From positions 1,426,001 to 1,490,000 of the forward strand of contig NZ_CP047025.1 of the NCBI RefSeq assembly GCF_009796845.1: a DNA stretch of 64,000 bases, given 5' to 3'. The position numbers and the translations under genes are program-made. The notes beneath the pieces are model-generated. The model was not told where the DNA came from and did no database searches. It worked only from the letters and a program-made list of their open reading frames with translations. Of this stretch, positions 1 through 64,000 are shown in pieces. The DNA is from Cobetia sp. L2A1 (lineage in GTDB: Bacteria; Pseudomonadota; Gammaproteobacteria; Pseudomonadales; Halomonadaceae). Each line of letters opens with the position of its first letter. Position 1 is the stretch's first letter.

Positions 1-811
1 GCTCAAGTTTGCCGGCCAGTGCATCACGCGAAGAAGTGCGGTCACTGCGGATATTGATCAGGATCTCGGCTTCGCCCGGGATGATGTTGGCCGCATCACC
101 GGCATGGAAGGCGGCGATCGTGATCACGCCCGCTTCTAAAGGCGATTTGTGGCGTGCGACCAGCCCCTGAAGCTGCTGGATGATGGACGTGCCCACATAG
201 ATCGCATCCACTGCCAAATGTGGCATGGCGGCATGCCCTGTTTTCCCTTCGACAGTGACCCGGAAGGTGTCGTTACCCCCCATGGCCGGGCCGGGTTTGA
301 CGAATACCTGGCCGGCCGGGAAGTTCGGGCGATTGTGGTAGCCGAATATCGCGGAGACCTTCGGGTTGTCCAGTACACCTTCCTCGATCATCCGCGCCGC
401 GCCGTTGCCGCCTTCCTCCGCCGGCTGGAAGATCAGCTTCAAATGCCCGGACAAGGTGCCGCGCTGCTCCATGATGGCTTCAGCCGCCAAAAGGAGTGTG
501 GCGGTATGGCCATCATGCCCGCAGGCATGCATCAGTCCGCGCTTGGTGGAGCAATGGGAAAAGGTATTGGCCTCATCAATCGGCAGCGCATCCATGTCGG
601 CGCGAAAGGCGATGACGGGACCCGGACGACCAGTATCCAGCTCTGCCAGAACCCCCGTCTCTGCGATCCCTTCGGTGACCTGGTAGCCCAGCTCGCGCAG
701 TCTCTCTGCGACCACCTTGGCTGTCTGGGTCTCCTCGTACTTCAGCTCTGGATGCTGATGGAAGTGATGCCGGAGCGACTTGGCCGTCGCTAATTGGCTG
801 TCGGTAAACAT
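1..811 (-). CDS. M20-family amidohydrolase (hippurate hydrolase/aminoacylase-like), 5' part only
   Basis: The frame opens at ATG 811 and stays open to the left edge, so about 270 N-terminal residues are present and the C-terminus lies outside the window. It contains the M20 dinuclear metal-site signatures: a FRADMDALP segment (about residues 71-79), HACGHDGHT (about 98-106) and PAEEGGNGAARM (about 131-142). Family knowledge: these enzymes hydrolyse N-acyl amino acids or peptides in the cytoplasm. The start is supported by an AAGGA ribosome site about 6 bases upstream, which lies in one arm of an inverted repeat (819-861). The substrate cannot be told from sequence. It is transcribed away from the Zorya-like operon's 3' end, with no shared operon. 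Confidence 0.88.
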   Translation of the reverse strand, partial: MFTDSQLATAKSLRHHFHQHPELKYEETQTAKVVAERLRELGYQVTEGIAETGVLAELDTGRPGPVIAFRADMDALPIDEANTFSHCSTKRGLMHACGHDGHTATLLLAAEAIMEQRGTLSGHLKLIFQPAEEGGNGAARMIEEGVLDNPKVSAIFGYHNRPNFPAGQVFVKPGPAMGGNDTFRVTVEGKTGHAAMPHLAVDAIYVGTSIIQQLQGLVARHKSPLEAGVITIAAFHAGDAANIIPGEAEILINIRSDRTSSRDALAGKLE

Positions 812-818
812 CGTTTGT

Positions 819-861
819 CCTTGTTCTGGTTTGGGAGCTGCTTGCCTACGCTAGAACAAGG
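819..861 (-). promoter_or_regulatory. Inverted repeat covering the ribosome site of the M20 gene
   Basis: CCTTGTTCT and AGAACAAGG form perfect 9-bp arms separated by 25 bases just before ATG 811. In the mRNA the downstream arm contains the AAGG of the Shine-Dalgarno, so pairing would mask it. It could equally be a DNA operator for a dimeric repressor. Seen directly; function is inference. Confidence 0.35.
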
Positions 862-1040
862 TGGGGGCACGGAGGGAGACCAAGGAGGGGCGTGTTTGTT
901 GACTTGAGTGCAACGGAGGTTGGTGAGTGCTTACGAATTTCCAATAGATCTCCAGGTTTTGGAGAGTCGAGTTAGGCAAAAATATCAATGGATATCGCAC
1001 GTGGAGCATCAGCGCGCCACATGCGATAAATGCTGAATAT

Positions 1041-2234
1041 CTAGCCTAAGTTCTTCACAAAATAATCCGGATGCGCTAAGACCTGCTCGACCGATAGAGT
1101 GTTCCAGCCTTGCTGGCGGGCAGCTACCGCATCCTCGTCTGTAATGGCAATCGCGAGTTTAGCTACGGGCCATGCCAGCTCCAGGGTAGCGACGACAGCT
1201 TCGTTATCATCCTGAATGTCCAATCCCACCGCCGGTATCGGGACTTGATTGTGCTGCAGAAAGTGCATCACTCCATTCATCCCCGGGTCCGCAAGGTCGA
1301 ACACATGACGCCAATCCGCAGGCGCAGGCATGTCCTGGCGTTGGCGAAGCTGTGCAATCAAGTGTCGGTCTTCAATACTCACGACCATATGGTCGTGATA
1401 GGGCTGTTTGCTATGACAATCGATGCAAAGCGCACGCAGATTTTCGTCACGATTATCCTGCTTGTTGGCATTCACGTGATGAGAATGGAGCAAATACGGG
1501 TAGTCATTGAGATCTACCGTGCACTCTTCACAGCAGTATTTCCGTGACGTGCGATATTGGCGTGAAACCTCCGCCCAATCTTCTGTATAGCCCTTTTCCT
1601 GCAAAGTCCGGGTGGCTCCACGCTGTGGATGGGCAGAGAAGAACGATGCATAGCGTTCGAAGAAAGCCTCAAAGGAGAAGTCCTTGAAGATCGTTCCCTT
1701 GCGCCGCCCGGGAACGGCGTAGCCGTCATAATTGAGTGTGTTCAGACAGTACTTGCATACCTTGAGATCCGTTACTCCCTTCGTGCCACTCTTGTTGTCA
1801 TGGATGGTGAAATTGCCATCAATGGCTTGAGTCGCCCGATATTTGGCGTCGTATTTGCCAGTCTGTTTCATTTTTTCCAGGTGAGTACAGAAGGCGATAT
1901 GCATTCGATTGCCATCATTGCCATCCAGCAAGGCCTTCTCAAAGCGCTCACTGTAATGGCCTGGCATATACATCATGATTTGTTGACCATTTAAGGATAA
2001 CAAACCACTCCCCGATCCCGTAATGATTCGCTTAAGCGTCTCGGGATCTAAATCAATCCCCCCAGCACCGGCGACAGGCACATAAGGACCGGATTCCCCT
2101 AGATCTCCTATAGGGGGATCTGGAGGAGGATCCACTATATGGGGGGGCGCAGGCTCAAGAATTACCTTGGCCCTGTTTTGCCCCATCTTGTTGACATTAC
2201 TCCAGAGCTGTCCAAGATCGATCTCCAGCTTCAT
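1041..2234 (-). CDS. HNH endonuclease, candidate ZorE of a Zorya type II-like system
   Basis: 397 aa. A Pro-rich linker (about 28-42) precedes a central domain with a CxxC pair (C160, C163). An HNH/zinc module follows: C235-x2-C238, the HSHH stretch (250-253), an N-rich middle and C270-x2-C273-H274. The C-terminal ~80 residues contain ELAWP followed by a Lys-containing strand, resembling degenerate Vsr/PD-(D/E)XK-type tails (weak). The ATG at 2234 overlaps the zorB-like stop by four bases (ATGA), so translation is probably coupled. Known: Zorya type II pairs ZorA and ZorB with an HNH effector, ZorE. The HNH call is firm. The ZorE name rests on gene order and needs profile confirmation, so no symbol is given. 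Confidence 0.75.
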   Translation of the reverse strand: MKLEIDLGQLWSNVNKMGQNRAKVILEPAPPHIVDPPPDPPIGDLGESGPYVPVAGAGGIDLDPETLKRIITGSGSGLLSLNGQQIMMYMPGHYSERFEKALLDGNDGNRMHIAFCTHLEKMKQTGKYDAKYRATQAIDGNFTIHDNKSGTKGVTDLKVCKYCLNTLNYDGYAVPGRRKGTIFKDFSFEAFFERYASFFSAHPQRGATRTLQEKGYTEDWAEVSRQYRTSRKYCCEECTVDLNDYPYLLHSHHVNANKQDNRDENLRALCIDCHSKQPYHDHMVVSIEDRHLIAQLRQRQDMPAPADWRHVFDLADPGMNGVMHFLQHNQVPIPAVGLDIQDDNEAVVATLELAWPVAKLAIAITDEDAVAARQQGWNTLSVEQVLAHPDYFVKNLG

Positions 2235-2956
2235 TGGCCGACCTCATCGAGAATCGCGCGAATCTGGCTTTCGGCATTGGTCAGAATGCGGAAGCTTACA
2301 CGGCGCGAGCGTTCCGCATTTTCCTGCTGATTCTCATCCAGCTCCGGATGAGCCGAGGAGTAACCGACCGCAGCGGTCGTCTTCTTGACCCATGACTTGT
2401 CAGCCTGGGTCTCCGGCAGCTGATAAAGATATCCCAGTACGGAACGCGTTCGGTCCTGCGAGAGCTGCATGTTCAGAAAGTAAGCCTCGTCATCGCTGAC
2501 ACGATGGTTCCAGCGGCTGGAGGTGTGGCCCTCGATACGCACTTCTTGGATTCTGTCCTTGAAAGGCGCGAGCACCTTGAGATAACGCGGATAGAAATCG
2601 CTAAGAATCTGCTCGAAGCGTGGGCGAAGGCTGGCCGAGCCGGTGGCAAACAGCACCTCCGGTGACTGGAAGGTGAAAGCCAGCGTTTCAGGGTCTATCT
2701 CCGCTTCCCAGCCAGAGAGGTCATCCGAGAACTCATCCTGCAAGGCCCTCAGGATAGCGACCTGAGTATCCTGATAGGCCTTGGCGACATCAGTGACGCC
2801 CTGGCGTACCTGATTGGCATGCATCATCAAGGCGACGGCGATCAGCAAGAACACCATCATCAGCCCTGCCATCAAGTCAGAGACGCTGAGCCAATGGTGT
2901 TCCTCTTCGCTACCGGCCGCGCTGCCACGACCGAAGACGGCATCAAGACGACTCAT
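2231..2956 (-). CDS. ZorB-like MotB/OmpA-domain motor subunit
   Basis: 241 aa. A single N-terminal membrane helix (about 28-46) is immediately preceded by Asp27 in an SVSDLMAG context, the place of the proton-binding Asp in MotB/ZorB. A periplasmic OmpA-like peptidoglycan-binding domain follows (about 95-225), with IEGHTSS and a terminal SRRVSFRI strand. The length matches ZorB proteins. Known: ZorA5-ZorB2 forms a proton-driven inner-membrane motor that senses phage at the cell envelope. The start codon shares one base with the zorA-like stop (TGATG), indicating one operon ZorA-ZorB-HNH. A generic MotB/TolR role outside defence is possible but unlikely given the HNH partner. Confidence 0.8.
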   Translation of the reverse strand: MSRLDAVFGRGSAAGSEEEHHWLSVSDLMAGLMMVFLLIAVALMMHANQVRQGVTDVAKAYQDTQVAILRALQDEFSDDLSGWEAEIDPETLAFTFQSPEVLFATGSASLRPRFEQILSDFYPRYLKVLAPFKDRIQEVRIEGHTSSRWNHRVSDDEAYFLNMQLSQDRTRSVLGYLYQLPETQADKSWVKKTTAAVGYSSAHPELDENQQENAERSRRVSFRILTNAESQIRAILDEVGQ

Positions 2957-4815
2957 CAGAAAGCTCCTTCCTTGTCAGCCTGCTGAATGATGCGATGCAT
3001 CTCGTTGGTCAAGCGACCGTAATCATTGGTGAAGCCTTGAGTAATGGTTGTCAGTGCGCTTCCCATTTCATTCATGACTTTCAGAAGTTGAACCTGTGTT
3101 TCTTTATTGAGTGTCTCGAATTGGCCATTGAGTGATTTTTGAGTGTCTTCGGTTACTTTCTTGAGTGCACCTTGCAGTTGCTCCTGAGCCGACGTCAGCT
3201 GGCCTTGATACTGCTTCAGGCCATTTTCCAGCGTCTCGCGCAGTTGCTTCTGATTGGTTTCTCCGGCCTCGCCAAGCTGGCGGGTAAGCTGGGAGGAGTG
3301 TTCGCCTAGCTTGTCGCTGAGGGAGGTCACTTGTTGTTCCGCGATCTCGATTCCCTTGCGATGCGTCTCGCTCAGACGGGCGGAGCTTTCAGACAATTGC
3401 CCAGCAATACGCTCATTGCCTTCGGTAATATTCTTGCCCATGACTTCATGTTGTTGCTGGAGGTGTTCAACCATCGTGCGCACCTGAGCATTGACGGTTT
3501 CATGGGCGTCACGGAATTGACCGGCGATCTGCTCGGACTGGGTGGCTAGGTGATCCGACGTGCCTTGCAGTGACTGGTGAACGCTGTTGTAGCGTTCGTT
3601 GAGGCCAGACGCGCCTTCGATCATCTCGGCGTTGATCTTGGCGGTGCCGTCGACCAGTTCTTTCTTGAGTTCTTCACCCCCGCTGACCAGCTGAGTCGCG
3701 GCATTGAGAGCGGCCTGGGAAATATCGGCCACTGTCTTCTCGACCTGCGCATTGATCTGCGGTACTGCCTCGACGGCCTTGTCGTGCATGTCGGCGAAGG
3801 CGGCGAGGTGGGCTTCGAGGTCTGCCAACTGGCGCTGGGTCGCGGTCAGCAGTGTTTCCAGGCCTGACATCGTCTCCGGAATGGCGCTGGCACTGGTGCT
3901 GATGTTGGCGACGCTCTTCTCGGTTTCGGTGATGGCAGTGACGCCTTGAGCGTACTGATCACGCATCTCGCCCAGCTGCTGGCGGTAGTTTTCCTGCCAT
4001 TCCACCAGCGATTTCACCGAGGCATCCAGTGCCTTGAAGTTCTCGCCAAATTGCTCTGTCAGCTGCTTGTTGAAGTCTTGGATGACTTCCTTCAGGGCAT
4101 TGATGACTTGCTCGGTGGCGGACTTCGACATCATCTCGGCGAACTCGCGCATCTGCTCGCTCAGCTCACGCGCGAAGGCGTCAAAGCGCTGACGTTGGGC
4201 TTCGGCGTGGGTACCCAATGCCTCAGCGGCGGTAGACTGGCGATCTACCTCGCGCACCAGGGCCTTGTGGTTGTCATCCTGATTCTGACGTAGCAGGCGA
4301 ATCTGGCCGGTGAGGGTGTCGCTGTCATCACCGGCAATCGCCAAGTGCAGCTTTTCCAGATTGGCAGTTTGCTGAGCGAGTTGCTCATTCTGTTGCAGCA
4401 TCACTTGGTGGATGTGCTCCGGACCGACTTCATCCGGACCCGTTGCGACATCCGTCTTGGGCTGCATGGGCTTCAGGCCGCTGAGCACCTTGTAGACCAT
4501 GGCTAGCGCCATACCAAACAGGCTGGTCATGAAAGCGGTCTTTAGCCCGTTCAGCAGCAAAGAGATACTGCCCTCGATATCGGCGCTATCAAAGTGCAAC
4601 AGGCCAATGACGATACCGGTGAAGGTACCCAGCATGCCCAGTGAAGTGAGCAGGTTTGGAGTGTAGTGGGTAAAGCTGCGCGCCTTGTCTTTCTTGTAGC
4701 AAACCAGGGCGACAATACCTATGAGGAGTATTGCCCAACAAAATATACCGGTAATGCTATCGGCATTGCTGCTGTACAGCAGGCCTTCCAGCTGGCTGGA
4801 AATCAGTTCAATCAT
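2956..4815 (-). CDS. ZorA-like MotA/ExbB-family motor protein with a long coiled-coil tail
   Basis: 619 aa. Three membrane helices are visible at about 23-40, 52-73 and 85-110. The TPNLLTSLGMLGTFTG stretch is typical of the MotA/TolQ/ExbB channel. From about residue 115 to the end it is Gln/Glu/Ala-rich and helical, with many heptad-like stretches, matching the long cytoplasmic tail of ZorA. Known: in Zorya, the ZorA tail transmits the envelope signal to cytoplasmic effectors. A GGGAG ribosome site stands before ATG 4815. First gene of the ZorA-ZorB-HNH operon. MotA or ExbB housekeeping roles are argued against by the tail and the nuclease partner. Confidence 0.8.
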   Translation of the reverse strand: MIELISSQLEGLLYSSNADSITGIFCWAILLIGIVALVCYKKDKARSFTHYTPNLLTSLGMLGTFTGIVIGLLHFDSADIEGSISLLLNGLKTAFMTSLFGMALAMVYKVLSGLKPMQPKTDVATGPDEVGPEHIHQVMLQQNEQLAQQTANLEKLHLAIAGDDSDTLTGQIRLLRQNQDDNHKALVREVDRQSTAAEALGTHAEAQRQRFDAFARELSEQMREFAEMMSKSATEQVINALKEVIQDFNKQLTEQFGENFKALDASVKSLVEWQENYRQQLGEMRDQYAQGVTAITETEKSVANISTSASAIPETMSGLETLLTATQRQLADLEAHLAAFADMHDKAVEAVPQINAQVEKTVADISQAALNAATQLVSGGEELKKELVDGTAKINAEMIEGASGLNERYNSVHQSLQGTSDHLATQSEQIAGQFRDAHETVNAQVRTMVEHLQQQHEVMGKNITEGNERIAGQLSESSARLSETHRKGIEIAEQQVTSLSDKLGEHSSQLTRQLGEAGETNQKQLRETLENGLKQYQGQLTSAQEQLQGALKKVTEDTQKSLNGQFETLNKETQVQLLKVMNEMGSALTTITQGFTNDYGRLTNEMHRIIQQADKEGAF

Positions 4816-5735
4816 GTTATGTGCTCCCTGCAGGGCCTCTGTGGGCCCTCGATAAGATATGCCAGCCGTGACAGACTTTTGTTGTCAGCGGCTATTGCTA
4901 GGTAAAGGTTCAGTAATCGTGATTCAGTGGCGAGCGATCATGGCGGTGTCGTAACTCTGACTCGTCATGCGTGCTGCTATGTGGTTCGTGTCCATATTGC
5001 TCATGTCTGATGCAAAGAAGGCCCATGCCTAGAGGTGGTCAGCCTCTCTGTCTAGTTGAATTAGGGGGGCGTGATATTCCACCGTGTCCCTGGACGGTCT
5101 GGCGGGCAGTATGCCGTTCTGATAGGTCTTTCAGACAACACCTTGCTTCAGGTGCTTGATGTCTTTCCAGCTCTAGGCAATACCGTATTCGTTCAGCTCC
5201 AGTCGTTCGATGGAGTAGCGAATGCTGTTATTCAGCACTGCACTGCGTGCCTTGTAGGGCAGGTCTACGGCTACTAGTCCTTTGCTGGGTCAGTGCATTG
5301 CGAGCAGATTGACTGGGCTCCGACTGAGCATGAGCTTATGTATATATATTCAGTATGCCTATAAATTCACAGCATGCCGCTCATCGCCAAATGCTCTCCA
5401 GAATCGTGGTTGTGGCGATCCTGGCCGTGACCTGATTCTGTAGCATGCTGCACATCCGAGTTGACGGTGCTAATCTATTTGTCTCAATTGCGAGACGCAA
5501 ATGTCGTTTTTTTGCACATTATTGTATACTGGTTACGTTTCGAAGGTAATACCCATGTGTCTTGAATGGACACAGGGGTAGCTATGGCGTGATGGTGCCT
5601 TGAGGGGGACCACTCGGATAGCAAATAACCTAGTTGGCCGCTGGCTCAATAAGTTACTTCGTCATCATTAAGTAGGCTATGAAGCCTGTTGACAGATTAT
5701 ATAGTTGATTTTTCATAAATTGATGCGGAAAGGCA
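4816..5735. other. 920-bp non-coding region upstream of the Zorya-like operon
   Basis: No convincing gene; the short frames here lack ribosome sites and family features. AT content rises toward the right. It holds the promoter region of the zorA-like gene on the left and an imperfect hairpin at 5549-5580. It may be the decayed edge of a defence island, since an IS30 remnant lies 1 kb further on. Confidence 0.5.
5549..5580. repeat. Imperfect inverted repeat in the intergenic region
   Basis: TACCCATGTGTC and its complement pair at 11 of 12 positions around a short loop. No T-run follows, so it is not an obvious terminator. It sits about 155 bases upstream of the AT-rich orphan gene. Confidence 0.4.
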
Positions 5736-6341
5736 ATGTTCAAGAAAGTATCACGATGGTGGCGGCGTCCTGAAAGGGCTTCAGGTTATGTGGTTTACAC
5801 GAAAACTATCGTAAGTGAGAAAGTTCTATACGAGTTAAGATTCATTCCTCAAGGTGAGGAGGAACTTGCTGACTTGAAGAAACATCCTGACGAATCTTTA
5901 CTCCTCTCTTATCAAGAAGGTGGATGGGATATAGAGCAAACTCTTCTGGATCATTTCGGTCGGCAGGCAATCCGTATTGATAAAGGTAAACGTGCAGATC
6001 GTTATATGAGTCGTTATCGATGCGGAGCCATATTTGATAAAGATGTACTCGGCTTGGATGATCAGTTATATCTCGAAGCTATAAAAGCGCAAAAAGAAGC
6101 TGAATTGAAAGAGCAGGAGAATGCCGGTGAGGGCTGCTTGTCTTTGATAGTTGCGATCGCTTTGGCACCTTTCACACTTGGATTTTCTTTATTATTTGTG
6201 TTGTATGGTGGAGCTTGTTTATGGGAGTCAGCGAAAAGTACGGAAAAAAGAGAGCAGTATAAAAAAACTAAACGTCCAGTCCACCCTGGAAGCATTCAAG
6301 ATTTGTTGAAAACTTTGACCAGTAGCAAAGTTCTACCATAA
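5736..6341 (+). CDS. Hypothetical membrane-anchored protein, AT-rich
   Basis: 201 aa; not recognised. The N-terminus is basic (KKVSRWWRRPER) and the middle is a soluble charged domain. A helical KAQKEAELKEQE stretch comes before one or two hydrophobic helices (about 132-160), and the tail is basic. The ATG follows a GGAAAGG ribosome site. Base composition is clearly more AT-rich than flanking genes, which suggests horizontal transfer. It lies between the Zorya-like operon and an IS30 remnant, so it may be defence-island cargo. No function is assigned. Confidence 0.6.
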   Translation: MFKKVSRWWRRPERASGYVVYTKTIVSEKVLYELRFIPQGEEELADLKKHPDESLLLSYQEGGWDIEQTLLDHFGRQAIRIDKGKRADRYMSRYRCGAIFDKDVLGLDDQLYLEAIKAQKEAELKEQENAGEGCLSLIVAIALAPFTLGFSLLFVLYGGACLWESAKSTEKREQYKKTKRPVHPGSIQDLLKTLTSSKVLP

Positions 6342-6379
6342 AAAGCATAGTGCTCCAAGGAGGGAGGGCGCCCTCAATG

Positions 6380-7068
6380 ACCAAGTGCAACACGTAACCC
6401 ATCAGGTACGGCATTGCCATGACTCAATGCTTTCATCATCTTCTGGATTCAGAGAATAACCGCAGCACTTTGGACTGCACGGTAGAGGCAGGAGGATCTC
6501 ACAGCAGTACGATTGGCCGTGAGATTCGCCGCAACGCCACCAAGTTGAAAAACGCCTGCTGAGATCTTTTGCGGCATCTACATCATCTCCAGCGCCGCAA
6601 TCAGTACCGCGCGTAAGCCATCAGGTCAGGTCATACTAGTCGAGCGTCGCAGCGGCTATCTACTAGCGGCACGACTGCCCAAGGTCTCGGCCGAGCTAAC
6701 GCAAGCGGCCATGATCTGCTTATTGAAGCCGCGTTGAGGAGCGGTCCAGACGATCTCACTGGACAATGGCTCGGAATTCGCCGGCCACGAAGCGGTGGCC
6801 AAGGCCGTGACGGCGACGATGTACTTCTGTGATCCCTACTGCTTCGGGCAGCGTGGGGCCAACGAGAACACGAAAGGCCTGATGCGGCAGTACTTCCCCA
6901 AAGGAACCGATTTCCGCTAGGTCAGCAATGCAGAGCTACGCAAGGTGGTCGAGAAGCTGAATGACCGTTCTCGAAAACGGATCAGCTATCGGACACTGGC
7001 ATAGGTGTTTCTGGGGGAATACTCAGGCGGGCTGGATACCGCAGGTGCTGCGCTTATTGCTTGAATTC
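6380..7068 (+). mobile_element. Decayed IS30-family insertion sequence
   Basis: The ends contain imperfect inverted motifs: AAGTGCAACAC at about 6384-6394, and the complement of AAGCGCAGCAC near 7048-7058. Between them is a broken IS30 transposase frame. The right end continues into a CTTGAATTCAGGG context as in other IS30 copies. Exact ends and target duplication were not resolved. Confidence 0.6.
6419..7016 (+). pseudogene. IS30-family transposase, inactivated
   Basis: ATG 6419 opens a frame whose ~45 residues end in SSTIGREIRRNA, the IS30 N-terminal helix-turn-helix, before a stop. Further frames encode LDNGSEFAGHEAVA, FCDPYCFGQRGANENTKG and LMRQYFPKGTDFR, the DDE catalytic half of IS30 transposases. 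These are interrupted by frameshifts and a TAG about 40 codons before the normal end. Several lesions make it clearly non-functional. Confidence 0.8.
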
Positions 7069-7098
7069 AGGGTTTCAGCCGACCAGTATTCACCAGTT

Positions 7099-7641
7099 TT
7101 ATTCTTCTCCCCCAGCGAACCCCCCATACTTTCCCTTGAAATACAACAATGGCCGCGCCGTCCCTCTAACATCCAGATTTAGTCCTTTCACTTCCCCGAT
7201 CACGATCAGGTGATCGCCTGCAGGGTGCTCAGCGTGAATCTTGCAGTCGAGCCAGTGCAGGCTGTCATTGATGACAGGGTTGCCGAGGGGAGAGAGCTGC
7301 CAGTCGATGCCTTGCCATTTATCCGCGCCGCGCATGGCGAACTGGTTGGAGACATGGCTTTGCTCACTGGACAGAATGTTGACGGCAAAGCGCTCTGCCT
7401 GGCGGATCTTCGGGTAGCTGAAGGAGTTTGCCTTGACGCTGAAGGAGACCAGCGGCGGATTCATCGAGACGCTGTAGAACGACTGACAGGTGAAGCCGAT
7501 CGGCTCGTCGTCGATCTGTGTGGTGATGATGGTGATGCCGGAGGCGAAGTGGCCGAGGGCTTCACGGAAACTGGCGGGTTCGATGGTGGTGTCAGCGTTG
7601 GTGTCTGAATGGATGTCTGAGTTGGTGTCGGGGAGAGACAT
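7099..7641 (-). CDS. Flavin reductase (DIM6/NTAB family), candidate partner of MesD/MesX
   Basis: 180 aa from ATG 7641, chosen because AGGA lies 8 bases upstream. The longer frame to 7782 has no ribosome site and a non-conserved Ser/Pro-rich start. The flavin-reductase fold is visible: GHFASGITIITT, the FTCQSFYSVSMNPPLVSFSV segment split around residues 48-70, then FAVNILSSEQ and GKYGGF near the end. Known: these proteins reduce FMN with NAD(P)H for two-component monooxygenases. It lies about 275 bases after the MesD-type gene on the same strand. MesD/MesX needs oxygen, so a role in supplying reduced flavin is plausible but is inference. Confidence 0.85.
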   Translation of the reverse strand: MSLPDTNSDIHSDTNADTTIEPASFREALGHFASGITIITTQIDDEPIGFTCQSFYSVSMNPPLVSFSVKANSFSYPKIRQAERFAVNILSSEQSHVSNQFAMRGADKWQGIDWQLSPLGNPVINDSLHWLDCKIHAEHPAGDHLIVIGEVKGLNLDVRGTARPLLYFKGKYGGFAGGEE

Positions 7642-7915
7642 GGCAGGTCCTGGGGGAGTGGGAAGGCGGTGAAGATCAGCAGTAGGGAAGGAAACTGCGC
7701 TGATATCCCGGGGCTGAACGGTTGAGTGATGAAGGGGATGATGCTGAAAAAATGGCCGTCGTGAATCATTCACGATGGCCATTTTTGTTTGCGGCGGTGT
7801 CAGCCGCTACTGCTTCCACTCTTGAGCACTATCGTCGGGCCAACTCGGTTTGGAACTAACTGGGCGCTATCTGTCAGTTCTGTGTCTTGGCCAGCTCGGT
7901 GTCTCGGCGAAGATG

Positions 7916-8950
7916 TCAGCGCTGTGCTTCAAGTTCCTTGCGCACGATGGCGGCACCGGCGCTCAGTGCCTGCAGCTTGCCGCGGGCGACTTCACGCGAC
8001 AGTGGTGCCATGCCGCAGTTGGTGCAGGGGTAGAGCTTGTCGGCATCTACGAACTGCAGTGCCTTGCGCAGGGTATCTGCGACTTCTTCAGGGGTCTCGA
8101 TGGTGTTGTTGGCGACATCAATGGCGCCGACCATCACCTTCTTGCCACGCACCAGTTCGAGCAGGTCCATCGGCACATGGGAGTTGTGGCATTCCAGCGA
8201 GATGATATCGATATTGGATTGCTGCAGCTTCGGGAAGGCTTTCTCGTACTGGCGCCATTCGGAGCCCAGGGTGTTTTTCCAATCGGTATTGGCCTTGATG
8301 CCATAGCCGTAACAGATATGGATGGCGGTCTCGCATTTCAGGCCTTCAATCGCACGTTCCAGCGTGGCGATGCCCCATTCATTCACTTCATCGAAGAACA
8401 CGTTGAAGGCCGGCTCATCGAACTGAATGATGTCGACGCCTGCTGCTTCAAGCTCCTTGGCTTCCTCGTTGAGGATCTTGGCGAATTCCCACGCCAGCTT
8501 TTCACGGCTCTTGTAATGACCATCGAAGAGGGTGTCGACCATGGTCATCGGTCCCGGCAGTGCCCACTTGATGGGCTTGTCAGTCTGCTGGCGCAGGAAC
8601 TTGGCATCCTCGACGAAGACTGACTTCTGGCGAGAGACCGGCCCGACCACAGACGGCACGCTGGCATCATAGCGATCACGAATCTTGACGGTTTCACGCT
8701 GCTCGAAATCCACGCCATTCAGGTGCTCGATGAAGGTCGTGACGAAGTGCTGACGCGATTGCTCGCCATCGCTGACGATATCGATGCCGGCATGTTGCTG
8801 CTCCTGCAGTGAGACGCGCAGGGCATCCTGCTTGCCCGCGATCAGCGCTTCACCCTCGAGCTTCCAGGGAGACCAGAGCACTTCCGGCTCGGCGAGCCAA
8901 GTGGGTTTCGGCAAGCTTCCAGCGGTGGACGTCGGCAGTAATTTGTTCAT
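7916..8950 (-). CDS. mesD: Folate-independent short methionine synthase, MesD type
   Basis: 344 aa, equal to only the C-terminal catalytic half of cobalamin-independent MetE. Zinc-site residues are present: H211 and C213 in HICYGYG, E253 in LECHNSH, and C309/C312 in PCTNCGM. The MetE folate-binding N-terminal half is missing. Known: Price and colleagues described core methionine synthases (MesA-MesD); MesD works with the DUF1852 protein MesX under aerobic conditions. Here the DUF1852 gene lies 44 bases upstream in the same direction, which supports the MesD assignment. It methylates homocysteine to methionine; the methyl donor of MesD is not established. Confidence 0.88.
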   Translation of the reverse strand: MNKLLPTSTAGSLPKPTWLAEPEVLWSPWKLEGEALIAGKQDALRVSLQEQQHAGIDIVSDGEQSRQHFVTTFIEHLNGVDFEQRETVKIRDRYDASVPSVVGPVSRQKSVFVEDAKFLRQQTDKPIKWALPGPMTMVDTLFDGHYKSREKLAWEFAKILNEEAKELEAAGVDIIQFDEPAFNVFFDEVNEWGIATLERAIEGLKCETAIHICYGYGIKANTDWKNTLGSEWRQYEKAFPKLQQSNIDIISLECHNSHVPMDLLELVRGKKVMVGAIDVANNTIETPEEVADTLRKALQFVDADKLYPCTNCGMAPLSREVARGKLQALSAGAAIVRKELEAQR

Positions 8951-8994
8951 GAAAAAGACCTTTTATTGAGTATTGAGAAAAGTGTGAAGATTGA

Positions 8995-9978
8995 TCAAAG
9001 AGTGAAGTCAGCAGACCACTTTTCCAGAATGTCTTGATACGGCTTGATGAAGCACTCTTCCACGAACTTGCCTTGCTCGATTGCCAGCTGGCCACGTTCT
9101 TCGCGGTCATAGACGATACGCGTCAGGGAGTGGTCCTGCTGCTTCAGGCTCGCCCGGTAGGATTTGCCGGCCGCGGAATTGGCGTTGTAGACCTCGGGAC
9201 GATAGATCTTCTGGAAGGTATCCATGGTGCTGATGGTGCTGATCAGCTCCAGATTGCTGTAATCGTTGAGCAGGTCGCCGGTGTGGTAGAAGGCCAGTGG
9301 CGCGACAGTGCCTTTGGGCATGAAGTAACGCACCTTGAGGCCCATCTTGCTGAAATACTGATCTGTCAGAGAATGCTCATCCTGACGATATTCAACACCG
9401 AGAATCGGGTGCACGTTCTCGGTCTGCTGATACGTCTTGGTCGTCGATACGCTGATGCAGATGATCGGCGGCTTCTTGAAGCATTCCTTGTAGGTCGCGG
9501 AATTCACGAAGGCCTGGAACAGGTTGCCGTGCAGTACCCCGAACTGTTCCGGGACACTGAACCCTTCCTTGCCCTTGTTGTGCTCCAGCAGGCGCACGCT
9601 GAAATCGTAATCACGCACGTAGGAAGAGAAGTTGTTGCCGGTGACGCCCTGGAACCGCTGATTCGTCTGGTGATCGACGATCGTGGTCTGCAGGATCTCG
9701 ATGATCGGCAGGGCGTTGTCGGAACGCGCGGCATCGATGTTCAGCTCCACGGAGATGATGTCCAGCTCGACGGAGTAACGATCGCCCTTGGGGTTATCCC
9801 AGTTGGCCAGCGCATTGAACCGGTTGTCGATCATGTCCAGCGTGCTGCGCAGGTTCTGTTGACGGCTCTCACCACGCGCCAGGTTGGCGAAGTTGGTGGT
9901 CAGGCGGGTGTTTTCCGCCGGAGTGTAGTTCTCGTCAAAACGCAGGCTGTTGATGCTGAAACCGAATTCATTGCTCAT
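8995..9978 (-). CDS. mesX: DUF1852 protein MesX, required partner of MesD
   Basis: 327 aa, full length for DUF1852. Recognisable segments are FGFSINSLRFDENYTP at the start, DNRFNALANWDNP (about 50-62), the VTGNNFSSYVRDYDFSVRLLEHN region (about 113-135) and EECFIKPYQDILEKW at the end. Known: MesX is essential for MesD-dependent methionine synthesis, but its biochemical role is unresolved. ATG 9978 is preceded by AAGGCGA. First gene of the mesX-mesD (possibly flavin reductase) operon. The ~250-base leader and the MetR-type box upstream fit sulfur-amino-acid control. Confidence 0.88.
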   Translation of the reverse strand: MSNEFGFSINSLRFDENYTPAENTRLTTNFANLARGESRQQNLRSTLDMIDNRFNALANWDNPKGDRYSVELDIISVELNIDAARSDNALPIIEILQTTIVDHQTNQRFQGVTGNNFSSYVRDYDFSVRLLEHNKGKEGFSVPEQFGVLHGNLFQAFVNSATYKECFKKPPIICISVSTTKTYQQTENVHPILGVEYRQDEHSLTDQYFSKMGLKVRYFMPKGTVAPLAFYHTGDLLNDYSNLELISTISTMDTFQKIYRPEVYNANSAAGKSYRASLKQQDHSLTRIVYDREERGQLAIEQGKFVEECFIKPYQDILEKWSADFTL

Positions 9979-10232
9979 TGTCGCTCGCCTTGATCCTGAA
10001 ATAGAAAATTCACTGTGTCGTCGACATCTTCCCGTGATCTTTCAGGCGTCTCGTGAGCGGGTTGCTCTCTCTGAGAACGCATCCATGCCGGGAGAGGCAC
10101 GCTGCTCGCCATCACGTTCCATGTGGAGGCTGTGAAGTGCAGCGCCATGGGAAGTCTTCATCAACGATCTGATGACAGGCATTGTCTATTTCTCAAGGCG
10201 ATGAGACAAACTGGATGTTTTCATTATCAATA

Positions 10233-10245
10233 TGAATTAAATTCA
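10233..10245. promoter_or_regulatory. MetR-type operator upstream of mesX
   Basis: TGAATTAAATTCA is a perfect match to the LysR-type MetR consensus TGAA-N5-TTCA. It lies 255 bases upstream of the mesX start, inside an AT-rich promoter stretch. MetR activates metE and metF in enterobacteria with homocysteine as co-inducer. Placement here predicts that the MesD/MesX pair is under the same control. Confidence 0.6.
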
Positions 10246-10477
10246 TAGTGATGACTGGCATCATCTTGGAGACGGCCAAATAGGGCGAATTGAGTGGAGG
10301 GAAAGCTGGGTGATAAAGCGTGCTATATAAGCGGCTGAGCAGCTGAAGCGAGCCTAGGTACAGACACAAGCTGACCAATCTTCCGCTCGGGCTTGCTTAT
10401 GTTTCAACTAGATAACGCTCCAGTGATCACGAGAACTCTACCCACTCTTCATACACGGCCATGAAGATGAGGCTGCC
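10246..10477. other. Intergenic region between mesX promoter and activator gene
   Basis: No gene or clear terminator was recognised. Small frames on the minus strand have no ribosome site. Confidence 0.4.
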
Positions 10478-12517
10478 TCATGAGGCGAGCGGCTGATGAT
10501 TGGGCGCCACCAGGCCGTGGCGTCGCATGCGGCGGTAGATGGTGGGCCGCGAGACGCCGAGTTGGCGGGCGACCTGGCTGACGTTCCAGTCCGTGTGACG
10601 CAACAGCTCGAGCAATTCGCTGGCCTCTGTCCCAGCCTCCGCCCACGAGAGTGCTGGAGAGGCCGTGTTCGAGGAAGAGCGGCAGGCAGGGCTGGAGGAA
10701 GTGGCAAGTGGACTGGCAGCCCAGCGGACACTGCCAGTGTTGGCTTGGCAGACGTCCGGCAGATCATGCAGGGTGATTTCATCGCCCTCTGCGGTGGCCA
10801 TCGCGAAGGCAATCGCATTGCGCAGTTGTCGTATGTTGCCCGGCCAGTGGTGGCTCAGCAGCGCACTGATGGCGTCCGCGCGCAAGTGGAGTGTCTGGTC
10901 GCGCTCGGCCTGCAGTTCCGCATGCAACTTGCGAATGAGGTAGTGGCGATCGGCGCGCTCACGCAGTGCGGGCAGCAGGAGTTCGGCGCCATTGAGTCGG
11001 TAGTAGAGGTCTTCGCGGAATTGCCCGCTGGCGATCAGCTCCATGACATCACGATGGGTGGCAGTGATGACGCGAATATTCACTTTGATAGGCATCTCGG
11101 CCCCCAGAGGTGACACCTCTCGTTCGGCGAGTACGCGCAGCAGTCGTGATTGGAGCGCTAGCGGCATGTCGCCGATCTCATCCAGAAACAGCGTGCCACC
11201 GTCGGCCTGTTGGATCAGGCCGCGCATGCCCTTGGGCCTTCCTCCCGTGAAGGCACCTGGCAGATAGCCGAAGAGCTCACTTTCAATCAGTGACTCCGGG
11301 ATGGCGGCGCAGTTCACCGCTACAAAGGGTGCCTTGGCACGTGGCCCGCTGTCATGCAGTGCTCGAGCCAACACTTCCTTGCCCGTGCCCGTTTCGCCAC
11401 GAATCAGGATGCTTACATTCTCGTGGCGCATGCGGCGTGCCAGTTTGAGCAGGCGGTGCATGGAAGGGTCGTCTCCCGCGAGCTGGTCCAGCTCGGGCAC
11501 CGGGTCATCCTGTCGACTGACTGTGGGGTGGGCCTGCACCGGATAGCCGCGTGGCTCGATCAGTGTCACGAAAACGATGGCGTCATCAGCCCGCAGGCGA
11601 AAGGCGCGGATCTGATCCAGGCTGGCATTCGGAATGCTCAACAGCTCATTGAGCTCCCCATCAAACAGCTGCGTGACCGCAGGCAGGGTGGAGACCATCC
11701 ACGGTGGCCAGCGCTCCAGATGCGTATCGATCAGGTGTCGACCTTCGTGATTGGCGGCGATCACCTTGCCATCTTCCTGAATGGCAAGCAGGCCGCGGCC
11801 ATTAAGATGCACGAACTCCCGTGCCGTGTCGAAGCGCAGGATCAGGCAATCCCGATAGCGATGCAGGAAGTAGGCATCCTCGATCATGCGGGCATGCAGG
11901 GTGACGAGGGAGAGCGCAAAGGTCTGGCTCTCCTGGGGGCGTGGTGATTTCAGCGCTGAGATGTCGAGCGCGGCGATCACGCGCCCCTGAGGATCAGTGA
12001 TGGGGGCCGCCGTGCAAGTCAGGTCGATGTGGGTGGCATCGAAGTGCTCGCGCTGATGGCAGGTAACGGCTTCACCATCGTGCAGACAGGTGCCCACCGC
12101 CGAGGTACCAGCGTAGCGCTCGTTCCAGTCCGAGCCAAGATAGAGGCCGGCGCGGCGCAGCTCACTCAACTGGTCGCGCTGACCGCGAAAATCCATCGCG
12201 ATTCCGCGTTGATCGGTGAGAATCAATGCATAGCCATGTTGTGCGATCTGGCTATAGAGCCGCTCCACACCGGCACGCGCCACGTGCAACAGCTCATCCG
12301 CTGCTTCCTGATGATCGCGCAGCGCTTGTTGGGTGAGGACGCGTACGGGGCGAGGGCGGCTGGGATCTAGCTGGTATTCCTCCAGACAGCGATGCCAGGA
12401 ACGTTGGATGATATCGCGCTGGGTGTCAGGGAAGGCGTCGCGGCCTTCGCCCAGTTGCATCAGAGTCTGGATATGCTGCCGCTTATCGGGCTGCATCGTT
12501 TCGAGTTGGCGGATCAT
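10478..12517 (-). CDS. AcoR-type sigma-54-dependent activator
   Basis: 679 aa in the order expected for AcoR-like activators. A GAF sensor region occupies about 75-190 (NERYAGTSAVGTCL, TCTAAPITDPQG), followed by a linker and second sensor region (about 215-320). The AAA+ domain (about 345-575) has Walker A GETGTGKE (374-381) and Walker B LFLDEIGD. The C-terminal Fis-type HTH has NVSQVARQLGVSRPTIYRR. The sigma-54 contact loop reads GAFTGG (421-426), not GAFTGA. ATG 12517 follows GAGG. It is divergent from the monooxygenase/SDR pair, whose promoter region carries a -24/-12 element and a long palindrome. It is therefore the likely dedicated activator. The inducer is unknown. Confidence 0.9.
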   Translation of the reverse strand: MIRQLETMQPDKRQHIQTLMQLGEGRDAFPDTQRDIIQRSWHRCLEEYQLDPSRPRPVRVLTQQALRDHQEAADELLHVARAGVERLYSQIAQHGYALILTDQRGIAMDFRGQRDQLSELRRAGLYLGSDWNERYAGTSAVGTCLHDGEAVTCHQREHFDATHIDLTCTAAPITDPQGRVIAALDISALKSPRPQESQTFALSLVTLHARMIEDAYFLHRYRDCLILRFDTAREFVHLNGRGLLAIQEDGKVIAANHEGRHLIDTHLERWPPWMVSTLPAVTQLFDGELNELLSIPNASLDQIRAFRLRADDAIVFVTLIEPRGYPVQAHPTVSRQDDPVPELDQLAGDDPSMHRLLKLARRMRHENVSILIRGETGTGKEVLARALHDSGPRAKAPFVAVNCAAIPESLIESELFGYLPGAFTGGRPKGMRGLIQQADGGTLFLDEIGDMPLALQSRLLRVLAEREVSPLGAEMPIKVNIRVITATHRDVMELIASGQFREDLYYRLNGAELLLPALRERADRHYLIRKLHAELQAERDQTLHLRADAISALLSHHWPGNIRQLRNAIAFAMATAEGDEITLHDLPDVCQANTGSVRWAASPLATSSSPACRSSSNTASPALSWAEAGTEASELLELLRHTDWNVSQVARQLGVSRPTIYRRMRRHGLVAPNHQPLAS

Positions 12518-12730
12518 GGCTACCTCGGCGCTGGCCGTCTCGGGACGGCTCTTTTGGTAATGGCTGGGGTCATCGTGACTGTCGTATTAGTGGTATCGCA
12601 ATCAGGGACTTGGCGAGAGCTGTCGTAGCAATAGCGGTCGTAACAGTAGTGGCAGTAAAGAGCGGCGTGCCCTCCTTCAAGCGTATGCGGTGTGGCGGGA
12701 GCGTCAATCACCCTCTCCTGCATCCTTGGT

Positions 12731-12756
12731 CGGGGCGTTACAGGTGTAACGCCCCG
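12731..12756. promoter_or_regulatory. Perfect 12-bp-arm palindrome, candidate enhancer for the activator
   Basis: CGGGGCGTTACA, a 2-base spacer and the exact inverse arm lie about 150 bases upstream of the -24/-12 promoter. This is the usual distance for an enhancer-type activator site. There is no T-run, and it is remote from any gene end, so it is unlikely to be a terminator. Confidence 0.55.
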
Positions 12757-12894
12757 TGTCAGGCGTACGGCGTACAGCTGTCACAAGGAAGGTGGAGAGC
12801 CTAGCGAGGCGAGGAGGTTGGCGGTGCGGTAGTGGCGAATTTTTGTCATTCACGACAAGTGCTTACGAGCTTTGTCAGTCGTGCATGATGAAGC

Positions 12895-12910
12895 TGGCAT
12901 GCTTGATGCC
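12895..12910 (+). promoter_or_regulatory. Sigma-54 (-24/-12) promoter
   Basis: TGGCATGCTTGATGCC keeps the invariant GG-N10-GC spacing and matches TGGCA at -24 and TGC at -12. It lies 50 bases upstream of the monooxygenase ATG at 12960, and the neighbouring gene encodes a sigma-54 activator. Confidence 0.7.
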
Positions 12911-12959
12911 TTGGATGAAAGGCGTGACTACAACATCCAACAACACGCGGAGAGACGCC

Positions 12960-14756
12960 ATGACCGCACGCACGCCAACTCAGATCGCTCAGCAATGGCT
13001 CGATGATTTCGAGTCCTCCCTGACTCAGCGCGATATCGCCCGGGTTCTCTCGTTGTTTGGCGAGGAATGCTACTGGCGCGATTTGATCGCCTTCACCTGG
13101 AATCTCAAGACGTCGGAGGGCAAGGACGAGATCCAGTCGATGCTCGCGGCGACCCTCGAGCATGTCGCTCCTTCTCGCTGGCAACTGGATGGCGAGGCCA
13201 GTGAGGCCGGCGGCATCGTCGAAGCCTGGTTCACCTTCGAGACCGCAGATGCACGCGGCAAGGGCTTGTTGCGCCTGAAAGAAGGGCGCTGCTGGACGCT
13301 ATTGACCGCCATACGCGAACTCAAGGAATTCCCCGAGCCGCTGGGCATGCAGCGCCCCAAGGGCGCCGAGCATGGAGCCAACAAGCAGCGTGAGACCTGG
13401 CTTGAGTCGCGTCAGCGCGAAGAGGTAGAGCTGGGGTACGAGCGCCAGCCGTATTGCGTGATCATCGGTGGCGGTCAGGGCGGTATCGGGCTGGCCGCGC
13501 GGCTCAGACAGATGGATGTGCCGACCATCGTGATCGACAAGAATTCGCGTGCGGGCGATGCCTGGCGTAATCGCTACAAATCTCTGTGTCTGCATGATCC
13601 GGTGTGGTACGACCACATGCCTTACATTCCCTTCCCGGCAAACTGGCCGGTCTTCGCCCCCAAGGATAAGGTCGCGGACTGGCTGGAGATGTACACCAAG
13701 ATCATGGAGCTCAATTATTGGAACTCCACCGAGTGTGACAGTGCCCACTTTGATGAGGCGAGCGGAGAGTGGATCGTTGAGGTCACGCGCAACGGTGAGT
13801 CGGTGACCCTGCGTCCCAAGCAGTTGGTGCTGGCCACAGGCATGTCGGGCATGCCCAATGTGCCGCGCTTCCCGGGGGCCGAAACCTTCGAAGGCGAGCA
13901 GCAGCACTCCAGTCAGCATCCGGGGCCAGATGCCTATCGTGGCAAGAAAGTGGTCGTGGTGGGCGCCAACAATTCCGCTCACGATATCTGCGCCGCGCTG
14001 TGGGAGCACGATGCAGACGTGACCATGCTGCAGCGCTCCTCCACGCATGTGGTGAAGTCCAACTCGCTGATGGAAGAGGCACTGGGGCCGCTTTATTCCG
14101 AGCAGGCGGTACAAAATGGCATCGACCACCACAAGGCGGATCTGATCTTTGCCTCGATTCCCTACAAGGTACTGCCTGACTACCAGCGTCCGATCTTCGA
14201 GGCAATCCGCAAGCGCGATGCTGACTACTACCGTCGGCTGGAGGCGGCAGGTTTCCTGCTCGATTTCGGAGATGACGATTCTGGCCTGTTCCTGAAATAT
14301 CTGCGCCGCGGCTCCGGCTACTACATCGATGTGGGCGCCTGTGATCTGGTCGCCAACGGCGATATCAAGTTGCGTAGTGGCGTCGGCATCGAGTGCATCA
14401 ATCCGCGCTCGGTCACTCTGACGGACGGCTCGGAATTGCCCGCCGACCTGATCGTCTATGCCACCGGCTACGGCTCGATGAATGGCTGGGCGGCACGAAT
14501 CATCTCGCAGGATGTGGCCGACAAGGTCGGCAAATGCTGGGGCATGGGCTCCGATACGCTCAAGGACCCCGGCCCTTGGGAGGGGGAGCTGCGCAACATG
14601 TGGAAGCCGACCCAGCAGCAGGCACTGTGGTTCCACGGCGGCAACCTGCACCAGTCCCGCCACTATTCCCAGTATCTGGCGCTGCAGCTGAAGGCGCGGC
14701 TCGAGGGTATCCCGACGCCGGTCTACGGTCTTCAGGAAGTCCACCATCTGAGCTGA
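12960..14756 (+). CDS. Flavin-containing monooxygenase with an N-terminal NTF2/SnoaL-like domain
   Basis: 598 aa from ATG 12960, chosen over an in-frame GTG at 12756 because GGAGA precedes it and the sigma-54 promoter lies between the two. Residues 1-130 look like an NTF2/SnoaL-type domain. The FAD Rossmann motif follows (VIIGGGQGG, about 164-172), then the FMO-type FxGxxxH motif (FEGEQQH) and a second nucleotide site, VVVVGANNSAHD. Near the end is LIVYATGYGSMNG. Known: FMO/Baeyer-Villiger enzymes oxygenate ketones, amines or sulfides with NADPH and O2. The final aromatic residue of the classical fingerprint is His here, so substrate class is open. It probably forms an operon with the SDR 84 bases downstream. 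Confidence 0.88.
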   Translation: MTARTPTQIAQQWLDDFESSLTQRDIARVLSLFGEECYWRDLIAFTWNLKTSEGKDEIQSMLAATLEHVAPSRWQLDGEASEAGGIVEAWFTFETADARGKGLLRLKEGRCWTLLTAIRELKEFPEPLGMQRPKGAEHGANKQRETWLESRQREEVELGYERQPYCVIIGGGQGGIGLAARLRQMDVPTIVIDKNSRAGDAWRNRYKSLCLHDPVWYDHMPYIPFPANWPVFAPKDKVADWLEMYTKIMELNYWNSTECDSAHFDEASGEWIVEVTRNGESVTLRPKQLVLATGMSGMPNVPRFPGAETFEGEQQHSSQHPGPDAYRGKKVVVVGANNSAHDICAALWEHDADVTMLQRSSTHVVKSNSLMEEALGPLYSEQAVQNGIDHHKADLIFASIPYKVLPDYQRPIFEAIRKRDADYYRRLEAAGFLLDFGDDDSGLFLKYLRRGSGYYIDVGACDLVANGDIKLRSGVGIECINPRSVTLTDGSELPADLIVYATGYGSMNGWAARIISQDVADKVGKCWGMGSDTLKDPGPWEGELRNMWKPTQQQALWFHGGNLHQSRHYSQYLALQLKARLEGIPTPVYGLQEVHHLS

Positions 14757-14840
14757 GGTCAGTGGCGCTGGGCAGTGTGCCAGTGCCATGACAGCAGCGC
14801 AGCATTTGCAGAATTCAGTGAGAGATTCAGGAGACGACTC

Positions 14841-15617
14841 ATGCAGCTGAACGACAAGATTGCCTTGGTGACAGGGGGTGGCCGCGGTATCGGTCAAGGG
14901 ATCGCGCTGGCATTGGCCAAGGCGGGCGCGGATGTGGTGGTGGCGGATCTGGATCTCGCCATTGCCCGTGAGACAGCGGCGGAAGTGGAGGCACTGGGTA
15001 GACGATGCCTGGCGCTACAGGTCGATGTCTCGGATGCGGCCTCCGTGCGGCGCTTGATCGAGGAGGCCGAAGACGGGCTTGGCCCACTCGATATCGCCGT
15101 CAACAATGCCGGCATCATCGGCATCCACTCCATCGATGCACTGACAGTGGAGGAATGGGACCGCGTCATGAACGTCAACGCCCGAGGCACCTTTCTGTGC
15201 ACTCAGGCAGAGGTCGCCGTGATGCGCTCACGCCGCTTTGGGCGGATCATCAACGTGGCCTCGATGGCCGGCAAGGTCGGCTTCCCTGATCTGTCGCACT
15301 ATTGCGCTTCGAAGTTCGCGGTCATTGGCTTCACCAACGCGGTCGCCAAGGAAGTGGCAGTGGAAGGCATAACCGTGAACGCCATTTGTCCAGGCATCGT
15401 CGGCACCGGCATGTGGCGAGGTGATGGCGGACTTTCTGCACGCTGGAGCGAAAAAGGCGAAAGCGAGGAGGCCGCATGGGAGCGTCTCCAGAAAAGCCTG
15501 CTGCCCCAAGGCGTCGCCCAGACCCCCGAGGATATGGGCCGACTGGCGGTCTATCTCGCACAGGCCGAACATGTGACAGGGCAGGCCATCGCCGTGGATG
15601 GTGGCTTTACGCTATGA
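14841..15617 (+). CDS. Short-chain dehydrogenase/reductase
   Basis: 258 aa from ATG 14841 with AGGAG ahead; an in-frame upstream start at 14775 lacks a ribosome site. Classical SDR features: TGGGRGIG cofactor motif (about 12-19), NNAG (about 90), a catalytic Ser in NVASMAG, and Tyr-x3-Lys in HYCASKF. The end is VTGQAIAVDGGFT. It likely oxidises an alcohol to the ketone used by the upstream monooxygenase, or reduces its product. It is transcribed with the FMO from the sigma-54 promoter. Confidence 0.9.
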   Translation: MQLNDKIALVTGGGRGIGQGIALALAKAGADVVVADLDLAIARETAAEVEALGRRCLALQVDVSDAASVRRLIEEAEDGLGPLDIAVNNAGIIGIHSIDALTVEEWDRVMNVNARGTFLCTQAEVAVMRSRRFGRIINVASMAGKVGFPDLSHYCASKFAVIGFTNAVAKEVAVEGITVNAICPGIVGTGMWRGDGGLSARWSEKGESEEAAWERLQKSLLPQGVAQTPEDMGRLAVYLAQAEHVTGQAIAVDGGFTL

Positions 15618-15706
15618 GCCAGCGTTACGCTCATAGCCACCACTGATTCTCATAGTCCGATACACGGGGGAAAGGCTGTAAGCCCGGGCCACACGACGCA
15701 ATACAG

Positions 15707-15741
15707 ACAACGCCGCCCCCGGTAACGGGAGGCGGCGTTGC
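15707..15741. terminator. Hairpin between convergent genes
   Basis: Arms around CAACGCCGCC and GGCGGCGTTG form a GC-rich stem with a short GGTAAC loop between the SDR end and the META-domain gene end. No strong T-run follows on either strand, so termination strength is uncertain. Confidence 0.5.
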
Positions 15742-15804
15742 GGTGTCTGTTGCGCAGAGTATTCAGCCCAACTTCACTCTGCACTGAGAGGCCAGCGATA
15801 GGGA

Positions 15805-16278
15805 TCAGTAAAGATGAACGGCCTCCAGGTGAGCACGCGACACACCTTGGTCATCGGTCAGCGTCAGTGTCTTGCCTGCTATCTGCCAACCCGAGACGTC
15901 GCTGAGTGTCGTGAGGAAAACGCGCTCGAGCGTCGCTACTTCACCGGGGCATGCCATGCGTGTAGTGGCCAGTCGATTGAAGCTGAGTTCGTGCTCATCA
16001 TGGTGATACTCGCCCATCAGGCGATTGCAGCCGGTGGTACCGGCCACTCGCGAGTGCTGTGTCGAAGAGTCAGGGCTATGCAAGACGATATGGGCTTCAC
16101 GCTGGCCCTCCACCACGGGTGTCGGCTGGTCATCGAGTGTCACCAGTTTCCAATAGGTGTTCTCCAGCGGCTCGTCGACGCCTTGAGGGTTGGCAGAGGA
16201 CTGAGCACCTGCGCAGCCGCCCAGGGTGAGCGCCGCGCACATCATCGTCACCAGCACTGGAATCTGCACCTGTTTCAT
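15805..16278 (-). CDS. META/HslJ-domain lipoprotein
   Basis: 157 aa. The N-terminus is a lipoprotein signal peptide with lipobox LGGC (Cys about residue 22). A META domain follows: ENTYWKLVTLDDQP, then TTGCNRLMGEY (the conserved GCN turn) and TTRMACPG. It is predicted to be an outer-membrane lipoprotein. HslJ-type proteins are linked to heat or novobiocin tolerance in E. coli; no specific role is clear here. GGGAG precedes the ATG at 16278; a GTG immediately before it could also serve. Confidence 0.82.
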   Translation of the reverse strand: MKQVQIPVLVTMMCAALTLGGCAGAQSSANPQGVDEPLENTYWKLVTLDDQPTPVVEGQREAHIVLHSPDSSTQHSRVAGTTGCNRLMGEYHHDEHELSFNRLATTRMACPGEVATLERVFLTTLSDVSGWQIAGKTLTLTDDQGVSRAHLEAVHLY

Positions 16279-16505
16279 CACGATATCTCCCTCTTCTCAA
16301 GTGATCGGACTTGACCTGATTGCTGGTTCGGCATTGCCATGGATAGCACGATGATTCAGTACCTCATAAGGCTTCGCGCCGTGATGATATTGCTGAAAAA
16401 GGAAGCGCTGAGGCTCGATGATGATGCCAACCCAATGCCAGCGTTGTAGTCTGAAGGCGGGAAGAGGCCTCACGTGCATTCTGAAAGAACCTCCAAGGAG
16501 TTGTC

Positions 16506-17501
16506 ATGCCTGCCACCCGCACAACCTCGTCCGCCAGAGAGCGGGCACATCTGTTGTGGGACCTGTTCATTATCGTGCTGGTGATCGTCAATCTGACACT
16601 GTTGCTGTTCGATAGCCTCTTTTTGATTCCCCCCCTGGGCGCTGCTTTCGAGGCCGTTGCCCCCGGTTTGCATGGGGCTTATGAGCAAAACATCCACGCC
16701 AATTTCCTGAGCATTGATCTGGCGTTCGTCGCGGTCTTCCTGCTGGATGTGTTGCTGGGATGGGCGGTGGCCATCGCCGAGCGTCGCTATCACCGCTGGT
16801 TCTTCTATCCCTTCGTGCACTGGTATGACGTACTGGGCTGCATTCCGCTCAGCGGTTTCCGTCTGTTGCGTGTGCTGCGTGTCGTCTCGTTGTTGCACCG
16901 CCTGCAGCGCATGGAGTTGATCGACGTGCGCCATTGGTACCTCTATCGTGTGGCCGCCAAGTACGCTGATATCCTGATGGAGGAGCTGACGGATCGCATC
17001 GCCATTCGCATGCTCGACAATGTGCAGCAGGAGCTGACGGCTGGCGACGATCTCTCATCCTCCGTGATCGAGCGCGTGGTGGAGCCACGCAAGCAGGCCT
17101 TGATCCGCGAGGTCAGCCAGCGACTCGAATCCATGGCGGGGGATATCTATACGCAGAACCGTGACGATACCCTGCGTTATGTACGGGGGTTGGTCAGTCG
17201 TACCCTGGCAGAAAGTCCCGAGCTCAAGCGGGTGTCACGCTTGCCCATGGGCAGTCAGCTCACAAAAGGGCTTGAAGGCTCGCTGTCGGATCTGGCCTGT
17301 CATCTTGTCGATGAAGCCTTGTCTGGCCTACGTTCCAAGGAATTTGCCTCCCTAGTGGAGCATCTGGCCGAGAGCGGTTTCGATGCCTGGTTGCGCACAG
17401 ACCCTCAAACCGAACAGATCACTGAGCAGGTACTGGTCGATATGCTGGAACTGCTCAAGGAGCGGATCGCGGTGAAGGGCTGGCAGCAGAAGTACCAGTG
17501 A
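16506..17501 (+). CDS. Membrane protein with a voltage-sensor-like N-terminal region
   Basis: 331 aa with an AAGGAG ribosome site. Hydrophobic helices lie at about 17-38, 70-92 and 105-118. An Arg-spaced helix, FRLLRVLRVVSLLHRLQRM (about 118-136), resembles the S4 segment of ion-transport-type channels. No pore loop or selectivity filter is seen. The remaining ~190 residues are soluble and helical (VIERVVEPRKQALIREV and similar). It could be a voltage-sensor-only protein or a regulatory membrane protein. Family not identified; it stands alone upstream of egtB. Confidence 0.7.
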   Translation: MPATRTTSSARERAHLLWDLFIIVLVIVNLTLLLFDSLFLIPPLGAAFEAVAPGLHGAYEQNIHANFLSIDLAFVAVFLLDVLLGWAVAIAERRYHRWFFYPFVHWYDVLGCIPLSGFRLLRVLRVVSLLHRLQRMELIDVRHWYLYRVAAKYADILMEELTDRIAIRMLDNVQQELTAGDDLSSSVIERVVEPRKQALIREVSQRLESMAGDIYTQNRDDTLRYVRGLVSRTLAESPELKRVSRLPMGSQLTKGLEGSLSDLACHLVDEALSGLRSKEFASLVEHLAESGFDAWLRTDPQTEQITEQVLVDMLELLKERIAVKGWQQKYQ

Positions 17502-17571
17502 TAGGATGCAAGGGGCAGGCCGCGCCTGCTCGATCATGTTCCACCAAGTCAGTTTCAGGAGAGAATCATTC

Positions 17572-18879
17572 ATGTCATCCGCTCATGATGCCGTTATCGA
17601 CAGACCCGATAGCCTGCACGCGAAGGAGTGGTTACGTGCGTACCAGCGGGTGCGTGCTGCCACTGAAGCCATTTGTGCGCCACTGCACAAGGAAGACTAC
17701 ATGGTGCAGAGCATGGCGGATGTCAGCCCGCCGAAATGGCACATTGCCCATGTCACCTGGTTCTTTGAGGCTTTCATCCTGAAGCCGTTTTACGCCGCTT
17801 ATCAGATCCTTGATCCCGCCTACGATCATCTGTTCAATTCCTACTACGAGACCCATGGCGTACCGTTTCCGCGAGCTGAGCGTGGCACGCTCTCGCGGCC
17901 CACTGTCGATGATGTCTATCGCTATCGCGCACACGTCGACCTGGCCATGCAGGCACTGCTCACTGATCCCCCTCAGGAACATCTGCCCGAGATTCTTCGC
18001 CGCCTCGAGCTGGGGCTGCCGCATGAACAGCAGCATCAGGAACTGCTGTTGATGGATATCAAGCATATCCTGGCGCAGAACCCGCTGTGTCCGGCCTATC
18101 GGGACGATCTGGCGACGGCCCACGCACCAGAAGTGAAGGCACTCGGATGGCTTGCCTATCCTGCCGGCATTCAGCACATTGGCCATGACGCCTCTGCGGG
18201 TGGCTTTGCCTACGACAATGAGATGGGGCGTCATCGCCAGTTCGTCGAGGTATTCGAGATCGCTGACCGTCCGGTGACCAACGGTGAGTTTCTCGCGTTC
18301 ATGCAGGCGGGCGGGTACACCACCCCCGAGCACTGGTTGGCGGATGGCTGGGCCACGGTCAAGGCCGAAGGTTGGCAGGCACCGCTTTACTGGGTCGAAC
18401 GCGATGGCGTCTGGCATCACTACACCCTGGGGGGCTTGGTGCTGGTAGACATGAATGCACCGGTCTGTCACGTCAGCTTCTACGAGGCCGATGCCTACGC
18501 ACAGTGGGCGGGCGCGCGTCTGCCCACCGAGGCTGAGTGGGAGGTGGTGGCTCAGGATACCCCCCTCACGGGCAACTTCGTTGATCAGGATCATCTGCAG
18601 CCAGTCGCGGCCGAGAGAGCCGAAGGCATGCCGAGTCAAATGTTCGGCGATGTCTGGGAGTGGACGGGCAGTGCCTATCGCCCGTATCCGGGCTTTCGCA
18701 AGCTGCCTGGCAGCCTCGGCGAGTATAACGGCAAGTTCATGTCCGGCCAGATGGTGCTCCGCGGAGGCTGCTGTGCCACGCCCGCCGACCACATTCGCGC
18801 GACCTATCGCAACTTCTTCCCGCCTCAGGCTCGCTGGGCGTTTTCCGGCTTCCGCCTCGCCAGGGACACTGATGCGTAA
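17572..18879 (+). CDS. egtB: EgtB-type ergothioneine biosynthesis sulfoxide synthase
   Basis: 435 aa from ATG 17572 (AGGAGA upstream). The N-terminal DinB-like domain has PPKWHIAHVTWFFE (His60) and LPHEQQHQEL (His151, His155), the three-His iron site of EgtB. The C-terminal FGE-sulfatase domain has RPVTNGEFLAFM, GARLPTEAEWE, FGDVWEWTGS and FSGFRLARD. Known: EgtB joins a sulfur donor (gamma-glutamylcysteine or cysteine) to hercynine with O2. The methyltransferase EgtD usually adjoins egtB but is absent here, so it must be elsewhere or the substrate differs. DUF427 protein follows 64 bases downstream. Confidence 0.87.
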   Translation: MSSAHDAVIDRPDSLHAKEWLRAYQRVRAATEAICAPLHKEDYMVQSMADVSPPKWHIAHVTWFFEAFILKPFYAAYQILDPAYDHLFNSYYETHGVPFPRAERGTLSRPTVDDVYRYRAHVDLAMQALLTDPPQEHLPEILRRLELGLPHEQQHQELLLMDIKHILAQNPLCPAYRDDLATAHAPEVKALGWLAYPAGIQHIGHDASAGGFAYDNEMGRHRQFVEVFEIADRPVTNGEFLAFMQAGGYTTPEHWLADGWATVKAEGWQAPLYWVERDGVWHHYTLGGLVLVDMNAPVCHVSFYEADAYAQWAGARLPTEAEWEVVAQDTPLTGNFVDQDHLQPVAAERAEGMPSQMFGDVWEWTGSAYRPYPGFRKLPGSLGEYNGKFMSGQMVLRGGCCATPADHIRATYRNFFPPQARWAFSGFRLARDTDA

Positions 18880-18943
18880 CTGACCGGGGTCCTTGATGCC
18901 CTGACGTTAGACGCTGTCTCTGCCAACCCACAAAGGAGTGTTC

Positions 18944-19285
18944 ATGGCCGACCATCCCGAACCCCGTATTACCCTGCACTCGCTATCCTCACGTGTGCGA
19001 ATTCTGGTTGGCGAGACGGTGATAGCCGATACCTGCAATGCGCTGGAATTGCGTGAGAAAGGCTATCCGCCGAGGCTTTACCTGCCGCGCGCCGATGTCG
19101 TGATGGCAAAGCTCTCGGTCTCCAGCACTGTCACCCATTGTCCGTTCAAGGGTGACAGCACCTATTACTCGCTACCTGATCTGCCGGATATCGCCTGGAG
19201 TTACGATCATCCCATCGAGGAGATGCAGGCGATCGCCGGGCGACTGGCGTTTGATGCCGAAAAGGTCACGCTGGAGGAAGGATAA
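18944..19285 (+). CDS. DUF427-domain protein
   Basis: 113 aa, start 18944 with AAGGAG. DUF427 features are RVRILVGETVIADT, PRLYLPRADV, THCPFKGDSTYYSL and WSYDHPIEEM. It is a small cytoplasmic beta-rich protein of unknown activity, frequently found beside oxidative-stress or redox genes. It probably shares the egtB transcript. Confidence 0.85.
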   Translation: MADHPEPRITLHSLSSRVRILVGETVIADTCNALELREKGYPPRLYLPRADVVMAKLSVSSTVTHCPFKGDSTYYSLPDLPDIAWSYDHPIEEMQAIAGRLAFDAEKVTLEEG

Positions 19286-19421
19286 TTCAGGCGAACGAGT
19301 CGCTACCAATCTGACCCTCTTTCGTGGGCCACCAACTGTCCGTTGTGCTGATTTCATGGATAAGTCGATAGTAAACAGTGGCTTGTCGTTACATTGGTGG
19401 TTAGAATCCTGCGCTTGCTGC

Positions 19422-19446
19422 ACCGCGCCCAGCCATTGGGCGCGGT
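19422..19446. terminator. Hairpin downstream of the DUF427 gene
   Basis: ACCGCGCCCA and TGGGCGCGGT are perfect 10-bp arms around a 5-base loop, 137 bases after the DUF427 stop. There is no T-run. The rest of 19286-19580 shows no gene. Confidence 0.4.
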
Positions 19447-19580
19447 CAGTGTGCAACAGCATTGGCTTGGCGCAAGCGCGCCGCAGGCTTATCTCTCTTT
19501 CATCACGACCCAGTACTCTCGGTTGGACGAATCACCCTGCTTGATTCCTTTCCGTACAGGCTGTACCAGGAGTCAAGACA

Positions 19581-20348
19581 GTGGTTGTCCCTTCGAACAT
19601 CGCGCCAGTGATGAGTGTACTGCTATGCCTCGCCCTCGGGTCCTTCGTCAGTCGCTACCTCAAGTCTCCCCGCATGAAAGGGCGTATCGGTGAGTGGCGG
19701 GTACGTTGGATGGCACGTCGCCTTGGCAAGCAAGGCTTTCGAACGCTGCACAATGTCACGCTCAAGACGCCGGGCGGAACCACTCAGATCGACCACGTTC
19801 TGCTGTCGCGTTTCGGCTGCTTCGTGCTGGAAACCAAGAACATGAAGGGCTGGATCTCCGGCAGTGAGCATGAGGCGAACTGGACCCAGCAGTTTCCTCG
19901 TCAGTCGTTCAGCTTCCAGAACCCGCTACGTCAGAACTACAAGCATCTCAAGGCGCTGGAGGCGACGCTCGGCGTGACTCCCGAGCACCTGCATTCGGTG
20001 ATCGTCTTCGTCGGCAGTGCGGTCCTGAAAACCGAGATGCCGCCCAACGTGACGCATGGCACTGGCTTCGTTTCCTTCATACGGACATTTCAGACCCCCG
20101 TCTTCAGCGAGGCACAGGTCGAGGCCATGCATGAGGCGCTACGGATGGGGCGTCTGGCACCGACTCGGGCGACGCAGCGTGCCCACGTGCAACATCTCAA
20201 GCAGCGCAATGATTCCCAGGCGAGATGTGAATGCCCGAAATGTGGCAGCCGGATGGTGCTGCGCACTGCCAGGGCCGGAGCGCGTGAAGGTCAGCAGTTC
20301 TGGGGCTGTTCGGCCTATCCTGAGTGCCGTGTCACTCAGGCACTGTGA
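19581..20348 (+). CDS. NERD-domain nuclease-related protein with topoisomerase-type zinc finger
   Basis: 255 aa from a GTG at 19581 (AGGAG 8 bases before). A short N-terminal hydrophobic helix (about 8-20) is followed by a NERD domain: GRIGEWRVRWMARRLGKQGF, then TQIDHVLLSRFGCFVLETKNMKGW, which has the Asp and E-x-K residues of PD-(D/E)XK-related nucleases. The C-terminal zinc finger (about 215-250) is C-x-C-x2-C then C-x6-C, as in topoisomerase IA tails. Such proteins are thought to act in DNA processing. It is the last chromosomal-looking gene before the integrative island. Confidence 0.85.
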   Translation: MVVPSNIAPVMSVLLCLALGSFVSRYLKSPRMKGRIGEWRVRWMARRLGKQGFRTLHNVTLKTPGGTTQIDHVLLSRFGCFVLETKNMKGWISGSEHEANWTQQFPRQSFSFQNPLRQNYKHLKALEATLGVTPEHLHSVIVFVGSAVLKTEMPPNVTHGTGFVSFIRTFQTPVFSEAQVEAMHEALRMGRLAPTRATQRAHVQHLKQRNDSQARCECPKCGSRMVLRTARAGAREGQQFWGCSAYPECRVTQAL

Positions 20349-20398
20349 TGCCTGGATTTAGGGAACAAGTGCTGCAATTATTCTATGAACCCAGAAAG

Positions 20399-20416
20399 TT
20401 ATCCCTATAGGGATAA
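20399..20416. repeat. 18-bp perfect palindrome, CCCTATAGGG core (copy 1)
   Basis: TTATCCCTATAGGGATAA is fully self-complementary. Its centre lies 48 bp from that of a second palindrome with the same 10-bp core. Candidate recombinase or regulator binding pair. Confidence 0.6.
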
Positions 20417-20446
20417 TTAGCCAGATATAGCGGAGCTAACCATAAT

Positions 20447-20464
20447 TTTTCCCTATAGGGAAAA
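20447..20464. repeat. 18-bp perfect palindrome, CCCTATAGGG core (copy 2)
   Basis: TTTTCCCTATAGGGAAAA is fully self-complementary. It is flanked by further complementary arms, CTAACCA on the left (after a 4-base bulge) and TGGTTAG on the right. It could form a long cruciform or RNA hairpin. Confidence 0.6.
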
Positions 20465-20777
20465 TGGTTAGTATGCGGGCTGTGAGCGCTTTGATTTTTC
20501 TCTTTCAGGACAATTTGGGGCGATCAGTCTGTCAAAGTGTCATGGAAGACCGCGCCACAAAAGAGCTGCAAGTGCTCCATCCGTTCGTACTGGCCCAGGC
20601 GGCCTACACTCGCTCCTGGTTCATCCCGACCGCCAAGCGCGAAATTGGACGGATGCAGACACTAAGTGCAACACCCCTATTAATTGAGGGTGGTGCATAG
20701 TCGTTGTGCCATCTCCAGCCCGCCGACCACCTGCGCTTCGGTATCGATAGGCGATAGCTAGTATGCGGCCTTCGTCT

Positions 20778-23390
20778 TTAGCGTCGCTTCATCAGCTCAT
20801 GCAGTACTTCGCCATGTATTTCACCAAGCAGATGCGTGTAGTGATGGGTCAATGTCTGGGAGCTACGGTGACCGATCAGCTTGGCTAGCAATTCGAGACG
20901 ATGACCTCGTGCCTTGGCATCCTTTTCCAGTACGTCGTAGACCGCTCGGCGACAGTTGGCCAGTGATTTTGGAGTGAAGCACCAATGTCCTCGACAGGCG
21001 GAGGAAAGACGATCCAAGAGCTGAGGGTAGTCGTCGCTGTAGAGTCGCAGTACGAGCCACGAGACCGCATTGTGCCTCAGAAGGTGAAAGTCAAAGTGAA
21101 TGTCCTCCAGGTTGAGGCCGGGCGTGAGGGCCCCTCGGAGAGAGTGCCGGACCCATGCCATCAGCGGGGTCAGCAAGCTCATCCTTGAATAGCCCAACGG
21201 AGAGCTCTCTGGGCCCAGCAAGGCAATATTCTGTAAACGATGCTGGTCAGCAAAGGACTCACGGCGCATATCAATCCATTCTCGCACTAGCTTCATCAAC
21301 TCTGGTGATATCAGAAGGTGAAGTGGAACGCTGCGGCGAGCATTTGCCGTTTTCCCGGCATGAATCTCCACATAACAGTAGCTAGGCCCGTCTTCCCCCG
21401 GCTGATTGATGATGATGTCATGCAGTGTCAATGCCATCACTTCTCCTGCCCGCAGGCCCCCGTAGTAGCCAAGGAGGAAGGCGATCAGCCAGCTGCGCCG
21501 CAATCCACTCCGCCCTCGGGAGAGCGCCCGGGTCAGATGTTCTGCCTCATGTGGCATGATCAGATGTGTGCGCAGAGTACTGATGAAACGACCTCCCTCA
21601 CCTTGTGGTGGGGTGATATGCGATAACCGATCGTTGCCTTGGCAAAAGCTGATGAACTGATTGAACGTCTGGAAGAAGTTGTGGGACGTCGAAGTGTCCC
21701 AGCCTTTCCGAGTCGGTAGCTGCTCACCGATCGCTTCCATCAGTTCTTCATCCCAGAGTGTCAACCATGGGATATCGGGCAACATCATCATATGGGCAGA
21801 CGTCAGTCGGCTTAGATAAGTCCTGAGCGTGCTGGCTTTGTTGCCTTGAGTGCTCGACTGATAAGACAGCCATAGCAATATCCAGAGTGGGTAGCTCTCT
21901 TCGCCAAGCATGCGTATCAATATCTCAGCGTAGCGGGATGTAATGGCGTCATGCCGCTGGGTCGCGGATCCCCCTTTGGGGTTTATCAGACCTTCATGCT
22001 CCAGCTCGGTGATATACGCATATAGCTGGTTTCCTGCCTTCACATACCAGTCTGTTACTAGTTGATCCTGCCGGTATCGAGAGGAGGTTGAAGCTGGTTG
22101 TTCACTGCTTCCGGCGCTTGCTCCCATAAGCAGCTCGGGGGTGTGGAGGTCGGTCTCGATGTTTTCCGTCTCAGAGACATCCATTGCGCCAGGAGCGCTT
22201 GACGTACCGGAGGTAGGGAGAGTTTTTTTCGGGAGAAAGAGGCTTTCATCATGCTGCCAAGGGGAGCGCCAGCTGCACACTGGCAGAGGATAGCGCCGAA
22301 GCAGTTGTGACCAGACTGGCGCGGGTCCCAACAATGTCGTGCACCGGAAGGCATGACGAAGCAAGAATCGGACACGCTTTGGCGAAACGGGGGAGCGTGT
22401 CCCGTGGGGTGCCTGGCCATCTTTTAGCTGTTCCAGACCAGTGACCAGGAGCTGATCCAGATGAGCGGCTCGCGCTTCCAATGGACTGTTCAGGTCCAGC
22501 GTATTATCCGGTGAGAACCACCATTGATCTGCTCGCTGGGAGGAGAGGGCTGGTGATGCGACAGGGGACTGGCGGCAAGCCCTGAGTAGCCTTCTGAGAT
22601 GATTCGGGATTTTTAGCCGGTAATGCGCCGGATGTGCTCGAGGTAGCCCTGGCAGACAGCCAATGAACCAATGGTGGGGTCCGCGTTTGGTGTTCAGGCG
22701 TGGCAGGTGTTCTGAGCTCAAGTTCAGCAGGGTATGGCGAATCACTTCTTCCTCCATTCCCAGCAGGGTGCCCATGCTCAGGGCCAGGAAGAGAAGAGAC
22801 TGCTCTGGCGTGCATTGGTTGGCGGGAATGCTCTGCAGGGCGCGTACCGGATCCAGCACCCGTTGCTGAACCTTGATATCTCGTGACGAGGTAGCCGCTG
22901 ATGAGGGTCTGATCGGGCGCTTGATACTGGTCGGAATCGTGGCCTCGAATTCAGGCTCCCGGTTGAGATGAGTGAGTACTAGCGCAACTTCCTTGCTGAC
23001 CTTTCGGGAACTGAAGCCGAGTTCTGCCTGCTTGGCTATCTGGATGGCATTGCGAATCAAGGCTTGTACATCTCGCTGCTTCAAGCGAGTGGCATTGTGT
23101 CGAGCGCGAGAGGGCATGGTCGAGGACGCACTTTGCTGTCTGGCCTGTTCCCTGGCTACCTTTTTCTCATGTCGTCGCCAAGCGTAGCGCGCGACATCCT
23201 TGCGGAAATGCCAGTGTTCTTCAGAGGACGAGTAAAGACGATGGTCTGTATTCCCCCAGCGACGGAATATCTTACCCAGTCTTTTCGATAGTTCGATCGG
23301 AGGAAGCTTGGAAGACACGAGGTTCTGGGGGGTGGCACGCGACGGTACATCGGCATTCTTTCGAAGGTCAATGGTGGTGATGGCGCTCAT
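20778..23390 (-). CDS. Very large tyrosine recombinase (island trio, third gene)
   Basis: 870 aa, far longer than usual integrases (300-450). The C-terminal ~280 residues form a full tyrosine-recombinase core: catalytic Arg in GGLRAGEVMAL, a Lys in HAGKTANARR, HLLRHN (H-x-x-R), LIGHRSSQT and the nucleophile Tyr in HHYTHL. The N-terminal ~550 residues are unrecognised and contain a Ser/Thr-rich linker (about 395-445). ATG overlaps the upstream gene's stop (ATGA) and has GGAGG, so it is cotranscribed with the 863-aa and 272-aa genes. Island mobility is its likely job. Paired large recombinases recall recombinase trios such as GMT islands, but homology was not tested. Confidence 0.8.
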   Translation of the reverse strand: MSAITTIDLRKNADVPSRATPQNLVSSKLPPIELSKRLGKIFRRWGNTDHRLYSSSEEHWHFRKDVARYAWRRHEKKVAREQARQQSASSTMPSRARHNATRLKQRDVQALIRNAIQIAKQAELGFSSRKVSKEVALVLTHLNREPEFEATIPTSIKRPIRPSSAATSSRDIKVQQRVLDPVRALQSIPANQCTPEQSLLFLALSMGTLLGMEEEVIRHTLLNLSSEHLPRLNTKRGPHHWFIGCLPGLPRAHPAHYRLKIPNHLRRLLRACRQSPVASPALSSQRADQWWFSPDNTLDLNSPLEARAAHLDQLLVTGLEQLKDGQAPHGTRSPVSPKRVRFLLRHAFRCTTLLGPAPVWSQLLRRYPLPVCSWRSPWQHDESLFLPKKTLPTSGTSSAPGAMDVSETENIETDLHTPELLMGASAGSSEQPASTSSRYRQDQLVTDWYVKAGNQLYAYITELEHEGLINPKGGSATQRHDAITSRYAEILIRMLGEESYPLWILLWLSYQSSTQGNKASTLRTYLSRLTSAHMMMLPDIPWLTLWDEELMEAIGEQLPTRKGWDTSTSHNFFQTFNQFISFCQGNDRLSHITPPQGEGGRFISTLRTHLIMPHEAEHLTRALSRGRSGLRRSWLIAFLLGYYGGLRAGEVMALTLHDIIINQPGEDGPSYCYVEIHAGKTANARRSVPLHLLISPELMKLVREWIDMRRESFADQHRLQNIALLGPESSPLGYSRMSLLTPLMAWVRHSLRGALTPGLNLEDIHFDFHLLRHNAVSWLVLRLYSDDYPQLLDRLSSACRGHWCFTPKSLANCRRAVYDVLEKDAKARGHRLELLAKLIGHRSSQTLTHHYTHLLGEIHGEVLHELMKRR

Positions 23391-25978
23391 TGTCCACCTC
23401 CTGAAAGAGCTTGCGCAGTGTGCTCAATAGGCCATGGGAGGTCGTCTCTGTTAAGCAATCCAGGTGTCAATCCGCATAGCCGGGCAATCTCGGTGAGTGC
23501 ACTTCGTGTATCCGATTGAATCAGGCTCCGATCGCTTGACGGGGATTGGAGCGAATGTCCCAGGGTGATGTGCCCAGCGAGCGCGTGAACCGTAGCCTGG
23601 GGAAGTCGCGACTGCAGCGCGGTGATCATGCTGTGACGCGTAACATTGGAGGGCTTGCGGCTCCATTGACTCAATTCACCCGCCAAAGGCGATGACGTGA
23701 GTGTCGGGAGTTCCTTGAGCCACTGTCGCCAGTCAGCATGATACATGCGCTGTTGCTCCAATGTCTGCGTGAAGGCATTGAACTTCCAATGCACTGGATA
23801 GGCGACTCGCGCATGCCCAAGGAAATCTGCTTTTCCACTTCGACGCTCCCACCACTGCTTCCATGCCATCCGCCATTCATGTTGAAGCTCAAGCAATGCG
23901 CCAAGTGCCGGGACAAGTGGAATCTGGCGGCTTTCCTGCGCTCGAGCCGAATCCTTGTCACGTAGCCAGAGCGTATTTTCCAGCTGCTCACACTGGGTCG
24001 CGGGACCGAGAGGACGAGCCAAGGTACATACCTGCCAAGCAAGCAAGATCAGCGCTCCCAAGGCCTGACCTTGTCGGGCAATGACATCGCCGACTGCACG
24101 CAAGTCGCTGTTATGACTCCCTTTCAAGGTAATCAATGACTCGACCAGCGCGGAGTGGTTTTTGGCCCATTGGGCCAGTAGGCGAAGCGGGCGTTTGAAA
24201 TAGCTCGGCTCCTCGGCTTTTGAGGAACCTACGAGATGATCTCCTCGAGACGTGAATGAGCTCTCTTGTGGAAGAGGAAATAGCCCAAGCGCAGATTGAG
24301 CCGAGAGAAAAGCCGTCTGAATGTTGTGCAGAGGAATCTGTCGATACGTTGCCGGGGCAGCGAGCGAGAGGGGGAGCTCACCTCGTAACCATGTTGCGAT
24401 CACTTCATCTTCGCAGGCTGGAACCACCCAATGGTGGTGGCTGGCAGACAGGCGTCTAAGCGTCAGGGCGCTACCTGGGCGATTCTTCCCCCAGCGCTTG
24501 AGTTTTTTCTCGATCAGTGATTTCAGTGCTTTGAAAGGCTGAGACCCGATGGGCCATACCTTCCCCGCCATGAGTGATTGGTTGAGTGTGTCGGACAATG
24601 GCAACGTGATAGTGGTTTCGGTAGGCGCCTTGTTGACAGCGTAGTGGAGTAGCCCTTCCTCCGGTGACCAGCCAGGAATTTGGTTCAGCGTTTGGCAGGT
24701 CGTCCATGCATTGGTGATGGTGGGTGATAGCGCAGGGGATCGGGCAATCACGGTTGTCTGGAGCAAGCGCTCAGGCGCTATTCCGGTGCAAAGTAGGATG
24801 TTGAGAAATGCCAGGCCCTGACGCTCTTGAATGACGCTGACAGGTACTACGATAGACGCCTGATCTTGTCGCGAGGGAAAGGTACGCAAAGCTGCGAGGA
24901 TCTCTTCCTTGGGCCGCACGCCGATGTCTGCAGACGTCTTGAGGCTTCGGGTCTGTTGCAGGAGCTGAATGCGTTCGAGGTGAAGCGCCTGATCACCTTG
25001 GGATAACAGTGTGTTATGGAATATTCCTTTGATTGCCGCATCGGTGGAGCTACTGCTGGTATTGTGGTCGTCGGCTGATGATTCACTCCTATCATTCTTG
25101 TCTTGAAGGTGCTCTTCATCATCTTCAAACGCGATATCTTCGAGCGCTTCGATTACCTTCTCAATTTCAAAATTATCGGAAGCTTCAGCGAGGTTTTCTC
25201 GAGAATCATCGCTGATCCAAAGGGGAGAATCTCGTAAAATGATCTCGACATGTCGGCGTTTTCTATGATTCTCGTTACGTGCTCTCGGTTGCTTTCTGCC
25301 TGCACCACGAAAGGTCTGACTTGACTGATAAATATCGTCAAGCAAAGCACGTGTCGTCTTCTTGTAGCGCAGGTGCTTGGGATCCTGCGGTAGACGATCC
25401 GTTGCTCTGTCATAAGCATGAAGAAACTGTTCAAGTAGTTTCAGATCAGCATCGGAAAAATGCTCAGGAGGAGGGACTAACTGCTCCTCCAGGCTGGGTG
25501 AGATGGGCTTGGGGATATTGTTTTGAATATCGTCCAGATCTCCCCAGTCAAGTAGCCGCTTAATCGTCTTTCTAAGCTCAAGTATCTGGGTATAATATTT
25601 GATGGCAGAGCCACGTATTACAGTATGATAAGGCTGACAAAAAATCAGTCTAAGCAGCTTGCGGATACTGCTTACGCGAGGATCAGTGAGCGATGTAAAT
25701 CGGTAATTAACCGTATAATGAAGGCAGTGAGACATTCTATAATTTCGATGTGTCTCATCTTCCATAAAAAATTGGCTTACTAGGAACTCCTCTACTTGGG
25801 ACACAAGGTCTGGCGCCGAGTAATCGGTGGCAAAGAGGCGAGCACTGAGGCGATATTCTGAGGCAATCAAGGGAGGGAGACTCCCCTTGAGCCAGTCTGG
25901 TACAAGGGGCCAGCGGGAGCCGATTGCATTGAGATCGTAATCAGCCAATACTTGGTCAGGTAGTTGGTGTTCACTCAT
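23387..25978 (-). CDS. Large tyrosine-recombinase-like protein, degenerate active site (trio, second gene)
   Basis: 863 aa. The C-terminus has recombinase-like segments (NVTRHSMITAL, ALAGHITLGHS). The first His of H-x-x-R is Asn, and no terminal Tyr in the usual context is seen, so it is probably a non-catalytic partner. The N-terminal two-thirds are unrecognised, with an acidic Ser-rich stretch (about 285-315). ATG 25978 follows AGGAGG. It sits 33 bases after the small third gene, and its stop overlaps the 870-aa gene. It likely acts with the 870-aa recombinase, as a structural or target-choice subunit (inference). Confidence 0.65.
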   Translation of the reverse strand: MSEHQLPDQVLADYDLNAIGSRWPLVPDWLKGSLPPLIASEYRLSARLFATDYSAPDLVSQVEEFLVSQFFMEDETHRNYRMSHCLHYTVNYRFTSLTDPRVSSIRKLLRLIFCQPYHTVIRGSAIKYYTQILELRKTIKRLLDWGDLDDIQNNIPKPISPSLEEQLVPPPEHFSDADLKLLEQFLHAYDRATDRLPQDPKHLRYKKTTRALLDDIYQSSQTFRGAGRKQPRARNENHRKRRHVEIILRDSPLWISDDSRENLAEASDNFEIEKVIEALEDIAFEDDEEHLQDKNDRSESSADDHNTSSSSTDAAIKGIFHNTLLSQGDQALHLERIQLLQQTRSLKTSADIGVRPKEEILAALRTFPSRQDQASIVVPVSVIQERQGLAFLNILLCTGIAPERLLQTTVIARSPALSPTITNAWTTCQTLNQIPGWSPEEGLLHYAVNKAPTETTITLPLSDTLNQSLMAGKVWPIGSQPFKALKSLIEKKLKRWGKNRPGSALTLRRLSASHHHWVVPACEDEVIATWLRGELPLSLAAPATYRQIPLHNIQTAFLSAQSALGLFPLPQESSFTSRGDHLVGSSKAEEPSYFKRPLRLLAQWAKNHSALVESLITLKGSHNSDLRAVGDVIARQGQALGALILLAWQVCTLARPLGPATQCEQLENTLWLRDKDSARAQESRQIPLVPALGALLELQHEWRMAWKQWWERRSGKADFLGHARVAYPVHWKFNAFTQTLEQQRMYHADWRQWLKELPTLTSSPLAGELSQWSRKPSNVTRHSMITALQSRLPQATVHALAGHITLGHSLQSPSSDRSLIQSDTRSALTEIARLCGLTPGLLNRDDLPWPIEHTAQALSGGGQ

Positions 25979-26011
25979 GTGAAAGCCTCCTGTTTATCAG
26001 TCAATCGAAAT

Positions 26012-26830
26012 TCATATCGCTAATTCCATTTGCGAATCTGAGTCGGTTTCCCCCTTGTTGTTTGAGTGCTTGCTTTTTTCTTTTATGTTGATTTGCTTGG
26101 TGGTATCTGATTCCTGCTTCCTATCATCTTTCCTTTTACTATTGGTGTTATTCTTCTTTGTTTTAGTGACAGTAGCCCAGTGTGCCGCATTTTTGTTTTT
26201 AGATGCACCACTTTGGCTAGTGTTTGTGTTATTTTTTGTTTCGTTCATAAACTTCCTGATCGAGTCAATCGAATAACGATGCTTGAACATTGATGAAATT
26301 TGTTTGTATGTCATTGGCAAGTTCTGTTGAGTGGCTACATTGCTCCATGCGTATTGTAATTTTTCATCCCTATTGAAGTTTCCCAGTATACTGTTCCATA
26401 GTTTTTTTTCGTTCACTTTGAAATCGCTTGCGGTATAAAGGTTGTATATATTTATCCATTCCCATCCAAGCTCAAGCAGAGGCTGTAGCATCCGGAAATA
26501 GAATCTCAACACCTGGATTTCATCTTCGTTGAGCTTGCCTATATCAATCTCGATGCAAAATACACTTTGTGAAGCGGGAACTTTTTGTGTTGAAATAATG
26601 GCCTTTATGACGTCAAAATTCACGAACTCCTCAGAAGGGTGAGTAGATTGTACGTTGCTCCGGAAGCGGACAGGTACCAGTGGCAGGCTTTCTGTCGCGA
26701 CCGTTGGTCGAAAAGCATGCTCCTCACCCATGAGCTCGTCTGTGTCTACCTCGAGCATTCGCTGGTTAATGATCAGTGTCTTGTCTGCGCTGATTTTCAA
26801 GAGAGATGGCGTATAGCTAGGTACTGTCAT
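26012..26830 (-). CDS. Unknown protein with a Lys/Asn-rich tail (trio, first gene)
   Basis: 272 aa from ATG 26830, chosen because AGGAG lies 8 bases upstream; the frame stays open to 27010 without a ribosome site. Not recognised. A compact N-terminal domain (about 1-205) is followed by a very basic, Lys/Asn/Ser/Thr low-complexity tail (about 210-272), probably disordered and nucleic-acid binding. The tail DNA is strikingly AT-rich compared with its neighbours. It is the first gene of the operon encoding the two large recombinase-like proteins, and may be a DNA-binding accessory factor. Confidence 0.6.
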   Translation of the reverse strand: MTVPSYTPSLLKISADKTLIINQRMLEVDTDELMGEEHAFRPTVATESLPLVPVRFRSNVQSTHPSEEFVNFDVIKAIISTQKVPASQSVFCIEIDIGKLNEDEIQVLRFYFRMLQPLLELGWEWINIYNLYTASDFKVNEKKLWNSILGNFNRDEKLQYAWSNVATQQNLPMTYKQISSMFKHRYSIDSIRKFMNETKNNTNTSQSGASKNKNAAHWATVTKTKKNNTNSKRKDDRKQESDTTKQINIKEKSKHSNNKGETDSDSQMELAI

Positions 26831-27198
26831 GTTAGCGACTCCTGAGATAGGCAAAGGGGTACCGAGACGTATGAAAGAATCATTCGTCAAATCCGCGAAA
26901 GGGCAACGGAGCATTAACTTGAGAAGTGGGTAATCAGTTGAGTGATTCACCTGAAAGGTTGAATGGGGTCTCTGTGGAAACAGCCTCCTGATATGTCCAA
27001 GCCGAATCATTGTGTACTAATAGCATAACTCAAGTGGTGAGATTTTACGGCATCAGTTAACCGTCAAAATCGACCGTTTCGCGAGCATTAGGCCCTTTTA
27101 GTGCAAATCTCGGTAGTAATTTATTATCAGGAGAATGATTCCTGATTGATTTTTGTAATTCATCGGTTGTTGAACGGTGATGGTCTTCAAGCACTGCT
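26831..27198. other. Promoter region of the recombinase trio
   Basis: No supported gene. AT-rich and contains the trio's likely promoter on the minus strand and the 3' flank of the integrase gene. Confidence 0.4.
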
Positions 27199-28203
27199 TC
27201 AGAAATTATTGGCGCTGTTCTCAAAGGGATCTGCGACCCGGATGTATTCCGCCAACGTGTCGAGATGCTTGTGTCCTGTCACTCGCTGTATCTGCTCCAG
27301 GCTTTTCCCCCGCAGGTGAGCTTCAGTAATCAGACCAGCACGCATGCTATGTGTACTGAAACCCCGTGACGTCAGGTCTGAACGCTCGAGCGCCCTGATC
27401 AAGGCATTCTGGAATGCGGTGTGAGAGAGTTTCGAGCCTCCTGGCCTGCCGCCCAGCGACACGCTGCGAAATACCGCACCTCTCTTGATCTGAGCGGCTT
27501 CCAACCAGCGATACAGTAAATTGACGGGGCAGTAGGGGAGCGAGGCGTCCGCATTATGAATGGCTTTGACTTCATGTCGTCCCTCTTGATTTGTCTTGCT
27601 GCGAGCGAGCCTGACCAGCACACCACGTGCATCCTGTGTGAGGTGCTCGACACGAAGATTGAGCACTTCGCTGTAACGGAATGCTCCATAGAACGTCAGG
27701 CAGAACATGGCGGCGTCGCGCAGATCTCGCAACTCGCTCAAATCAAGGCTATTCAGCAGCTGATGTAGGTCATCTCTCATCAAGGCTGGAGCTCGTTTCA
27801 CCGGGACTTCATTGAGACGTGCGCAGCCGCGCATGACTCCCTTGATCATTTGCTCATTGCCCAAGGTGGGATAGTTCATGACGACGTGCCACCGGCGTAA
27901 CGAGCACAGCTGCCGCTTGAGTGTGTTCGGTTTATAGCCGTCCTCGAAACACCGGGTGAGATAGTTGGCAATCTCCGTGTCGGTGCTGGGAAGGGTGCCG
28001 CCACGCCTGAGAAACATCCGTATGTCGCTTTGAAACGCTCGAATGGTACTCGGCGCAAGGCTGGCCATTATCAGTTTACGTGCCGAGACCGTCAGGCAGA
28101 GTCCCGGCAGAGAGTCCTGGTTATCCTGATAAGGGAGCACTTGCATTTTCTGATGCCACCTTCTTTGAGGAGGCTGAATGCCTGCCAGTGGTCTGGACAC
28201 CAT
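27199..28203 (-). CDS. Site-specific tyrosine integrase
   Basis: 334 aa, normal integrase length. An N-terminal SAM-like core-binding domain is visible (APSTIRAFQSDIRMFLRRGG, about 50-70). The catalytic domain has Arg in FYGAFRYSEVL, Lys in RSKTNQEG, HSMR in STHSMRAGL, GHKHLDT and Tyr in AEYIRVAD. All six usual residues are present, so it should be active. ATG 28203 follows GGAG. It is the second independent recombinase of the island and could be its integrase, leaving the trio as a nested element. Confidence 0.88.
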   Translation of the reverse strand: MVSRPLAGIQPPQRRWHQKMQVLPYQDNQDSLPGLCLTVSARKLIMASLAPSTIRAFQSDIRMFLRRGGTLPSTDTEIANYLTRCFEDGYKPNTLKRQLCSLRRWHVVMNYPTLGNEQMIKGVMRGCARLNEVPVKRAPALMRDDLHQLLNSLDLSELRDLRDAAMFCLTFYGAFRYSEVLNLRVEHLTQDARGVLVRLARSKTNQEGRHEVKAIHNADASLPYCPVNLLYRWLEAAQIKRGAVFRSVSLGGRPGGSKLSHTAFQNALIRALERSDLTSRGFSTHSMRAGLITEAHLRGKSLEQIQRVTGHKHLDTLAEYIRVADPFENSANNF

Positions 28204-28478
28204 GAGCTATCTCCATCGATGACGAAAAGTTGGAATGATGGCCGCCATTCTCCGATGAGATGGCCATTCAATTTCACGCTATCACCTTTCATAAATCAGC
28301 CAACCCGAAATGCATGCCCCTAAAGCTACGGAGAGTTGTAAATCATGCATATTCAAAATCATGAGGAATTTACAGGGCATGATTGATTACTATGCGTGCG
28401 TTATCTCTGGGATGGGATTTAAAAAAAAGTGAAATTCCCTGCTTGGTTGTTCTGGCGGGTCTACCTTGCCGCCTGTGT

Positions 28479-30044
28479 TCAGAGTGATACCAAGCGCGCC
28501 AGAAAGGCATTAGAGAACGCCACATCATTTGCCAAATCGAGCGACATTTCCCGTAATCCATCTGAGAGGCTCACACACCCACTCATCGGTGCCTGAGAAT
28601 GTGATGTGCCGTTCATTTCGATAGTGGGTAGGTCTCCGCTCGTTCCAGGATCGTTGGAGGCTGTTGAATCAGTTGCTGGACAGATGGCTGGGGCGGGCAC
28701 TGTCGGGGAAGCAAAGGGATTTAGTTGGATCGCGGCATGCTCGTCGGGCAAATCTTCAAACAGCCGGTTGGCGTAGTGCCGTAGCGTACTTTCATTGAGC
28801 GCATAGAAATAGCACGCATCATCCTGCGCATGTCGACGACGAATGACCCGCCCAAGCACTTGACGAAAATACTGCTCGGTTCTGACATGGCTGAGGTAAC
28901 AGCAGACCTGCAGACGGGGGATATCGACCCCTTCACTGACCATGTTGACGGAGACAATCCACGAGGTATGGCTGTAGCGAAAGGCTTCGAGCCGTGCGTG
29001 TGCTCCAGCCGTTTGGCTCGTCACCAGACACACGGTCTGTCCCATCTGTTGCAGACTGTCTGCAATATCTTCCGCATGGGAAATGCTGGATGCCACTACC
29101 AGGCCGGCAGTTGTGGGGTCTTCCTCTTGAAGCCGTCGCAAACGCTGGCAACTGACTTCCAATAGGTGCTGCTGAGGGCCTGGATGGCGTAGCAAGGCGG
29201 AATAATGCACCCCGGGGTGGCGTAACAAAGCCGGGATACTTTGATAATGCAGTGTCTCACGTTGCGCATGCTGCTCGGCCACCAGACGTATATCGTCGTT
29301 ATCTATTAGATAAAGGCGTGGTATGCGGCAGACGTCATCCTGAATGGCATCGCGCAGGGTGTAAGTGAAGTCTGGGATCAACGCGAGGCTGTCACTTTCG
29401 GGATGCGAAAGCGCCTGCGCCGCTCGCTGGGACGTCGAGATCACTCCATGGCCTGGAGCCATATAACGAAGCAAGGGGAGACAGCTGCCATCAGTGCGCC
29501 AGGGGGTGCCTGACAAGGCCAGGGTGAAGCGTACATCGCGCTCCAATGCCAGGAGTGCCAAGCCCCACTGATTGGCGCCGGTGACCGCCGGGTTGGTGTG
29601 GATGTTTTTTGCGGCGCCTGCTGTGGCGCCTGCGGCATGGTGGCTTTCGTCCCACACCAGCAATGTACGCCCCTGGCGACAGAGCTGCTTGAGGTCCTTC
29701 AGGCGAAAACTGAGTGCCTGGTAGGTAAGCGCAATCCCGATGTCGCCCAGACGCCCATGCATGGGATGCCCCAGAATCTGCGAAAACGTTTCGCGGGCGC
29801 GTTCCACCACCGCGGTCGTGGGGCCCAGGTAGATGACATGATCAATGCTCCCATTGAGAACTAGCTCTTCGGTCAGTACTGCTGCCATCAGCATCTTGCC
29901 TGCACCGGGTGTTGCCTGGCACAAAAAATGGGGCTGTTGATCCGAAAGGCGTTGAAGCGCTGTCTCAATGCAGCGTGCCTGCCAGGCTCTGAGTGTCGGG
30001 CTGGTCAGGGAAGGCAGTAACCGATTGATCTGACGCGGCGTCAT
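28479..30044 (-). CDS. DEAD/DEAH-box superfamily 2 helicase of the island
   Basis: 521 aa. Walker A reads ATPGAGKM (44-51), motif II DESH (132-135), motif III SGTPWRTD, and the C-terminal RecA domain has SEGVDIPRL and QVLGRVIRRR (motif VI). The order matches DEAD-like helicases related to type III restriction ResIII and phage helicases. A Ser/Thr/Pro-rich tail (after about 445) looks disordered. Its start overlaps the stop of the 266-aa gene by four bases, so the two are translationally coupled. Likely roles are element replication or defence; no nuclease domain is visible. Confidence 0.87.
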   Translation of the reverse strand: MTPRQINRLLPSLTSPTLRAWQARCIETALQRLSDQQPHFLCQATPGAGKMLMAAVLTEELVLNGSIDHVIYLGPTTAVVERARETFSQILGHPMHGRLGDIGIALTYQALSFRLKDLKQLCRQGRTLLVWDESHHAAGATAGAAKNIHTNPAVTGANQWGLALLALERDVRFTLALSGTPWRTDGSCLPLLRYMAPGHGVISTSQRAAQALSHPESDSLALIPDFTYTLRDAIQDDVCRIPRLYLIDNDDIRLVAEQHAQRETLHYQSIPALLRHPGVHYSALLRHPGPQQHLLEVSCQRLRRLQEEDPTTAGLVVASSISHAEDIADSLQQMGQTVCLVTSQTAGAHARLEAFRYSHTSWIVSVNMVSEGVDIPRLQVCCYLSHVRTEQYFRQVLGRVIRRRHAQDDACYFYALNESTLRHYANRLFEDLPDEHAAIQLNPFASPTVPAPAICPATDSTASNDPGTSGDLPTIEMNGTSHSQAPMSGCVSLSDGLREMSLDLANDVAFSNAFLARLVSL

Positions 30045-30841
30045 GATTCACCTCCTGCATGGCGTTTCCCATAGAGCGCCAGCACGGCTGCCAGCTGTCC
30101 TTGGAATTCGCAGGCGCGCTGGAGCGCATCGTCTTGCAAGGGAGCGATGTCGGATTTTGCGTCTGGATAGTCTTGTGCGAGCTGGTACAGATGCTCGGCT
30201 TCGGCTTTCGCGGCATGCATGGCTTTCTTGAGGGTTCGCCGCTGTTCTTGAAGCACTGCATCCAGCGGCAAGTGTGACCTGCTATCGATTTGGGGCGGGG
30301 GTGCCGTTGCCGAGTTCTCAGCGATGTTATGCCGATTGGCGGGAGCCGTAGAGGAGGTGGGATGCCCTGAGGTGCTATCGACCAGCTGATAGACGCGCCG
30401 CCGTCTGCCGATGGTATCGACCTGGGCGACTTGCCCATCAATGACCAATCGATCAATCAGGTCGCGAACGCGCTGCAGGACAACGATAGTCTTGCAGTCC
30501 GCTAACTCAGGGTGCTTCATCAAGTCGTTGCGACAGCTGACTTTGGTGAAGGTAACGGGGTGTTTCCTCTGAGCTTGAAGCCACTGCTGGAAGTGCTGTT
30601 TGATCAGCTGCCCGCGCCGGTACGCTGCCGTAATTGACGAGTCATTGGAAGGCGAAATATCAGAGATATTGGAGGACGAGGAGTGAGCAGAGTGATGTGT
30701 CGAGGTGGGCGGAAGTTGGCTATCAGACCTCTCTGGCGTATCAGGTGTCCTGGTAGGCCCGGATAACATCCCTTCCGAAGAAGAGGGATCAAGAGGGGCA
30801 AGGGGGGCTGTCGACGTGGGGTATGAAGGATTCGAGGTCAT
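30041..30841 (-). CDS. Unknown island protein coupled to the helicase
   Basis: 266 aa from ATG 30841 (GAGGTG upstream). Not recognised. The first ~70 residues are Ser/Thr/Pro-rich and probably disordered. The region about 75-160 (VSCRNDLMKHPEL, VLQRVRDLIDRLVIDGQVAQVDTIGRRRRVYQL) reads like a winged-helix DNA-binding domain. The C-terminal ~80 residues form a charged helical stretch. It overlaps both the 42-aa upstream ORF (ATGA) and the helicase (ATGA). It may be a DNA-binding loader or regulator for the helicase (inference). Confidence 0.65.
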   Translation of the reverse strand: MTSNPSYPTSTAPLAPLDPSSSEGMLSGPTRTPDTPERSDSQLPPTSTHHSAHSSSSNISDISPSNDSSITAAYRRGQLIKQHFQQWLQAQRKHPVTFTKVSCRNDLMKHPELADCKTIVVLQRVRDLIDRLVIDGQVAQVDTIGRRRRVYQLVDSTSGHPTSSTAPANRHNIAENSATAPPPQIDSRSHLPLDAVLQEQRRTLKKAMHAAKAEAEHLYQLAQDYPDAKSDIAPLQDDALQRACEFQGQLAAVLALYGKRHAGGES

Positions 30842-30966
30842 GACAGCACCTCGCTGCAGCCGCTGATGCTGCATGCACGACAGTCTTGATAAGGGGGATC
30901 GGGATAGCCGCCGTAAGGGGTCGGTAGGTCGGGGTTGCGCGGGGTTGCCGTAGTCAAGATGACCAT
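30838..30966 (-). CDS. 42-aa small ORF upstream of the helicase operon
   Basis: ATG 30966 is preceded by AAGGAG with 8-base spacing, and the stop overlaps the next start as ATGA. This is good evidence for translation despite the size. The protein is Pro/Tyr-rich in the middle and ends with three Cys residues (CRACSISGC). It follows the C4-like RNA region, as short leader genes do in P1/P4-type phage immunity regions. Function unknown; translational coupling of the downstream gene is a probable role. Confidence 0.55.
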   Translation of the reverse strand: MVILTTATPRNPDLPTPYGGYPDPPYQDCRACSISGCSEVLS

Positions 30967-31113
30967 GGTTAAAGCTCCTTGGATATGGGAGCCGCACCCG
31001 CTGTCGCCAAACAGTGATGGGGGCGGCCGTACGCAGGTTGGCGAACCGGCATCCAAGAAACCGGCAGACCCGGAGGTCTCCCGCGCACGACCGCCATAAC
31101 GCATGGCAGGCAC
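30967..31113 (-). ncRNA. C4 antisense-like RNA region (P1/P4-type phage immunity)
   Basis: The minus strand reads through a GC-rich, strongly structured stretch with GGGTCTGCCGGTTTC and GCCGGTTCGCCAACCTGCG. I recognise this phrase from the C4 antisense RNA and Ash/Icd-like regions of P1-, P7- and P4-type phages and satellites. It lies between an upstream terminator (31114-31143) and a 42-aa ORF with a strong ribosome site, the usual layout of such antisense-controlled leaders. The exact RNA ends are not visible. Recognition is from memory of the family, not a covariance search. Confidence 0.5.
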
Positions 31114-31143
31114 AAAAAAAGCGCCAACCATGGTCTGGGGCGC
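31114..31143 (-). terminator. Rho-independent terminator ahead of the C4-like region
   Basis: On the minus strand a GCGCC/GGCGC stem, with an ACCATGGT palindrome in the loop, is followed directly by seven T residues. It would stop transcription entering the C4-like/helicase operon from the AraC side. Confidence 0.65.
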
Positions 31144-31179
31144 TTATGCGCCTTGGATGATTTCGAGTCGCCAAACCCG

Positions 31180-31199
31180 ATCGAGGATTTTGCCTCGAT
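31180..31199. repeat. Short perfect hairpin
   Basis: ATCGAGG and CCTCGAT arms around a 6-base loop, between the island terminator and the AraC gene end. Role unclear; it may lie at the right boundary of the island. Confidence 0.35.
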
Positions 31200-31347
31200 A
31201 TATTAAATCTAGCAGATGGTTGGACTGCCGTAAATATTACTTGATTGAAGGGACATGGGTGATCGACCTAATCTCACGATTTTCTCGAAAGTTCACTCCT
31301 TCGCTTATGGCACTGGTCTTCATGTTCTCGCGGTCTTTTGAGTATGC

Positions 31348-32355
31348 TCATGCTTCAAGTATTGACCGGGTTCGATAACGCGAGAGCGTCGCCGATGGAG
31401 CCTCGCCAAACAGACGACGGTAGTCCTGCGCAAACTGGCCCAGATGATAGAAACCCCAGTCGCTGGCGATCTGGCCCACCGTGCTGTGGGCGTCAGGTTC
31501 GCACAGACGGCGGCGCACATTGTTGAGTCTGTTGAGGCGGATGAATTGCATGGGGCTCACGCCGAGGATACTGGTAAAGCTGTTGTGCAACGTTCTCTGA
31601 CTGACATGAGCGATACCGCACAGCGTGTCGATACTGACAGGGGCGGGCATACCGCTATTCAGGTAGTCGCGCACCCGCGCCACGACCTGACGTCGGTGGT
31701 GATAGCTGGGGTAGCGCTCTGTGTGAGGCGTCTCTTCGCGCAAGATTGCCTCCACCGCCAGAGAGAGAATGCCTTGGTGGGCCTGAACCTCGAAATCAGG
31801 ACTCCTGCGCTCCAGCAATCGTTCCATCAGGAAGATGACTCCCTGGCGCGTCTTCTGCGATACGCCCAGGCGCATTGTCTGCTGCGGATCGCCCTCCAAC
31901 AGGGATAACGCAGAGTCCCCAGCGACATTGACCAGCCAGTCGCGTTGGATCACCAGGCAGTAGATGCCGAAGGTGTCCGGTGTCGTCAGCTCGAAATCAT
32001 GCCCTCCCGGCTGACACATGATGTCCTCTTCCTGCAGGGGATAGCCGTTGATGCGACATTCACGGGTGGCGGGCAGGCCAATCCATAACGAGTCCGGCCA
32101 GACGTGACATTGCTGCCCCAAGGCATGGCTCGTGTATTCCTTGAACACCTGCATCCCTGGTAGGTGAAGCTCATCAATACGGCCATAGAATTTCCCCTGG
32201 CCATATTGATCATATTCCTGTGACCAATCCGTCAGATTCTGCGCCTGCTCGTTGACATCCCATGCCTCACGCATGCACTTGCCTGGTGCGTGCGCATCTT
32301 TCCTGTCGCTCCGTGTGGCATCCCACATCGGCATCTTTGTTCCATTTCCTGGCAT
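31348..32355 (-). CDS. AraC-family regulator resembling EutR
   Basis: 335 aa. The N-terminal sensor region carries EYDQYGQGKFYGRIDEL, then QVFKEYTSHAL, VWPDSLWIGLPATR and PGGHDFELTTPD. These closely recall the ethanolamine-responsive regulator EutR as I know it. The C-terminal ~100 residues are a double HTH AraC domain (ISQRTLHN-type helix, GFYHLGQFAQDYRRLFGE). It is divergent from the kinase/class III PLP gene pair. Predicted job: activate these genes in response to ethanolamine or a related amino alcohol. The ligand is inference. Confidence 0.82.
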   Translation of the reverse strand: MPGNGTKMPMWDATRSDRKDAHAPGKCMREAWDVNEQAQNLTDWSQEYDQYGQGKFYGRIDELHLPGMQVFKEYTSHALGQQCHVWPDSLWIGLPATRECRINGYPLQEEDIMCQPGGHDFELTTPDTFGIYCLVIQRDWLVNVAGDSALSLLEGDPQQTMRLGVSQKTRQGVIFLMERLLERRSPDFEVQAHQGILSLAVEAILREETPHTERYPSYHHRRQVVARVRDYLNSGMPAPVSIDTLCGIAHVSQRTLHNSFTSILGVSPMQFIRLNRLNNVRRRLCEPDAHSTVGQIASDWGFYHLGQFAQDYRRLFGEAPSATLSRYRTRSILEA

Positions 32356-32664
32356 TTAACTTCCAACTCATTGTTTTTTAATATCTTTACAAGGTTTGCC
32401 GGATGCTGATAACGCTCATCCCGTCAGGTCAGTAATCTGGGTCATGCAAATTCCGCGCACAACTTCAAAGAGGGAACGGGATTTCAGGATGTCGCTTCTG
32501 CAACCCCTGTCTGTTTCCTTTGCGAGGTGGCACCGAGACCACAGGGACAAGACATGCCGAGAGAGGGGCGTGGCCTCGACCATGGGGCGGCCCTTCAAGC
32601 GACACCGCGAGGCAGTGGGTATTTCGCAACGTCCCGGCACTTCTGATGTCAGCGAGGTAGTGAG
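32356..32664. promoter_or_regulatory. Divergent control region, AraC regulator / kinase operon
   Basis: 309 bases with no gene. Expected to hold the AraC-type operators and both promoters; no specific sites could be assigned. Confidence 0.4.
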
Positions 32665-33741
32665 ATGTATACGGAAACTCTTATAAATCAAATAAAAATC
32701 GAGTTGGCACACTGTCTGGAGAAATGGAGCCTGTCTGCACAGGCTCGAGTATCACTCTTGACCATGTCGGAGAACGCGACCTTCCTCGCTGAGGATGATG
32801 CGACAGCTCGCAAGATCATCATTCGAGTCCATCGGCCGGACTATCACTGCCGGGAAGAGATCGAGTCTGAACTGGCCTGGATACGCGACATTCGGGCGAC
32901 CACCGAGGTCGACACACCAGCCCCTCTGCCGACCACGACGGGAAGCCCGGTACTGAGCATTATCGCCGGAGGGCTGACATTGCAGGTGGTGGCCTTTGAA
33001 CATGCTGCGGGGGCCGAGCCGGATATCGGAGACAGTCTGCCGGAATGGTTCGAGCGCCTGGGGGCTGTCACCGCCACCTTGCATGCGCACAGTCGTCGCT
33101 GGCAGCTGCCGGAAGGATTCGTTCGCAAGCGCTGGAATCTCGAGACGATGATCTCTGCAAAAGGGCTATGGGGAGATTGGCGTGACGCGCCCGGCATGAC
33201 GGTCAGCGAGGTCCACACCATCAATGAGGCCATTCCCTACATCAAGTCAGAGATCGCGCTATATGGCATAGCCCCCCATCGCTATGGCCTGGTGCATGCC
33301 GATCTACGGTTGACCAACCTGCTGGTGTCGCAGGAGGGCATGTCGATCATCGACTTCGATGACTGTGGCTTCTGCTGGTATGCCTACGACTTTGCCGCCG
33401 CCATCAGCTTTCACGAGACGGACCCCAGTGTTCCGCAACTGCGAGAGGCCTGGCTCAAGGGCTATCGCTCCGTTGCTGAATTCTCGGTCGCGGAAGAGGC
33501 GATGCTGGACACCTTCATCATGATGCGTCGCATCCTGCTGTGTGCCTGGTTGGCGACGCATCAGGAGAGCAAGGAAGGCAAGACATTGAGTGATGGTTTC
33601 AGTCGCGAGACTGCCGAGATGGCGCGGCACTACATGACACAACGTGGCCATCAGGTTCGCGAGGGCCATGATCCTGTCGACCAGAGTCGAGAGGGTCAAC
33701 AAGACAATCAACTGCAGCACAACAACATGAGGATGGCGTGA
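32665..33741 (+). CDS. APH/choline-kinase-type small-molecule kinase (candidate amino-alcohol kinase)
   Basis: 358 aa; GAGG precedes ATG 32665. The protein-kinase-like phosphotransferase core is visible: VHADLRLTNLL (the catalytic H-x-D-x4-N) followed by IIDFDDCGF (metal-binding DFD), and a long helical C-terminus. Known: APH-fold kinases beside AGXT2L-type phospho-lyases phosphorylate hydroxylysine or amino alcohols. The stop shares one base with the next start (TGATG), so the two enzymes are coupled. Ethanolamine is suggested by the EutR-like regulator. Homoserine-kinase-type or drug phosphotransferase roles are less likely in this context. Confidence 0.8.
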   Translation: MYTETLINQIKIELAHCLEKWSLSAQARVSLLTMSENATFLAEDDATARKIIIRVHRPDYHCREEIESELAWIRDIRATTEVDTPAPLPTTTGSPVLSIIAGGLTLQVVAFEHAAGAEPDIGDSLPEWFERLGAVTATLHAHSRRWQLPEGFVRKRWNLETMISAKGLWGDWRDAPGMTVSEVHTINEAIPYIKSEIALYGIAPHRYGLVHADLRLTNLLVSQEGMSIIDFDDCGFCWYAYDFAAAISFHETDPSVPQLREAWLKGYRSVAEFSVAEEAMLDTFIMMRRILLCAWLATHQESKEGKTLSDGFSRETAEMARHYMTQRGHQVREGHDPVDQSREGQQDNQLQHNNMRMA

Positions 33742-35075
33742 TGGAAAAGGTACGCGGAATTCTGGATCAAAACGCCTTCAACATGGCGCATATCGACAAG
33801 GCGGATGCGCGTATCGGGGCGCTGGTGCGCAAGCGTCTGGAAACGGTCGGGCCGACCTCCATGCTGTTCTATGAAGAGCCGTTGCACATCGTGCGTGGGG
33901 AGCGTGTCTGGTTGTTCGATGACACCGGCAAGCGCTATCTGGACGTGTACAACAACGTGCCGTCGATCGGGCATTGCCACCCGCGCGTGGTTCAGGCCGT
34001 GGCAGAGCAGATGGGCACCTTGAACGTCCACAATCGCTACCTTCATGAAGGTATCCATCGTTATGCCGAGCGTCTGTTGGAGACGCTGCCGACGACGCTC
34101 AATCGTCTGGTGATGATGTGTACCGGCAGCGAAAGCAACGACATGGCCCTGCGGCTGGCGCGTGGCTGGACCGGACGACACGGCATCATCGTCACCGAGG
34201 CGGCCTATCACGGCAATACGGCGGCCGTGACCGAAGTCTCACCATCCTCCTACAAGCAGGGCACGCCGCCGGATCATGTGCATATCCTGCCGATTTCCGA
34301 GATGAGTCAGCAGGCAGACCCCGCCGCCTGGTTCACCGAGCAGGTGCGTTTCGGCATCGAGCAATTGGAGGCCCGTGGTCATGGTTGTGCGGCCTTGCTG
34401 GTGGACTCGATCTTCTCCAGCGACGGCATCTACGCGGACCCCGTCGGGTTCCTGAAGCCCGCGGTCGAGATGCTGCAGGCGCAGGGCGGGCTATTCATCG
34501 CCGATGAGGTTCAGCCCGGCTTCGGGCGGACCGGTGATGGCATGTGGGGCTTCTCACGCCACTCAGTCGTGCCGGACGTGGTCACCATGGGCAAGCCGAT
34601 GGGCAATGGCTTCCCGATGTCTGGGCTGGCGGCGCGAGAGGAATTGTTGGCGGTATTGAATGCTGATGTCGGCTACTTCAATACCTTCGGCGGGTCGCCG
34701 GTCGCGGTGGCAGCCGGGACGGCAGTGCTGGACGTTATCGCCGAGGAAAACCTGATGGTCAATGCGCAGCACCAGGGCAAGTACTTCATGCGACATCTGA
34801 AGGACATTCAATCCCGCTTTGATGAGGTGAGTGATGTGCGTGGGGCGGGGCTGTTCCTGGGGTTGGACCTGTGTGATCCCTTGCGTGACGGCGCGCCGGA
34901 TGCGCAGCGCACCACCGCCTTGATCAATGACCTCAAGCACAATGGCATCTTGATCGGGGGGGCGGGCAAGTCGGGGAGCACCCTCAAGATTCGACCGCCG
35001 CTCTGCATCACTCAGGCAGAGGCCGACATCTTCCTGGAGACGTTCGAGCAATCCTTGAGAGCCACGGCCAGGTAA
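33741..35075 (+). CDS. Class III PLP enzyme, candidate O-phosphoethanolamine (or related) phospho-lyase
   Basis: 444 aa. The fold-I class III aminotransferase pattern is clear: CTGSESNDMALR (about 127-138), Asp255 in ADEVQPGFGRTG, and PLP-Lys285 in TMGKPMGNG. The N-terminal YLDVYNNVPSIGHCHP segment is shared with AGXT2L (ETNPPL/PHYKPL) proteins. Known: those enzymes split O-phosphoethanolamine or 5-phosphohydroxylysine to aldehyde, ammonia and phosphate rather than transaminate. The coupled kinase makes this more likely than a simple transaminase. Amino-propanol phosphate is another possible substrate, as reported for Erwinia-type bacteria. Confidence 0.8.
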   Translation: MEKVRGILDQNAFNMAHIDKADARIGALVRKRLETVGPTSMLFYEEPLHIVRGERVWLFDDTGKRYLDVYNNVPSIGHCHPRVVQAVAEQMGTLNVHNRYLHEGIHRYAERLLETLPTTLNRLVMMCTGSESNDMALRLARGWTGRHGIIVTEAAYHGNTAAVTEVSPSSYKQGTPPDHVHILPISEMSQQADPAAWFTEQVRFGIEQLEARGHGCAALLVDSIFSSDGIYADPVGFLKPAVEMLQAQGGLFIADEVQPGFGRTGDGMWGFSRHSVVPDVVTMGKPMGNGFPMSGLAAREELLAVLNADVGYFNTFGGSPVAVAAGTAVLDVIAEENLMVNAQHQGKYFMRHLKDIQSRFDEVSDVRGAGLFLGLDLCDPLRDGAPDAQRTTALINDLKHNGILIGGAGKSGSTLKIRPPLCITQAEADIFLETFEQSLRATAR

Positions 35076-35109
35076 GGCCCAAGTCAAGGCGACGCTGAAG
35101 CTTAAGAAG

Positions 35110-35147
35110 CGCAAGACGCCCACGGGTCATCCGGTGGGCGTCTTGCG
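35110..35147. terminator. Strong hairpin between convergent operons
   Basis: CGCAAGACGCCCAC and its exact inverse (14-bp arms, 10-base loop) lie between the phospho-lyase end and the MTHFR end. Probably works on both strands; the T-run is weak. Confidence 0.6.
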
Positions 35148-35238
35148 TTGGTATGTCAGCCGTTGGCATTGTCACTTGGCAGGCAAGGCACCCGTCAGAC
35201 ACGTCATCAAGCCGATAGCATCGCAAGTCCGCAGATCA

Positions 35239-36276
35239 TCAGGCAGGCGCTTTCGTGCGGGGGGTCTCGCAAGAGGGCGTCCAGGGCATTCGGTCACGCA
35301 GGACACCGGACTGCTGGATGATGCCGACGACAGAGGTTTCCTGACGATGCGCCATGATATGCACACCACTGACGCCTTCGATCTCACGCAGTTGCTGAAT
35401 CATCTCGATGCAGATATTGCGTCCTTCTGCCTTCTGATCCTTGGCACCTTCAAGCCGCGTGATGATGTGATCAGGGATATGCACCCCGGGCACATGCTGA
35501 CGCATCCAGTTCGCTGTGCGTGCAGAGGCGAGTGGGCCGACACCGGGCAGAATGAAGCATTTTTCCAGCAATCCCAGATCTTGTGAGCGTTGCATGAAAG
35601 CCGTGAAGCGCGGCAAGTCGAAGCAATACTGTGTCTGGATGAACTGGGCACCGGCGGCGATCTTCTTGGCCAGACGGTGCGGGCGAAAATCGAAGGGCGG
35701 CGCAAACGGATTCTCTGCCGCGCCCAGGAATATCCGTGGGGGATCGGTGAGTTTTCGTCCACTGGCAAAGGCATGCTTGTCGCGTAATCCGGCGACGATC
35801 TCCAGTAGCGACAATGAATCAAGGTCAAAGACCGGCTTGGCTTGCGGGTGATCCCCGACCTGTACCCCATCGCCCGTCAGGCACAGCATGTTGTTGATGC
35901 CCAATGCTGCGCCGCCCAGGATGTCGCCCTGGATGGCGATGCGATTTCGGTCACGACAGGAAATCTGCATGACCACCTCATGCCCCTGACGCGCCAGCAG
36001 GGCACACATCGCCACGCTGGACATATGGCAGTTGGCCCCCGAGCCATCCGTCGCATTCATGGCATCCACATGGCCTTCGAACAGGCGCGCTCGTGCGTAG
36101 ACATCCTGTGGATTCGCCGAGTCGGGTGGCGCCAGTTCGGCGGTAATCGCGAAGTGCCCATTCTTCAGGACTTGCTCCAGGCGACCACGGGAGCTATGTC
36201 CGGGCAGGCCAGACTCTGGCTCCGATTCAGAGCCAGCGCCAGCGTTGCCATCTTCGATATCGACATGGAGGGTCAC
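35239..36276 (-). CDS. Methylenetetrahydrofolate reductase, MetF-type
   Basis: 345 aa from a GTG at 36276, chosen because GGGAG precedes it and it overlaps the upstream stop (GTGA); the longer frame to 36567 overlaps the upstream gene and is not conserved. MTHFR features: AELAPPDSANPQD (about 48-60), NATDGSG, the CRDRNRIAIQGDILGGAALG region, LTGD, and FIQTQYCFD with FILPGVGPL. A ~20-residue low-complexity Gly/Ser/Glu lead precedes the barrel. It reduces 5,10-methylene-THF. Together with the small protein upstream it forms the split MTHFR arrangement seen in one-carbon catabolism clusters. Confidence 0.87.
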   Translation of the reverse strand: MTLHVDIEDGNAGAGSESEPESGLPGHSSRGRLEQVLKNGHFAITAELAPPDSANPQDVYARARLFEGHVDAMNATDGSGANCHMSSVAMCALLARQGHEVVMQISCRDRNRIAIQGDILGGAALGINNMLCLTGDGVQVGDHPQAKPVFDLDSLSLLEIVAGLRDKHAFASGRKLTDPPRIFLGAAENPFAPPFDFRPHRLAKKIAAGAQFIQTQYCFDLPRFTAFMQRSQDLGLLEKCFILPGVGPLASARTANWMRQHVPGVHIPDHIITRLEGAKDQKAEGRNICIEMIQQLREIEGVSGVHIMAHRQETSVVGIIQQSGVLRDRMPWTPSCETPRTKAPA

Positions 36277-36749
36277 GGCTTGCTCTCCCGCTGTGCTGCG
36301 TGTCGTTGTGCTGTCTGGCGTGCCACGCGTAGCCACGAGGACGTGCCTTTCAAGCGATGGTCTAGCGGTAACTGCACCACCTGAATGGCATCGTCGGCTC
36401 GCATCTGCTGACTGCCTTCCCACGCCTCGACCCAGACACAGCGCTGCTCGGGGATGACTTCGCAATTCCCGTTCTGAAGCACTCCACCGCAGGGGCCGTT
36501 GCGTATGTTCTTGGGGCAGTTCATGGAGCAGGACATGCCTGTGGAGCTCAAGATGCACTGGCCACACATCTGACAGTCAAACACCAGGCCCTTGCACAGT
36601 TGCTCCAGCTTTGCGATGGGCTTTTCTGCCCGTTCGTAGCCCACGGATTTCCACAGCGGATGCAGCTTGATGATCACCGGCTCGACGGCCTGATAGGTGA
36701 GTTCCAGCAATCTTGCGTGGCGTGTCGCCCACAAGCGAATGGACAGCAT
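36273..36749 (-). CDS. MTHFR C-terminal-domain protein (MetV-like, zinc/Fe-S cysteine cluster)
   Basis: 158 aa. The Cys-rich centre is CQMCGQC (about 60-66) then SCSMNCPKNIRNGPCGG, the signature of the MTHFR_C domain that partners MetF in some bacteria. Tail residues are Arg-rich. Gene order small protein-MTHFR with a four-base overlap indicates one complex. Known: in acetogens MetV links MTHFR to electron donors; here the donor is unknown. Confidence 0.85.
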   Translation of the reverse strand: MLSIRLWATRHARLLELTYQAVEPVIIKLHPLWKSVGYERAEKPIAKLEQLCKGLVFDCQMCGQCILSSTGMSCSMNCPKNIRNGPCGGVLQNGNCEVIPEQRCVWVEAWEGSQQMRADDAIQVVQLPLDHRLKGTSSWLRVARQTAQRHAAQRESKP

Positions 36750-37041
36750 GATTCTCTCCTGATGCGTCGTGACCTCTTCTTGCCATCTGCCTCCGCGAGA
36801 TCATGGGGGAGATGGCAACAGCCTGCCTTTCCTGTCAGGGCACTGCAATGACCTTGCAGGAGGTGCGAGGCTCAATGTCCGGTCACTGGCTCACCGGAAA
36901 GTGTCGGCAGGGCGTCCATGGTCTTCGCCAGCGAGAGGGCGAGCTGTTCCTGAAGCGACTCGGGCAGCCTGCAGGAGCGACGGTGAAATGAGACGGATGA
37001 GGGACCGTCATATTTTGCCAGCCGTCCCGGATCATCCGCGC
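36750..37041. other. Intergenic region upstream of the MTHFR pair
   Basis: No gene supported. A short GACGG/CCGTC hairpin near 36992-37009 could mark the end of the YejK gene but lacks a good T-run. Confidence 0.35.
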
Positions 37042-38034
37042 TCAGCGCTGCTTGAGTTGCTCGCGCAGGCCGTTCGGGACCTGCTTGATGATCAGACGAT
37101 CCCCGGCCTCGTCATATTCCACGGCGGCGCCCAGCAGGTGCGAGTCAAAACTGATCGAGACGCCCGCGGCGCGCCCGGTAAAGCGCTTGAACTGGTTCAG
37201 CGTCTTCTTGTCCGGTGGGATTTCCGGAGACAGCCCGTAGTCGCTGTTGCGAATGTGATCGTAGAAGGCTTGTGGGCGCTCTTCATCCATCAGCTCAGAT
37301 AGCTGATCCAGCGTGATCGGCTCGCCGAGCTTGGCCTGATCGGTGGCGTAGCCGACAAGTGCATCGGTCTTCTCGCGGCTGGCTTCCTCGGCCATGTCTT
37401 CCTGCTCGACATAGTCACTGAACGCCTTGAGCAGGGTGCGCGTCTCCTGGCCGGCATCGCGTTGTTCCTGCGCGCCCAGCGTTTCGGCGAAGGCCTCGGC
37501 GAGCTTGGTGCGTCCGCGATCACGTGCCCAGGACAGATAAGGATGAGAGGCCGAACTGCCTTGCCATTGGCTGATGTCCAGTCGCGCGGCGAGCGACATC
37601 TGCGTCAGGTTGAGCTGACGAGCCGGCGTTACCGCGAGAGTCTCGTCGATCGCGAAGCCATCACGATGGTGCAGTAGCGCCATGAAAAGATGACGGATCT
37701 CGCCCAGTTGGTGATCCACCACCAGCAGATGGCCGCCTGTCGGGAGATTGTCATCGATCAACGGCATGAGTCGACCGGCAAGCGTCTGGGTCAGGCTCGC
37801 GAAATCGGTATCACCTGCGAGGAAAGACGCCAGCTCGGTGGGAAAGGCGGCCGGCGCGTCTTCATTGAAACGCCCCCAGTTCTTGGCCTTGCCGTGGTAG
37901 GCATCATTGAGACCGGACACCAGATCCTCCAGTGCATCGGATGTCGGCAAGGGACTGTCTGCGGGCACCAGACGGGCTGATGTCTCGCTATCGCCCTTGT
38001 CGATACGGTGAATGATGCTGTGCAGGATCGGCAT
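37042..38034 (-). CDS. yejK: Nucleoid-associated protein YejK/NdpA
   Basis: 330 aa from ATG 38034 (GGGAGG 6 bases upstream). Typical of the family: HSIIHRIDKGD at the start, GGHLLVVDHQLGEI, RLDISQWQ, YLSWARDRGRTKLAEAF, and a terminal KRFTGRAAGVSISFDSHLLG. The length matches E. coli YejK (335). It binds the nucleoid, and is reported to interact with DNA gyrase/topoisomerase IV. Single-gene unit. Confidence 0.9.
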   Translation of the reverse strand: MPILHSIIHRIDKGDSETSARLVPADSPLPTSDALEDLVSGLNDAYHGKAKNWGRFNEDAPAAFPTELASFLAGDTDFASLTQTLAGRLMPLIDDNLPTGGHLLVVDHQLGEIRHLFMALLHHRDGFAIDETLAVTPARQLNLTQMSLAARLDISQWQGSSASHPYLSWARDRGRTKLAEAFAETLGAQEQRDAGQETRTLLKAFSDYVEQEDMAEEASREKTDALVGYATDQAKLGEPITLDQLSELMDEERPQAFYDHIRNSDYGLSPEIPPDKKTLNQFKRFTGRAAGVSISFDSHLLGAAVEYDEAGDRLIIKQVPNGLREQLKQR

Positions 38035-38207
38035 GGGAACCTCCCTCGGCTTCAATGAACGGGCTGAGGATGATACCCGTCACGTTGCTGAGGGGATAGG
38101 GCAAAAGGGGCCACTGACGAAGCGCCTTTTCGACTCACCGTTGTGCAATACGTCTTTCTGGAACTCACTTGTCAGAGAGAGTCTCTGGTTTATTTTGATT
38201 GAACGCA

Positions 38208-39230
38208 TCAATCAATGACGACCCCAAGATTGCTCTCGTCATGACATGCCTCAAGGAGCGTCCTCAAGGTATTAGCGTCGATAGCACCGCGCTTCCCAAT
38301 CACGATTAATTGAGTGCCTGGCGTTGCTCCCTTCCATGGCCCCGCAGGCGTGATCTCGCAACGCGTTCCTACAAGATGAAGAATGCACCTCTGGTCGCGA
38401 GCTTCCGCGACATGACAAATTCCCTTGGCACGATAGATGGCGGCAGGGAGGCTAGCCATCACGTTGCGGAGAGCCTTCAGGTTGAGCGGGATGTCGCTTT
38501 GCCAGCTCCATGTGTTGAACAGGCTGTCGTGTTGATGAGGTACTGCCTTGAACGTCTCGAATGTCGTCGTGGGTGCCGTCAATGCCGGGGTGTGACGGCC
38601 ATCAGGACTGACAGGTTCAGCAGTGGTCTTTCTTTCCACGCCGAGCAATAACGCCAGCGGAACCACGCCATGTTCACTTTCTATCACGCGTGCGTTTGGA
38701 TATAGCCAGCGTGACTTGAGTGCAGTGCGTTGATCCGGTGTGAGCAGGTCGGTTTTGTTGAGTATGATGATATCGGCGGCATCGAGCTGCTCGGTGGCCA
38801 GCCGTGTCATATCACTATCCAGATCATCAAACTGAGCAGCATCGACTACCGTCAGAATGCCATCGATATGGAGTGACTGACGAAACTGAGGGTAGCGCAA
38901 GGTGTTGGCGATCTTGACAGGATTCGAGACACCGCTGGCTTCGATGATCAGATGCTCGGGACGTGTCTGTGGGTCTGCCAACAGCGTGGAAAGTTGCGCG
39001 ATCAGGTCGCCCTCCACCGTGCAGCAGATACATCCATTCGCCAGACTGACGGTGGTCTGGGTCTGGCTGACGATCAACTGCGAATCAATGTTGATAGCCC
39101 CGAAGTCATTCACCATCACAGCCATGCGGCGACCATGATCACTGTTGAGCAGATGATTGAGCAGCGTCGTCTTACCCGCACCGAGAAATCCTGCGACCAG
39201 CGTGACGGGAATGCTGTGCTGTTGTGACAT
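38208..39230 (-). CDS. CobW/P47K (COG0523) GTPase metallochaperone
   Basis: 340 aa. Walker A is GFLGAGKT (14-21), the metal-binding GCICC motif has C66, C68 and C69, and NKTD and the C-terminal CobW_C domain (about 230-330) follow. Known: COG0523 GTPases deliver metals such as Zn or Co to client proteins. The gene is 63 bases after a metal-dependent YtcJ-like amidohydrolase on the same strand, which is the obvious client candidate. No His-rich stretch and no Zur box were noticed. Confidence 0.87.
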   Translation of the reverse strand: MSQQHSIPVTLVAGFLGAGKTTLLNHLLNSDHGRRMAVMVNDFGAINIDSQLIVSQTQTTVSLANGCICCTVEGDLIAQLSTLLADPQTRPEHLIIEASGVSNPVKIANTLRYPQFRQSLHIDGILTVVDAAQFDDLDSDMTRLATEQLDAADIIILNKTDLLTPDQRTALKSRWLYPNARVIESEHGVVPLALLLGVERKTTAEPVSPDGRHTPALTAPTTTFETFKAVPHQHDSLFNTWSWQSDIPLNLKALRNVMASLPAAIYRAKGICHVAEARDQRCILHLVGTRCEITPAGPWKGATPGTQLIVIGKRGAIDANTLRTLLEACHDESNLGVVID

Positions 39231-39293
39231 GGAAGTTTCCTCTCATTATTGAGCCAAGCGGCTTCGCTTGGCTCGCGGTCAGGAAGGTGGGTG

Positions 39294-41045
39294 TCAGAAT
39301 GCGGGCAGTGGTTCCTGCCAGGTAGCAGCCATATCGGTATCCGTGAAGGCCCCCATACGATCCCAGGTGACTTCTCCTTCCAGCAGAGTCAGCTCCACTT
39401 GTGTGGCATGCAGATTTCCCTTGATGGCGATATCGAAGAGGTCACGGTCCAGCACGATGAGATCGGCAGACTTGCCGATGGAAATTGAACCGGCGTGTTG
39501 CTCGATACCCATGCACCATGCGCCGTTGATCGTCATGACACGAATAGCTTGCTCGAGTGAGATGGGCTGGCCAAAGAATTGACCCTCTTCTTCACCGAAG
39601 GGATTTTGACGGGTAATCATGGCCTCGAACCCGATCCACGGGTTCAGGCTGGAGACCGGCCAGTCTGTTCCCATCACGGCATTGCCTTCCGCCTCAATGA
39701 CGCCCTTGAAGTTATAGGCACGTTGCATGCGCTCTTCGCCAAAGACAGCGCGAGCATTCGCGAAGGAGGAGGGGAACCATCCGACGGGCGAGAATTCGGC
39801 AGTGACATCCAGTGCCTTGAAGCGTGCAAGGTTGGTGTCCAGTAGCGTTGTGCTATGGGCGCATTGATGACGCACGCCACTATTGCCATTACGTGCTCTT
39901 GCCTGAGCGACGGCATCCAGGAAGATATCGGAAGCTCCATCACCGGTGCAGTGCGCGATGACACGAATCCCCTTGCGATCCATGTCGACTACCATGTCGA
40001 CGATATGCTCTGGCGTGAGATTCAGGTGTCCTCTCCAGTTCTTCTCGCCTGGCCAGGGAGTTGATAGATAGGACGAACGTGATTCGTGAGTGCCATCGAA
40101 GTGAAACTTCACCGCATTGGCATTCAGGCGATTGCTCCGATAGTAATGGCGCTCTCCTGCCAGTAGCTCCCAGCGCCGTTTGACCGGGAAAATATCATCC
40201 TGCCAGCTGATGGCTGCCTCTACTCGGACGGATAGCTTGCCATCTTGATCGAGACTGCGAAGTGCATTCAGGCGATGTTCGCAGACGTGCACGTACTTGG
40301 TGCCTACCACGCCATGTCCACTCTGAAAATGCAGCCCCTCTCGATAAGCGCGTGTCAGCGCATGCTGCGGTGTTGGTGGCATGGTGGCGTGAATGATGGC
40401 GTAGGCACCATCGACCAGAATGCCGGAAGGTTCATGGGTAATGGAGTCTCGCTCGATATAGCCATGACGTGGGTCCTGAGTCTCAGCAGTAATGTTTGCC
40501 AGCGCCAGCGCGCGCGAGTTGACCATCATGCAACCCCATGAGCGATCAAGAATGGCCACGGGGCGATCAGGCATGAAGCTGTCCAGCCAGTCACGATCAG
40601 CGACCAACCCAGCCTGCTTGAAGGTATAGCGCACGAAATATTGGCCGTAGACCCAGCCATCGCCCGGATGACTGTCGGCGTAGTCGAGTATTGCCTGCTT
40701 GACCTCCTCCGGGGTGGGATCCTCAAGGCCGATATTCAGATAGTCGGCATAGCCGGGTGCCAGCGCCAGGTCGGGGTGAGTATGCATGTCATAAAGACCG
40801 GGCATCACGAAACGACCTTCAAGATCGATGACCTTGGTGTGGTCTCCAATGAATGGTGTCACATCCTCTTTATTACCGACGGCCATGAAGCGACCACTGC
40901 GAATCGCGACGGCTTTCGCCCAGGGAATATTGTCGTCCACGGTATGGATGTTGGCATTGATCAATACGATATCGGCGGTCTCTTTCGGTGAGGAGGCCGC
41001 TATAAAAGAAGGTGTCGACAGGGTGCTGGAGGTAATCATTATCAT
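39294..41045 (-). CDS. YtcJ-like metal-dependent amidohydrolase (Amidohydro_3)
   Basis: 583 aa from ATG 41045; a GTG at 41120 would add 25 residues but lies in a hairpin after the upstream gene, so the inner start is preferred. Metal-site motif LYDMHTHPDL, then YIERDSITHEPSG, VIAHCTGDGASD, HQCAHSTTL and VMGTDWPVS (catalytic Asp) are all in place. The end is SADLIVLDRDLFDI. Known: these enzymes hydrolyse amide, cyclic amide or ester bonds of small molecules. It sits with a class II aldolase, a permease and a CobW GTPase under a divergent LysR. Substrate unknown. Confidence 0.85.
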   Translation of the reverse strand: MIMITSSTLSTPSFIAASSPKETADIVLINANIHTVDDNIPWAKAVAIRSGRFMAVGNKEDVTPFIGDHTKVIDLEGRFVMPGLYDMHTHPDLALAPGYADYLNIGLEDPTPEEVKQAILDYADSHPGDGWVYGQYFVRYTFKQAGLVADRDWLDSFMPDRPVAILDRSWGCMMVNSRALALANITAETQDPRHGYIERDSITHEPSGILVDGAYAIIHATMPPTPQHALTRAYREGLHFQSGHGVVGTKYVHVCEHRLNALRSLDQDGKLSVRVEAAISWQDDIFPVKRRWELLAGERHYYRSNRLNANAVKFHFDGTHESRSSYLSTPWPGEKNWRGHLNLTPEHIVDMVVDMDRKGIRVIAHCTGDGASDIFLDAVAQARARNGNSGVRHQCAHSTTLLDTNLARFKALDVTAEFSPVGWFPSSFANARAVFGEERMQRAYNFKGVIEAEGNAVMGTDWPVSSLNPWIGFEAMITRQNPFGEEEGQFFGQPISLEQAIRVMTINGAWCMGIEQHAGSISIGKSADLIVLDRDLFDIAIKGNLHATQVELTLLEGEVTWDRMGAFTDTDMAATWQEPLPAF

Positions 41046-41093
41046 GAACTCATAATCTAAAGGAGAAGGCACAGCACGAGAGAAGAGCGAGGC

Positions 41094-41126
41094 ACGGGCG
41101 TGCATCACGATGAGATACACGCCCGT
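41094..41126 (-). terminator. Hairpin between permease and amidohydrolase genes
   Basis: ACGGGCGTG and CACGCCCGT are perfect 9-bp arms in the gap after the permease stop. The U-run is poor, so it may attenuate or protect mRNA ends rather than terminate fully. Confidence 0.4.
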
Positions 41127-41129
41127 TCA

Positions 41130-42509
41130 TCAGCCGATCATCCAATGTCCCAGCAGGGCGAGGATAGGTAGCGAGATCAGCACTCGCAGGGCATAGATCA
41201 TGACCAGATCACGTAATGTGAGCCCAATGTCAGCTCTGACCAGGATGATGGCAGCTTCGGTAAAGAAGATGATTTGAGTGACGGCGACACCCGCCATCAC
41301 GAAGCGTGTCACTTCGCTTTCGATTCCAGCACCCAGAATGGAAGGCATGATGCTGTCGACGATGCCGGCGAGTAGCGCGGGCGCTGCCTGAGCAGCTTCC
41401 GGAAGACGCAACAACTCCAGATAGGGCACCAATGGCAGTGATAGCACCTGGAATAACTGGGTGAACTCGATCAGTGCCAATCCGACACATCCCACCAACA
41501 TCATGGCCGGATAGATGGAGAAGGCCACATCTGCGCTGATCTGAAGCCCTTGCTTGAGCTGTTCTGTGGGAGAGTTGGCTTGCTCGGCACGTTCGACGGC
41601 GCGGCGTAGACCAAGGGCCAGTACACCTTCTCCAGGACGACGGTCTGTCTTGAGCTGCTTGCCGACTGCGGGATGGTAGACAGGCAATTTGTTACGTAGC
41701 GGCGGCAGCTTGGGCACAATGATGGCGCATAGGACGCCGGTGATGGCAACGGCGATGTACCATTGAATGAACATCTCCTCGAGGCCGATCAGCTTGAGCA
41801 GCAAGTAAGAATACGCAATCGAGACGATCGAGAAGTTGGTCGCGATCGTGCACGCCTCACGACTGTTGTAAAACCCCTGACGGTACTGCTGAGTCGTAAG
41901 GATGATGCCCACGCTAGAGGCTGACAGCCAAGAGGCGAGGCAGTCCACCGCTGCTCTCCCCGGCAGACCGAAGAGACGCTCGAACATGCGGCTGCACAAG
42001 GTACCGGCGAACTCCATCAGACCGTAGTCAGTCAGCAGAGGTAATAGCAGTGCTGACAGGAAGTAGATGGCCAGGACGACTGGGCCAATATCATAGAGCA
42101 TCACGCCGCCGGTATTGCGGCTCCATACCCACTCAGGCCCTACCTCGAAATAGACCATCGTCATCAATAAGGCGCCGATGATGCGTACGATGGTCCAGCC
42201 CATGCCGGGATTGAATAGCGTGATCAAGCGTCCCTTGCGGTGGCGTAATGGACTGAAGGTGACGGCCAGAGTGATCAGACTGGGAATGATGGCGACCGCG
42301 GCCGTTGCCGTCACCATGAGGGGTTTGAGAACATCATTGATGTAGTCGATGACGAACGCGATCATGATCGTCGTCCGCCCATCAACACTGATGGGCGTAA
42401 AGAAAAGCAGAACGCCGAGGAGAGTGGGGATCAAGCATTTGAGCAGCTGTTTCGTGCTGTAGCGAGATTGAGGGACTTCTGAGGCGACGGGAGTCGGACG
42501 GTCGGTCAT
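41130..42509 (-). CDS. YjiH-family nucleoside-recognition/Gate-domain membrane protein
   Basis: 459 aa with at least ten hydrophobic segments. Gate-domain features include LLTDYGLMEFAGTL, DCLASWLSASSVG and GIVDSIMPSILGAG. YjiH proteins are presumed transporters of unknown substrate. The location between the class II aldolase and the amidohydrolase suggests it imports their substrate. An alternative is an exporter of the product. Confidence 0.82.
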   Translation of the reverse strand: MTDRPTPVASEVPQSRYSTKQLLKCLIPTLLGVLLFFTPISVDGRTTIMIAFVIDYINDVLKPLMVTATAAVAIIPSLITLAVTFSPLRHRKGRLITLFNPGMGWTIVRIIGALLMTMVYFEVGPEWVWSRNTGGVMLYDIGPVVLAIYFLSALLLPLLTDYGLMEFAGTLCSRMFERLFGLPGRAAVDCLASWLSASSVGIILTTQQYRQGFYNSREACTIATNFSIVSIAYSYLLLKLIGLEEMFIQWYIAVAITGVLCAIIVPKLPPLRNKLPVYHPAVGKQLKTDRRPGEGVLALGLRRAVERAEQANSPTEQLKQGLQISADVAFSIYPAMMLVGCVGLALIEFTQLFQVLSLPLVPYLELLRLPEAAQAAPALLAGIVDSIMPSILGAGIESEVTRFVMAGVAVTQIIFFTEAAIILVRADIGLTLRDLVMIYALRVLISLPILALLGHWMIG

Positions 42510-42668
42510 GGGACGCGTACCTTTTTTATAGTTGTAATGACGTGTTGATGGTTGTCGTGAATCATCAATCTGTGCTTTTACGGTGTCATCGTGCAGACAA
42601 CTCGTGCCAGGGCGGATGTGTCCAACGCGAGTATGTCTGCCGTGCTCATCCGGAAACGGCGTGCCGTT

Positions 42669-43409
42669 CTAGACACGGAAGTCGGGCGCTTCTCTATCCA
42701 GACGCCGTAGTTCCGCAGCCCAGGTCAATGCCACGCTTTCTGCGTGGTAGCGAGGGTCCTCGAACTGCTGAGCAGTGAATTCACACTCTTGTGGTGAAGG
42801 CATGATGAGTGGACGACCCATTTTCATCGCCTCAAGCTGAATCTCACAGGCCTTGTTGAGGTAGAACATGTTGAAGTAAGCCTCAGCGACACTGCGGCCG
42901 GTGGTTAACAGTCCGTGATTGCGCAGAATGGCGCATTGTCGATCACCGAGTGCTGCCACGATGCGATTACGGACCTCAAGGTCGAGTGGAATACCTTCGT
43001 AGTCGTAATAAGCCACGCGATTGTAGAAGGCCATGTTGGTTTGATTCAGAGGAAGAAGACCCTCTTCCAATGCCGCAACTGCCATGCCAGCCAAGGTGTG
43101 AGTATGCATGACGCATACGGCATCATGACGATGCATGTGGATGGCACTGTGAATCGTGAAGCCCGCAGGATTTACCTCAGGGTCATCGATATTTAGTTTC
43201 TTCCCATCAATACCGATAGTGACCAGATTGGAGGCGGTAACCTCTTCTGGCAGCAAGCCATAGGCATTGATCAGGAAAGCCGGTGTCTCACCTGGCAGGC
43301 GTACGGAGATATGAGTGAAAACTTGATCGCTCCAGCCGTTTCGCTCCAGCAGGCGATAGGCGGCGGCCAGATCGGCTCTCAAGGTCTCTTCAATCGCGGG
43401 GTTTGGCAT
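42669..43409 (-). CDS. Class II aldolase/adducin-family protein
   Basis: 246 aa from ATG 43409 (GAGAG about 10 bases upstream; the frame extends to 43436 without a ribosome site). Zn ligands are visible: HMHRHDAVCVMHTHTLAG supplies the HxH pair, and ILRNHGLLTTG the third His. The family covers fuculose-/ribulose-phosphate aldolases and decarboxylase-like members. First gene of the minus-strand aldolase-permease-amidohydrolase-CobW run, opposite the LysR gene. Confidence 0.85.
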   Translation of the reverse strand: MPNPAIEETLRADLAAAYRLLERNGWSDQVFTHISVRLPGETPAFLINAYGLLPEEVTASNLVTIGIDGKKLNIDDPEVNPAGFTIHSAIHMHRHDAVCVMHTHTLAGMAVAALEEGLLPLNQTNMAFYNRVAYYDYEGIPLDLEVRNRIVAALGDRQCAILRNHGLLTTGRSVAEAYFNMFYLNKACEIQLEAMKMGRPLIMPSPQECEFTAQQFEDPRYHAESVALTWAAELRRLDREAPDFRV

Positions 43410-43579
43410 GTGGCGCACTCTCGGACGGGAAGGCATAAGACAGCGGTGCGGCTCAGGACACGGGATAAGTGAGTACTCGTCCTGTGGCAGGCTGGCCTTG
43501 CATGCATCCTAGGTTGCTTGTGAGAGAGCGAATATCGATTTATTCTTCAGAAGATCATTCCAAAAAGTCATGACCTACC

Positions 43580-44473
43580 ATGCAACGACAGCTCCCCAGC
43601 ATGATCTCTCTTCGGTGTATCGTCGCCTTCGCACGCTTTTCCAGCGTTACACGTGCAGCCGAAGAACTGAATATTACCCAGAGTGCCGTGAGCCGCCAGA
43701 TCAAGAATCTGGAGGAGTTTCTGGGCAGCCCGCTGGTAACGCGTTCTCGACAGCGGCTGACGCTCAATGAGTTGGGGCAGGCCTATGTTCATGAGGTGTT
43801 GCCATTGCTCGAGAGCCTGGAAACAGCAACTCATCATGTGCGTACCAGCCATGTTGGTCATCTGCGTATCGGGGCTGAACCTTCGTTTACCTCTCGCTGG
43901 TTATTGCCAAAACTCAAGTCCTATGCCGGACTCAATCCCGAGATTGAGCTCGAGATCATGAACGATCTGCGCCGGCTGTATGACAGTCACGAAGGCTATG
44001 ATGTCGGCATTCTTTTTGGAGAGGGCAACTGGCCAGGGTTTGATGCACGCTTTCTCATGTCCAGTGAACTGCTTGCCGTCTGCACACCGGACCTTTTGAC
44101 AGAGAGAGGTCCTGTCATCGAACGACAGGATATTCTGCGTTACCCGATTCTCCATCACGTGGCGCATTCACCGTTGATGAAGTCCTCCACTCAGTTGTGG
44201 TTGGAAGCAGCGGGGCTGTCGATCAGAGAGTGCAATGCATTACCGGGTCAGCGGTTGGAGCATTTCCAGTTTGTTCTTGAAGCGGCTTTGCATGGACTTG
44301 GATTAGCGATATTGCCGCGTTATTTCGTGGCACCAGAACTTGCTGAGGGACGGCTGGTGGTCGCAAGCACCTCGCCCTTGATGTGCGGTGGCTATTATGT
44401 GGTAGTGCCCTCAGGGCAGCATGATCCCAAGGTCAGTCGCTTTGCGGATTGGTTATTGTCTTGGGAATCTTGA
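43580..44473 (+). CDS. LysR-family regulator of the aldolase/amidohydrolase cluster
   Basis: 297 aa. N-terminal HTH: SSVTRAAEELNITQSAVSRQIKNLEE (about 20-45), followed by a LysR substrate-binding domain (about 90-297). Divergent from the class II aldolase gene with a 170-base shared control region. Predicted to regulate that operon. Confidence 0.9.
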   Translation: MQRQLPSMISLRCIVAFARFSSVTRAAEELNITQSAVSRQIKNLEEFLGSPLVTRSRQRLTLNELGQAYVHEVLPLLESLETATHHVRTSHVGHLRIGAEPSFTSRWLLPKLKSYAGLNPEIELEIMNDLRRLYDSHEGYDVGILFGEGNWPGFDARFLMSSELLAVCTPDLLTERGPVIERQDILRYPILHHVAHSPLMKSSTQLWLEAAGLSIRECNALPGQRLEHFQFVLEAALHGLGLAILPRYFVAPELAEGRLVVASTSPLMCGGYYVVVPSGQHDPKVSRFADWLLSWES

Positions 44474-44607
44474 GATGAGTCGCGATACTGCTCTTGGCAA
44501 AACGCTGTCAGTTCGTGGTCTTTTATTCTGACATGGTCAATGAATGCCGAGTGTTTAGTCCCAGGGTGTAGTGGTCTATGGTATGAATCAATCTCGCAGG
44601 AGGACTC

Positions 44608-44655
44608 ATGGCTCAAGTACTTCACAAATGCGCCAAGACCACGTACTCCACCTGA
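44608..44655 (+). pseudogene. IS481-like transposase N-terminal fragment
   Basis: AGGAGG-type ribosome site, then ATG 44608 and 15 codons (MAQVLHKCAKTTYST) before TGA. The peptide matches the usual first residues of IS481-type transposases from memory, and nothing recognisable continues. Low-confidence relic. The rest of 44474-44819 holds no gene. Confidence 0.35.
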
Positions 44656-44819
44656 GAAGATTTAAAACGATCATTCAACAGGCGTGGAGGGGCGATCATC
44701 AGCCCCAAATTGATGTTCATGGCCATGAGTCCCTTTCATGACACGACTACATTTTGACCGCTAATATCAAACTTGACGATATATATTAACATATCCAATT
44801 ATCTTCCGGTCAAAGAGTG

Positions 44820-45191
44820 TTACTCGAATATATGTTTGGAAATGTATTTTGAAATCTCGACGATCTCTGTCTTTCCCGTGAATTCGAATTTTATCTTGCC
44901 GAGTGAGGAAAAGTATATCTCCAGTTCCGAATCCAGATCGAAGGTGCCAGAAGTTTCAATAGAGTAAGCGACTATATTTTTATAGGGCAGTGAAGTGAAG
45001 TCTTTCTTACTGCCCGTGATACCTTGGACGTTGACCGCGATAATACGTTTGTTAGTAAATACGACACCATCGCGCATGGTTTTATAAGCATCAATTACCT
45101 TTTCGCCATCCAGTAGCAAGGTACTGACGCGATCAGCATATTCATTGTTTTGTTTGAGCTTGAAGAAGCCTTTATTGTCGAAATCGATCAT
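44820..45191 (-). CDS. Bacterial PH-domain protein
   Basis: 123 aa from ATG 45191 (GGAG 9 bases upstream; a longer start at 45206 has poor spacing). The bPH_1-type pattern is GEKVIDAYKTMRDGVVFTNKRIIAV, then SLPYKNIVAYSIETSGTFDLDSELEIYF. Small cytoplasmic domain of unknown ligand, AT-richer than neighbours. Confidence 0.8.
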   Translation of the reverse strand: MIDFDNKGFFKLKQNNEYADRVSTLLLDGEKVIDAYKTMRDGVVFTNKRIIAVNVQGITGSKKDFTSLPYKNIVAYSIETSGTFDLDSELEIYFSSLGKIKFEFTGKTEIVEISKYISKHIFE

Positions 45192-45575
45192 GTCGTAAGT
45201 CTCCATACCTTGAAAGTGATATTAGTCATTTAAGACAGTGTGGGTGAATGCTTGATGCAATATTCTGGACATTTCCCCCTATATAGTAAATGACGATTTT
45301 ACACTAGTACTTGTAGGCGGAAAAGGCCGGTATGCCACGCAGGGCTGAAGGGAACTTTTTGTCAATAATGTTGTATCGCTTCGGCTGGATAGCACTGTGC
45401 TTTTATTCAAAGCTAATGATGATGCCGTCCATGGGTTAAATGAGAGAGTTGTTGTTGAGCCCTAATATCTGTGCTAGCTTATATTCATGGCCTGCCATGA
45501 GGTTCAATCATCCCATGTGGTTGGTCATTAGTTGGTTTTATTTGTCGTATCACCTGATTGACTTAGGAGACTGCC
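45192..45575. other. Intergenic region between PH-domain and CsbD genes
   Basis: 384 bases, AT-rich, no supported gene. Should contain both divergent promoters. Confidence 0.4.
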
Positions 45576-45770
45576 ATGAATAGCGATATCGCTGAAGGTA
45601 AGTGGAAGCAACTCAAAGGTAAGGTTCGTGAAAGTTGGGGAGAACTTACTGATGATGATGTCGACGAAATTGCGGGTCGTAAGGAACACTTTGTCGGGAA
45701 GGTTCAAGAGCGATATGGCATGAAGAAAGACGAAGCGGAAAAAGAATGGGATAAACTATCCGATTCTTGA
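45576..45770 (+). CDS. CsbD-family stress protein
   Basis: 64 aa: IAEGKWKQLKGKVRESWG and DEIAGRKEHFVGKVQERYG are the CsbD signature, highly charged and helical. TAGGAG ahead of ATG 45576. The family is induced by general stress in many bacteria; molecular role unknown. Followed by a strong terminator. Confidence 0.92.
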   Translation: MNSDIAEGKWKQLKGKVRESWGELTDDDVDEIAGRKEHFVGKVQERYGMKKDEAEKEWDKLSDS

Positions 45771-45797
45771 AGATTTGGTAATATATATTCCATGTGA

Positions 45798-45832
45798 CCG
45801 ATGCCTGCACTCTGCAGGCATCGGTTTCTTTG
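45798..45832 (+). terminator. Rho-independent terminator of the CsbD gene
   Basis: CCGATGCCTGCA and its exact inverse form a 12-bp stem with a 3-base loop, followed by TTTCTTTGTGTTT. Confidence 0.85.
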
Positions 45833-45997
45833 TGTTTGGTCATGTTTTATCGCGGTGATCTATCGTCTGTCCTACCCAGTGAACTGCTCCTGACGAAAGA
45901 CATCCAGACCCATTCTCTTGTGTCAGCCATGATGCAATAGCGTTGACCGGTATCCTGGTGATGGTCATCTGCGGTCTGGTATTGAGCGCGAGGCGAT

Positions 45998-46745
45998 AGC
46001 CGCGCCTGTCCCAGCCAGGCGATCCCAGTCCTCCAGCGTTTCACCGTCCTGGGCAATACGCACGTTGGCAGGCAGCAAGGGAGGAGCCACCAGACACTCG
46101 GCATCGAGTTCGTGACTGATATGCGTCAGGTAGGCGCGTGGCGGGTTGAGTCGCGCGATGATATCCAGCGCTTGAGTGATGGTGTTGTGATTGCGAGGGG
46201 TGGTGAACGCGGCGGGGTGGCTGGAATCCAGTATCACTACATCGGGCTCCCAGCTGCGTAGGAAACGTTCGGTTTCCGGGGGCAGGCCGAGCGTATCAGT
46301 GAGATAGGCCAGCCGTGTGCCACCGTCGTCAAGGCAATAGCCAAGTGTCGGTTTCGAGTGATTGAGCGGTACCGGTGTCACCGTCAGGCTATCCAGCTTC
46401 AAGGGCTTGAACGGCTTGAGTCCGGACTGAAAGTCCAGAATGCCGGGATTGCGGTAGAGGTCCGCGCAGCCTTGTGGGTCCTTTGGGCCGTAGACAGGAA
46501 TGCGCTCACCCGCACCCCCAGCGCAGATGGAAAAGCCCCTGTACGTGATCAGCATGATAATGGGTGATCAGGATTGCCGCGGGACGCGCGAGCTTACAAC
46601 TGTGCGCCAGATCCATGCGGCCGGCATCCAGCAGGTAGCGCTTGCCATCGATGCGAACCTCGGCGGAACACGGCCTACGCGTGAGGCTCGTGAAGACGCG
46701 GGCCCTGTTGCAGGCTGGGCATTCGCAGCCAAAGCAGGGCACCTG
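45998..46745 (-). pseudogene. phnP left copy, 5'-truncated and frameshifted
   Basis: 748 bases nearly identical (about 6 substitutions and one inserted C) to 58847-59593, in the same orientation. The native N-terminal ~14 residues are missing, being replaced by unrelated sequence. The inserted C in the CACCC run near 46506-46511 shifts the frame after RWGCG. The 3' end runs on through 45965 (tail IASRSIPDRR), probably the original phnP terminus. See the findings for the integration model. Confidence 0.85.
45998..46745. repeat. Direct repeat, left copy (phnP-internal, ~748 bp)
   Basis: Pairs with 58847-59593 at about 99% identity and brackets 12.1 kb of catabolic genes. The junction bases change abruptly at both ends of the repeat (left outer sequence before AGCCGCGCC, right outer sequence after GCACCTG). 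Confidence 0.9.
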
Positions 46746-47488
46746 AGCGACAGAATCATTATCACCAGACAAAGCGAAGCTAGATTCTGATTTACCAACT
46801 GGCTAATAAATTGTGTGCTTTACTCTAGCCGTGTCTTGTGACCCGTGCCACTTGGTGCGGGTTTTTCGTTATTTAGCAATCACGACTTTGCGTCATCGGA
46901 CGTTGATCTTCAAAAACGACATGCCGATTGTACGGAAAAATGCCTAGTACAAAGCGTTCGGCCACAGCGAGTAGGGATGGTATTGGTGCTGGCCTGTCGG
47001 TTCTTCTATGAGGGAGGCTCATGCCACGAGCCTTTACTCTTTTCAGGGAAGCCATTGCCATTGCTCATGGACAGTGATTCACTAATTTTTTTGTTAATCG
47101 ATATTCTCTAATTGATTGATATTGAATGATTTTTTATTTCTTCTAGAAGGTTTTTCTTGTTTTTTCAACCCCTTGTCACGATGAATTGTGCAACAAATCT
47201 TTGTATGGCCTTATTCCTGCAGGATCAATTATTGCTTTCGCAATGCAGCCTGCCGAGTTGATCTCGTGGCCCTTTCAGACAGGTAGGATCACTGATTTTA
47301 ATAACTGGCATTTTGCATACTCATCCAAAACGATAAATAGATGCTATCTCACTTTGCTAAGCTAAGCAGGCTCCAGCGCTGGCCTCTACATGACGTCCTC
47401 CCTGAAACGTCTTCTTGATACGGCGTCTGTGGTGCCATTGGGAGACTGCGCCGGCCGTGAAGAACACAACAACGCAAGGAGACCTCGC
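46746..47488. other. AT-rich inner flank of the inserted block with an orphan terminator
   Basis: No gene supported. Starts exactly at the left repeat junction, contains a terminator (46841-46866) with no gene to serve, and then a long AT-rich stretch (47080-47380) that should hold the opu promoter. Confidence 0.5.
46841..46866 (+). terminator. Orphan rho-independent terminator
   Basis: ACCCGTGCCA pairs with TGGTGCGGGT (two G-T pairs) and is followed by TTTTT. No plus-strand gene lies upstream, suggesting the gene it served was cut off at the repeat junction. Confidence 0.6.
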
Positions 47489-48157
47489 TTGGAACTGATC
47501 CAGTATGCTCTGGACAATCTGGAGCTCTTGACCACACGCACCCTTGAGCACATCTCGCTGGTCGGGGTGGCGGTGGGTATCGCCACGCTCACTGGTGTAC
47601 CCATCGGTATCGCGATTACCAAAAATGAGCGCGCAGCCAAGACAGTGCTGTATATCGCCTCGATCATCGTGACGATCCCCTCCATCGCACTGTTCGGCAT
47701 CATGATTCCGATCCTATCGTTGATCGGGCAGGGCATTGGCTATGTGCCGGCTGTCATTGCCGTTTTGCTGTATTCGCAGTTGCCAATCATCCGCAACACC
47801 TATACCGCGATCAACAATGTCGACCCTGCTCTGCGTGAAGCGGCCAGAGGGCTGGGCATGAGTCAGAACCAGCGCTTGTGGATGGTCGAGATTCCACTGG
47901 CGGTACCGATCATCATGGCCGGTGTGCGCACTGCCGTAGTGCTGAACATTGGAGTGATGGCGATCGCGGCCTATATCGGTGCCGGTGGGCTTGGCACCTT
48001 TATCAGTCGAGGAATTTCCCAGTCAGACCCGCGTCAGTTGATTGTCGGGGCGGTAGCAGTCAGCGTGCTTGCCATCCTCGTCGACTACGCATTGTTGGCG
48101 CTACAGAAGCGCCTGACGCCCATGGGTATGGACCGTGCAACAGCGGCCAATGCCTAA
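47489..48157 (+). CDS. OpuB-type ABC transporter permease (first)
   Basis: 222 aa from a TTG at 47489, chosen because AAGGAG lies 7 bases upstream; an ATG at 47390 lacks a ribosome site. Five or six membrane helices, and the EAA loop DPALREAARGLGMSQNQRLWMVEIP that contacts the ATPase. Homologous in layout to OpuBB/OpuCB and YehW/YehY of osmolyte importers. Starts the opu-like operon. Confidence 0.87.
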   Translation: MELIQYALDNLELLTTRTLEHISLVGVAVGIATLTGVPIGIAITKNERAAKTVLYIASIIVTIPSIALFGIMIPILSLIGQGIGYVPAVIAVLLYSQLPIIRNTYTAINNVDPALREAARGLGMSQNQRLWMVEIPLAVPIIMAGVRTAVVLNIGVMAIAAYIGAGGLGTFISRGISQSDPRQLIVGAVAVSVLAILVDYALLALQKRLTPMGMDRATAANA

Positions 48158-48203
48158 CAGCGTCATACGCGCGCCATTCTGCCAACTAGACAAGGAATTC
48201 TTC

Positions 48204-49394
48204 ATGATCGAACTCGACAATCTCACCAAAGTCTTCGACACCCCCAAGGGTGCCGTCACGGCGGCTGACCATATCAGCATGAAGGTGCCGAGCGGCGAAA
48301 TTTGTATCCTGCTCGGACCGTCCGGCTGTGGCAAGACCACCAGTCTGAAGATGATCAATCGCATCATTCGCCCGACATCTGGCCGAGTGCTGATCAATGG
48401 GGAAGACACCACCAATCTCAATACGCAGGAACTGCGTCGCAACATCGGCTATGTCATCCAGCAGATCGGACTGTTCCCGAACATGACCATCGAGGAAAAT
48501 ATCACGGTGGTGCCCAAACTACTGGGCTGGGACAAGACTCGGTATCGCGAGCGTGCTCGCGAAATGATGCGCATGATCGCGCTGGAACCCGATGCCTTCC
48601 TCAAGCGCTATCCGAGTGAGCTTTCCGGCGGGCAGCAGCAACGGATAGGTGTTGCGCGCGCCTTGGCGGCGGATCCGCCTGTGATGCTGATGGATGAGCC
48701 ATTTGGCGCAATCGACCCCATCAACCGCGCGGTGATTCAGGATGAGTTCCTCAAGATGCAGCAGGATCTCAAGAAGACCATCATGTTCGTCAGTCACGAT
48801 ATCGATGAGGCGATCAAGATGGGCGACCGCATCGCGATCTTCCGTGGCGGCAAGCTGGTGCAGTATTCCCCGCCAGATGAGCTGTTGGCAGCGCCGAAGA
48901 ATGACTTCGTCGAATCTTTCCTGGGAGAAGACCGTGCTTTGAAGCGCCTCAACCTGGTCAAGGTGCGTGACTTGGCGAGTGAGGACATAGGCATGGTGAG
49001 GCCGGATGACACCTTGACCACGGCACTCGAACGCATCGAAGCCTACGGCTACCAGAGCAGCATCGTGATGGTGAACGACAAGCGTCAGCCGGTAGGCATC
49101 ATCAGTGCTGCCATCGCACGTACTTCCAAGGGGCATTGTCGGGATCACTTCCAGGGCGTGCCTGTCGTAGTCAGCCTCGATGACGATCTGCGCAAGGTGG
49201 CCTCGTTGATGTTTGCCAATGACATGACCTGGATACCGTGCGTGGATGATGAGGGTCGCATCGTCGGTCAGATTACGCAACGGGCCATCACGCATCATCT
49301 GAGCTCCCGCTACCGGGCACATTCGGGGTCTTCCGCTGCCTTGGCTTCCGGCCAGCAGGACGAGATGTCCCCGACCACGGTGCACAAGGAATAA
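48204..49394 (+). CDS. OpuB-type ABC transporter ATP-binding protein with CBS pair
   Basis: 396 aa from ATG 48204 (AAGGA upstream). Walker A GPSGCGKTT, signature LSGGQQQRIGVARAL, Walker B VMLMDEPFGAID, then HDIDEA. The C-terminal ~130 residues contain two CBS repeats (VRPDDTLTTALERIEAYGY and VSLDDDLRKVASLMFANDM), which in OpuA respond to ionic strength. Inward import of quaternary amines or DMSP-like compounds is the expected role. Confidence 0.92.
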   Translation: MIELDNLTKVFDTPKGAVTAADHISMKVPSGEICILLGPSGCGKTTSLKMINRIIRPTSGRVLINGEDTTNLNTQELRRNIGYVIQQIGLFPNMTIEENITVVPKLLGWDKTRYRERAREMMRMIALEPDAFLKRYPSELSGGQQQRIGVARALAADPPVMLMDEPFGAIDPINRAVIQDEFLKMQQDLKKTIMFVSHDIDEAIKMGDRIAIFRGGKLVQYSPPDELLAAPKNDFVESFLGEDRALKRLNLVKVRDLASEDIGMVRPDDTLTTALERIEAYGYQSSIVMVNDKRQPVGIISAAIARTSKGHCRDHFQGVPVVVSLDDDLRKVASLMFANDMTWIPCVDDEGRIVGQITQRAITHHLSSRYRAHSGSSAALASGQQDEMSPTTVHKE

Positions 49395-49398
49395 GCCC

Positions 49399-50130
49399 AT
49401 GCCAACGTTGAAATTCACGGGCGTATTACGACTGGTGGCAGTGATCGCGATCTTCATGGCTGGTGTCTGGAGCCAGTCGACTGGTGTGATCGAAGAGTTC
49501 ATGTTCTACCTGCCGGATATCCAGTTCCTGACGGTACAGCATCTGTGGCTGACGGCGCTGTCCGGCGGGTTAGCGATAGTGGTTGCCATTCCATTGGGGA
49601 TCGTCCTGTCGCGCCCCAGCATGACGCGTTATGCCGAATCGGCCATGCAAGTACTCAATGTAGGCACCACCATCCCGACGCTGGCGGTATTGGCGTTGTC
49701 GATGAGCTTCCTGGGTATCGGCACGGTACCTGCTGTCTTTGGCTTATTTGTGGCGACCCTATTGCCCATCACCCGTAACACCTATGTGGGGCTCAAGGGA
49801 GTGTCACCCGCCTTGAAGGAAGCGGCATCCGGAATTGGCATGTCACCGTTCCAGCGCCTGGTGCGTGTGGAACTCCCCAATGCGCTGTATGTGATGTTTG
49901 CCGGAATCCGTACGGCACTGGCCATCAACGTCGGTACGGTACCGCTGGCTTTTCTGATCGGTGCCGGTGGGCTGGGTGAGCTGATCTTCACCGGTATCGA
50001 TCTCTATGACCCGGTCATGATGTTGTCTGGCGCCATCCCTACCACACTGCTGGCGGTCGGTGTGGATGTGCTGGTGGCCTTCGTGGCCTTCATCGTGGTC
50101 CCGCGCGGCGTCAACCCTGCGCGAGCATGA
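49399..50130 (+). CDS. OpuB-type ABC transporter permease (second)
   Basis: 243 aa; AAGGA before ATG 49399. EAA loop SPALKEAASGIGMSPFQRLVRVELP and about six helices. Pairs with the first permease as a heterodimer. Four bases after the ATPase stop. Confidence 0.9.
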   Translation: MPTLKFTGVLRLVAVIAIFMAGVWSQSTGVIEEFMFYLPDIQFLTVQHLWLTALSGGLAIVVAIPLGIVLSRPSMTRYAESAMQVLNVGTTIPTLAVLALSMSFLGIGTVPAVFGLFVATLLPITRNTYVGLKGVSPALKEAASGIGMSPFQRLVRVELPNALYVMFAGIRTALAINVGTVPLAFLIGAGGLGELIFTGIDLYDPVMMLSGAIPTTLLAVGVDVLVAFVAFIVVPRGVNPARA

Positions 50131-50233
50131 ACGAATACGCCTGTGGCAGCCAAGGCTGCTACAGGTTGGCATACCGCTAGACCTTAAAAATAACAAGTTG
50201 TTAGACCGATTTTTCATAGGATAGGAGAGCATC

Positions 50234-51115
50234 ATGAAGACCTTGACGACCCTGCTGACAGGCGCTGCCCTAGCCGCCACGCTATCAACGGCGTATGCCG
50301 AAGAGATTGTGGTGGGTGGCAAGAACTTCACCGAGCAACAGATCCTCGCGAACATGACAGGACAATATCTGGAAAGCTTGGGCTATGACGTGGAGGAGCG
50401 TTCTGGCATGGGCTCTGCCGTGCTGCGTCAGGCTCAGGAGAATGGCCAGATTGACCTCTATTGGGAATACACCGGCACGTCACTGATCAACTACAACGAT
50501 GTCAGTGAACGTCTGAGTCCGGAGGAGACCTATTCCCGTGTCAAGGAATTGGATGCCAAGAAGGGTCTGGTATGGCTAGTACCTTCCGCGGCCAACAATA
50601 CCTATGCGCTGGCGATGCGTGAGTCGGATGCCCAGGAGCGTGGCATCGCCTCACTGTCGGACCTCGCGCAGGCGGTCAATGATGACAAGGGACTGACCTT
50701 CGCGCTGAACGCCGAATTCTATGCGCGGGATGATGGATGGCGACCACTGCAGAAAGCCTATGACTTCCGTGTCGGGCGCGCCGACGTCAAGCGTATGGAT
50801 TCCGGTCTGGTCTACCAGGCCCTGCGTGATGGTCAGGTCGATGTCGGTCTGGTGTTCGCCACCGATGGCCGCATTCCGGCGTTCGATTTCACGGTGCTCA
50901 AGGATGACAAGGGTTATTTCCCGGCCTATGCCCTGACACCAGTAGTGCGTGAGGAATCTCTCAAGGCCAATCCGGAGCTTGAGGCCCAGATGAATGCCCT
51001 GTCTGCCGAGCTCAATGACGACACCATGGCAAGCCTGAACGCGCAGGTCGATGTCGAGAGGAAGTCTGTCGAACAAGTCGCCGAGGACTTTCTTAAGGAA
51101 CACGGCCTCAAGTGA
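50234..51115 (+). CDS. OpuBC/OpuCC-type periplasmic substrate-binding protein
   Basis: 293 aa with AGGAG. Cleavable signal peptide (about 1-22, STAYAEE) and no lipobox, so a soluble periplasmic protein. Type II binding-protein features: IVVGGKNFTEQQILANMTGQYLE, DLYWEYTGTSL, GLVWLVPSAANNTYALAM and LVYQALRDGQVDVGLVFATDGRI. These match glycine betaine/choline/carnitine binders, but the ligand of this one cannot be told. Ends in a strong inverted repeat. Confidence 0.9.
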   Translation: MKTLTTLLTGAALAATLSTAYAEEIVVGGKNFTEQQILANMTGQYLESLGYDVEERSGMGSAVLRQAQENGQIDLYWEYTGTSLINYNDVSERLSPEETYSRVKELDAKKGLVWLVPSAANNTYALAMRESDAQERGIASLSDLAQAVNDDKGLTFALNAEFYARDDGWRPLQKAYDFRVGRADVKRMDSGLVYQALRDGQVDVGLVFATDGRIPAFDFTVLKDDKGYFPAYALTPVVREESLKANPELEAQMNALSAELNDDTMASLNAQVDVERKSVEQVAEDFLKEHGLK

Positions 51116-51150
51116 CACTCGGCAGCGCTTAAGTCCGAGCGCAGCGATGT

Positions 51151-51185
51151 CATGACAAGGCCGCCCACGAGGCGGCCTTGTCATG
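51151..51185. terminator. Long perfect hairpin after the opu-like operon
   Basis: CATGACAAGGCCGCC, a 5-base loop and the exact inverse (15-bp arms). No T-run follows, so it may act with Rho or allow readthrough into the PrpD-like gene. Confidence 0.6.
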
Positions 51186-51266
51186 TCTGACGGCTCACTT
51201 TATACCACTTACGCCTTTCTCTTTATCCCGCAATATTTTAGCCGCCCGCTACAGTGGAGAAGCCCT

Positions 51267-52631
51267 ATGTCGGTCGTGGATTCCTCGCTTCATGTAACTA
51301 CCTCCCTCGATACGCACATCGATACGTCTGCTGATATTTCTTCGCTAGTGCATATCCACGAGTATGATCTCACTTGCCTCAGCGTTGATCAGCTTCATCA
51401 GGTCAAACGTTGCCTACTGGATCTGTTGGGTGTCGCTGCTGGTGCCACTCGCACGCCTCTGGCAGCCAAGGCAGCGCGTTATGTGACGCGCCAACATGGT
51501 GGTGACTTGCCGCTGTTGTTTGCGCATGGCAGTGCCTCTTCCAGTGGCGTTGCCCTGCAGGGCGGCTGGTTGATTGATGCGCTGGATGCCCATGACGGTC
51601 AGGTATTGACCAAGGGGCATGCCGGAGTTGCCTTGTTGCCCGGCCTGTTGGCGTTGCCGGAAACCCGCGAGCTTGCCGGGCGTGATTTTCTGGCACTGCT
51701 GGCCTATGGCTATGAGATCGCGACGCGGGCAGGAATCGCTTTGCATGCACAGAGCCCGGATTACCATACCTCGGGTGCCTGGAATGCACTGGGTGTGGCT
51801 GCGGTGACGGCGCGTCTGCGTGGCTTTGATCGCGAGACTCTGCACCATGCGCTGGGCATCGCCGAGTTCTACGGGCCGCGCAGCCAAATGATGCGTTGTA
51901 TTGATCATCCCACCATGCTCAAGGATGGCTCCGGCTGGGGAGCCATGACAGGGATCTCGGCAGCGCTGCTGGCGGAGGATGGTTTCACTGGCGCGCCGGC
52001 ATTGACAGTCACAGCTCCTGCCGTTGCAGAGCTGTGGAAAGACCTCGGTCAGCGACACTACCTGTTCGAGCAATATTTCAAGGCTTATCCGGTGTGTCGC
52101 TGGGCGCAGCCTGCGGTAGAGGCGGTGCTGTCGTTGGCTGACGCCGTCCCTGAGCCTGAGCATATCGCGCGTATCGAGATTATTACCTTCCACCAGGGCA
52201 AGCGACTGCATGTCATACATCCCCAGACTACCGAACAGGCTCAGTACAGTCTGCCTTGGTCTGTCGCCTGCGCACTTGGGCGTGGTGTCGTGGATGTCGA
52301 GGGCGTCTGTGAGGCATTGGGTGATCCATTACTCAAAGCTCTGGCGAGCAAGGTGGTGATTGAGGAAGATGACGTGTTCAATGCTCGCTTCCCCGCCGAG
52401 CGCTGGGCCCGCGCGCGTATCGTGCTGGCGAATGATGATGTGCTCGAAAGCGAGGACCACGAGGCGCTGGGCAATCCGGACAAGCCGCTGAGTGATGCTC
52501 AGGTGCTGGCCAAATATCAGGCCCTGGCTGAACCCGTGCTGGGCGCGCGAGCGACTCAGTTACGCGATGTCGTGATGAGCCTTGAATCACGCCCGGTATC
52601 GGAGCTGCTGGCGCTACTGGGTGCGCCTTGA
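51267..52631 (+). CDS. MmgE/PrpD-family (2-methylcitrate dehydratase-like) protein
   Basis: 454 aa from ATG 51267 (GGAGA upstream). Family segments: VKRCLLDLLGVAAGA, LIDALDAHDG, YHTSGAWNALGVAAVTARL, DGSGWGAMTGISAALLA and KAYPVCRWAQPAVEAVL. Members dehydrate or isomerise carboxylic acids. In this cluster it may dehydrate a hydroxy-acid intermediate. Overlaps the nitrilase gene region by a few bases. Confidence 0.87.
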   Translation: MSVVDSSLHVTTSLDTHIDTSADISSLVHIHEYDLTCLSVDQLHQVKRCLLDLLGVAAGATRTPLAAKAARYVTRQHGGDLPLLFAHGSASSSGVALQGGWLIDALDAHDGQVLTKGHAGVALLPGLLALPETRELAGRDFLALLAYGYEIATRAGIALHAQSPDYHTSGAWNALGVAAVTARLRGFDRETLHHALGIAEFYGPRSQMMRCIDHPTMLKDGSGWGAMTGISAALLAEDGFTGAPALTVTAPAVAELWKDLGQRHYLFEQYFKAYPVCRWAQPAVEAVLSLADAVPEPEHIARIEIITFHQGKRLHVIHPQTTEQAQYSLPWSVACALGRGVVDVEGVCEALGDPLLKALASKVVIEEDDVFNARFPAERWARARIVLANDDVLESEDHEALGNPDKPLSDAQVLAKYQALAEPVLGARATQLRDVVMSLESRPVSELLALLGAP

Positions 52632-52696
52632 ATCTGGCTGCCGCGGCTGACATTCTTCACGGTGCTTTCCCTTTCTTTTGTCTTCGAGATCATCCA

Positions 52697-53539
52697 ATGC
52701 ACCATCAAGATCACTTACGCGTTGGCGCGGCACAGATCAACGCCACACTCGGCGATATTGATGCCAACCTTGAGCGTCATCTCGATGTCATTCACCAGGC
52801 CCGCGATATCGAGTTGGATCTGCTTGTCTTCCCGGAGCTCTCGTTGACCGGCTACGGTATGGGGAATCGGGTCATTGATCTGGCTTTTCCTCTGCATGAT
52901 CCACGCTTGCTGATTCTGGCGCGCGCGGCGGACGACATGCAGTTGGTGGTGGGGTTTGTCGAAGAGGCAAGTCCGGGCGAATACTACAATGCGTTGGCGA
53001 TCTTGCAGCACGGCAGTCTTCAGATGGTGCACCGCAAGCTAAACTTGCCGACCTACGGAGGGCTGGAGGAGGGCAAGCTGTTCACCCACGGCAATGATTT
53101 GACTCAATCAAGCGTGCGCGCAGGGTGGTCCGCCACGTCATTGATCTGTGCGGACCTTTGGAATCCGGGGCTGGTGCATGCTGCTATGCTCGCGCGTCCC
53201 ACCGTGTTGTGCGCGCCGATCAATTCGGCATCTGGCATTGTCAGTGATGACTTCTCCAATGAGCAGAACTGGGCGATCAACCTCCAGTTCTACGCCATGA
53301 CTTATGGCACACCGGTCATCATGGCCAATCGCTTCGGGCCGGAAGGTGGCAGTCATTTCTGGGGCGGCTCACGGATTCTCGGCCCACGCGGGGAAACGCT
53401 GGCACAGGCGGAAGACCGCGAGATGCTGATACATGCCGAACTGTCGCGCACCGCGATCGCCAAGGCTCGTTTCGAGCTGCCGACGCACCGCGACGCTGAT
53501 ACGCCGCTGGTACGTGATTTGATGCTGGGCTATCGCTGA
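52697..53539 (+). CDS. Nitrilase-superfamily carbon-nitrogen hydrolase
   Basis: 280 aa from ATG 52697; an in-frame TTG at 52628 is an alternative, and the ribosome site is weak for both. The catalytic triad is complete: Glu47 in FPELSLTGY, Lys114 in HRKLNLPTY, Cys151 in LICADLWNP. The Cys context fits amidases and NAD-synthetase-type glutaminases. Likely hydrolyses an amide or nitrile intermediate of the substrate pathway. Confidence 0.88.
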   Translation: MHHQDHLRVGAAQINATLGDIDANLERHLDVIHQARDIELDLLVFPELSLTGYGMGNRVIDLAFPLHDPRLLILARAADDMQLVVGFVEEASPGEYYNALAILQHGSLQMVHRKLNLPTYGGLEEGKLFTHGNDLTQSSVRAGWSATSLICADLWNPGLVHAAMLARPTVLCAPINSASGIVSDDFSNEQNWAINLQFYAMTYGTPVIMANRFGPEGGSHFWGGSRILGPRGETLAQAEDREMLIHAELSRTAIAKARFELPTHRDADTPLVRDLMLGYR

Positions 53540-53599
53540 TCGGGAGGGCAGCCTGCTGGCGATTAGCGCTGTCAGTAATGCCACTGATGAAGGCAATAC

Positions 53600-53639
53600 G
53601 AAAAACGCCCGCTCCAGAGTTCAGGAGCGGGCGTTTTTC
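53600..53639. terminator. Bidirectional terminator
   Basis: AAAAACGCCCGCTCC and its inverse GGAGCGGGCGTTTTT, 8-base loop, between the nitrilase end (plus) and the MmsA-type gene end (minus). Confidence 0.88.
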
Positions 53640-53769
53640 GTTCCGGGGCAATTTCAGAACAGGACAATTTGCAGGACGGGTGTGACATGAAAGCCATTGG
53701 GGATAACTGGACGGGGTAGCTCAGTTGCTGGCACTCATTCTTTTATCTCGCGGCGAGAACAGTGACGCC

Positions 53770-55257
53770 TCAGGAAGGAAAGCTGAACTGGGCGGATTCC
53801 TGGACACTGCGTTCTGGCCAGCGCTGGGACACGCTTTTGCGTCGAGTATAGAAGCGCACAGCATCTGGGCCATAGGCATGCAGATCGCCGAACAATGAAT
53901 CCTTCCATCCGCCAAAGCTGTGGAACGCCACCGGTACCGGCAAGGGAACATTGATGCCGACCATACCGACTTCTATCTTGTCGGCGAATCTCCGTCCAGC
54001 TTCTCCGTCTCGGGTGAAGAGGCAGGTACCGTTGCCATACTGGTGGTCGTTGATCAGTGTGATGGCATCTTCGAAGCTTGCCACTCGTACCACGCACAGT
54101 ACCGGACCGAAGATTTCGTCGCGGTAGATGCTCATCTCGGGCGTGACTCGATCAAACAGTGTCGCCCCCATGAAGTAGCCGGGTGAGCTGGAGACTAGTG
54201 AGTGAGTTCGCCCATCCACTACCAAGTGTGCACCCGCGGTAGCTCCTGCCTCGATATAGCCAGCGACCTTGTCGCGCTGTGAGGCATTGATCAGAGCTCC
54301 CATGTCGTGACCTGGCTCGGTGCCCGGGCCGATGCTCAGTGCACGTGCCTGTGGGGCGAGGCGTTCAATCAGCGCATCCGCTGTGTCATCCCCCACACAG
54401 ACTGCGACAGAGATGGCCATGCAGCGTTCACCGGCGCTGCCGAAGGCTGCACCAATCAACGTGCTGGCGGCGTTGTCAAGATCGGCATCCGGTAGCACCA
54501 CAGCATGATTCTTGGCGCCCCCCAGTGCTTGGATGCGCTTGCCCTGGCGTGTACCTCCTTCATAAATGCTGCGCGCCACGGGGGTCGAGCCCACAAAGCT
54601 CATCGCCTTGACCTCCGGTGCAGCGATCAGTGCCTCGACTGCCTGGCGATCACCGTGCACCACGCTGAAGAGACCTGCAGGCAGGCCAGCCTCTTGAAGC
54701 AGAAGGGCCATCTTGTTGGCCGCCGACGGGCTCTGTTCTGAAGGCTTGAGGATGAAGGCATTTCCACAGGCGAGTGCCATGGGGAACATCCATAGCGGTA
54801 CCATGGCCGGGAAGTTGAACGGTGTGATGCCAGCCACGATTCCCAGCGGCTGATGGTTGGACCAGGTATCGATACTCGGGCCAGCGTTGTGGGAGTATTC
54901 GCCCTTGAGCAGTTCCGGCACGCCACACGCATACTCGACATTTTCAATGCCTCGTTTGAGTTCTCCCATTGCATCATCTAGCACTTTGCCGTGTTCTTCG
55001 CTGATCAGCGCACAGATCTCATGGGCATCACGCTCCAATAGCATTTTGAAGCGATACATGACCTGGGCACGTTTGGCGGGTGGCATGTTGCGCCACGCAG
55101 GTAAGGCAAGCTGCGCTGCGATGATGGCGCGTTGCACGATGTCGGCATCTGCCAGCGGCAGGCGGCGAACTGCCTCTGCGGTGGCCGGGTTCAGTACGTC
55201 TAGAGTGCGATCGCCAGTAACGGCTTCACCACCAATCAGGTGAGTCAGGGTATCCAT
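53770..55257 (-). CDS. CoA-acylating (methyl)malonate-semialdehyde dehydrogenase, MmsA/DddC type
   Basis: 495 aa, full length. NAD site FNFPAMVPLWM, catalytic Cys279 in SAGERCMAIS, and GGAKNH in place of the usual catalytic Glu, the mark of CoA-dependent MmsA rather than hydrolytic aldehyde dehydrogenases. Converts malonate or methylmalonate semialdehyde to acetyl- or propionyl-CoA. DddC of DMSP/3-hydroxypropionate pathways is of this family, but valine or inositol MmsA cannot be excluded by sequence alone. Its position between amidase and M24 enzyme argues for the final step of this cluster. Confidence 0.88.
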   Translation of the reverse strand: MDTLTHLIGGEAVTGDRTLDVLNPATAEAVRRLPLADADIVQRAIIAAQLALPAWRNMPPAKRAQVMYRFKMLLERDAHEICALISEEHGKVLDDAMGELKRGIENVEYACGVPELLKGEYSHNAGPSIDTWSNHQPLGIVAGITPFNFPAMVPLWMFPMALACGNAFILKPSEQSPSAANKMALLLQEAGLPAGLFSVVHGDRQAVEALIAAPEVKAMSFVGSTPVARSIYEGGTRQGKRIQALGGAKNHAVVLPDADLDNAASTLIGAAFGSAGERCMAISVAVCVGDDTADALIERLAPQARALSIGPGTEPGHDMGALINASQRDKVAGYIEAGATAGAHLVVDGRTHSLVSSSPGYFMGATLFDRVTPEMSIYRDEIFGPVLCVVRVASFEDAITLINDHQYGNGTCLFTRDGEAGRRFADKIEVGMVGINVPLPVPVAFHSFGGWKDSLFGDLHAYGPDAVRFYTRRKSVSQRWPERSVQESAQFSFPS

Positions 55258-55358
55258 CAGTCAGATTCCAGCCTTGTATTCAGTCGCGAAAATAGTCGGT
55301 GTCATGAAGCGTTAGTCACTCGAAGAGCCGCGCGTGCGTCTCATCAGGCGTTGCCTGT

Positions 55359-56642
55359 CTAGAACTGACGACCGAGTAGTGCTTCATCAAAGGGATAGCG
55401 CGAAATCTTCTCGATGCCGGTATCGGTGATCAGCACTTCTTCTTCCAGTTTGACGCCATCGGCTGCTCCGACTTCGCCAATATAGCTCTCTACCGAGACC
55501 ACCATGCCGGGTTCCAGCACGCCATCCTTGGAGAAGCGATCAAAGTCCATGTGGTGTGCGACCAGTGGCGTCTCGCCATGCATGCCGACACCATGAATGA
55601 TCGAAGGATAGCGGCGGTCGAGGAAACGCTCGGGAATCTTCCAGGCGCTCTCAGCGATTTCTCGATAGCTGATGCCGGGTTTGAGTATCGACATGTTGTG
55701 ATGCACTTGCTCGTGAGCCATCTGATAAAGGGCTTGTTGATAGCCACTGGGCCGACCCGGGCCGACATGGAAGGTGCGTGAGAAGTCGGAGTAGTAGCCA
55801 TGACAGCCGATAGTGTCGGTATCGAGGGCTACCAGCTCTCCGGGGCGAATCACACGATCACTGGCTTCGTTGAACCACGGATTGGTGCGCGGACCAGATG
55901 ACAGGAGGCGTGTTTCGATGAACTCCCCGCCCTGGCGAATGACATCACCGTACATGATGGCGAATAGCTCGTTTTCGGTGACGCCGGGCTTGATGGCGGC
56001 CTCTACGGCAGCAACGGCAGCTTCGCTACCCGCCATTGACTGTGCGAGACAGGCGATTTCTTCGGGTGTCTTGAGGCGACGGCAATGCAGGGTGTCTTGC
56101 ATGCAATCGAACACCTCCAGTCCTTGAGCCTCCAGCGAGCGCGCCAGATTCAGGGTGCAGCGATCCAGGCCTACCTTGCGATTACCGCCACCATGCTTCT
56201 CGACCAGTTGGGCGATCTCGATGCCGAAGGGGTCGCTCGACAGATTGTCGCGCTGGTTGACGGCTGACCACACCACCTTGGAGGTGCGTGCCTCATCGAT
56301 AGTCTCGAGCCAGGTCGAGATATGAGCGCTACCGGGATACTCGAAAAGTATCACTGGGCCTTCGAGGGGTACGTAGATGTAACGGGTGGAGTTGCGCAGA
56401 AAGTAGCCGAACATGTTGCGCGAGCCAGTGGCATAACGCTGATTGTTGGGATCAAACAGCACTACGGCGGCATAGCCTTGTTCAGCCATCATGGCGCGCA
56501 TGCGTGTCAGGCGTCCGCCACGTAGCTTTACGGGATCAAAGGCGGTGGGAATGCTATCCCCATTTCCCATCGGTGCAGAAGGTACTACCGAGAAAGAGGC
56601 GGGTTCACTGTCTGTCAGGCGTTCGAAATCGACGATGCTCAT
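55359..56642 (-). CDS. M24 'pita-bread' metalloenzyme related to DddP
   Basis: 427 aa from ATG 56642; a TTG 7 codons earlier is possible. Similar to DddP from memory: GGEFIETRLLSSGPRTNPWF, then DTDTIGCHGYYSDFSRT and HGVGMHGETPLV. All six metal ligands align (D274, D276, D286, H350, E385, E400). However, the residue corresponding to the catalytic base Asp377 of Ruegeria DddP is Gly356 (H350 plus six). A DMSP lyase function is thus doubtful, and a hydrolase on another substrate (creatinase- or ectoine-hydrolase-like C-N cleavage) is equally likely. Confidence 0.8.
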   Translation of the reverse strand: MSIVDFERLTDSEPASFSVVPSAPMGNGDSIPTAFDPVKLRGGRLTRMRAMMAEQGYAAVVLFDPNNQRYATGSRNMFGYFLRNSTRYIYVPLEGPVILFEYPGSAHISTWLETIDEARTSKVVWSAVNQRDNLSSDPFGIEIAQLVEKHGGGNRKVGLDRCTLNLARSLEAQGLEVFDCMQDTLHCRRLKTPEEIACLAQSMAGSEAAVAAVEAAIKPGVTENELFAIMYGDVIRQGGEFIETRLLSSGPRTNPWFNEASDRVIRPGELVALDTDTIGCHGYYSDFSRTFHVGPGRPSGYQQALYQMAHEQVHHNMSILKPGISYREIAESAWKIPERFLDRRYPSIIHGVGMHGETPLVAHHMDFDRFSKDGVLEPGMVVSVESYIGEVGAADGVKLEEEVLITDTGIEKISRYPFDEALLGRQF

Positions 56643-56697
56643 GTCAGGTAGACTCACAGTCAAAATGAAAAGGAAGATGAAAAGGTCGCCAAGAAGC

Positions 56698-57579
56698 TCA
56701 GTCAGCTAAGTTGTCGCTGCGCTTCATGCCTTCCTTGAGCAGTTGCTCATGGATAGGTGCCATGCGCCCAAAGATCCGCTGCGCTCGCTCGGGACGCCCA
56801 ATGAAGCCTGGCTCCTTGGCGTAGGCGAAGATCACGGTATGACGTTCGCGTTCACCACTGACCTGCGTGACGCGATGCAGTGAGTAGCGCCCGAAGAAGA
56901 TCTGCAGGTCGCCCGGTTTCAGATCGATGGCGGTGAGGCGTGAGCGGTCCCCATCAAGCACCTTCTCGACATCGGCGAAGTTCTCGCTTTCGGGATTACG
57001 AATGCCTGCGGCGTATTCGAAGCGGCCTCCCGCATGCGACTTACGGGTCATCATGGTGACGATGAATTCGTTGGTGTCGTAGTGCCAGGGGTGCTGACAG
57101 CCATCGCGCAGGACATTGACAACCAGGTCTGCGAGTGGATCTGCGTACTGATGGATCTGCTCCATGCCCACTACGCTTGCGATGAAGTGCTGGAAATCGG
57201 GATGCGAGTAGACCTGACGAATCAAAGTATCCGTACCGATGCGATCACCTGCGACAAAGCCATTGGTGCGATCATCGAAACGATTGCGCGGATGGGAGTC
57301 GGGCAGTGAGGTATCGCCGTCGCTGTTATAGGGATTGGTTACGGTCTGGTTGTAATGCGCCAGTGGCGACAGACGTTCTGTTTCTTGCTCCAGTCGCATC
57401 AGAGCTTCTTGGGGCACGAAGCCCTCCAGCACGACACAACCATCCTGAGCGAGCTGTTCGCGACATTGGCGCATCAGTTCGCGACCACGCGCTTCTTCCA
57501 GCTGATGGATGGGATAATGTTCAAGATCTAACAGCCCATCGAGAGAGGTATTACTTTCCTGCCCTTCGATTACGTGCAT
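56698..57579 (-). CDS. PhyH-family Fe(II)/2-oxoglutarate dioxygenase
   Basis: 293 aa from ATG 57579 (AGGAGG 7 bases upstream; a TTG two codons earlier is unlikely). The iron triad is visible: H166-x-D168 in WHYDTNEF and H235 in YSLHRVTQV; R246 should bind 2-oxoglutarate. Known: PhyH-type enzymes hydroxylate or halogenate unactivated C-H bonds. Not EctD, as ectoine-hydroxylase signatures are absent. Upstream gene of the minus-strand M24/MmsA run. Predicted to start substrate attack. Confidence 0.85.
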   Translation of the reverse strand: MHVIEGQESNTSLDGLLDLEHYPIHQLEEARGRELMRQCREQLAQDGCVVLEGFVPQEALMRLEQETERLSPLAHYNQTVTNPYNSDGDTSLPDSHPRNRFDDRTNGFVAGDRIGTDTLIRQVYSHPDFQHFIASVVGMEQIHQYADPLADLVVNVLRDGCQHPWHYDTNEFIVTMMTRKSHAGGRFEYAAGIRNPESENFADVEKVLDGDRSRLTAIDLKPGDLQIFFGRYSLHRVTQVSGERERHTVIFAYAKEPGFIGRPERAQRIFGRMAPIHEQLLKEGMKRSDNLAD

Positions 57580-57691
57580 GCCCAACCTCCTATTTCCTGC
57601 TCTCTGAATAACGTAGGAATAGGTTAGGGGGTGTGTTTTGATAATAGAAATGAATGGTCAAGATCAAATGCATTGCGAGGGCTCATAGATC

Positions 57692-58630
57692 ATGGATACC
57701 GACTTGCTACGTGCGTTTGTCACGGTTGCCGAATGTGAAGGGTTCAGTGCCGCCGGTAAGGTGCTGCATCGCACACAATCTGCCGTCAGCCTGCAGATCA
57801 AGCGGCTGGAGGATCTGATGGGAGGACCTCTGCTATCCCGAACCAGTCGTAGAGTAGAACTTACGGCCTCGGGTGGTCGGCTCTTGCCCTATGCGCGACA
57901 TATTCTCAAGCTTCAGGATGAAGCTCGGCAGGCGATGGGAGTAGATCGCAAAAGTGAGCTGATACGGCTGGGGACGTCAGAAGAGCAGGCCAGTATCTAT
58001 CTGCCAGCATTGTTGTCGCGCTTTGCGGCTGACTTTCCTGAGGTACGTCTGGAGGTGACGTGTAATATCAGTGCTTCACTGGTGCATGACTTTCAGGAGG
58101 GGCTGTTGGATGCAGTACTTGTCGTGCGGCACGGACCGACACAGACCGGACGCTTGTTGGGACGAGAGCGCATGGTATGGGTGGTGGCCGAGCACCAATC
58201 CATCGAGGAGTGGGATGTGCTTCCTCTCGCACTTAATTCGGAAGGCTGTATTTTCCGCGCGCATGCCTTCGCCGCGCTTGGCCGTGAAGACAGGCAATGG
58301 GACGTGCGCTATTCCAGTCAGTCTCCGACTGGTATCAATATCCCAGTAAAGGCTGGCTTGGCACTGACGGTCAAGACGCCGCGTAGTGTGCCGCAAGGGT
58401 GCCGCATTGTCGGTGATAGTGAAGGCCTGCCGCCGCTTGGGTATGTGGAAATTGAGTTACATCGCTCTCCTGGGCATGTGAGTGATGCCGTGACCGCTTT
58501 TTGCAATTATCTGGAATCGATCGTGACGGAAGAAGGAAAACTGGAGAGTTTCGGAAAGCTTAATAAATCTTCAGCGGGTGAGTGTGGTGCCATGAATCTG
58601 GAAGCCGAGAGCATTGCGAAAATGATCTGA
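57692..58630 (+). CDS. LysR-family regulator of the catabolic cluster
   Basis: 312 aa. HTH GFSAAGKVLHRTQSAVSLQIKRLEDLMG (about 17-44), then a substrate-binding domain. Divergent from the PhyH gene across 112 bases, the typical LysR arrangement, so it likely controls the cluster and responds to its substrate or product. Confidence 0.9.
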   Translation: MDTDLLRAFVTVAECEGFSAAGKVLHRTQSAVSLQIKRLEDLMGGPLLSRTSRRVELTASGGRLLPYARHILKLQDEARQAMGVDRKSELIRLGTSEEQASIYLPALLSRFAADFPEVRLEVTCNISASLVHDFQEGLLDAVLVVRHGPTQTGRLLGRERMVWVVAEHQSIEEWDVLPLALNSEGCIFRAHAFAALGREDRQWDVRYSSQSPTGINIPVKAGLALTVKTPRSVPQGCRIVGDSEGLPPLGYVEIELHRSPGHVSDAVTAFCNYLESIVTEEGKLESFGKLNKSSAGECGAMNLEAESIAKMI

Positions 58631-58699
58631 TATACCGTGAACCAATGATTCCGGGCATCAAGGTAGGTGGGAGACTCGCCACTGCAATTGAGGTGTCTT

Positions 58700-58753
58700 A
58701 TGACGAGAGAGCGACATGCCTTTACTCCCGAATTCAAACAGGAAGCAGTCAGT
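58700..58753 (+). pseudogene. IS3-family OrfA N-terminal relic
   Basis: ATG 58700 begins MTRERHAFTPEFKQEAVS, the usual opening of IS3-family OrfA proteins, which then loses similarity within 20 codons. It lies 94 bases inside the right repeat junction. Supports past transposition at this border. Confidence 0.5.
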
Positions 58754-58810
58754 CCCGGCACTGTACTGCATCGTTGAGGAGCTGATGTATATATTCGCAC
58801 TCTCCAACAC

Positions 58811-59629
58811 TCACCCAGTGGCTCCCTTCCGCGAATATATGTCGTGAGCCGCGCCTGTCCCAGCCAAGCGATCCCAGTCTTCCAGCGTTTCACCGTCCTG
58901 GGCAATACGCACGTTGGCAGGCAGCAAGGGAGGAGCCACCAGACACTCGGCATCGAGTTCGTGACTGATATGCGTCAGGTAGGCGCGTGGCGGGTTGAGT
59001 CGCGCGATGATATCCAGCGCTTGAGTGATGGTGTTGTGATTGCGAGGGGTGGTGAACGCGGCGGGGTGGCTGGAATCCAGTATCACTACATCGGGCTCCC
59101 AGCTGCGTAGGAAACGTTCGGTTTCCGGGGGCAGGCCGAGCGTATCAGTGAGATAAGCCAGCCGTGTGCCACCGTCGTCCAGGCAATAGCCAAGTGTCGG
59201 TTTCGAGTGATTGAGCGGTACCGGTGTCACCGTCAGGCTATCCAGCTTCAAGGGCTTGAACGGCTTGAGTCCGGACTGAAAGTCCAGAATGCCGGGATTG
59301 CGGTAGAGGTCCGCGCAGCCTTGTGGGTCCTTTGGGCCGTAGACAGGAATGCGCTCACCGCACCCCCAGCGCAGATGGAAAAGCCCCTGTACGTGATCAG
59401 CATGATAATGGGTGATCAGGATTGCCGCGGGACGCGCGAGCTCACAACTGTGTGCCAGATCCATGCGGCCGGCATCCAGCAGGTAGCGCTTGCCATCGAT
59501 GCGAACCTCGGCGGAACACGGCCTACGCGTGAGGCTCGTGAAGACGCGGGCCCTGTTGCAGGCTGGGCATTCGCAGCCAAAGCAGGGCACCTGGGCGCTG
59601 TCACCGGTGCCTGAAAACCGAAACTCCAT
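58811..59629 (-). CDS. phnP: PhnP cyclic ribose phosphate phosphodiesterase (intact right copy)
   Basis: 272 aa from ATG 59629 with AGGAGAG. Metallo-beta-lactamase fold: CFGCECPACN zinc site (about 16-25), YLLDAG, THYHADHVQG (about 70-79), and LNHSKPTLGY. Known: opens the 1,2-cyclic phosphate made by C-P lyase. Its last ~10 residues (HDIYSRKGATG) differ from the left copy because the repeat junction falls there, so it probably has a non-native C-terminus. Last gene of the phn operon. Confidence 0.88.
   Translation of the reverse strand: MEFRFSGTGDSAQVPCFGCECPACNRARVFTSLTRRPCSAEVRIDGKRYLLDAGRMDLAHSCELARPAAILITHYHADHVQGLFHLRWGCGERIPVYGPKDPQGCADLYRNPGILDFQSGLKPFKPLKLDSLTVTPVPLNHSKPTLGYCLDDGGTRLAYLTDTLGLPPETERFLRSWEPDVVILDSSHPAAFTTPRNHNTITQALDIIARLNPPRAYLTHISHELDAECLVAPPLLPANVRIAQDGETLEDWDRLAGTGAAHDIYSRKGATG
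58847..59593. repeat. Direct repeat, right copy (phnP-internal, ~747 bp)
   Basis: See the left copy at 45998-46745; this copy lacks the inserted C and keeps the frame. Confidence 0.9.
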
Positions 59630-59653
59630 CGTAAGCTCTCCTGACCTGCGTTT

Positions 59654-59676
59654 CCGGCACCGCGATGCGGTGCCGG
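59654..59676 (-). terminator. Hairpin between phnN and phnP
   Basis: CCGGCACCGC and GCGGTGCCGG arms (10 bp) with a 3-base loop in the 107-base gap. No T-run; may be an intra-operon attenuator or mRNA-stability element. Confidence 0.45.
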
Positions 59677-59736
59677 TCTCTCGTGCCTGCATATCTTGTC
59701 GAACCACCGAACGACTGCTGTCTGATGTTCGAGGCG

Positions 59737-60297
59737 TCAGGCCAGTGTCGCGCCATGCCCTTCGATGATATCGCTCAGTGCCGCGAGGCTTTCCGCGAGC
59801 GCTCCACCGTTGTCGATGCTGGCGACATCGGCGCAGGCGCCCATCAGCTCAGCCTGTACCTCCTGATGACGTTCCAGTCGACGTTCGATGTCGTCACACG
59901 ACTCTCGACCGCGCTGAGTCAGACGCTGACGCAGCACCTCGGTCGAGGCCGTGATCAGCACCGGCACCAGCGCCGCCCCGAAGCGTTGTCGTGCCTGGGG
60001 CAATGCCCGTCGGCTGCCGTTGAGCAACACGGTAGCACCACGCGCCAGCCATGCCTCGATTTCCACGCCGATGCCATAGTGCAATCCATGCGCCTGCCAC
60101 TCGAGGCATAGCACCTCCAGTTCACGGCGCACGGCAAACTCGGTATCACTGAGTGTCACGCATTGCTCATGGGCGCCACTGGCCCTTGTCAGATAGCGAT
60201 GCGCCACCAGCCAGTCAGGTTGTTGATGGCGGACAGCCTTCAGCAGGCTGTCCTTGCCGACGCCACTGGCGCCCATCAGGTAGATCAAGCGTCCCAT
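59737..60297 (-). CDS. phnN: Ribose 1,5-bisphosphokinase PhnN
   Basis: 186 aa. P-loop GASGVGKDS (about 9-17), guanylate-kinase-like fold, LTRASGAHEQCVTL, and RLERHQEVQAEL. Makes PRPP from ribose 1,5-bisphosphate in phosphonate catabolism. Start overlaps the phnM stop. Confidence 0.92.
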   Translation of the reverse strand: MGRLIYLMGASGVGKDSLLKAVRHQQPDWLVAHRYLTRASGAHEQCVTLSDTEFAVRRELEVLCLEWQAHGLHYGIGVEIEAWLARGATVLLNGSRRALPQARQRFGAALVPVLITASTEVLRQRLTQRGRESCDDIERRLERHQEVQAELMGACADVASIDNGGALAESLAALSDIIEGHGATLA

Positions 60298-61457
60298 CAG
60301 TGCACCTGCTTGCCGGCGCTCCAGACGCGCTGCACCAGCGGGTGGCCATCCACCTCACGGACGCGCACAAGATCGGCACGCAGCCCCACCGCGATACGCC
60401 CACGGTCTTCAAGTCCTGCCGCTGCCGCCGGATTGCGCGATGCACAGGCCACGGCACGCGGCAGGTCATAGCCGTCTGGCAGTTGAGTGATCCGGAACAC
60501 GGCATCCAGCAGCGCAGCGGGGTAGTAGTCCGAGGACAGAATGTCGAGCACTCCCAGCGTGACCAGTTCACTCGCGGCGATATTGCCGGAGTGGGAGCCG
60601 CCCCGTACCACATTGGGCGCGCCCATCATCACCGCCATGCCGTGCTGGTGAGAGGCACTGGCGGCTTCACGCGTGGTGGGGAACTCGGCGATTCGGGTGC
60701 CGTATTCGAGACTTTCCACGACGTGCTCCACGGTCGCATCGTCATGACTGGCCAATGCCAGCCCACGGCTGCGACAGGCCTCGGCGATGGCCTTGCGATT
60801 GGCGCTGGAATACTGGGCGCTGAAGGCCTGCTGGCGGACGATGAAGTCTTCCAGGCTGGCATCATCGAAACCGTGCTTGCCCTTGTAGTAGATGCGATAG
60901 GCCTCGAGGCTCGCGAACTGGCGTTGCCCCGGCGAGTGGTCCATCAGCGAGACAAGTCCGAGTTCAGGCGTGTCGGCCAGTGATTCAAACCGCGCGAGGG
61001 TGTCCGGGTGGCAGACCTCGCAACGCAGGTGCAGGCGATGATCGACCCGCGCCATGCCGCTGCGGTTGATCTCGCTCAGGGCCTCGACCATCTTGTGCAG
61101 CGCATCGTGGCGCATGCTCTGATCATCGACATCACCGATGGAGACGGCATCGAATACCGTGGTGATACCGCTGGCCGCCATCTGTGCATCGTGTGCCAGC
61201 GCCGCTGAGCGCGCCGGCCATGACACTTTCGGGCGTGGCTGGAAGTACTTTTCCATGTTGTCGGTATGCAGCTCGATCAAGCCGGGGATCAACAGATCAC
61301 CCTCGCAATCGATGGCCCCTGGCAGAGGGGAGGGCAGTGGGGTCGCGCCTTCCGCGATCGACAGGATCTTGCCGTCTCGAATCACGAGGCTACCGAGCAC
61401 CACCTCATCGTCGAGTACCAGGCGGGCGTTGGTGAGAATCTGGTCTTGGGAACTCAT
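60297..61457 (-). CDS. phnM: PhnM triphosphate hydrolase of the C-P lyase pathway
   Basis: 386 aa. Amidohydrolase-type metal site PGLIELHTDNMEKYF (about 55-69), MDHSPGQRQFA, ASHDDATVEHV, and NVVRGGSHSGN. Releases pyrophosphate from the phosphonate-ribose triphosphate. ATGA overlap with phnL. Confidence 0.93.
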   Translation of the reverse strand: MSSQDQILTNARLVLDDEVVLGSLVIRDGKILSIAEGATPLPSPLPGAIDCEGDLLIPGLIELHTDNMEKYFQPRPKVSWPARSAALAHDAQMAASGITTVFDAVSIGDVDDQSMRHDALHKMVEALSEINRSGMARVDHRLHLRCEVCHPDTLARFESLADTPELGLVSLMDHSPGQRQFASLEAYRIYYKGKHGFDDASLEDFIVRQQAFSAQYSSANRKAIAEACRSRGLALASHDDATVEHVVESLEYGTRIAEFPTTREAASASHQHGMAVMMGAPNVVRGGSHSGNIAASELVTLGVLDILSSDYYPAALLDAVFRITQLPDGYDLPRAVACASRNPAAAAGLEDRGRIAVGLRADLVRVREVDGHPLVQRVWSAGKQVH

Positions 61458-62248
61458 TGCAGTGACTCCTTGTGGGACGGTGCGGTGGCGGATGATGACT
61501 CGGATGAGACGGGCATGGCGGATGAGGCAGGCATCTCGGTACCGCCCAGCATGTGGCCTTCCAGCGGTAGCAGACGATCGGCCACCCGCGTACGTACCTC
61601 CTCATCGTGGAAGATGCCCAGCATGGCCGTGCCGCGGGCCTTGGCTTCCTGAATCAGCTCCACCACCACATCGCGATTGGCGCTATCCAGCGAGGCGGTC
61701 GGTTCATCCAGCAGCAGCAGGGGATGTTCGGCGATGAAGCCACGAGCGATATTGACGCGTTGCTGTTCGCCCCCCGAGAAGGTGCCCGGTGCCAATGCCC
61801 ATAGACGCTCGGGCAGATTGAGTCTGGCCAGCAGCGTTTCGGCGCGTTGATGGGCGTCGTGGGTATCACACCCACGGGCCAATAGCGGCTCCATGACGAC
61901 CTCGCGGGCAGAGACTCGCGGCACCACGCGCAGGAATTGACTGACATAGCCGATCACGTCGCGACGCAACCTGTGCCAGGCCTGGGCAGGCAGGTCTGAG
62001 AGCTCCAGCGCACCGTCATCGAAGTGAAGCGTCAACCGGCCGCCGGAGACGCGATAATTGCCGTTGACCATCTTGAGCAGCGTGCTCTTGCCAATACCGC
62101 TGCGGCCCGCCAGTACCAGACATTCGCCCGGTGCCAAGCTGAGTGACAGTCCACGCATGACAGCCAATTGCTGGCCGCCCTGTGCATGTAGCACGAAGGT
62201 CTTGTCGAGCGACGAGGCGCTCAGAAAGGGGGAGCTGTTGGCGGTCAT
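61454..62248 (-). CDS. phnL: PhnL ABC-type ATPase of the C-P lyase complex
   Basis: 264 aa. Walker A GRSGIGKST, signature FSGGEQQRVNIARGF, Walker B LLLDEPTASLD. A C-terminal Ser/Ala-rich extension (about 235-264) goes beyond the usual length. Associates with the PhnGHIJK core. Confidence 0.93.
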   Translation of the reverse strand: MTANSSPFLSASSLDKTFVLHAQGGQQLAVMRGLSLSLAPGECLVLAGRSGIGKSTLLKMVNGNYRVSGGRLTLHFDDGALELSDLPAQAWHRLRRDVIGYVSQFLRVVPRVSAREVVMEPLLARGCDTHDAHQRAETLLARLNLPERLWALAPGTFSGGEQQRVNIARGFIAEHPLLLLDEPTASLDSANRDVVVELIQEAKARGTAMLGIFHDEEVRTRVADRLLPLEGHMLGGTEMPASSAMPVSSESSSATAPSHKESLQ

Positions 62249-62324
62249 GATGGCCTCTGGATAAGGGGATCTTGCGCTGAGCAGTGACGCGACGGGTGGC
62301 AGATGCCAGGGAGGAATATTCCGC

Positions 62325-63143
62325 TCATGGCGTCAGCACCGATGACACCAGCAGCTGGGTATAGGGGTGCTGCGGATCGTCGAGGATCTGGTCGGTCAAG
62401 CCGGCCTCCACGACACGGCCTTGGCGCATCACCATCAATCGATGGGCCAGCAGGCGTGCCACGGCCAGATCATGAGTCACCAGAATGACGGATAGCCCCA
62501 GCTCCCGCGTCAGGGTACGCAGCATGTCGAGCAGACGTGCCTGCACGGACACATCGAGGCCGCCGGTGGGTTCATCCATGAAGACCAGTCGCGGCTGAGT
62601 GACCAGGGTGCGCGCGATCTGCAGGCGCTGCTGCATGCCGCCGGAGAAGGTGCGTGGCGCATCATCGATACGGCGCGGGTCAAGCTCCACCCGCTCCATC
62701 CAGTCCTGTCCGGCAGCACGTAGATCCCCGTAATGGCGTTGTCCCAATGCCATCAGGCGCTCACCGACATTGGCTCCGGCAGAAACCCCCAGGCGCAAAC
62801 CATCGCGGGGATTCTGATGCACCAGCCCCCATTCCATGCGCAGTAGCGCTCGGCGACGCGCTTCCCCGATCGCGTAGAGATCGAGACTCTCAGTGGCGCT
62901 CCCAGCGGCGGCGCTGGCCTGATGAGTGCTGTGATAGATCACCTGGCCCTCATCGGGTGCTTCCAGGCCTGATAACACGCGCAAGAGCGTCGACTTGCCG
63001 GAGCCGGACTCCCCGACAATGCCCAGCACTTCGCCCTGATGCAGGGTGAAGTCGATGTCCTGACAGCCCTGATTAGGGCCATACAGCCGCGTGATGTTAC
63101 GGGCGTCAAGCAGAGCGGGACGCTTCAGCTGAGGGCGTTTCAT
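62325..63143 (-). CDS. phnK: PhnK ABC-type ATPase of the C-P lyase complex
   Basis: 272 aa. Walker A GESGSGKST, signature FSGGMQQRLQIARTL, Walker B LVFMDEPTGGLD. Binds the PhnJ face of the core complex. ATGA overlap with phnJ; a 76-base gap before phnL. Confidence 0.93.
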   Translation of the reverse strand: MKRPQLKRPALLDARNITRLYGPNQGCQDIDFTLHQGEVLGIVGESGSGKSTLLRVLSGLEAPDEGQVIYHSTHQASAAAGSATESLDLYAIGEARRRALLRMEWGLVHQNPRDGLRLGVSAGANVGERLMALGQRHYGDLRAAGQDWMERVELDPRRIDDAPRTFSGGMQQRLQIARTLVTQPRLVFMDEPTGGLDVSVQARLLDMLRTLTRELGLSVILVTHDLAVARLLAHRLMVMRQGRVVEAGLTDQILDDPQHPYTQLLVSSVLTP

Positions 63144-64000
63144 GCCACCTCCTCGCGACGGTTCTGGCAGTAATCGGTGTCAGAGCACACGAACATGCGT
63201 CCGCCCTGATCATCGGTGATGACTTCATCAAGAAAGCTGTCCGTGGCGCCACATAGTTCACAGGGCGTGTCCCACGCTTGAATCTCGAAGGGGTGATCCT
63301 CGAAATCGAGACTCTTGACGCGGGTGTAGGGCGGAATGGCGTAGAGGCGCTTTTCACGTCCCGCCCCGAACAGCATCAAGGCGTCACTCATGTCGAGTTT
63401 GGGATTGTCGAACTTGGGGATGGGCGAGGGATCCATCACATAGCGCTCGTCGACCTTGACCGGATAGGCGTAGGTGGTCGCGATATGGCCATGGCGAGCG
63501 ATATCTTCATAAAGCTTCACGTGCATCACGCCGTATTCCTCAAGGGCATGCATGACACGAGTTTCTTCCTCACTGGGTTCGATGAAGCGCAACGGTTCCG
63601 GTATCGGCACCTGATAGACCAGAATCTGGCCCTTGGAGAGCGCTTTTTCAGGAATGCGATGGCGGGTCTGGATCACGCTGGCGGCTTCGGTGCGGGTGGT
63701 CGTCTCGACATGGGCGACGCGCTCGAAGAAGGTGCGAATGCTGACGGCATTTGTCGTGTCATCGGCACCCTGATCGATCACCTTGAGGACATCATTCGCG
63801 CCCAGGATGCTGGCGGTCAGCTGCATGCCGCCTGTTCCCCAGCCATACGGCATCGGCATCTCGCGCCCTCCAAACGGCACCTGATACCCCGGGATGGCGA
63901 CCGCCTTCAGCAGGGCGCGGCGAATCATGCGTTTGGTTTGCTCGTCCAGGTAGGCGAAGTTGTAGCCGCTGTACTGGCTGTCTTGACCAGAAGTGTTCAT
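63140..64000 (-). CDS. phnJ: PhnJ radical SAM C-P lyase
   Basis: 286 aa, complete, ATG at the right edge. Four Cys with the E. coli spacing: C247, C250, C272 and C278 (in CELC and CSDTDYC), the iron-sulfur site and radical Cys. YGWGTGGMQ and GAGREKRLYAIPPYT are family segments. Cleaves the phosphonate C-P bond. phnGHI should lie just beyond the window. Confidence 0.95.
   Translation of the reverse strand: MNTSGQDSQYSGYNFAYLDEQTKRMIRRALLKAVAIPGYQVPFGGREMPMPYGWGTGGMQLTASILGANDVLKVIDQGADDTTNAVSIRTFFERVAHVETTTRTEAASVIQTRHRIPEKALSKGQILVYQVPIPEPLRFIEPSEEETRVMHALEEYGVMHVKLYEDIARHGHIATTYAYPVKVDERYVMDPSPIPKFDNPKLDMSDALMLFGAGREKRLYAIPPYTRVKSLDFEDHPFEIQAWDTPCELCGATDSFLDEVITDDQGGRMFVCSDTDYCQNRREEVA

Follow-up and report, generated by a model that had tools for sequence, protein, structure and literature searches.

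The locus analyzed here raises the question of what is accomplished by ten genes lying between two copies of phnP in Cobetia sp. L2A1, which the first-pass annotation had regarded as a candidate pathway for an onium compound. At about even confidence, we propose that the cluster imports a betaine, i.e., a carboxylated onium compound, via an OpuB-type ABC importer and then degrades it.

Gene content and the importer

Within the window, which denotes the entire 64,000-nucleotide stretch of contig NZ_CP047025.1 that was analyzed, all ten genes between the phnP copies are intact open reading frames (Table 1). Together with the co-occurrence data detailed below, this establishes that the gene set originally noted is real, intact, correctly placed and forms a unit, the first gene of which begins at position 47390; the interval first delimited (46746 onward) starts where the left phnP fragment ends.

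Table 1. Features of the cluster and its flanks in the window
Feature	Coordinates	Strand	Supporting detail
phnP, broken extra copy, left flank	45998..46749	-	Direct repeat of 58847-59597; outside pathway
OpuB-type permease A (permA)	47390..48157	+	Pfam BPD_transp_1 86.6 bits; top NCBIfam models choline/ProW permeases, under cut-off
ATPase with CBS domains, ProV subfamily	48204..49394	+	TIGR01186 350.3 bits (cut-off 326.6); CBS 58.8 bits
OpuB-type permease B	49399..50130	+	Pfam BPD_transp_1 66.2 bits
Periplasmic binding protein, OpuAC family	50234..51115	+	Pfam OpuAC 240.3 bits
MmgE/PrpD family enzyme, optional	51183..52631	+	Both Pfam domains
Nitrilase-superfamily amidase (Nit)	52628..53539	+	Pfam CN_hydrolase 112.2 bits
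Inverted repeat between convergent Nit and MmsA genes	53598..53641		Arms of 21 nt, 95% complementary, 2 nt apart
CoA-acylating (methyl)malonate-semialdehyde dehydrogenase paralogue (MmsA)	53770..55257	-	TIGR01722 643.1 bits (cut-off 448.5)
M24 enzyme, DddP clade	55359..56663	-	Peptidase_M24; six metal ligands kept
2-Oxoglutarate/Fe(II) dioxygenase, BesD/HalD group	56698..57585	-	Triad H168-x-D170...H237 and R248; Pfam HalD
LysR-dioxygenase intergenic region	57586..57691		Conserved box ATTCATTTNNATTAT at 57641-57655 (- strand)
LysR-type regulator	57692..58630	+	Pfam HTH_1 and LysR_substrate
phnP, intact, right flank	58811..59707	-	TIGR03307 PhnP 335.9 bits (cut-off 272.25); outside pathway

Over the part that they share, the left phnP fragment differs from the right copy at seven bases and by one 1-nt insertion, and the frame of the fragment is therefore broken. 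In tblastn searches of the other loci examined, phnP was found in none but that of the window's own genome; the site beside phnP is thus peculiar to Cobetia L2A1 among the loci read. A transposase-like reading of 25 residues near position 58700 yielded no Pfam match, and the idea of an insertion sequence was dropped. The inverted repeat between the amidase and MmsA genes is a likely terminator.

Profile searches identified the components of an OpuB/OpuC-type importer, namely, two permeases, a CBS-domain ProV-type ATPase and an OpuAC binding protein. Alignment of the last with ProX (1sw2) revealed that Lys13, Tyr63, Thr66, Tyr111, Arg149 and Tyr214 are kept and that Tyr190 is replaced by Phe, a pattern which is identical in five relatives, except for Gln at position 190 in S. 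meliloti. One of four cage tyrosines is consequently Phe, while the onium cage and the Lys, Thr and Arg residues, which we take to hold the ligand as an aromatic cage and by binding its carboxylate, respectively, are otherwise complete. The importer thus looks, by sequence, suited to a carboxylated onium ligand, which is in agreement with the uptake step originally suggested.

Distribution of the gene set

Of 131 family genomes, the 47 that encode the dioxygenase (at least 70% identity) are precisely those that encode the M24 enzyme (at least 86%), and the two genes adjoin in all 47. The amidase is encoded by 46 of these core-bearing genomes, with a fragment in one other of the 131, and the binding protein by 46, as well as by four further family genomes; one genome (G508) possesses the dioxygenase and the M24 enzyme and neither amidase nor binding protein. 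Both the amidase and the binding protein are encoded near the core in 30 of 80 loci, which, coupled with the 131-genome profile, supports the view that the genes belong together. Within the stretch examined, the core was accompanied by no other cluster gene in 16 of the 80 loci and by MmsA alone in 29. The suggestion that seven enzyme families constitute a single obligatory path was not sustained, as MmgE/PrpD occurs in 30 of the 47 core-bearing genomes and MmsA lies near the M24 gene in 45 of the 80 loci; these two proteins are optional members. It should be noted that neighboring genes in the compared loci were called by rough ad hoc methods, and those without a name were identified only in cases where a family search was run. 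Full-text literature searches retrieved no paper describing such a gene set, as the first-pass annotation had surmised.

A second dioxygenase-M24 subgroup, whose dioxygenases share 41 to 45% identity with that of the window, displays the same adjacency in 48 of 49 places; dioxygenase homologs without an M24 gene alongside comprise the remaining one of these 49 and five below 41%. Each of the five second-subgroup loci that were read (L113 and L137 to L140) encodes a ProX-like binding protein, BCCT carriers or both.

A LysR-type regulator gene is present in 79 of the 80 loci, divergent from the dioxygenase gene, which it adjoins in 76 and from which it lies approximately 5 kb away in L047, L054 and L060. 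Across 88 LysR-dioxygenase intergenic regions (some genomes being counted twice), the box ATTCATTTNNATTAT retains all of its defined bases in 73, carries one change in 11 and more in 4, and it is matched exactly once in the window. The LysR protein would probably control the dioxygenase-M24 operon via this box. A search of 39 regions preceding permA revealed no common site, the window scoring 4.5 bits, a value reached by 41 of 60 shuffles, and joint control of the importer operon and the core via the box was dropped for this reason.

The lack of a box common to both upstream regions is also consistent with two independent systems traveling together, in which dioxygenase and M24 would serve one compound and the importer and amidase, with or without MmgE/PrpD, another. 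Paracoccus importer-amidase-MmgE genes without M24 in the stretch read, and dioxygenase-M24 pairs near other betaine-type importers in Caballeronia SBC2 and Pseudomonas MPC6, point in the same direction. We nevertheless consider this explanation unlikely, given that both parts are found in 46 of the 47 genomes, although the dioxygenase and amidase genes are on different contigs in seven of these 46 and 400 kb apart in one.

Catalytic residues and rival pathways

The family names assigned by the first-pass annotation proved correct by profile search, with two amendments: the M24 enzyme is not called DddP, and the dioxygenase is nearer to HalD (Pfam, 57.2 bits) than to PhyH (24.2 bits). The latter enzyme matches no NCBIfam model at all. 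Its HxD...H iron triad and 2-oxoglutarate-binding Arg (H168, D170, H237 and R248) are invariant in 49 of 49 dioxygenases, and its AlphaFold model (pLDDT 92.1) most closely matches HalD, HalB, BesD and a lysine hydroxylase, i.e., free-amino-acid halogenases and a hydroxylase. Judged from these features, it is a BesD/HalD-group enzyme with a hydroxylase-type triad. While it has the fold and top profile matches in common with BesD/HalD amino acid halogenases and hydroxylases, it bears an Asp in the iron triad, as hydroxylases do, is 31 to 44 residues longer (295 versus 251 to 264 in solved relatives), shares 13 to 18% identity with its BesD/HalD-type structure matches and resides in a catabolic setting.

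The six metal ligands of the M24 enzyme (D281, D283, D293, H357, E392 and E407) correspond to Asp295, Asp297, Asp307, His371, Glu406 and Glu421 of DddP, and Tyr352 occupies the position of DddP Tyr366. Among solved chains its nearest relatives are those which we take to be DddP, and MmsA exceeds the cut-off for CoA-acylating semialdehyde dehydrogenases; both observations would accord with a route in which DMSP or beta-alanine-betaine is split by a working DddP to a C3 semialdehyde, which the MmsA paralogue, like DddC, would convert to acetyl-CoA. To our knowledge, however, both the dioxygenase and the amidase would be superfluous to a DddP route. No MmsA gene was detected close to the core in 35 of the 80 loci. 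The M24 enzyme, despite belonging to the DddP clade, is not called DddP because it scores 314.4 bits against a NCBIfam cut-off of 600. Furthermore, the position of DddP Asp377, which the partial text of PMC4108388 presents as the favored base and as invariant in DddP lyases, is occupied by Gly (Gly363) in the cluster enzyme and by Gly in 12 of 13 relatives in one alignment; Asp was found there in the M24 relatives of L083, L151, L152 and L154. A role as DMSP lyase is unlikely because of this Gly, and DddP-type lysis, along with the entire DMSP route, is regarded as very improbable.

The Glu-Lys-Cys triad of the amidase (Glu70, Lys137 and Cys174) is invariant in 28 of 28 sequences; two CN hydrolases, one from L150 (Ancylobacter) and one from L148 (Sulfitobacter), were not counted as this amidase, to which they are only 26 to 27% identical. 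The presence of the amidase in nearly all core-bearing genomes, and the fact that the M24 family takes in ectoine hydrolase and creatinase, would fit the degradation of a cyclic or amide-bearing osmolyte by ectoine logic, in which hydroxylation is followed by M24-catalyzed ring or amide opening and then by deacylation through the amidase. DoeA, whose action would be the model for this opening, is an M24 protein according to the partial text of PMC3187862, and a Shinella HZN7 OpuB-amidase set (amidase 43%) begins approximately 6 kb from doeB. While M24 hydrolase and amide hydrolysis are common to both systems, DoeA models score far under their cut-offs (51.7 of 575 and 24.5 of 613 bits), the profile searches assigned no DoeB, DoeC or DoeD among the ten proteins, and the dioxygenase is without any NCBIfam counterpart, so that we deem this explanation rather improbable.

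The nearest solved relatives of the MmgE/PrpD protein are IRG1 and IDS-epimerase (42 to 48 bits), and its NCBIfam scores are far below those set for PrpD 2-methylcitrate dehydratase (22.4 of 950 and 18 of 575 bits). As an enzyme of the racemase family or an annotated 4-hydroxyproline epimerase is encoded in related clusters, the dehydration originally attributed to this protein gives way to a guess that it is an epimerase or isomerase. MmsA carries the catalytic cysteine in a GERC motif in addition to its above-threshold score, and three further copies (48 to 61%) are encoded by the genome.

A candidate betaine module and its relatives

Returning to the betaine reading, the BesD/HalD-type dioxygenase would hydroxylate the imported compound, most likely on an N-methyl group or a carbon adjacent to the onium nitrogen, following which the di-metal M24 enzyme, acting hydrolytically or as a hemiaminal lyase, would cleave the hydroxylated product. 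The amidase is presumed to take off an amide at some step. Where present, MmgE/PrpD would probably epimerize or isomerize an intermediate, and the MmsA paralogue would convert the resulting semialdehyde to an acyl-CoA. In this scheme, gene content, co-occurrence, active-site residues and fold class are observed, and the class of ligand, the individual reactions and their sequence, the control and the substrate are inferred from them. Homarine was set aside as substrate, as literature searches provided no gene set for comparison.

Related loci place such genes beside other betaine-type functions. In S. meliloti, an M24 relative (64%) lies near an OpuB importer (binding protein 56%), an isochorismatase-family hydrolase and a racemase-family enzyme, with MttB also nearby in strain ml47; no dioxygenase occurs in the stretch read, and the product of a dioxygenase is, therefore, not a necessary substrate of the M24 enzyme. 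The Paracoccus OpuB-amidase pair (amidase 45 to 47%) was read in three loci, each with a hybrid-cluster reductase alongside; two of them also carry a Rieske oxygenase, and the remaining stretch ends at the reductase. In Rhizobium, a distant M24 gene (40%) is flanked by Rieske genes on one side and by a hydroxyproline-type set on the other. The L078 racemase-family enzyme was rejected as HpbD, because its match to 2pgw reaches 549 bits and those to 2pmq and 4h2h, which we take to be HpbD, about 84 bits.

Glycine betaine and proline betaine can be degraded by Rieske-type demethylation, with which the cluster shares a betaine importer, an oxygenase and later dehydrogenases, in addition to the Paracoccus adjacency mentioned above. 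It differs in possessing a 2-oxoglutarate dioxygenase in place of a Rieske oxygenase and reductase, Pfam and NCBIfam searches having detected no Rieske gene among the ten. Methylguanidine demethylation by MgdH and MgdL (PMC12508155, partial text), in a halophile formerly named Halomonas, likewise couples a dioxygenase to a dedicated enzyme which breaks the hydroxylated product. As described in that partial text, however, MgdH is a 41-kDa, riboswitch-controlled protein encoded with guanidine genes and MgdL a hypothetical protein, and it is by this description that they are set apart from the cluster pair; identity of the dioxygenase with MgdH, considered since both occur in halophiles, is not claimed on the basis of size (41 kDa versus 295 residues), the sole property compared.

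The best reading is that the 2-oxoglutarate dioxygenase and the M24 enzyme do in betaine catabolism what Rieske and MttB enzymes do elsewhere. We tentatively extend this, as a possibility on the doubtful side, to a general and undescribed two-enzyme betaine module of the Pseudomonadota, which would plug into OpuB, ProX-type and BCCT importers and replace Rieske or corrinoid demethylases, the dioxygenase producing a hydroxylated onium compound that the DddP-clade M24 enzyme, bearing Gly instead of the lyase Asp, would break. These findings suggest that DddP-clade M24 genes without Asp at position 377 are better not read as DMSP lyases. Betaines are among the chief osmolytes and foods of salty and marine habitats, and the nearly all-or-none occurrence of the set in 47 of 131 family genomes hints at a food source which current gene lists may miss.

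Cluster layout and flanking regions

All ten cluster genes are intact in the single-contig genome of the strain (4.12 Mb; estimated completeness, 100%), their families having been assigned by profile search. The flanks comprise one intact phnP gene and one broken phnP duplicate, and recombination between these direct repeats would delete the 12-kb cluster. Among the other fetched loci, phnP was found beside the cluster in none save L001, which derives from the same genome. In two same-genus relatives, a MetF-like gene is situated near the dioxygenase-M24 core: in L134 it adjoins the LysR gene, whereas in L135 some 4 kb separate the two; this gene, which has a homologue in the window, may be linked to one-carbon release.

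Features of the window (window coordinates)
Feature	Position	Strand	Remarks
Importer operon: permA, ATPase, permB, binding protein, MmgE, amidase	within 47390-58630	+	
MmsA paralogue, M24, dioxygenase	within 47390-58630	-	
LysR gene	within 47390-58630		divergent
Box ATTCATTTNNATTAT	57641-57655		LysR-dioxygenase intergenic region
Inverted repeat	53598-53641		between convergent operons
phnP direct repeats	45998-46749 and 58847-59597		one broken; flanking the 12-kb cluster
MetF-like gene	35242-36567		~11 kb from first cluster gene
EgtB	17506-18876		ergothioneine synthesis; 574.3 bits (cut-off, 360)

Elsewhere in the window, a phosphotransferase-like gene recognized by eye, with no NCBIfam match at 1e-20, is followed by a class III aminotransferase gene (together 32665-35072) whose product corresponds to the C-terminal portion of the long proteins of PRK06148 type; this pair resembles hydroxylysine kinase and phospho-lyase. 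A run of recombinase-like open reading frames, also noted by eye, lies at 20778-28203 and is perhaps an integrated element.

Conservation of the dioxygenase-M24 core

Genome contigs were retrieved via the dioxygenase (the best 80 of 86), and a gene was counted as present if it reached 45% identity across at least 100 residues. Among named organisms, the dioxygenase gene has its best relatives in Onishia, Halomonas, Chromohalobacter, and allies, on which ground the strain is assigned to the Halomonadaceae. The first-pass annotation had read the set as one full path. M24 was present in 80 of 80 loci and LysR in 79 of 80, and all ten genes were found together in at least one (L011). The dioxygenase gene is followed by M24 within 500 nt in all 80 loci, and LysR adjoins the dioxygenase in 76 of 79. 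Because the retrieved stretches stop at 10 kb or at a contig end, the remaining counts represent lower bounds: MmsA was present in at least 45 loci, the amidase and the binding protein in at least 32 each (together in at least 30), and MmgE in at least 12. Twenty gene-content patterns were apparent, some due solely to missing or cut genes. The importer may precede or follow the core, and both orientations occur (L011, L065, L073, and L081 versus the common form); this variation speaks against a single fixed arrangement having been inherited.

Among 131 family genomes, the dioxygenase (≥70%) and M24 (≥86%) occur in the identical 47. The amidase was likewise detected in 47, 46 of them in common with the dioxygenase (G508 carries the dioxygenase without the amidase, and G430 has an amidase fragment only), the binding protein in 50 (46 shared), and MmgE in 33 (30 shared), with Fisher values against the dioxygenase, uncorrected for relatedness, of 4e-33, 2e-29, and 3e-14, respectively. 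In the 46 genomes, the dioxygenase and amidase genes lie within 25 kb of each other in 34 and within 50 kb in 38; they are 400 kb apart in one and on separate contigs in seven. In a phylum-wide sample, the dioxygenase was found at E ≤ 1e-30 in 23 of 398 genomes, five of them family members, and it is rare outside the family.

Exceptions to the pairing, which weigh against the interpretation given below, were also observed. Within the family set, M24 (E ≤ 1e-80) was not found beside five distant dioxygenase homologues (<41%) or beside 1 of 49 at 41 to 45%, and 12 of 107 M24 matches did not adjoin the dioxygenase. More distant dioxygenase homologues in L084 (Rhodobacteraceae), L114, and L115 also lack M24. 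The window's own genome harbors two further M24 relatives (44% and 47%; G000:C1:1794238-1795425 and 1650781-1651650), one with two in-frame TGA codons and one short, and no dioxygenase adjoins either.

Predicted functions of the cluster proteins

For the dioxygenase, which carries a hydroxylase triad, both profile and structural model indicate the BesD/HalD group; its best structural match (TM 0.64 by query and 0.74 by target; 17% identity) defines fold class rather than substrate. The M24 protein belongs to the DddP clade and has a complete metal site, with Gly at the position of Asp377, the proposed base of the DMSP lyase DddP. A solved chain aligned with it, which we take to be a mutant, has Asn at this position. 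Asp is retained in four M24 relatives, of which three (L151, L152, and L154) adjoin other oxygenases and one (L083) adjoins a relative of the window's dioxygenase.

Alignment of the binding protein with ProX revealed conservation of the betaine-binding residues, except for Tyr190, replaced by Phe; the same holds for five relatives, apart from the Sinorhizobium meliloti one, which has Gln at position 190. The amidase catalytic triad is intact. MmgE/PrpD is far from every solved relative; we would guess it to be an epimerase, by analogy with IDS-epimerase, a member of its family, and with the racemase- or epimerase-type enzymes encoded at the loci of S. meliloti and Rhizobium. The cluster MmsA paralogue is among four copies in the genome at ≥48%. 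The box ATTCATTTNNATTAT, conserved with at most one change in 84 of 88 LysR-dioxygenase regions, is a likely LysR site; a common control box for both operons was sought and not found, which also weighs against the interpretation below.

M24 neighborhoods in other organisms and overall interpretation

On pSymA of S. meliloti ml47, genes for MttB, a GlxA regulator, M24 (64%), an isochorismatase-family hydrolase, a racemase-family enzyme, and an Ldh_2 enzyme lie near an OpuB importer. SMa1462 of strain 1021, listed as an ABC-type glycine-betaine transporter in an excerpt of PMC3596328, is by its position guessed to be part of this importer. Three Paracoccus loci carry OpuB and the amidase, with acyl-CoA dehydrogenase, CoA ligase, and MmgE in addition in two; they continue with GlxA, flavoenzymes, and a hybrid-cluster reductase, and a Rieske oxygenase is present in both stretches long enough to show it. 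Rhizobium TAL182 combines Rieske, reductase, M24 (40%), an annotated 4-hydroxyproline epimerase, a ProXWV-type importer, ALDH, and a DapA-like enzyme. M24 accompanies Rieske and reductase genes in Caballeronia grimmiae and a desaturase-type oxygenase and ferredoxin in Alisedimentitalea. In Caballeronia SBC2 and Pseudomonas MPC6, dioxygenase-M24 lies near ProX/ProW/ProV-type genes. M24 is thus accompanied by oxygenases of three unrelated types. A betaine-type importer is present in most of these loci, with none seen in L152 and L154.

In L124, L130, and L131, a second amidase (55 to 57%) is grouped with a second binding protein and a CocE/S15 hydrolase, near the importer operon in two loci and beside MmgE in one; this group possibly widens the range of the system to the substrate in its ester or amide form. 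In Shinella HZN7 (L149), an OpuB-amidase set begins about 6 kb from the ectoine genes eutC, doeA, and doeB.

No paper on this gene set was found in the full-text literature covered, which is weak evidence of novelty because most subscription papers and preprints lie outside that coverage. Our preferred reading of these genes is a betaine-type catabolic system built around the dioxygenase-M24 pair, in which, judging from the enzyme families, hydroxylation by the dioxygenase would be followed by cleavage by M24.
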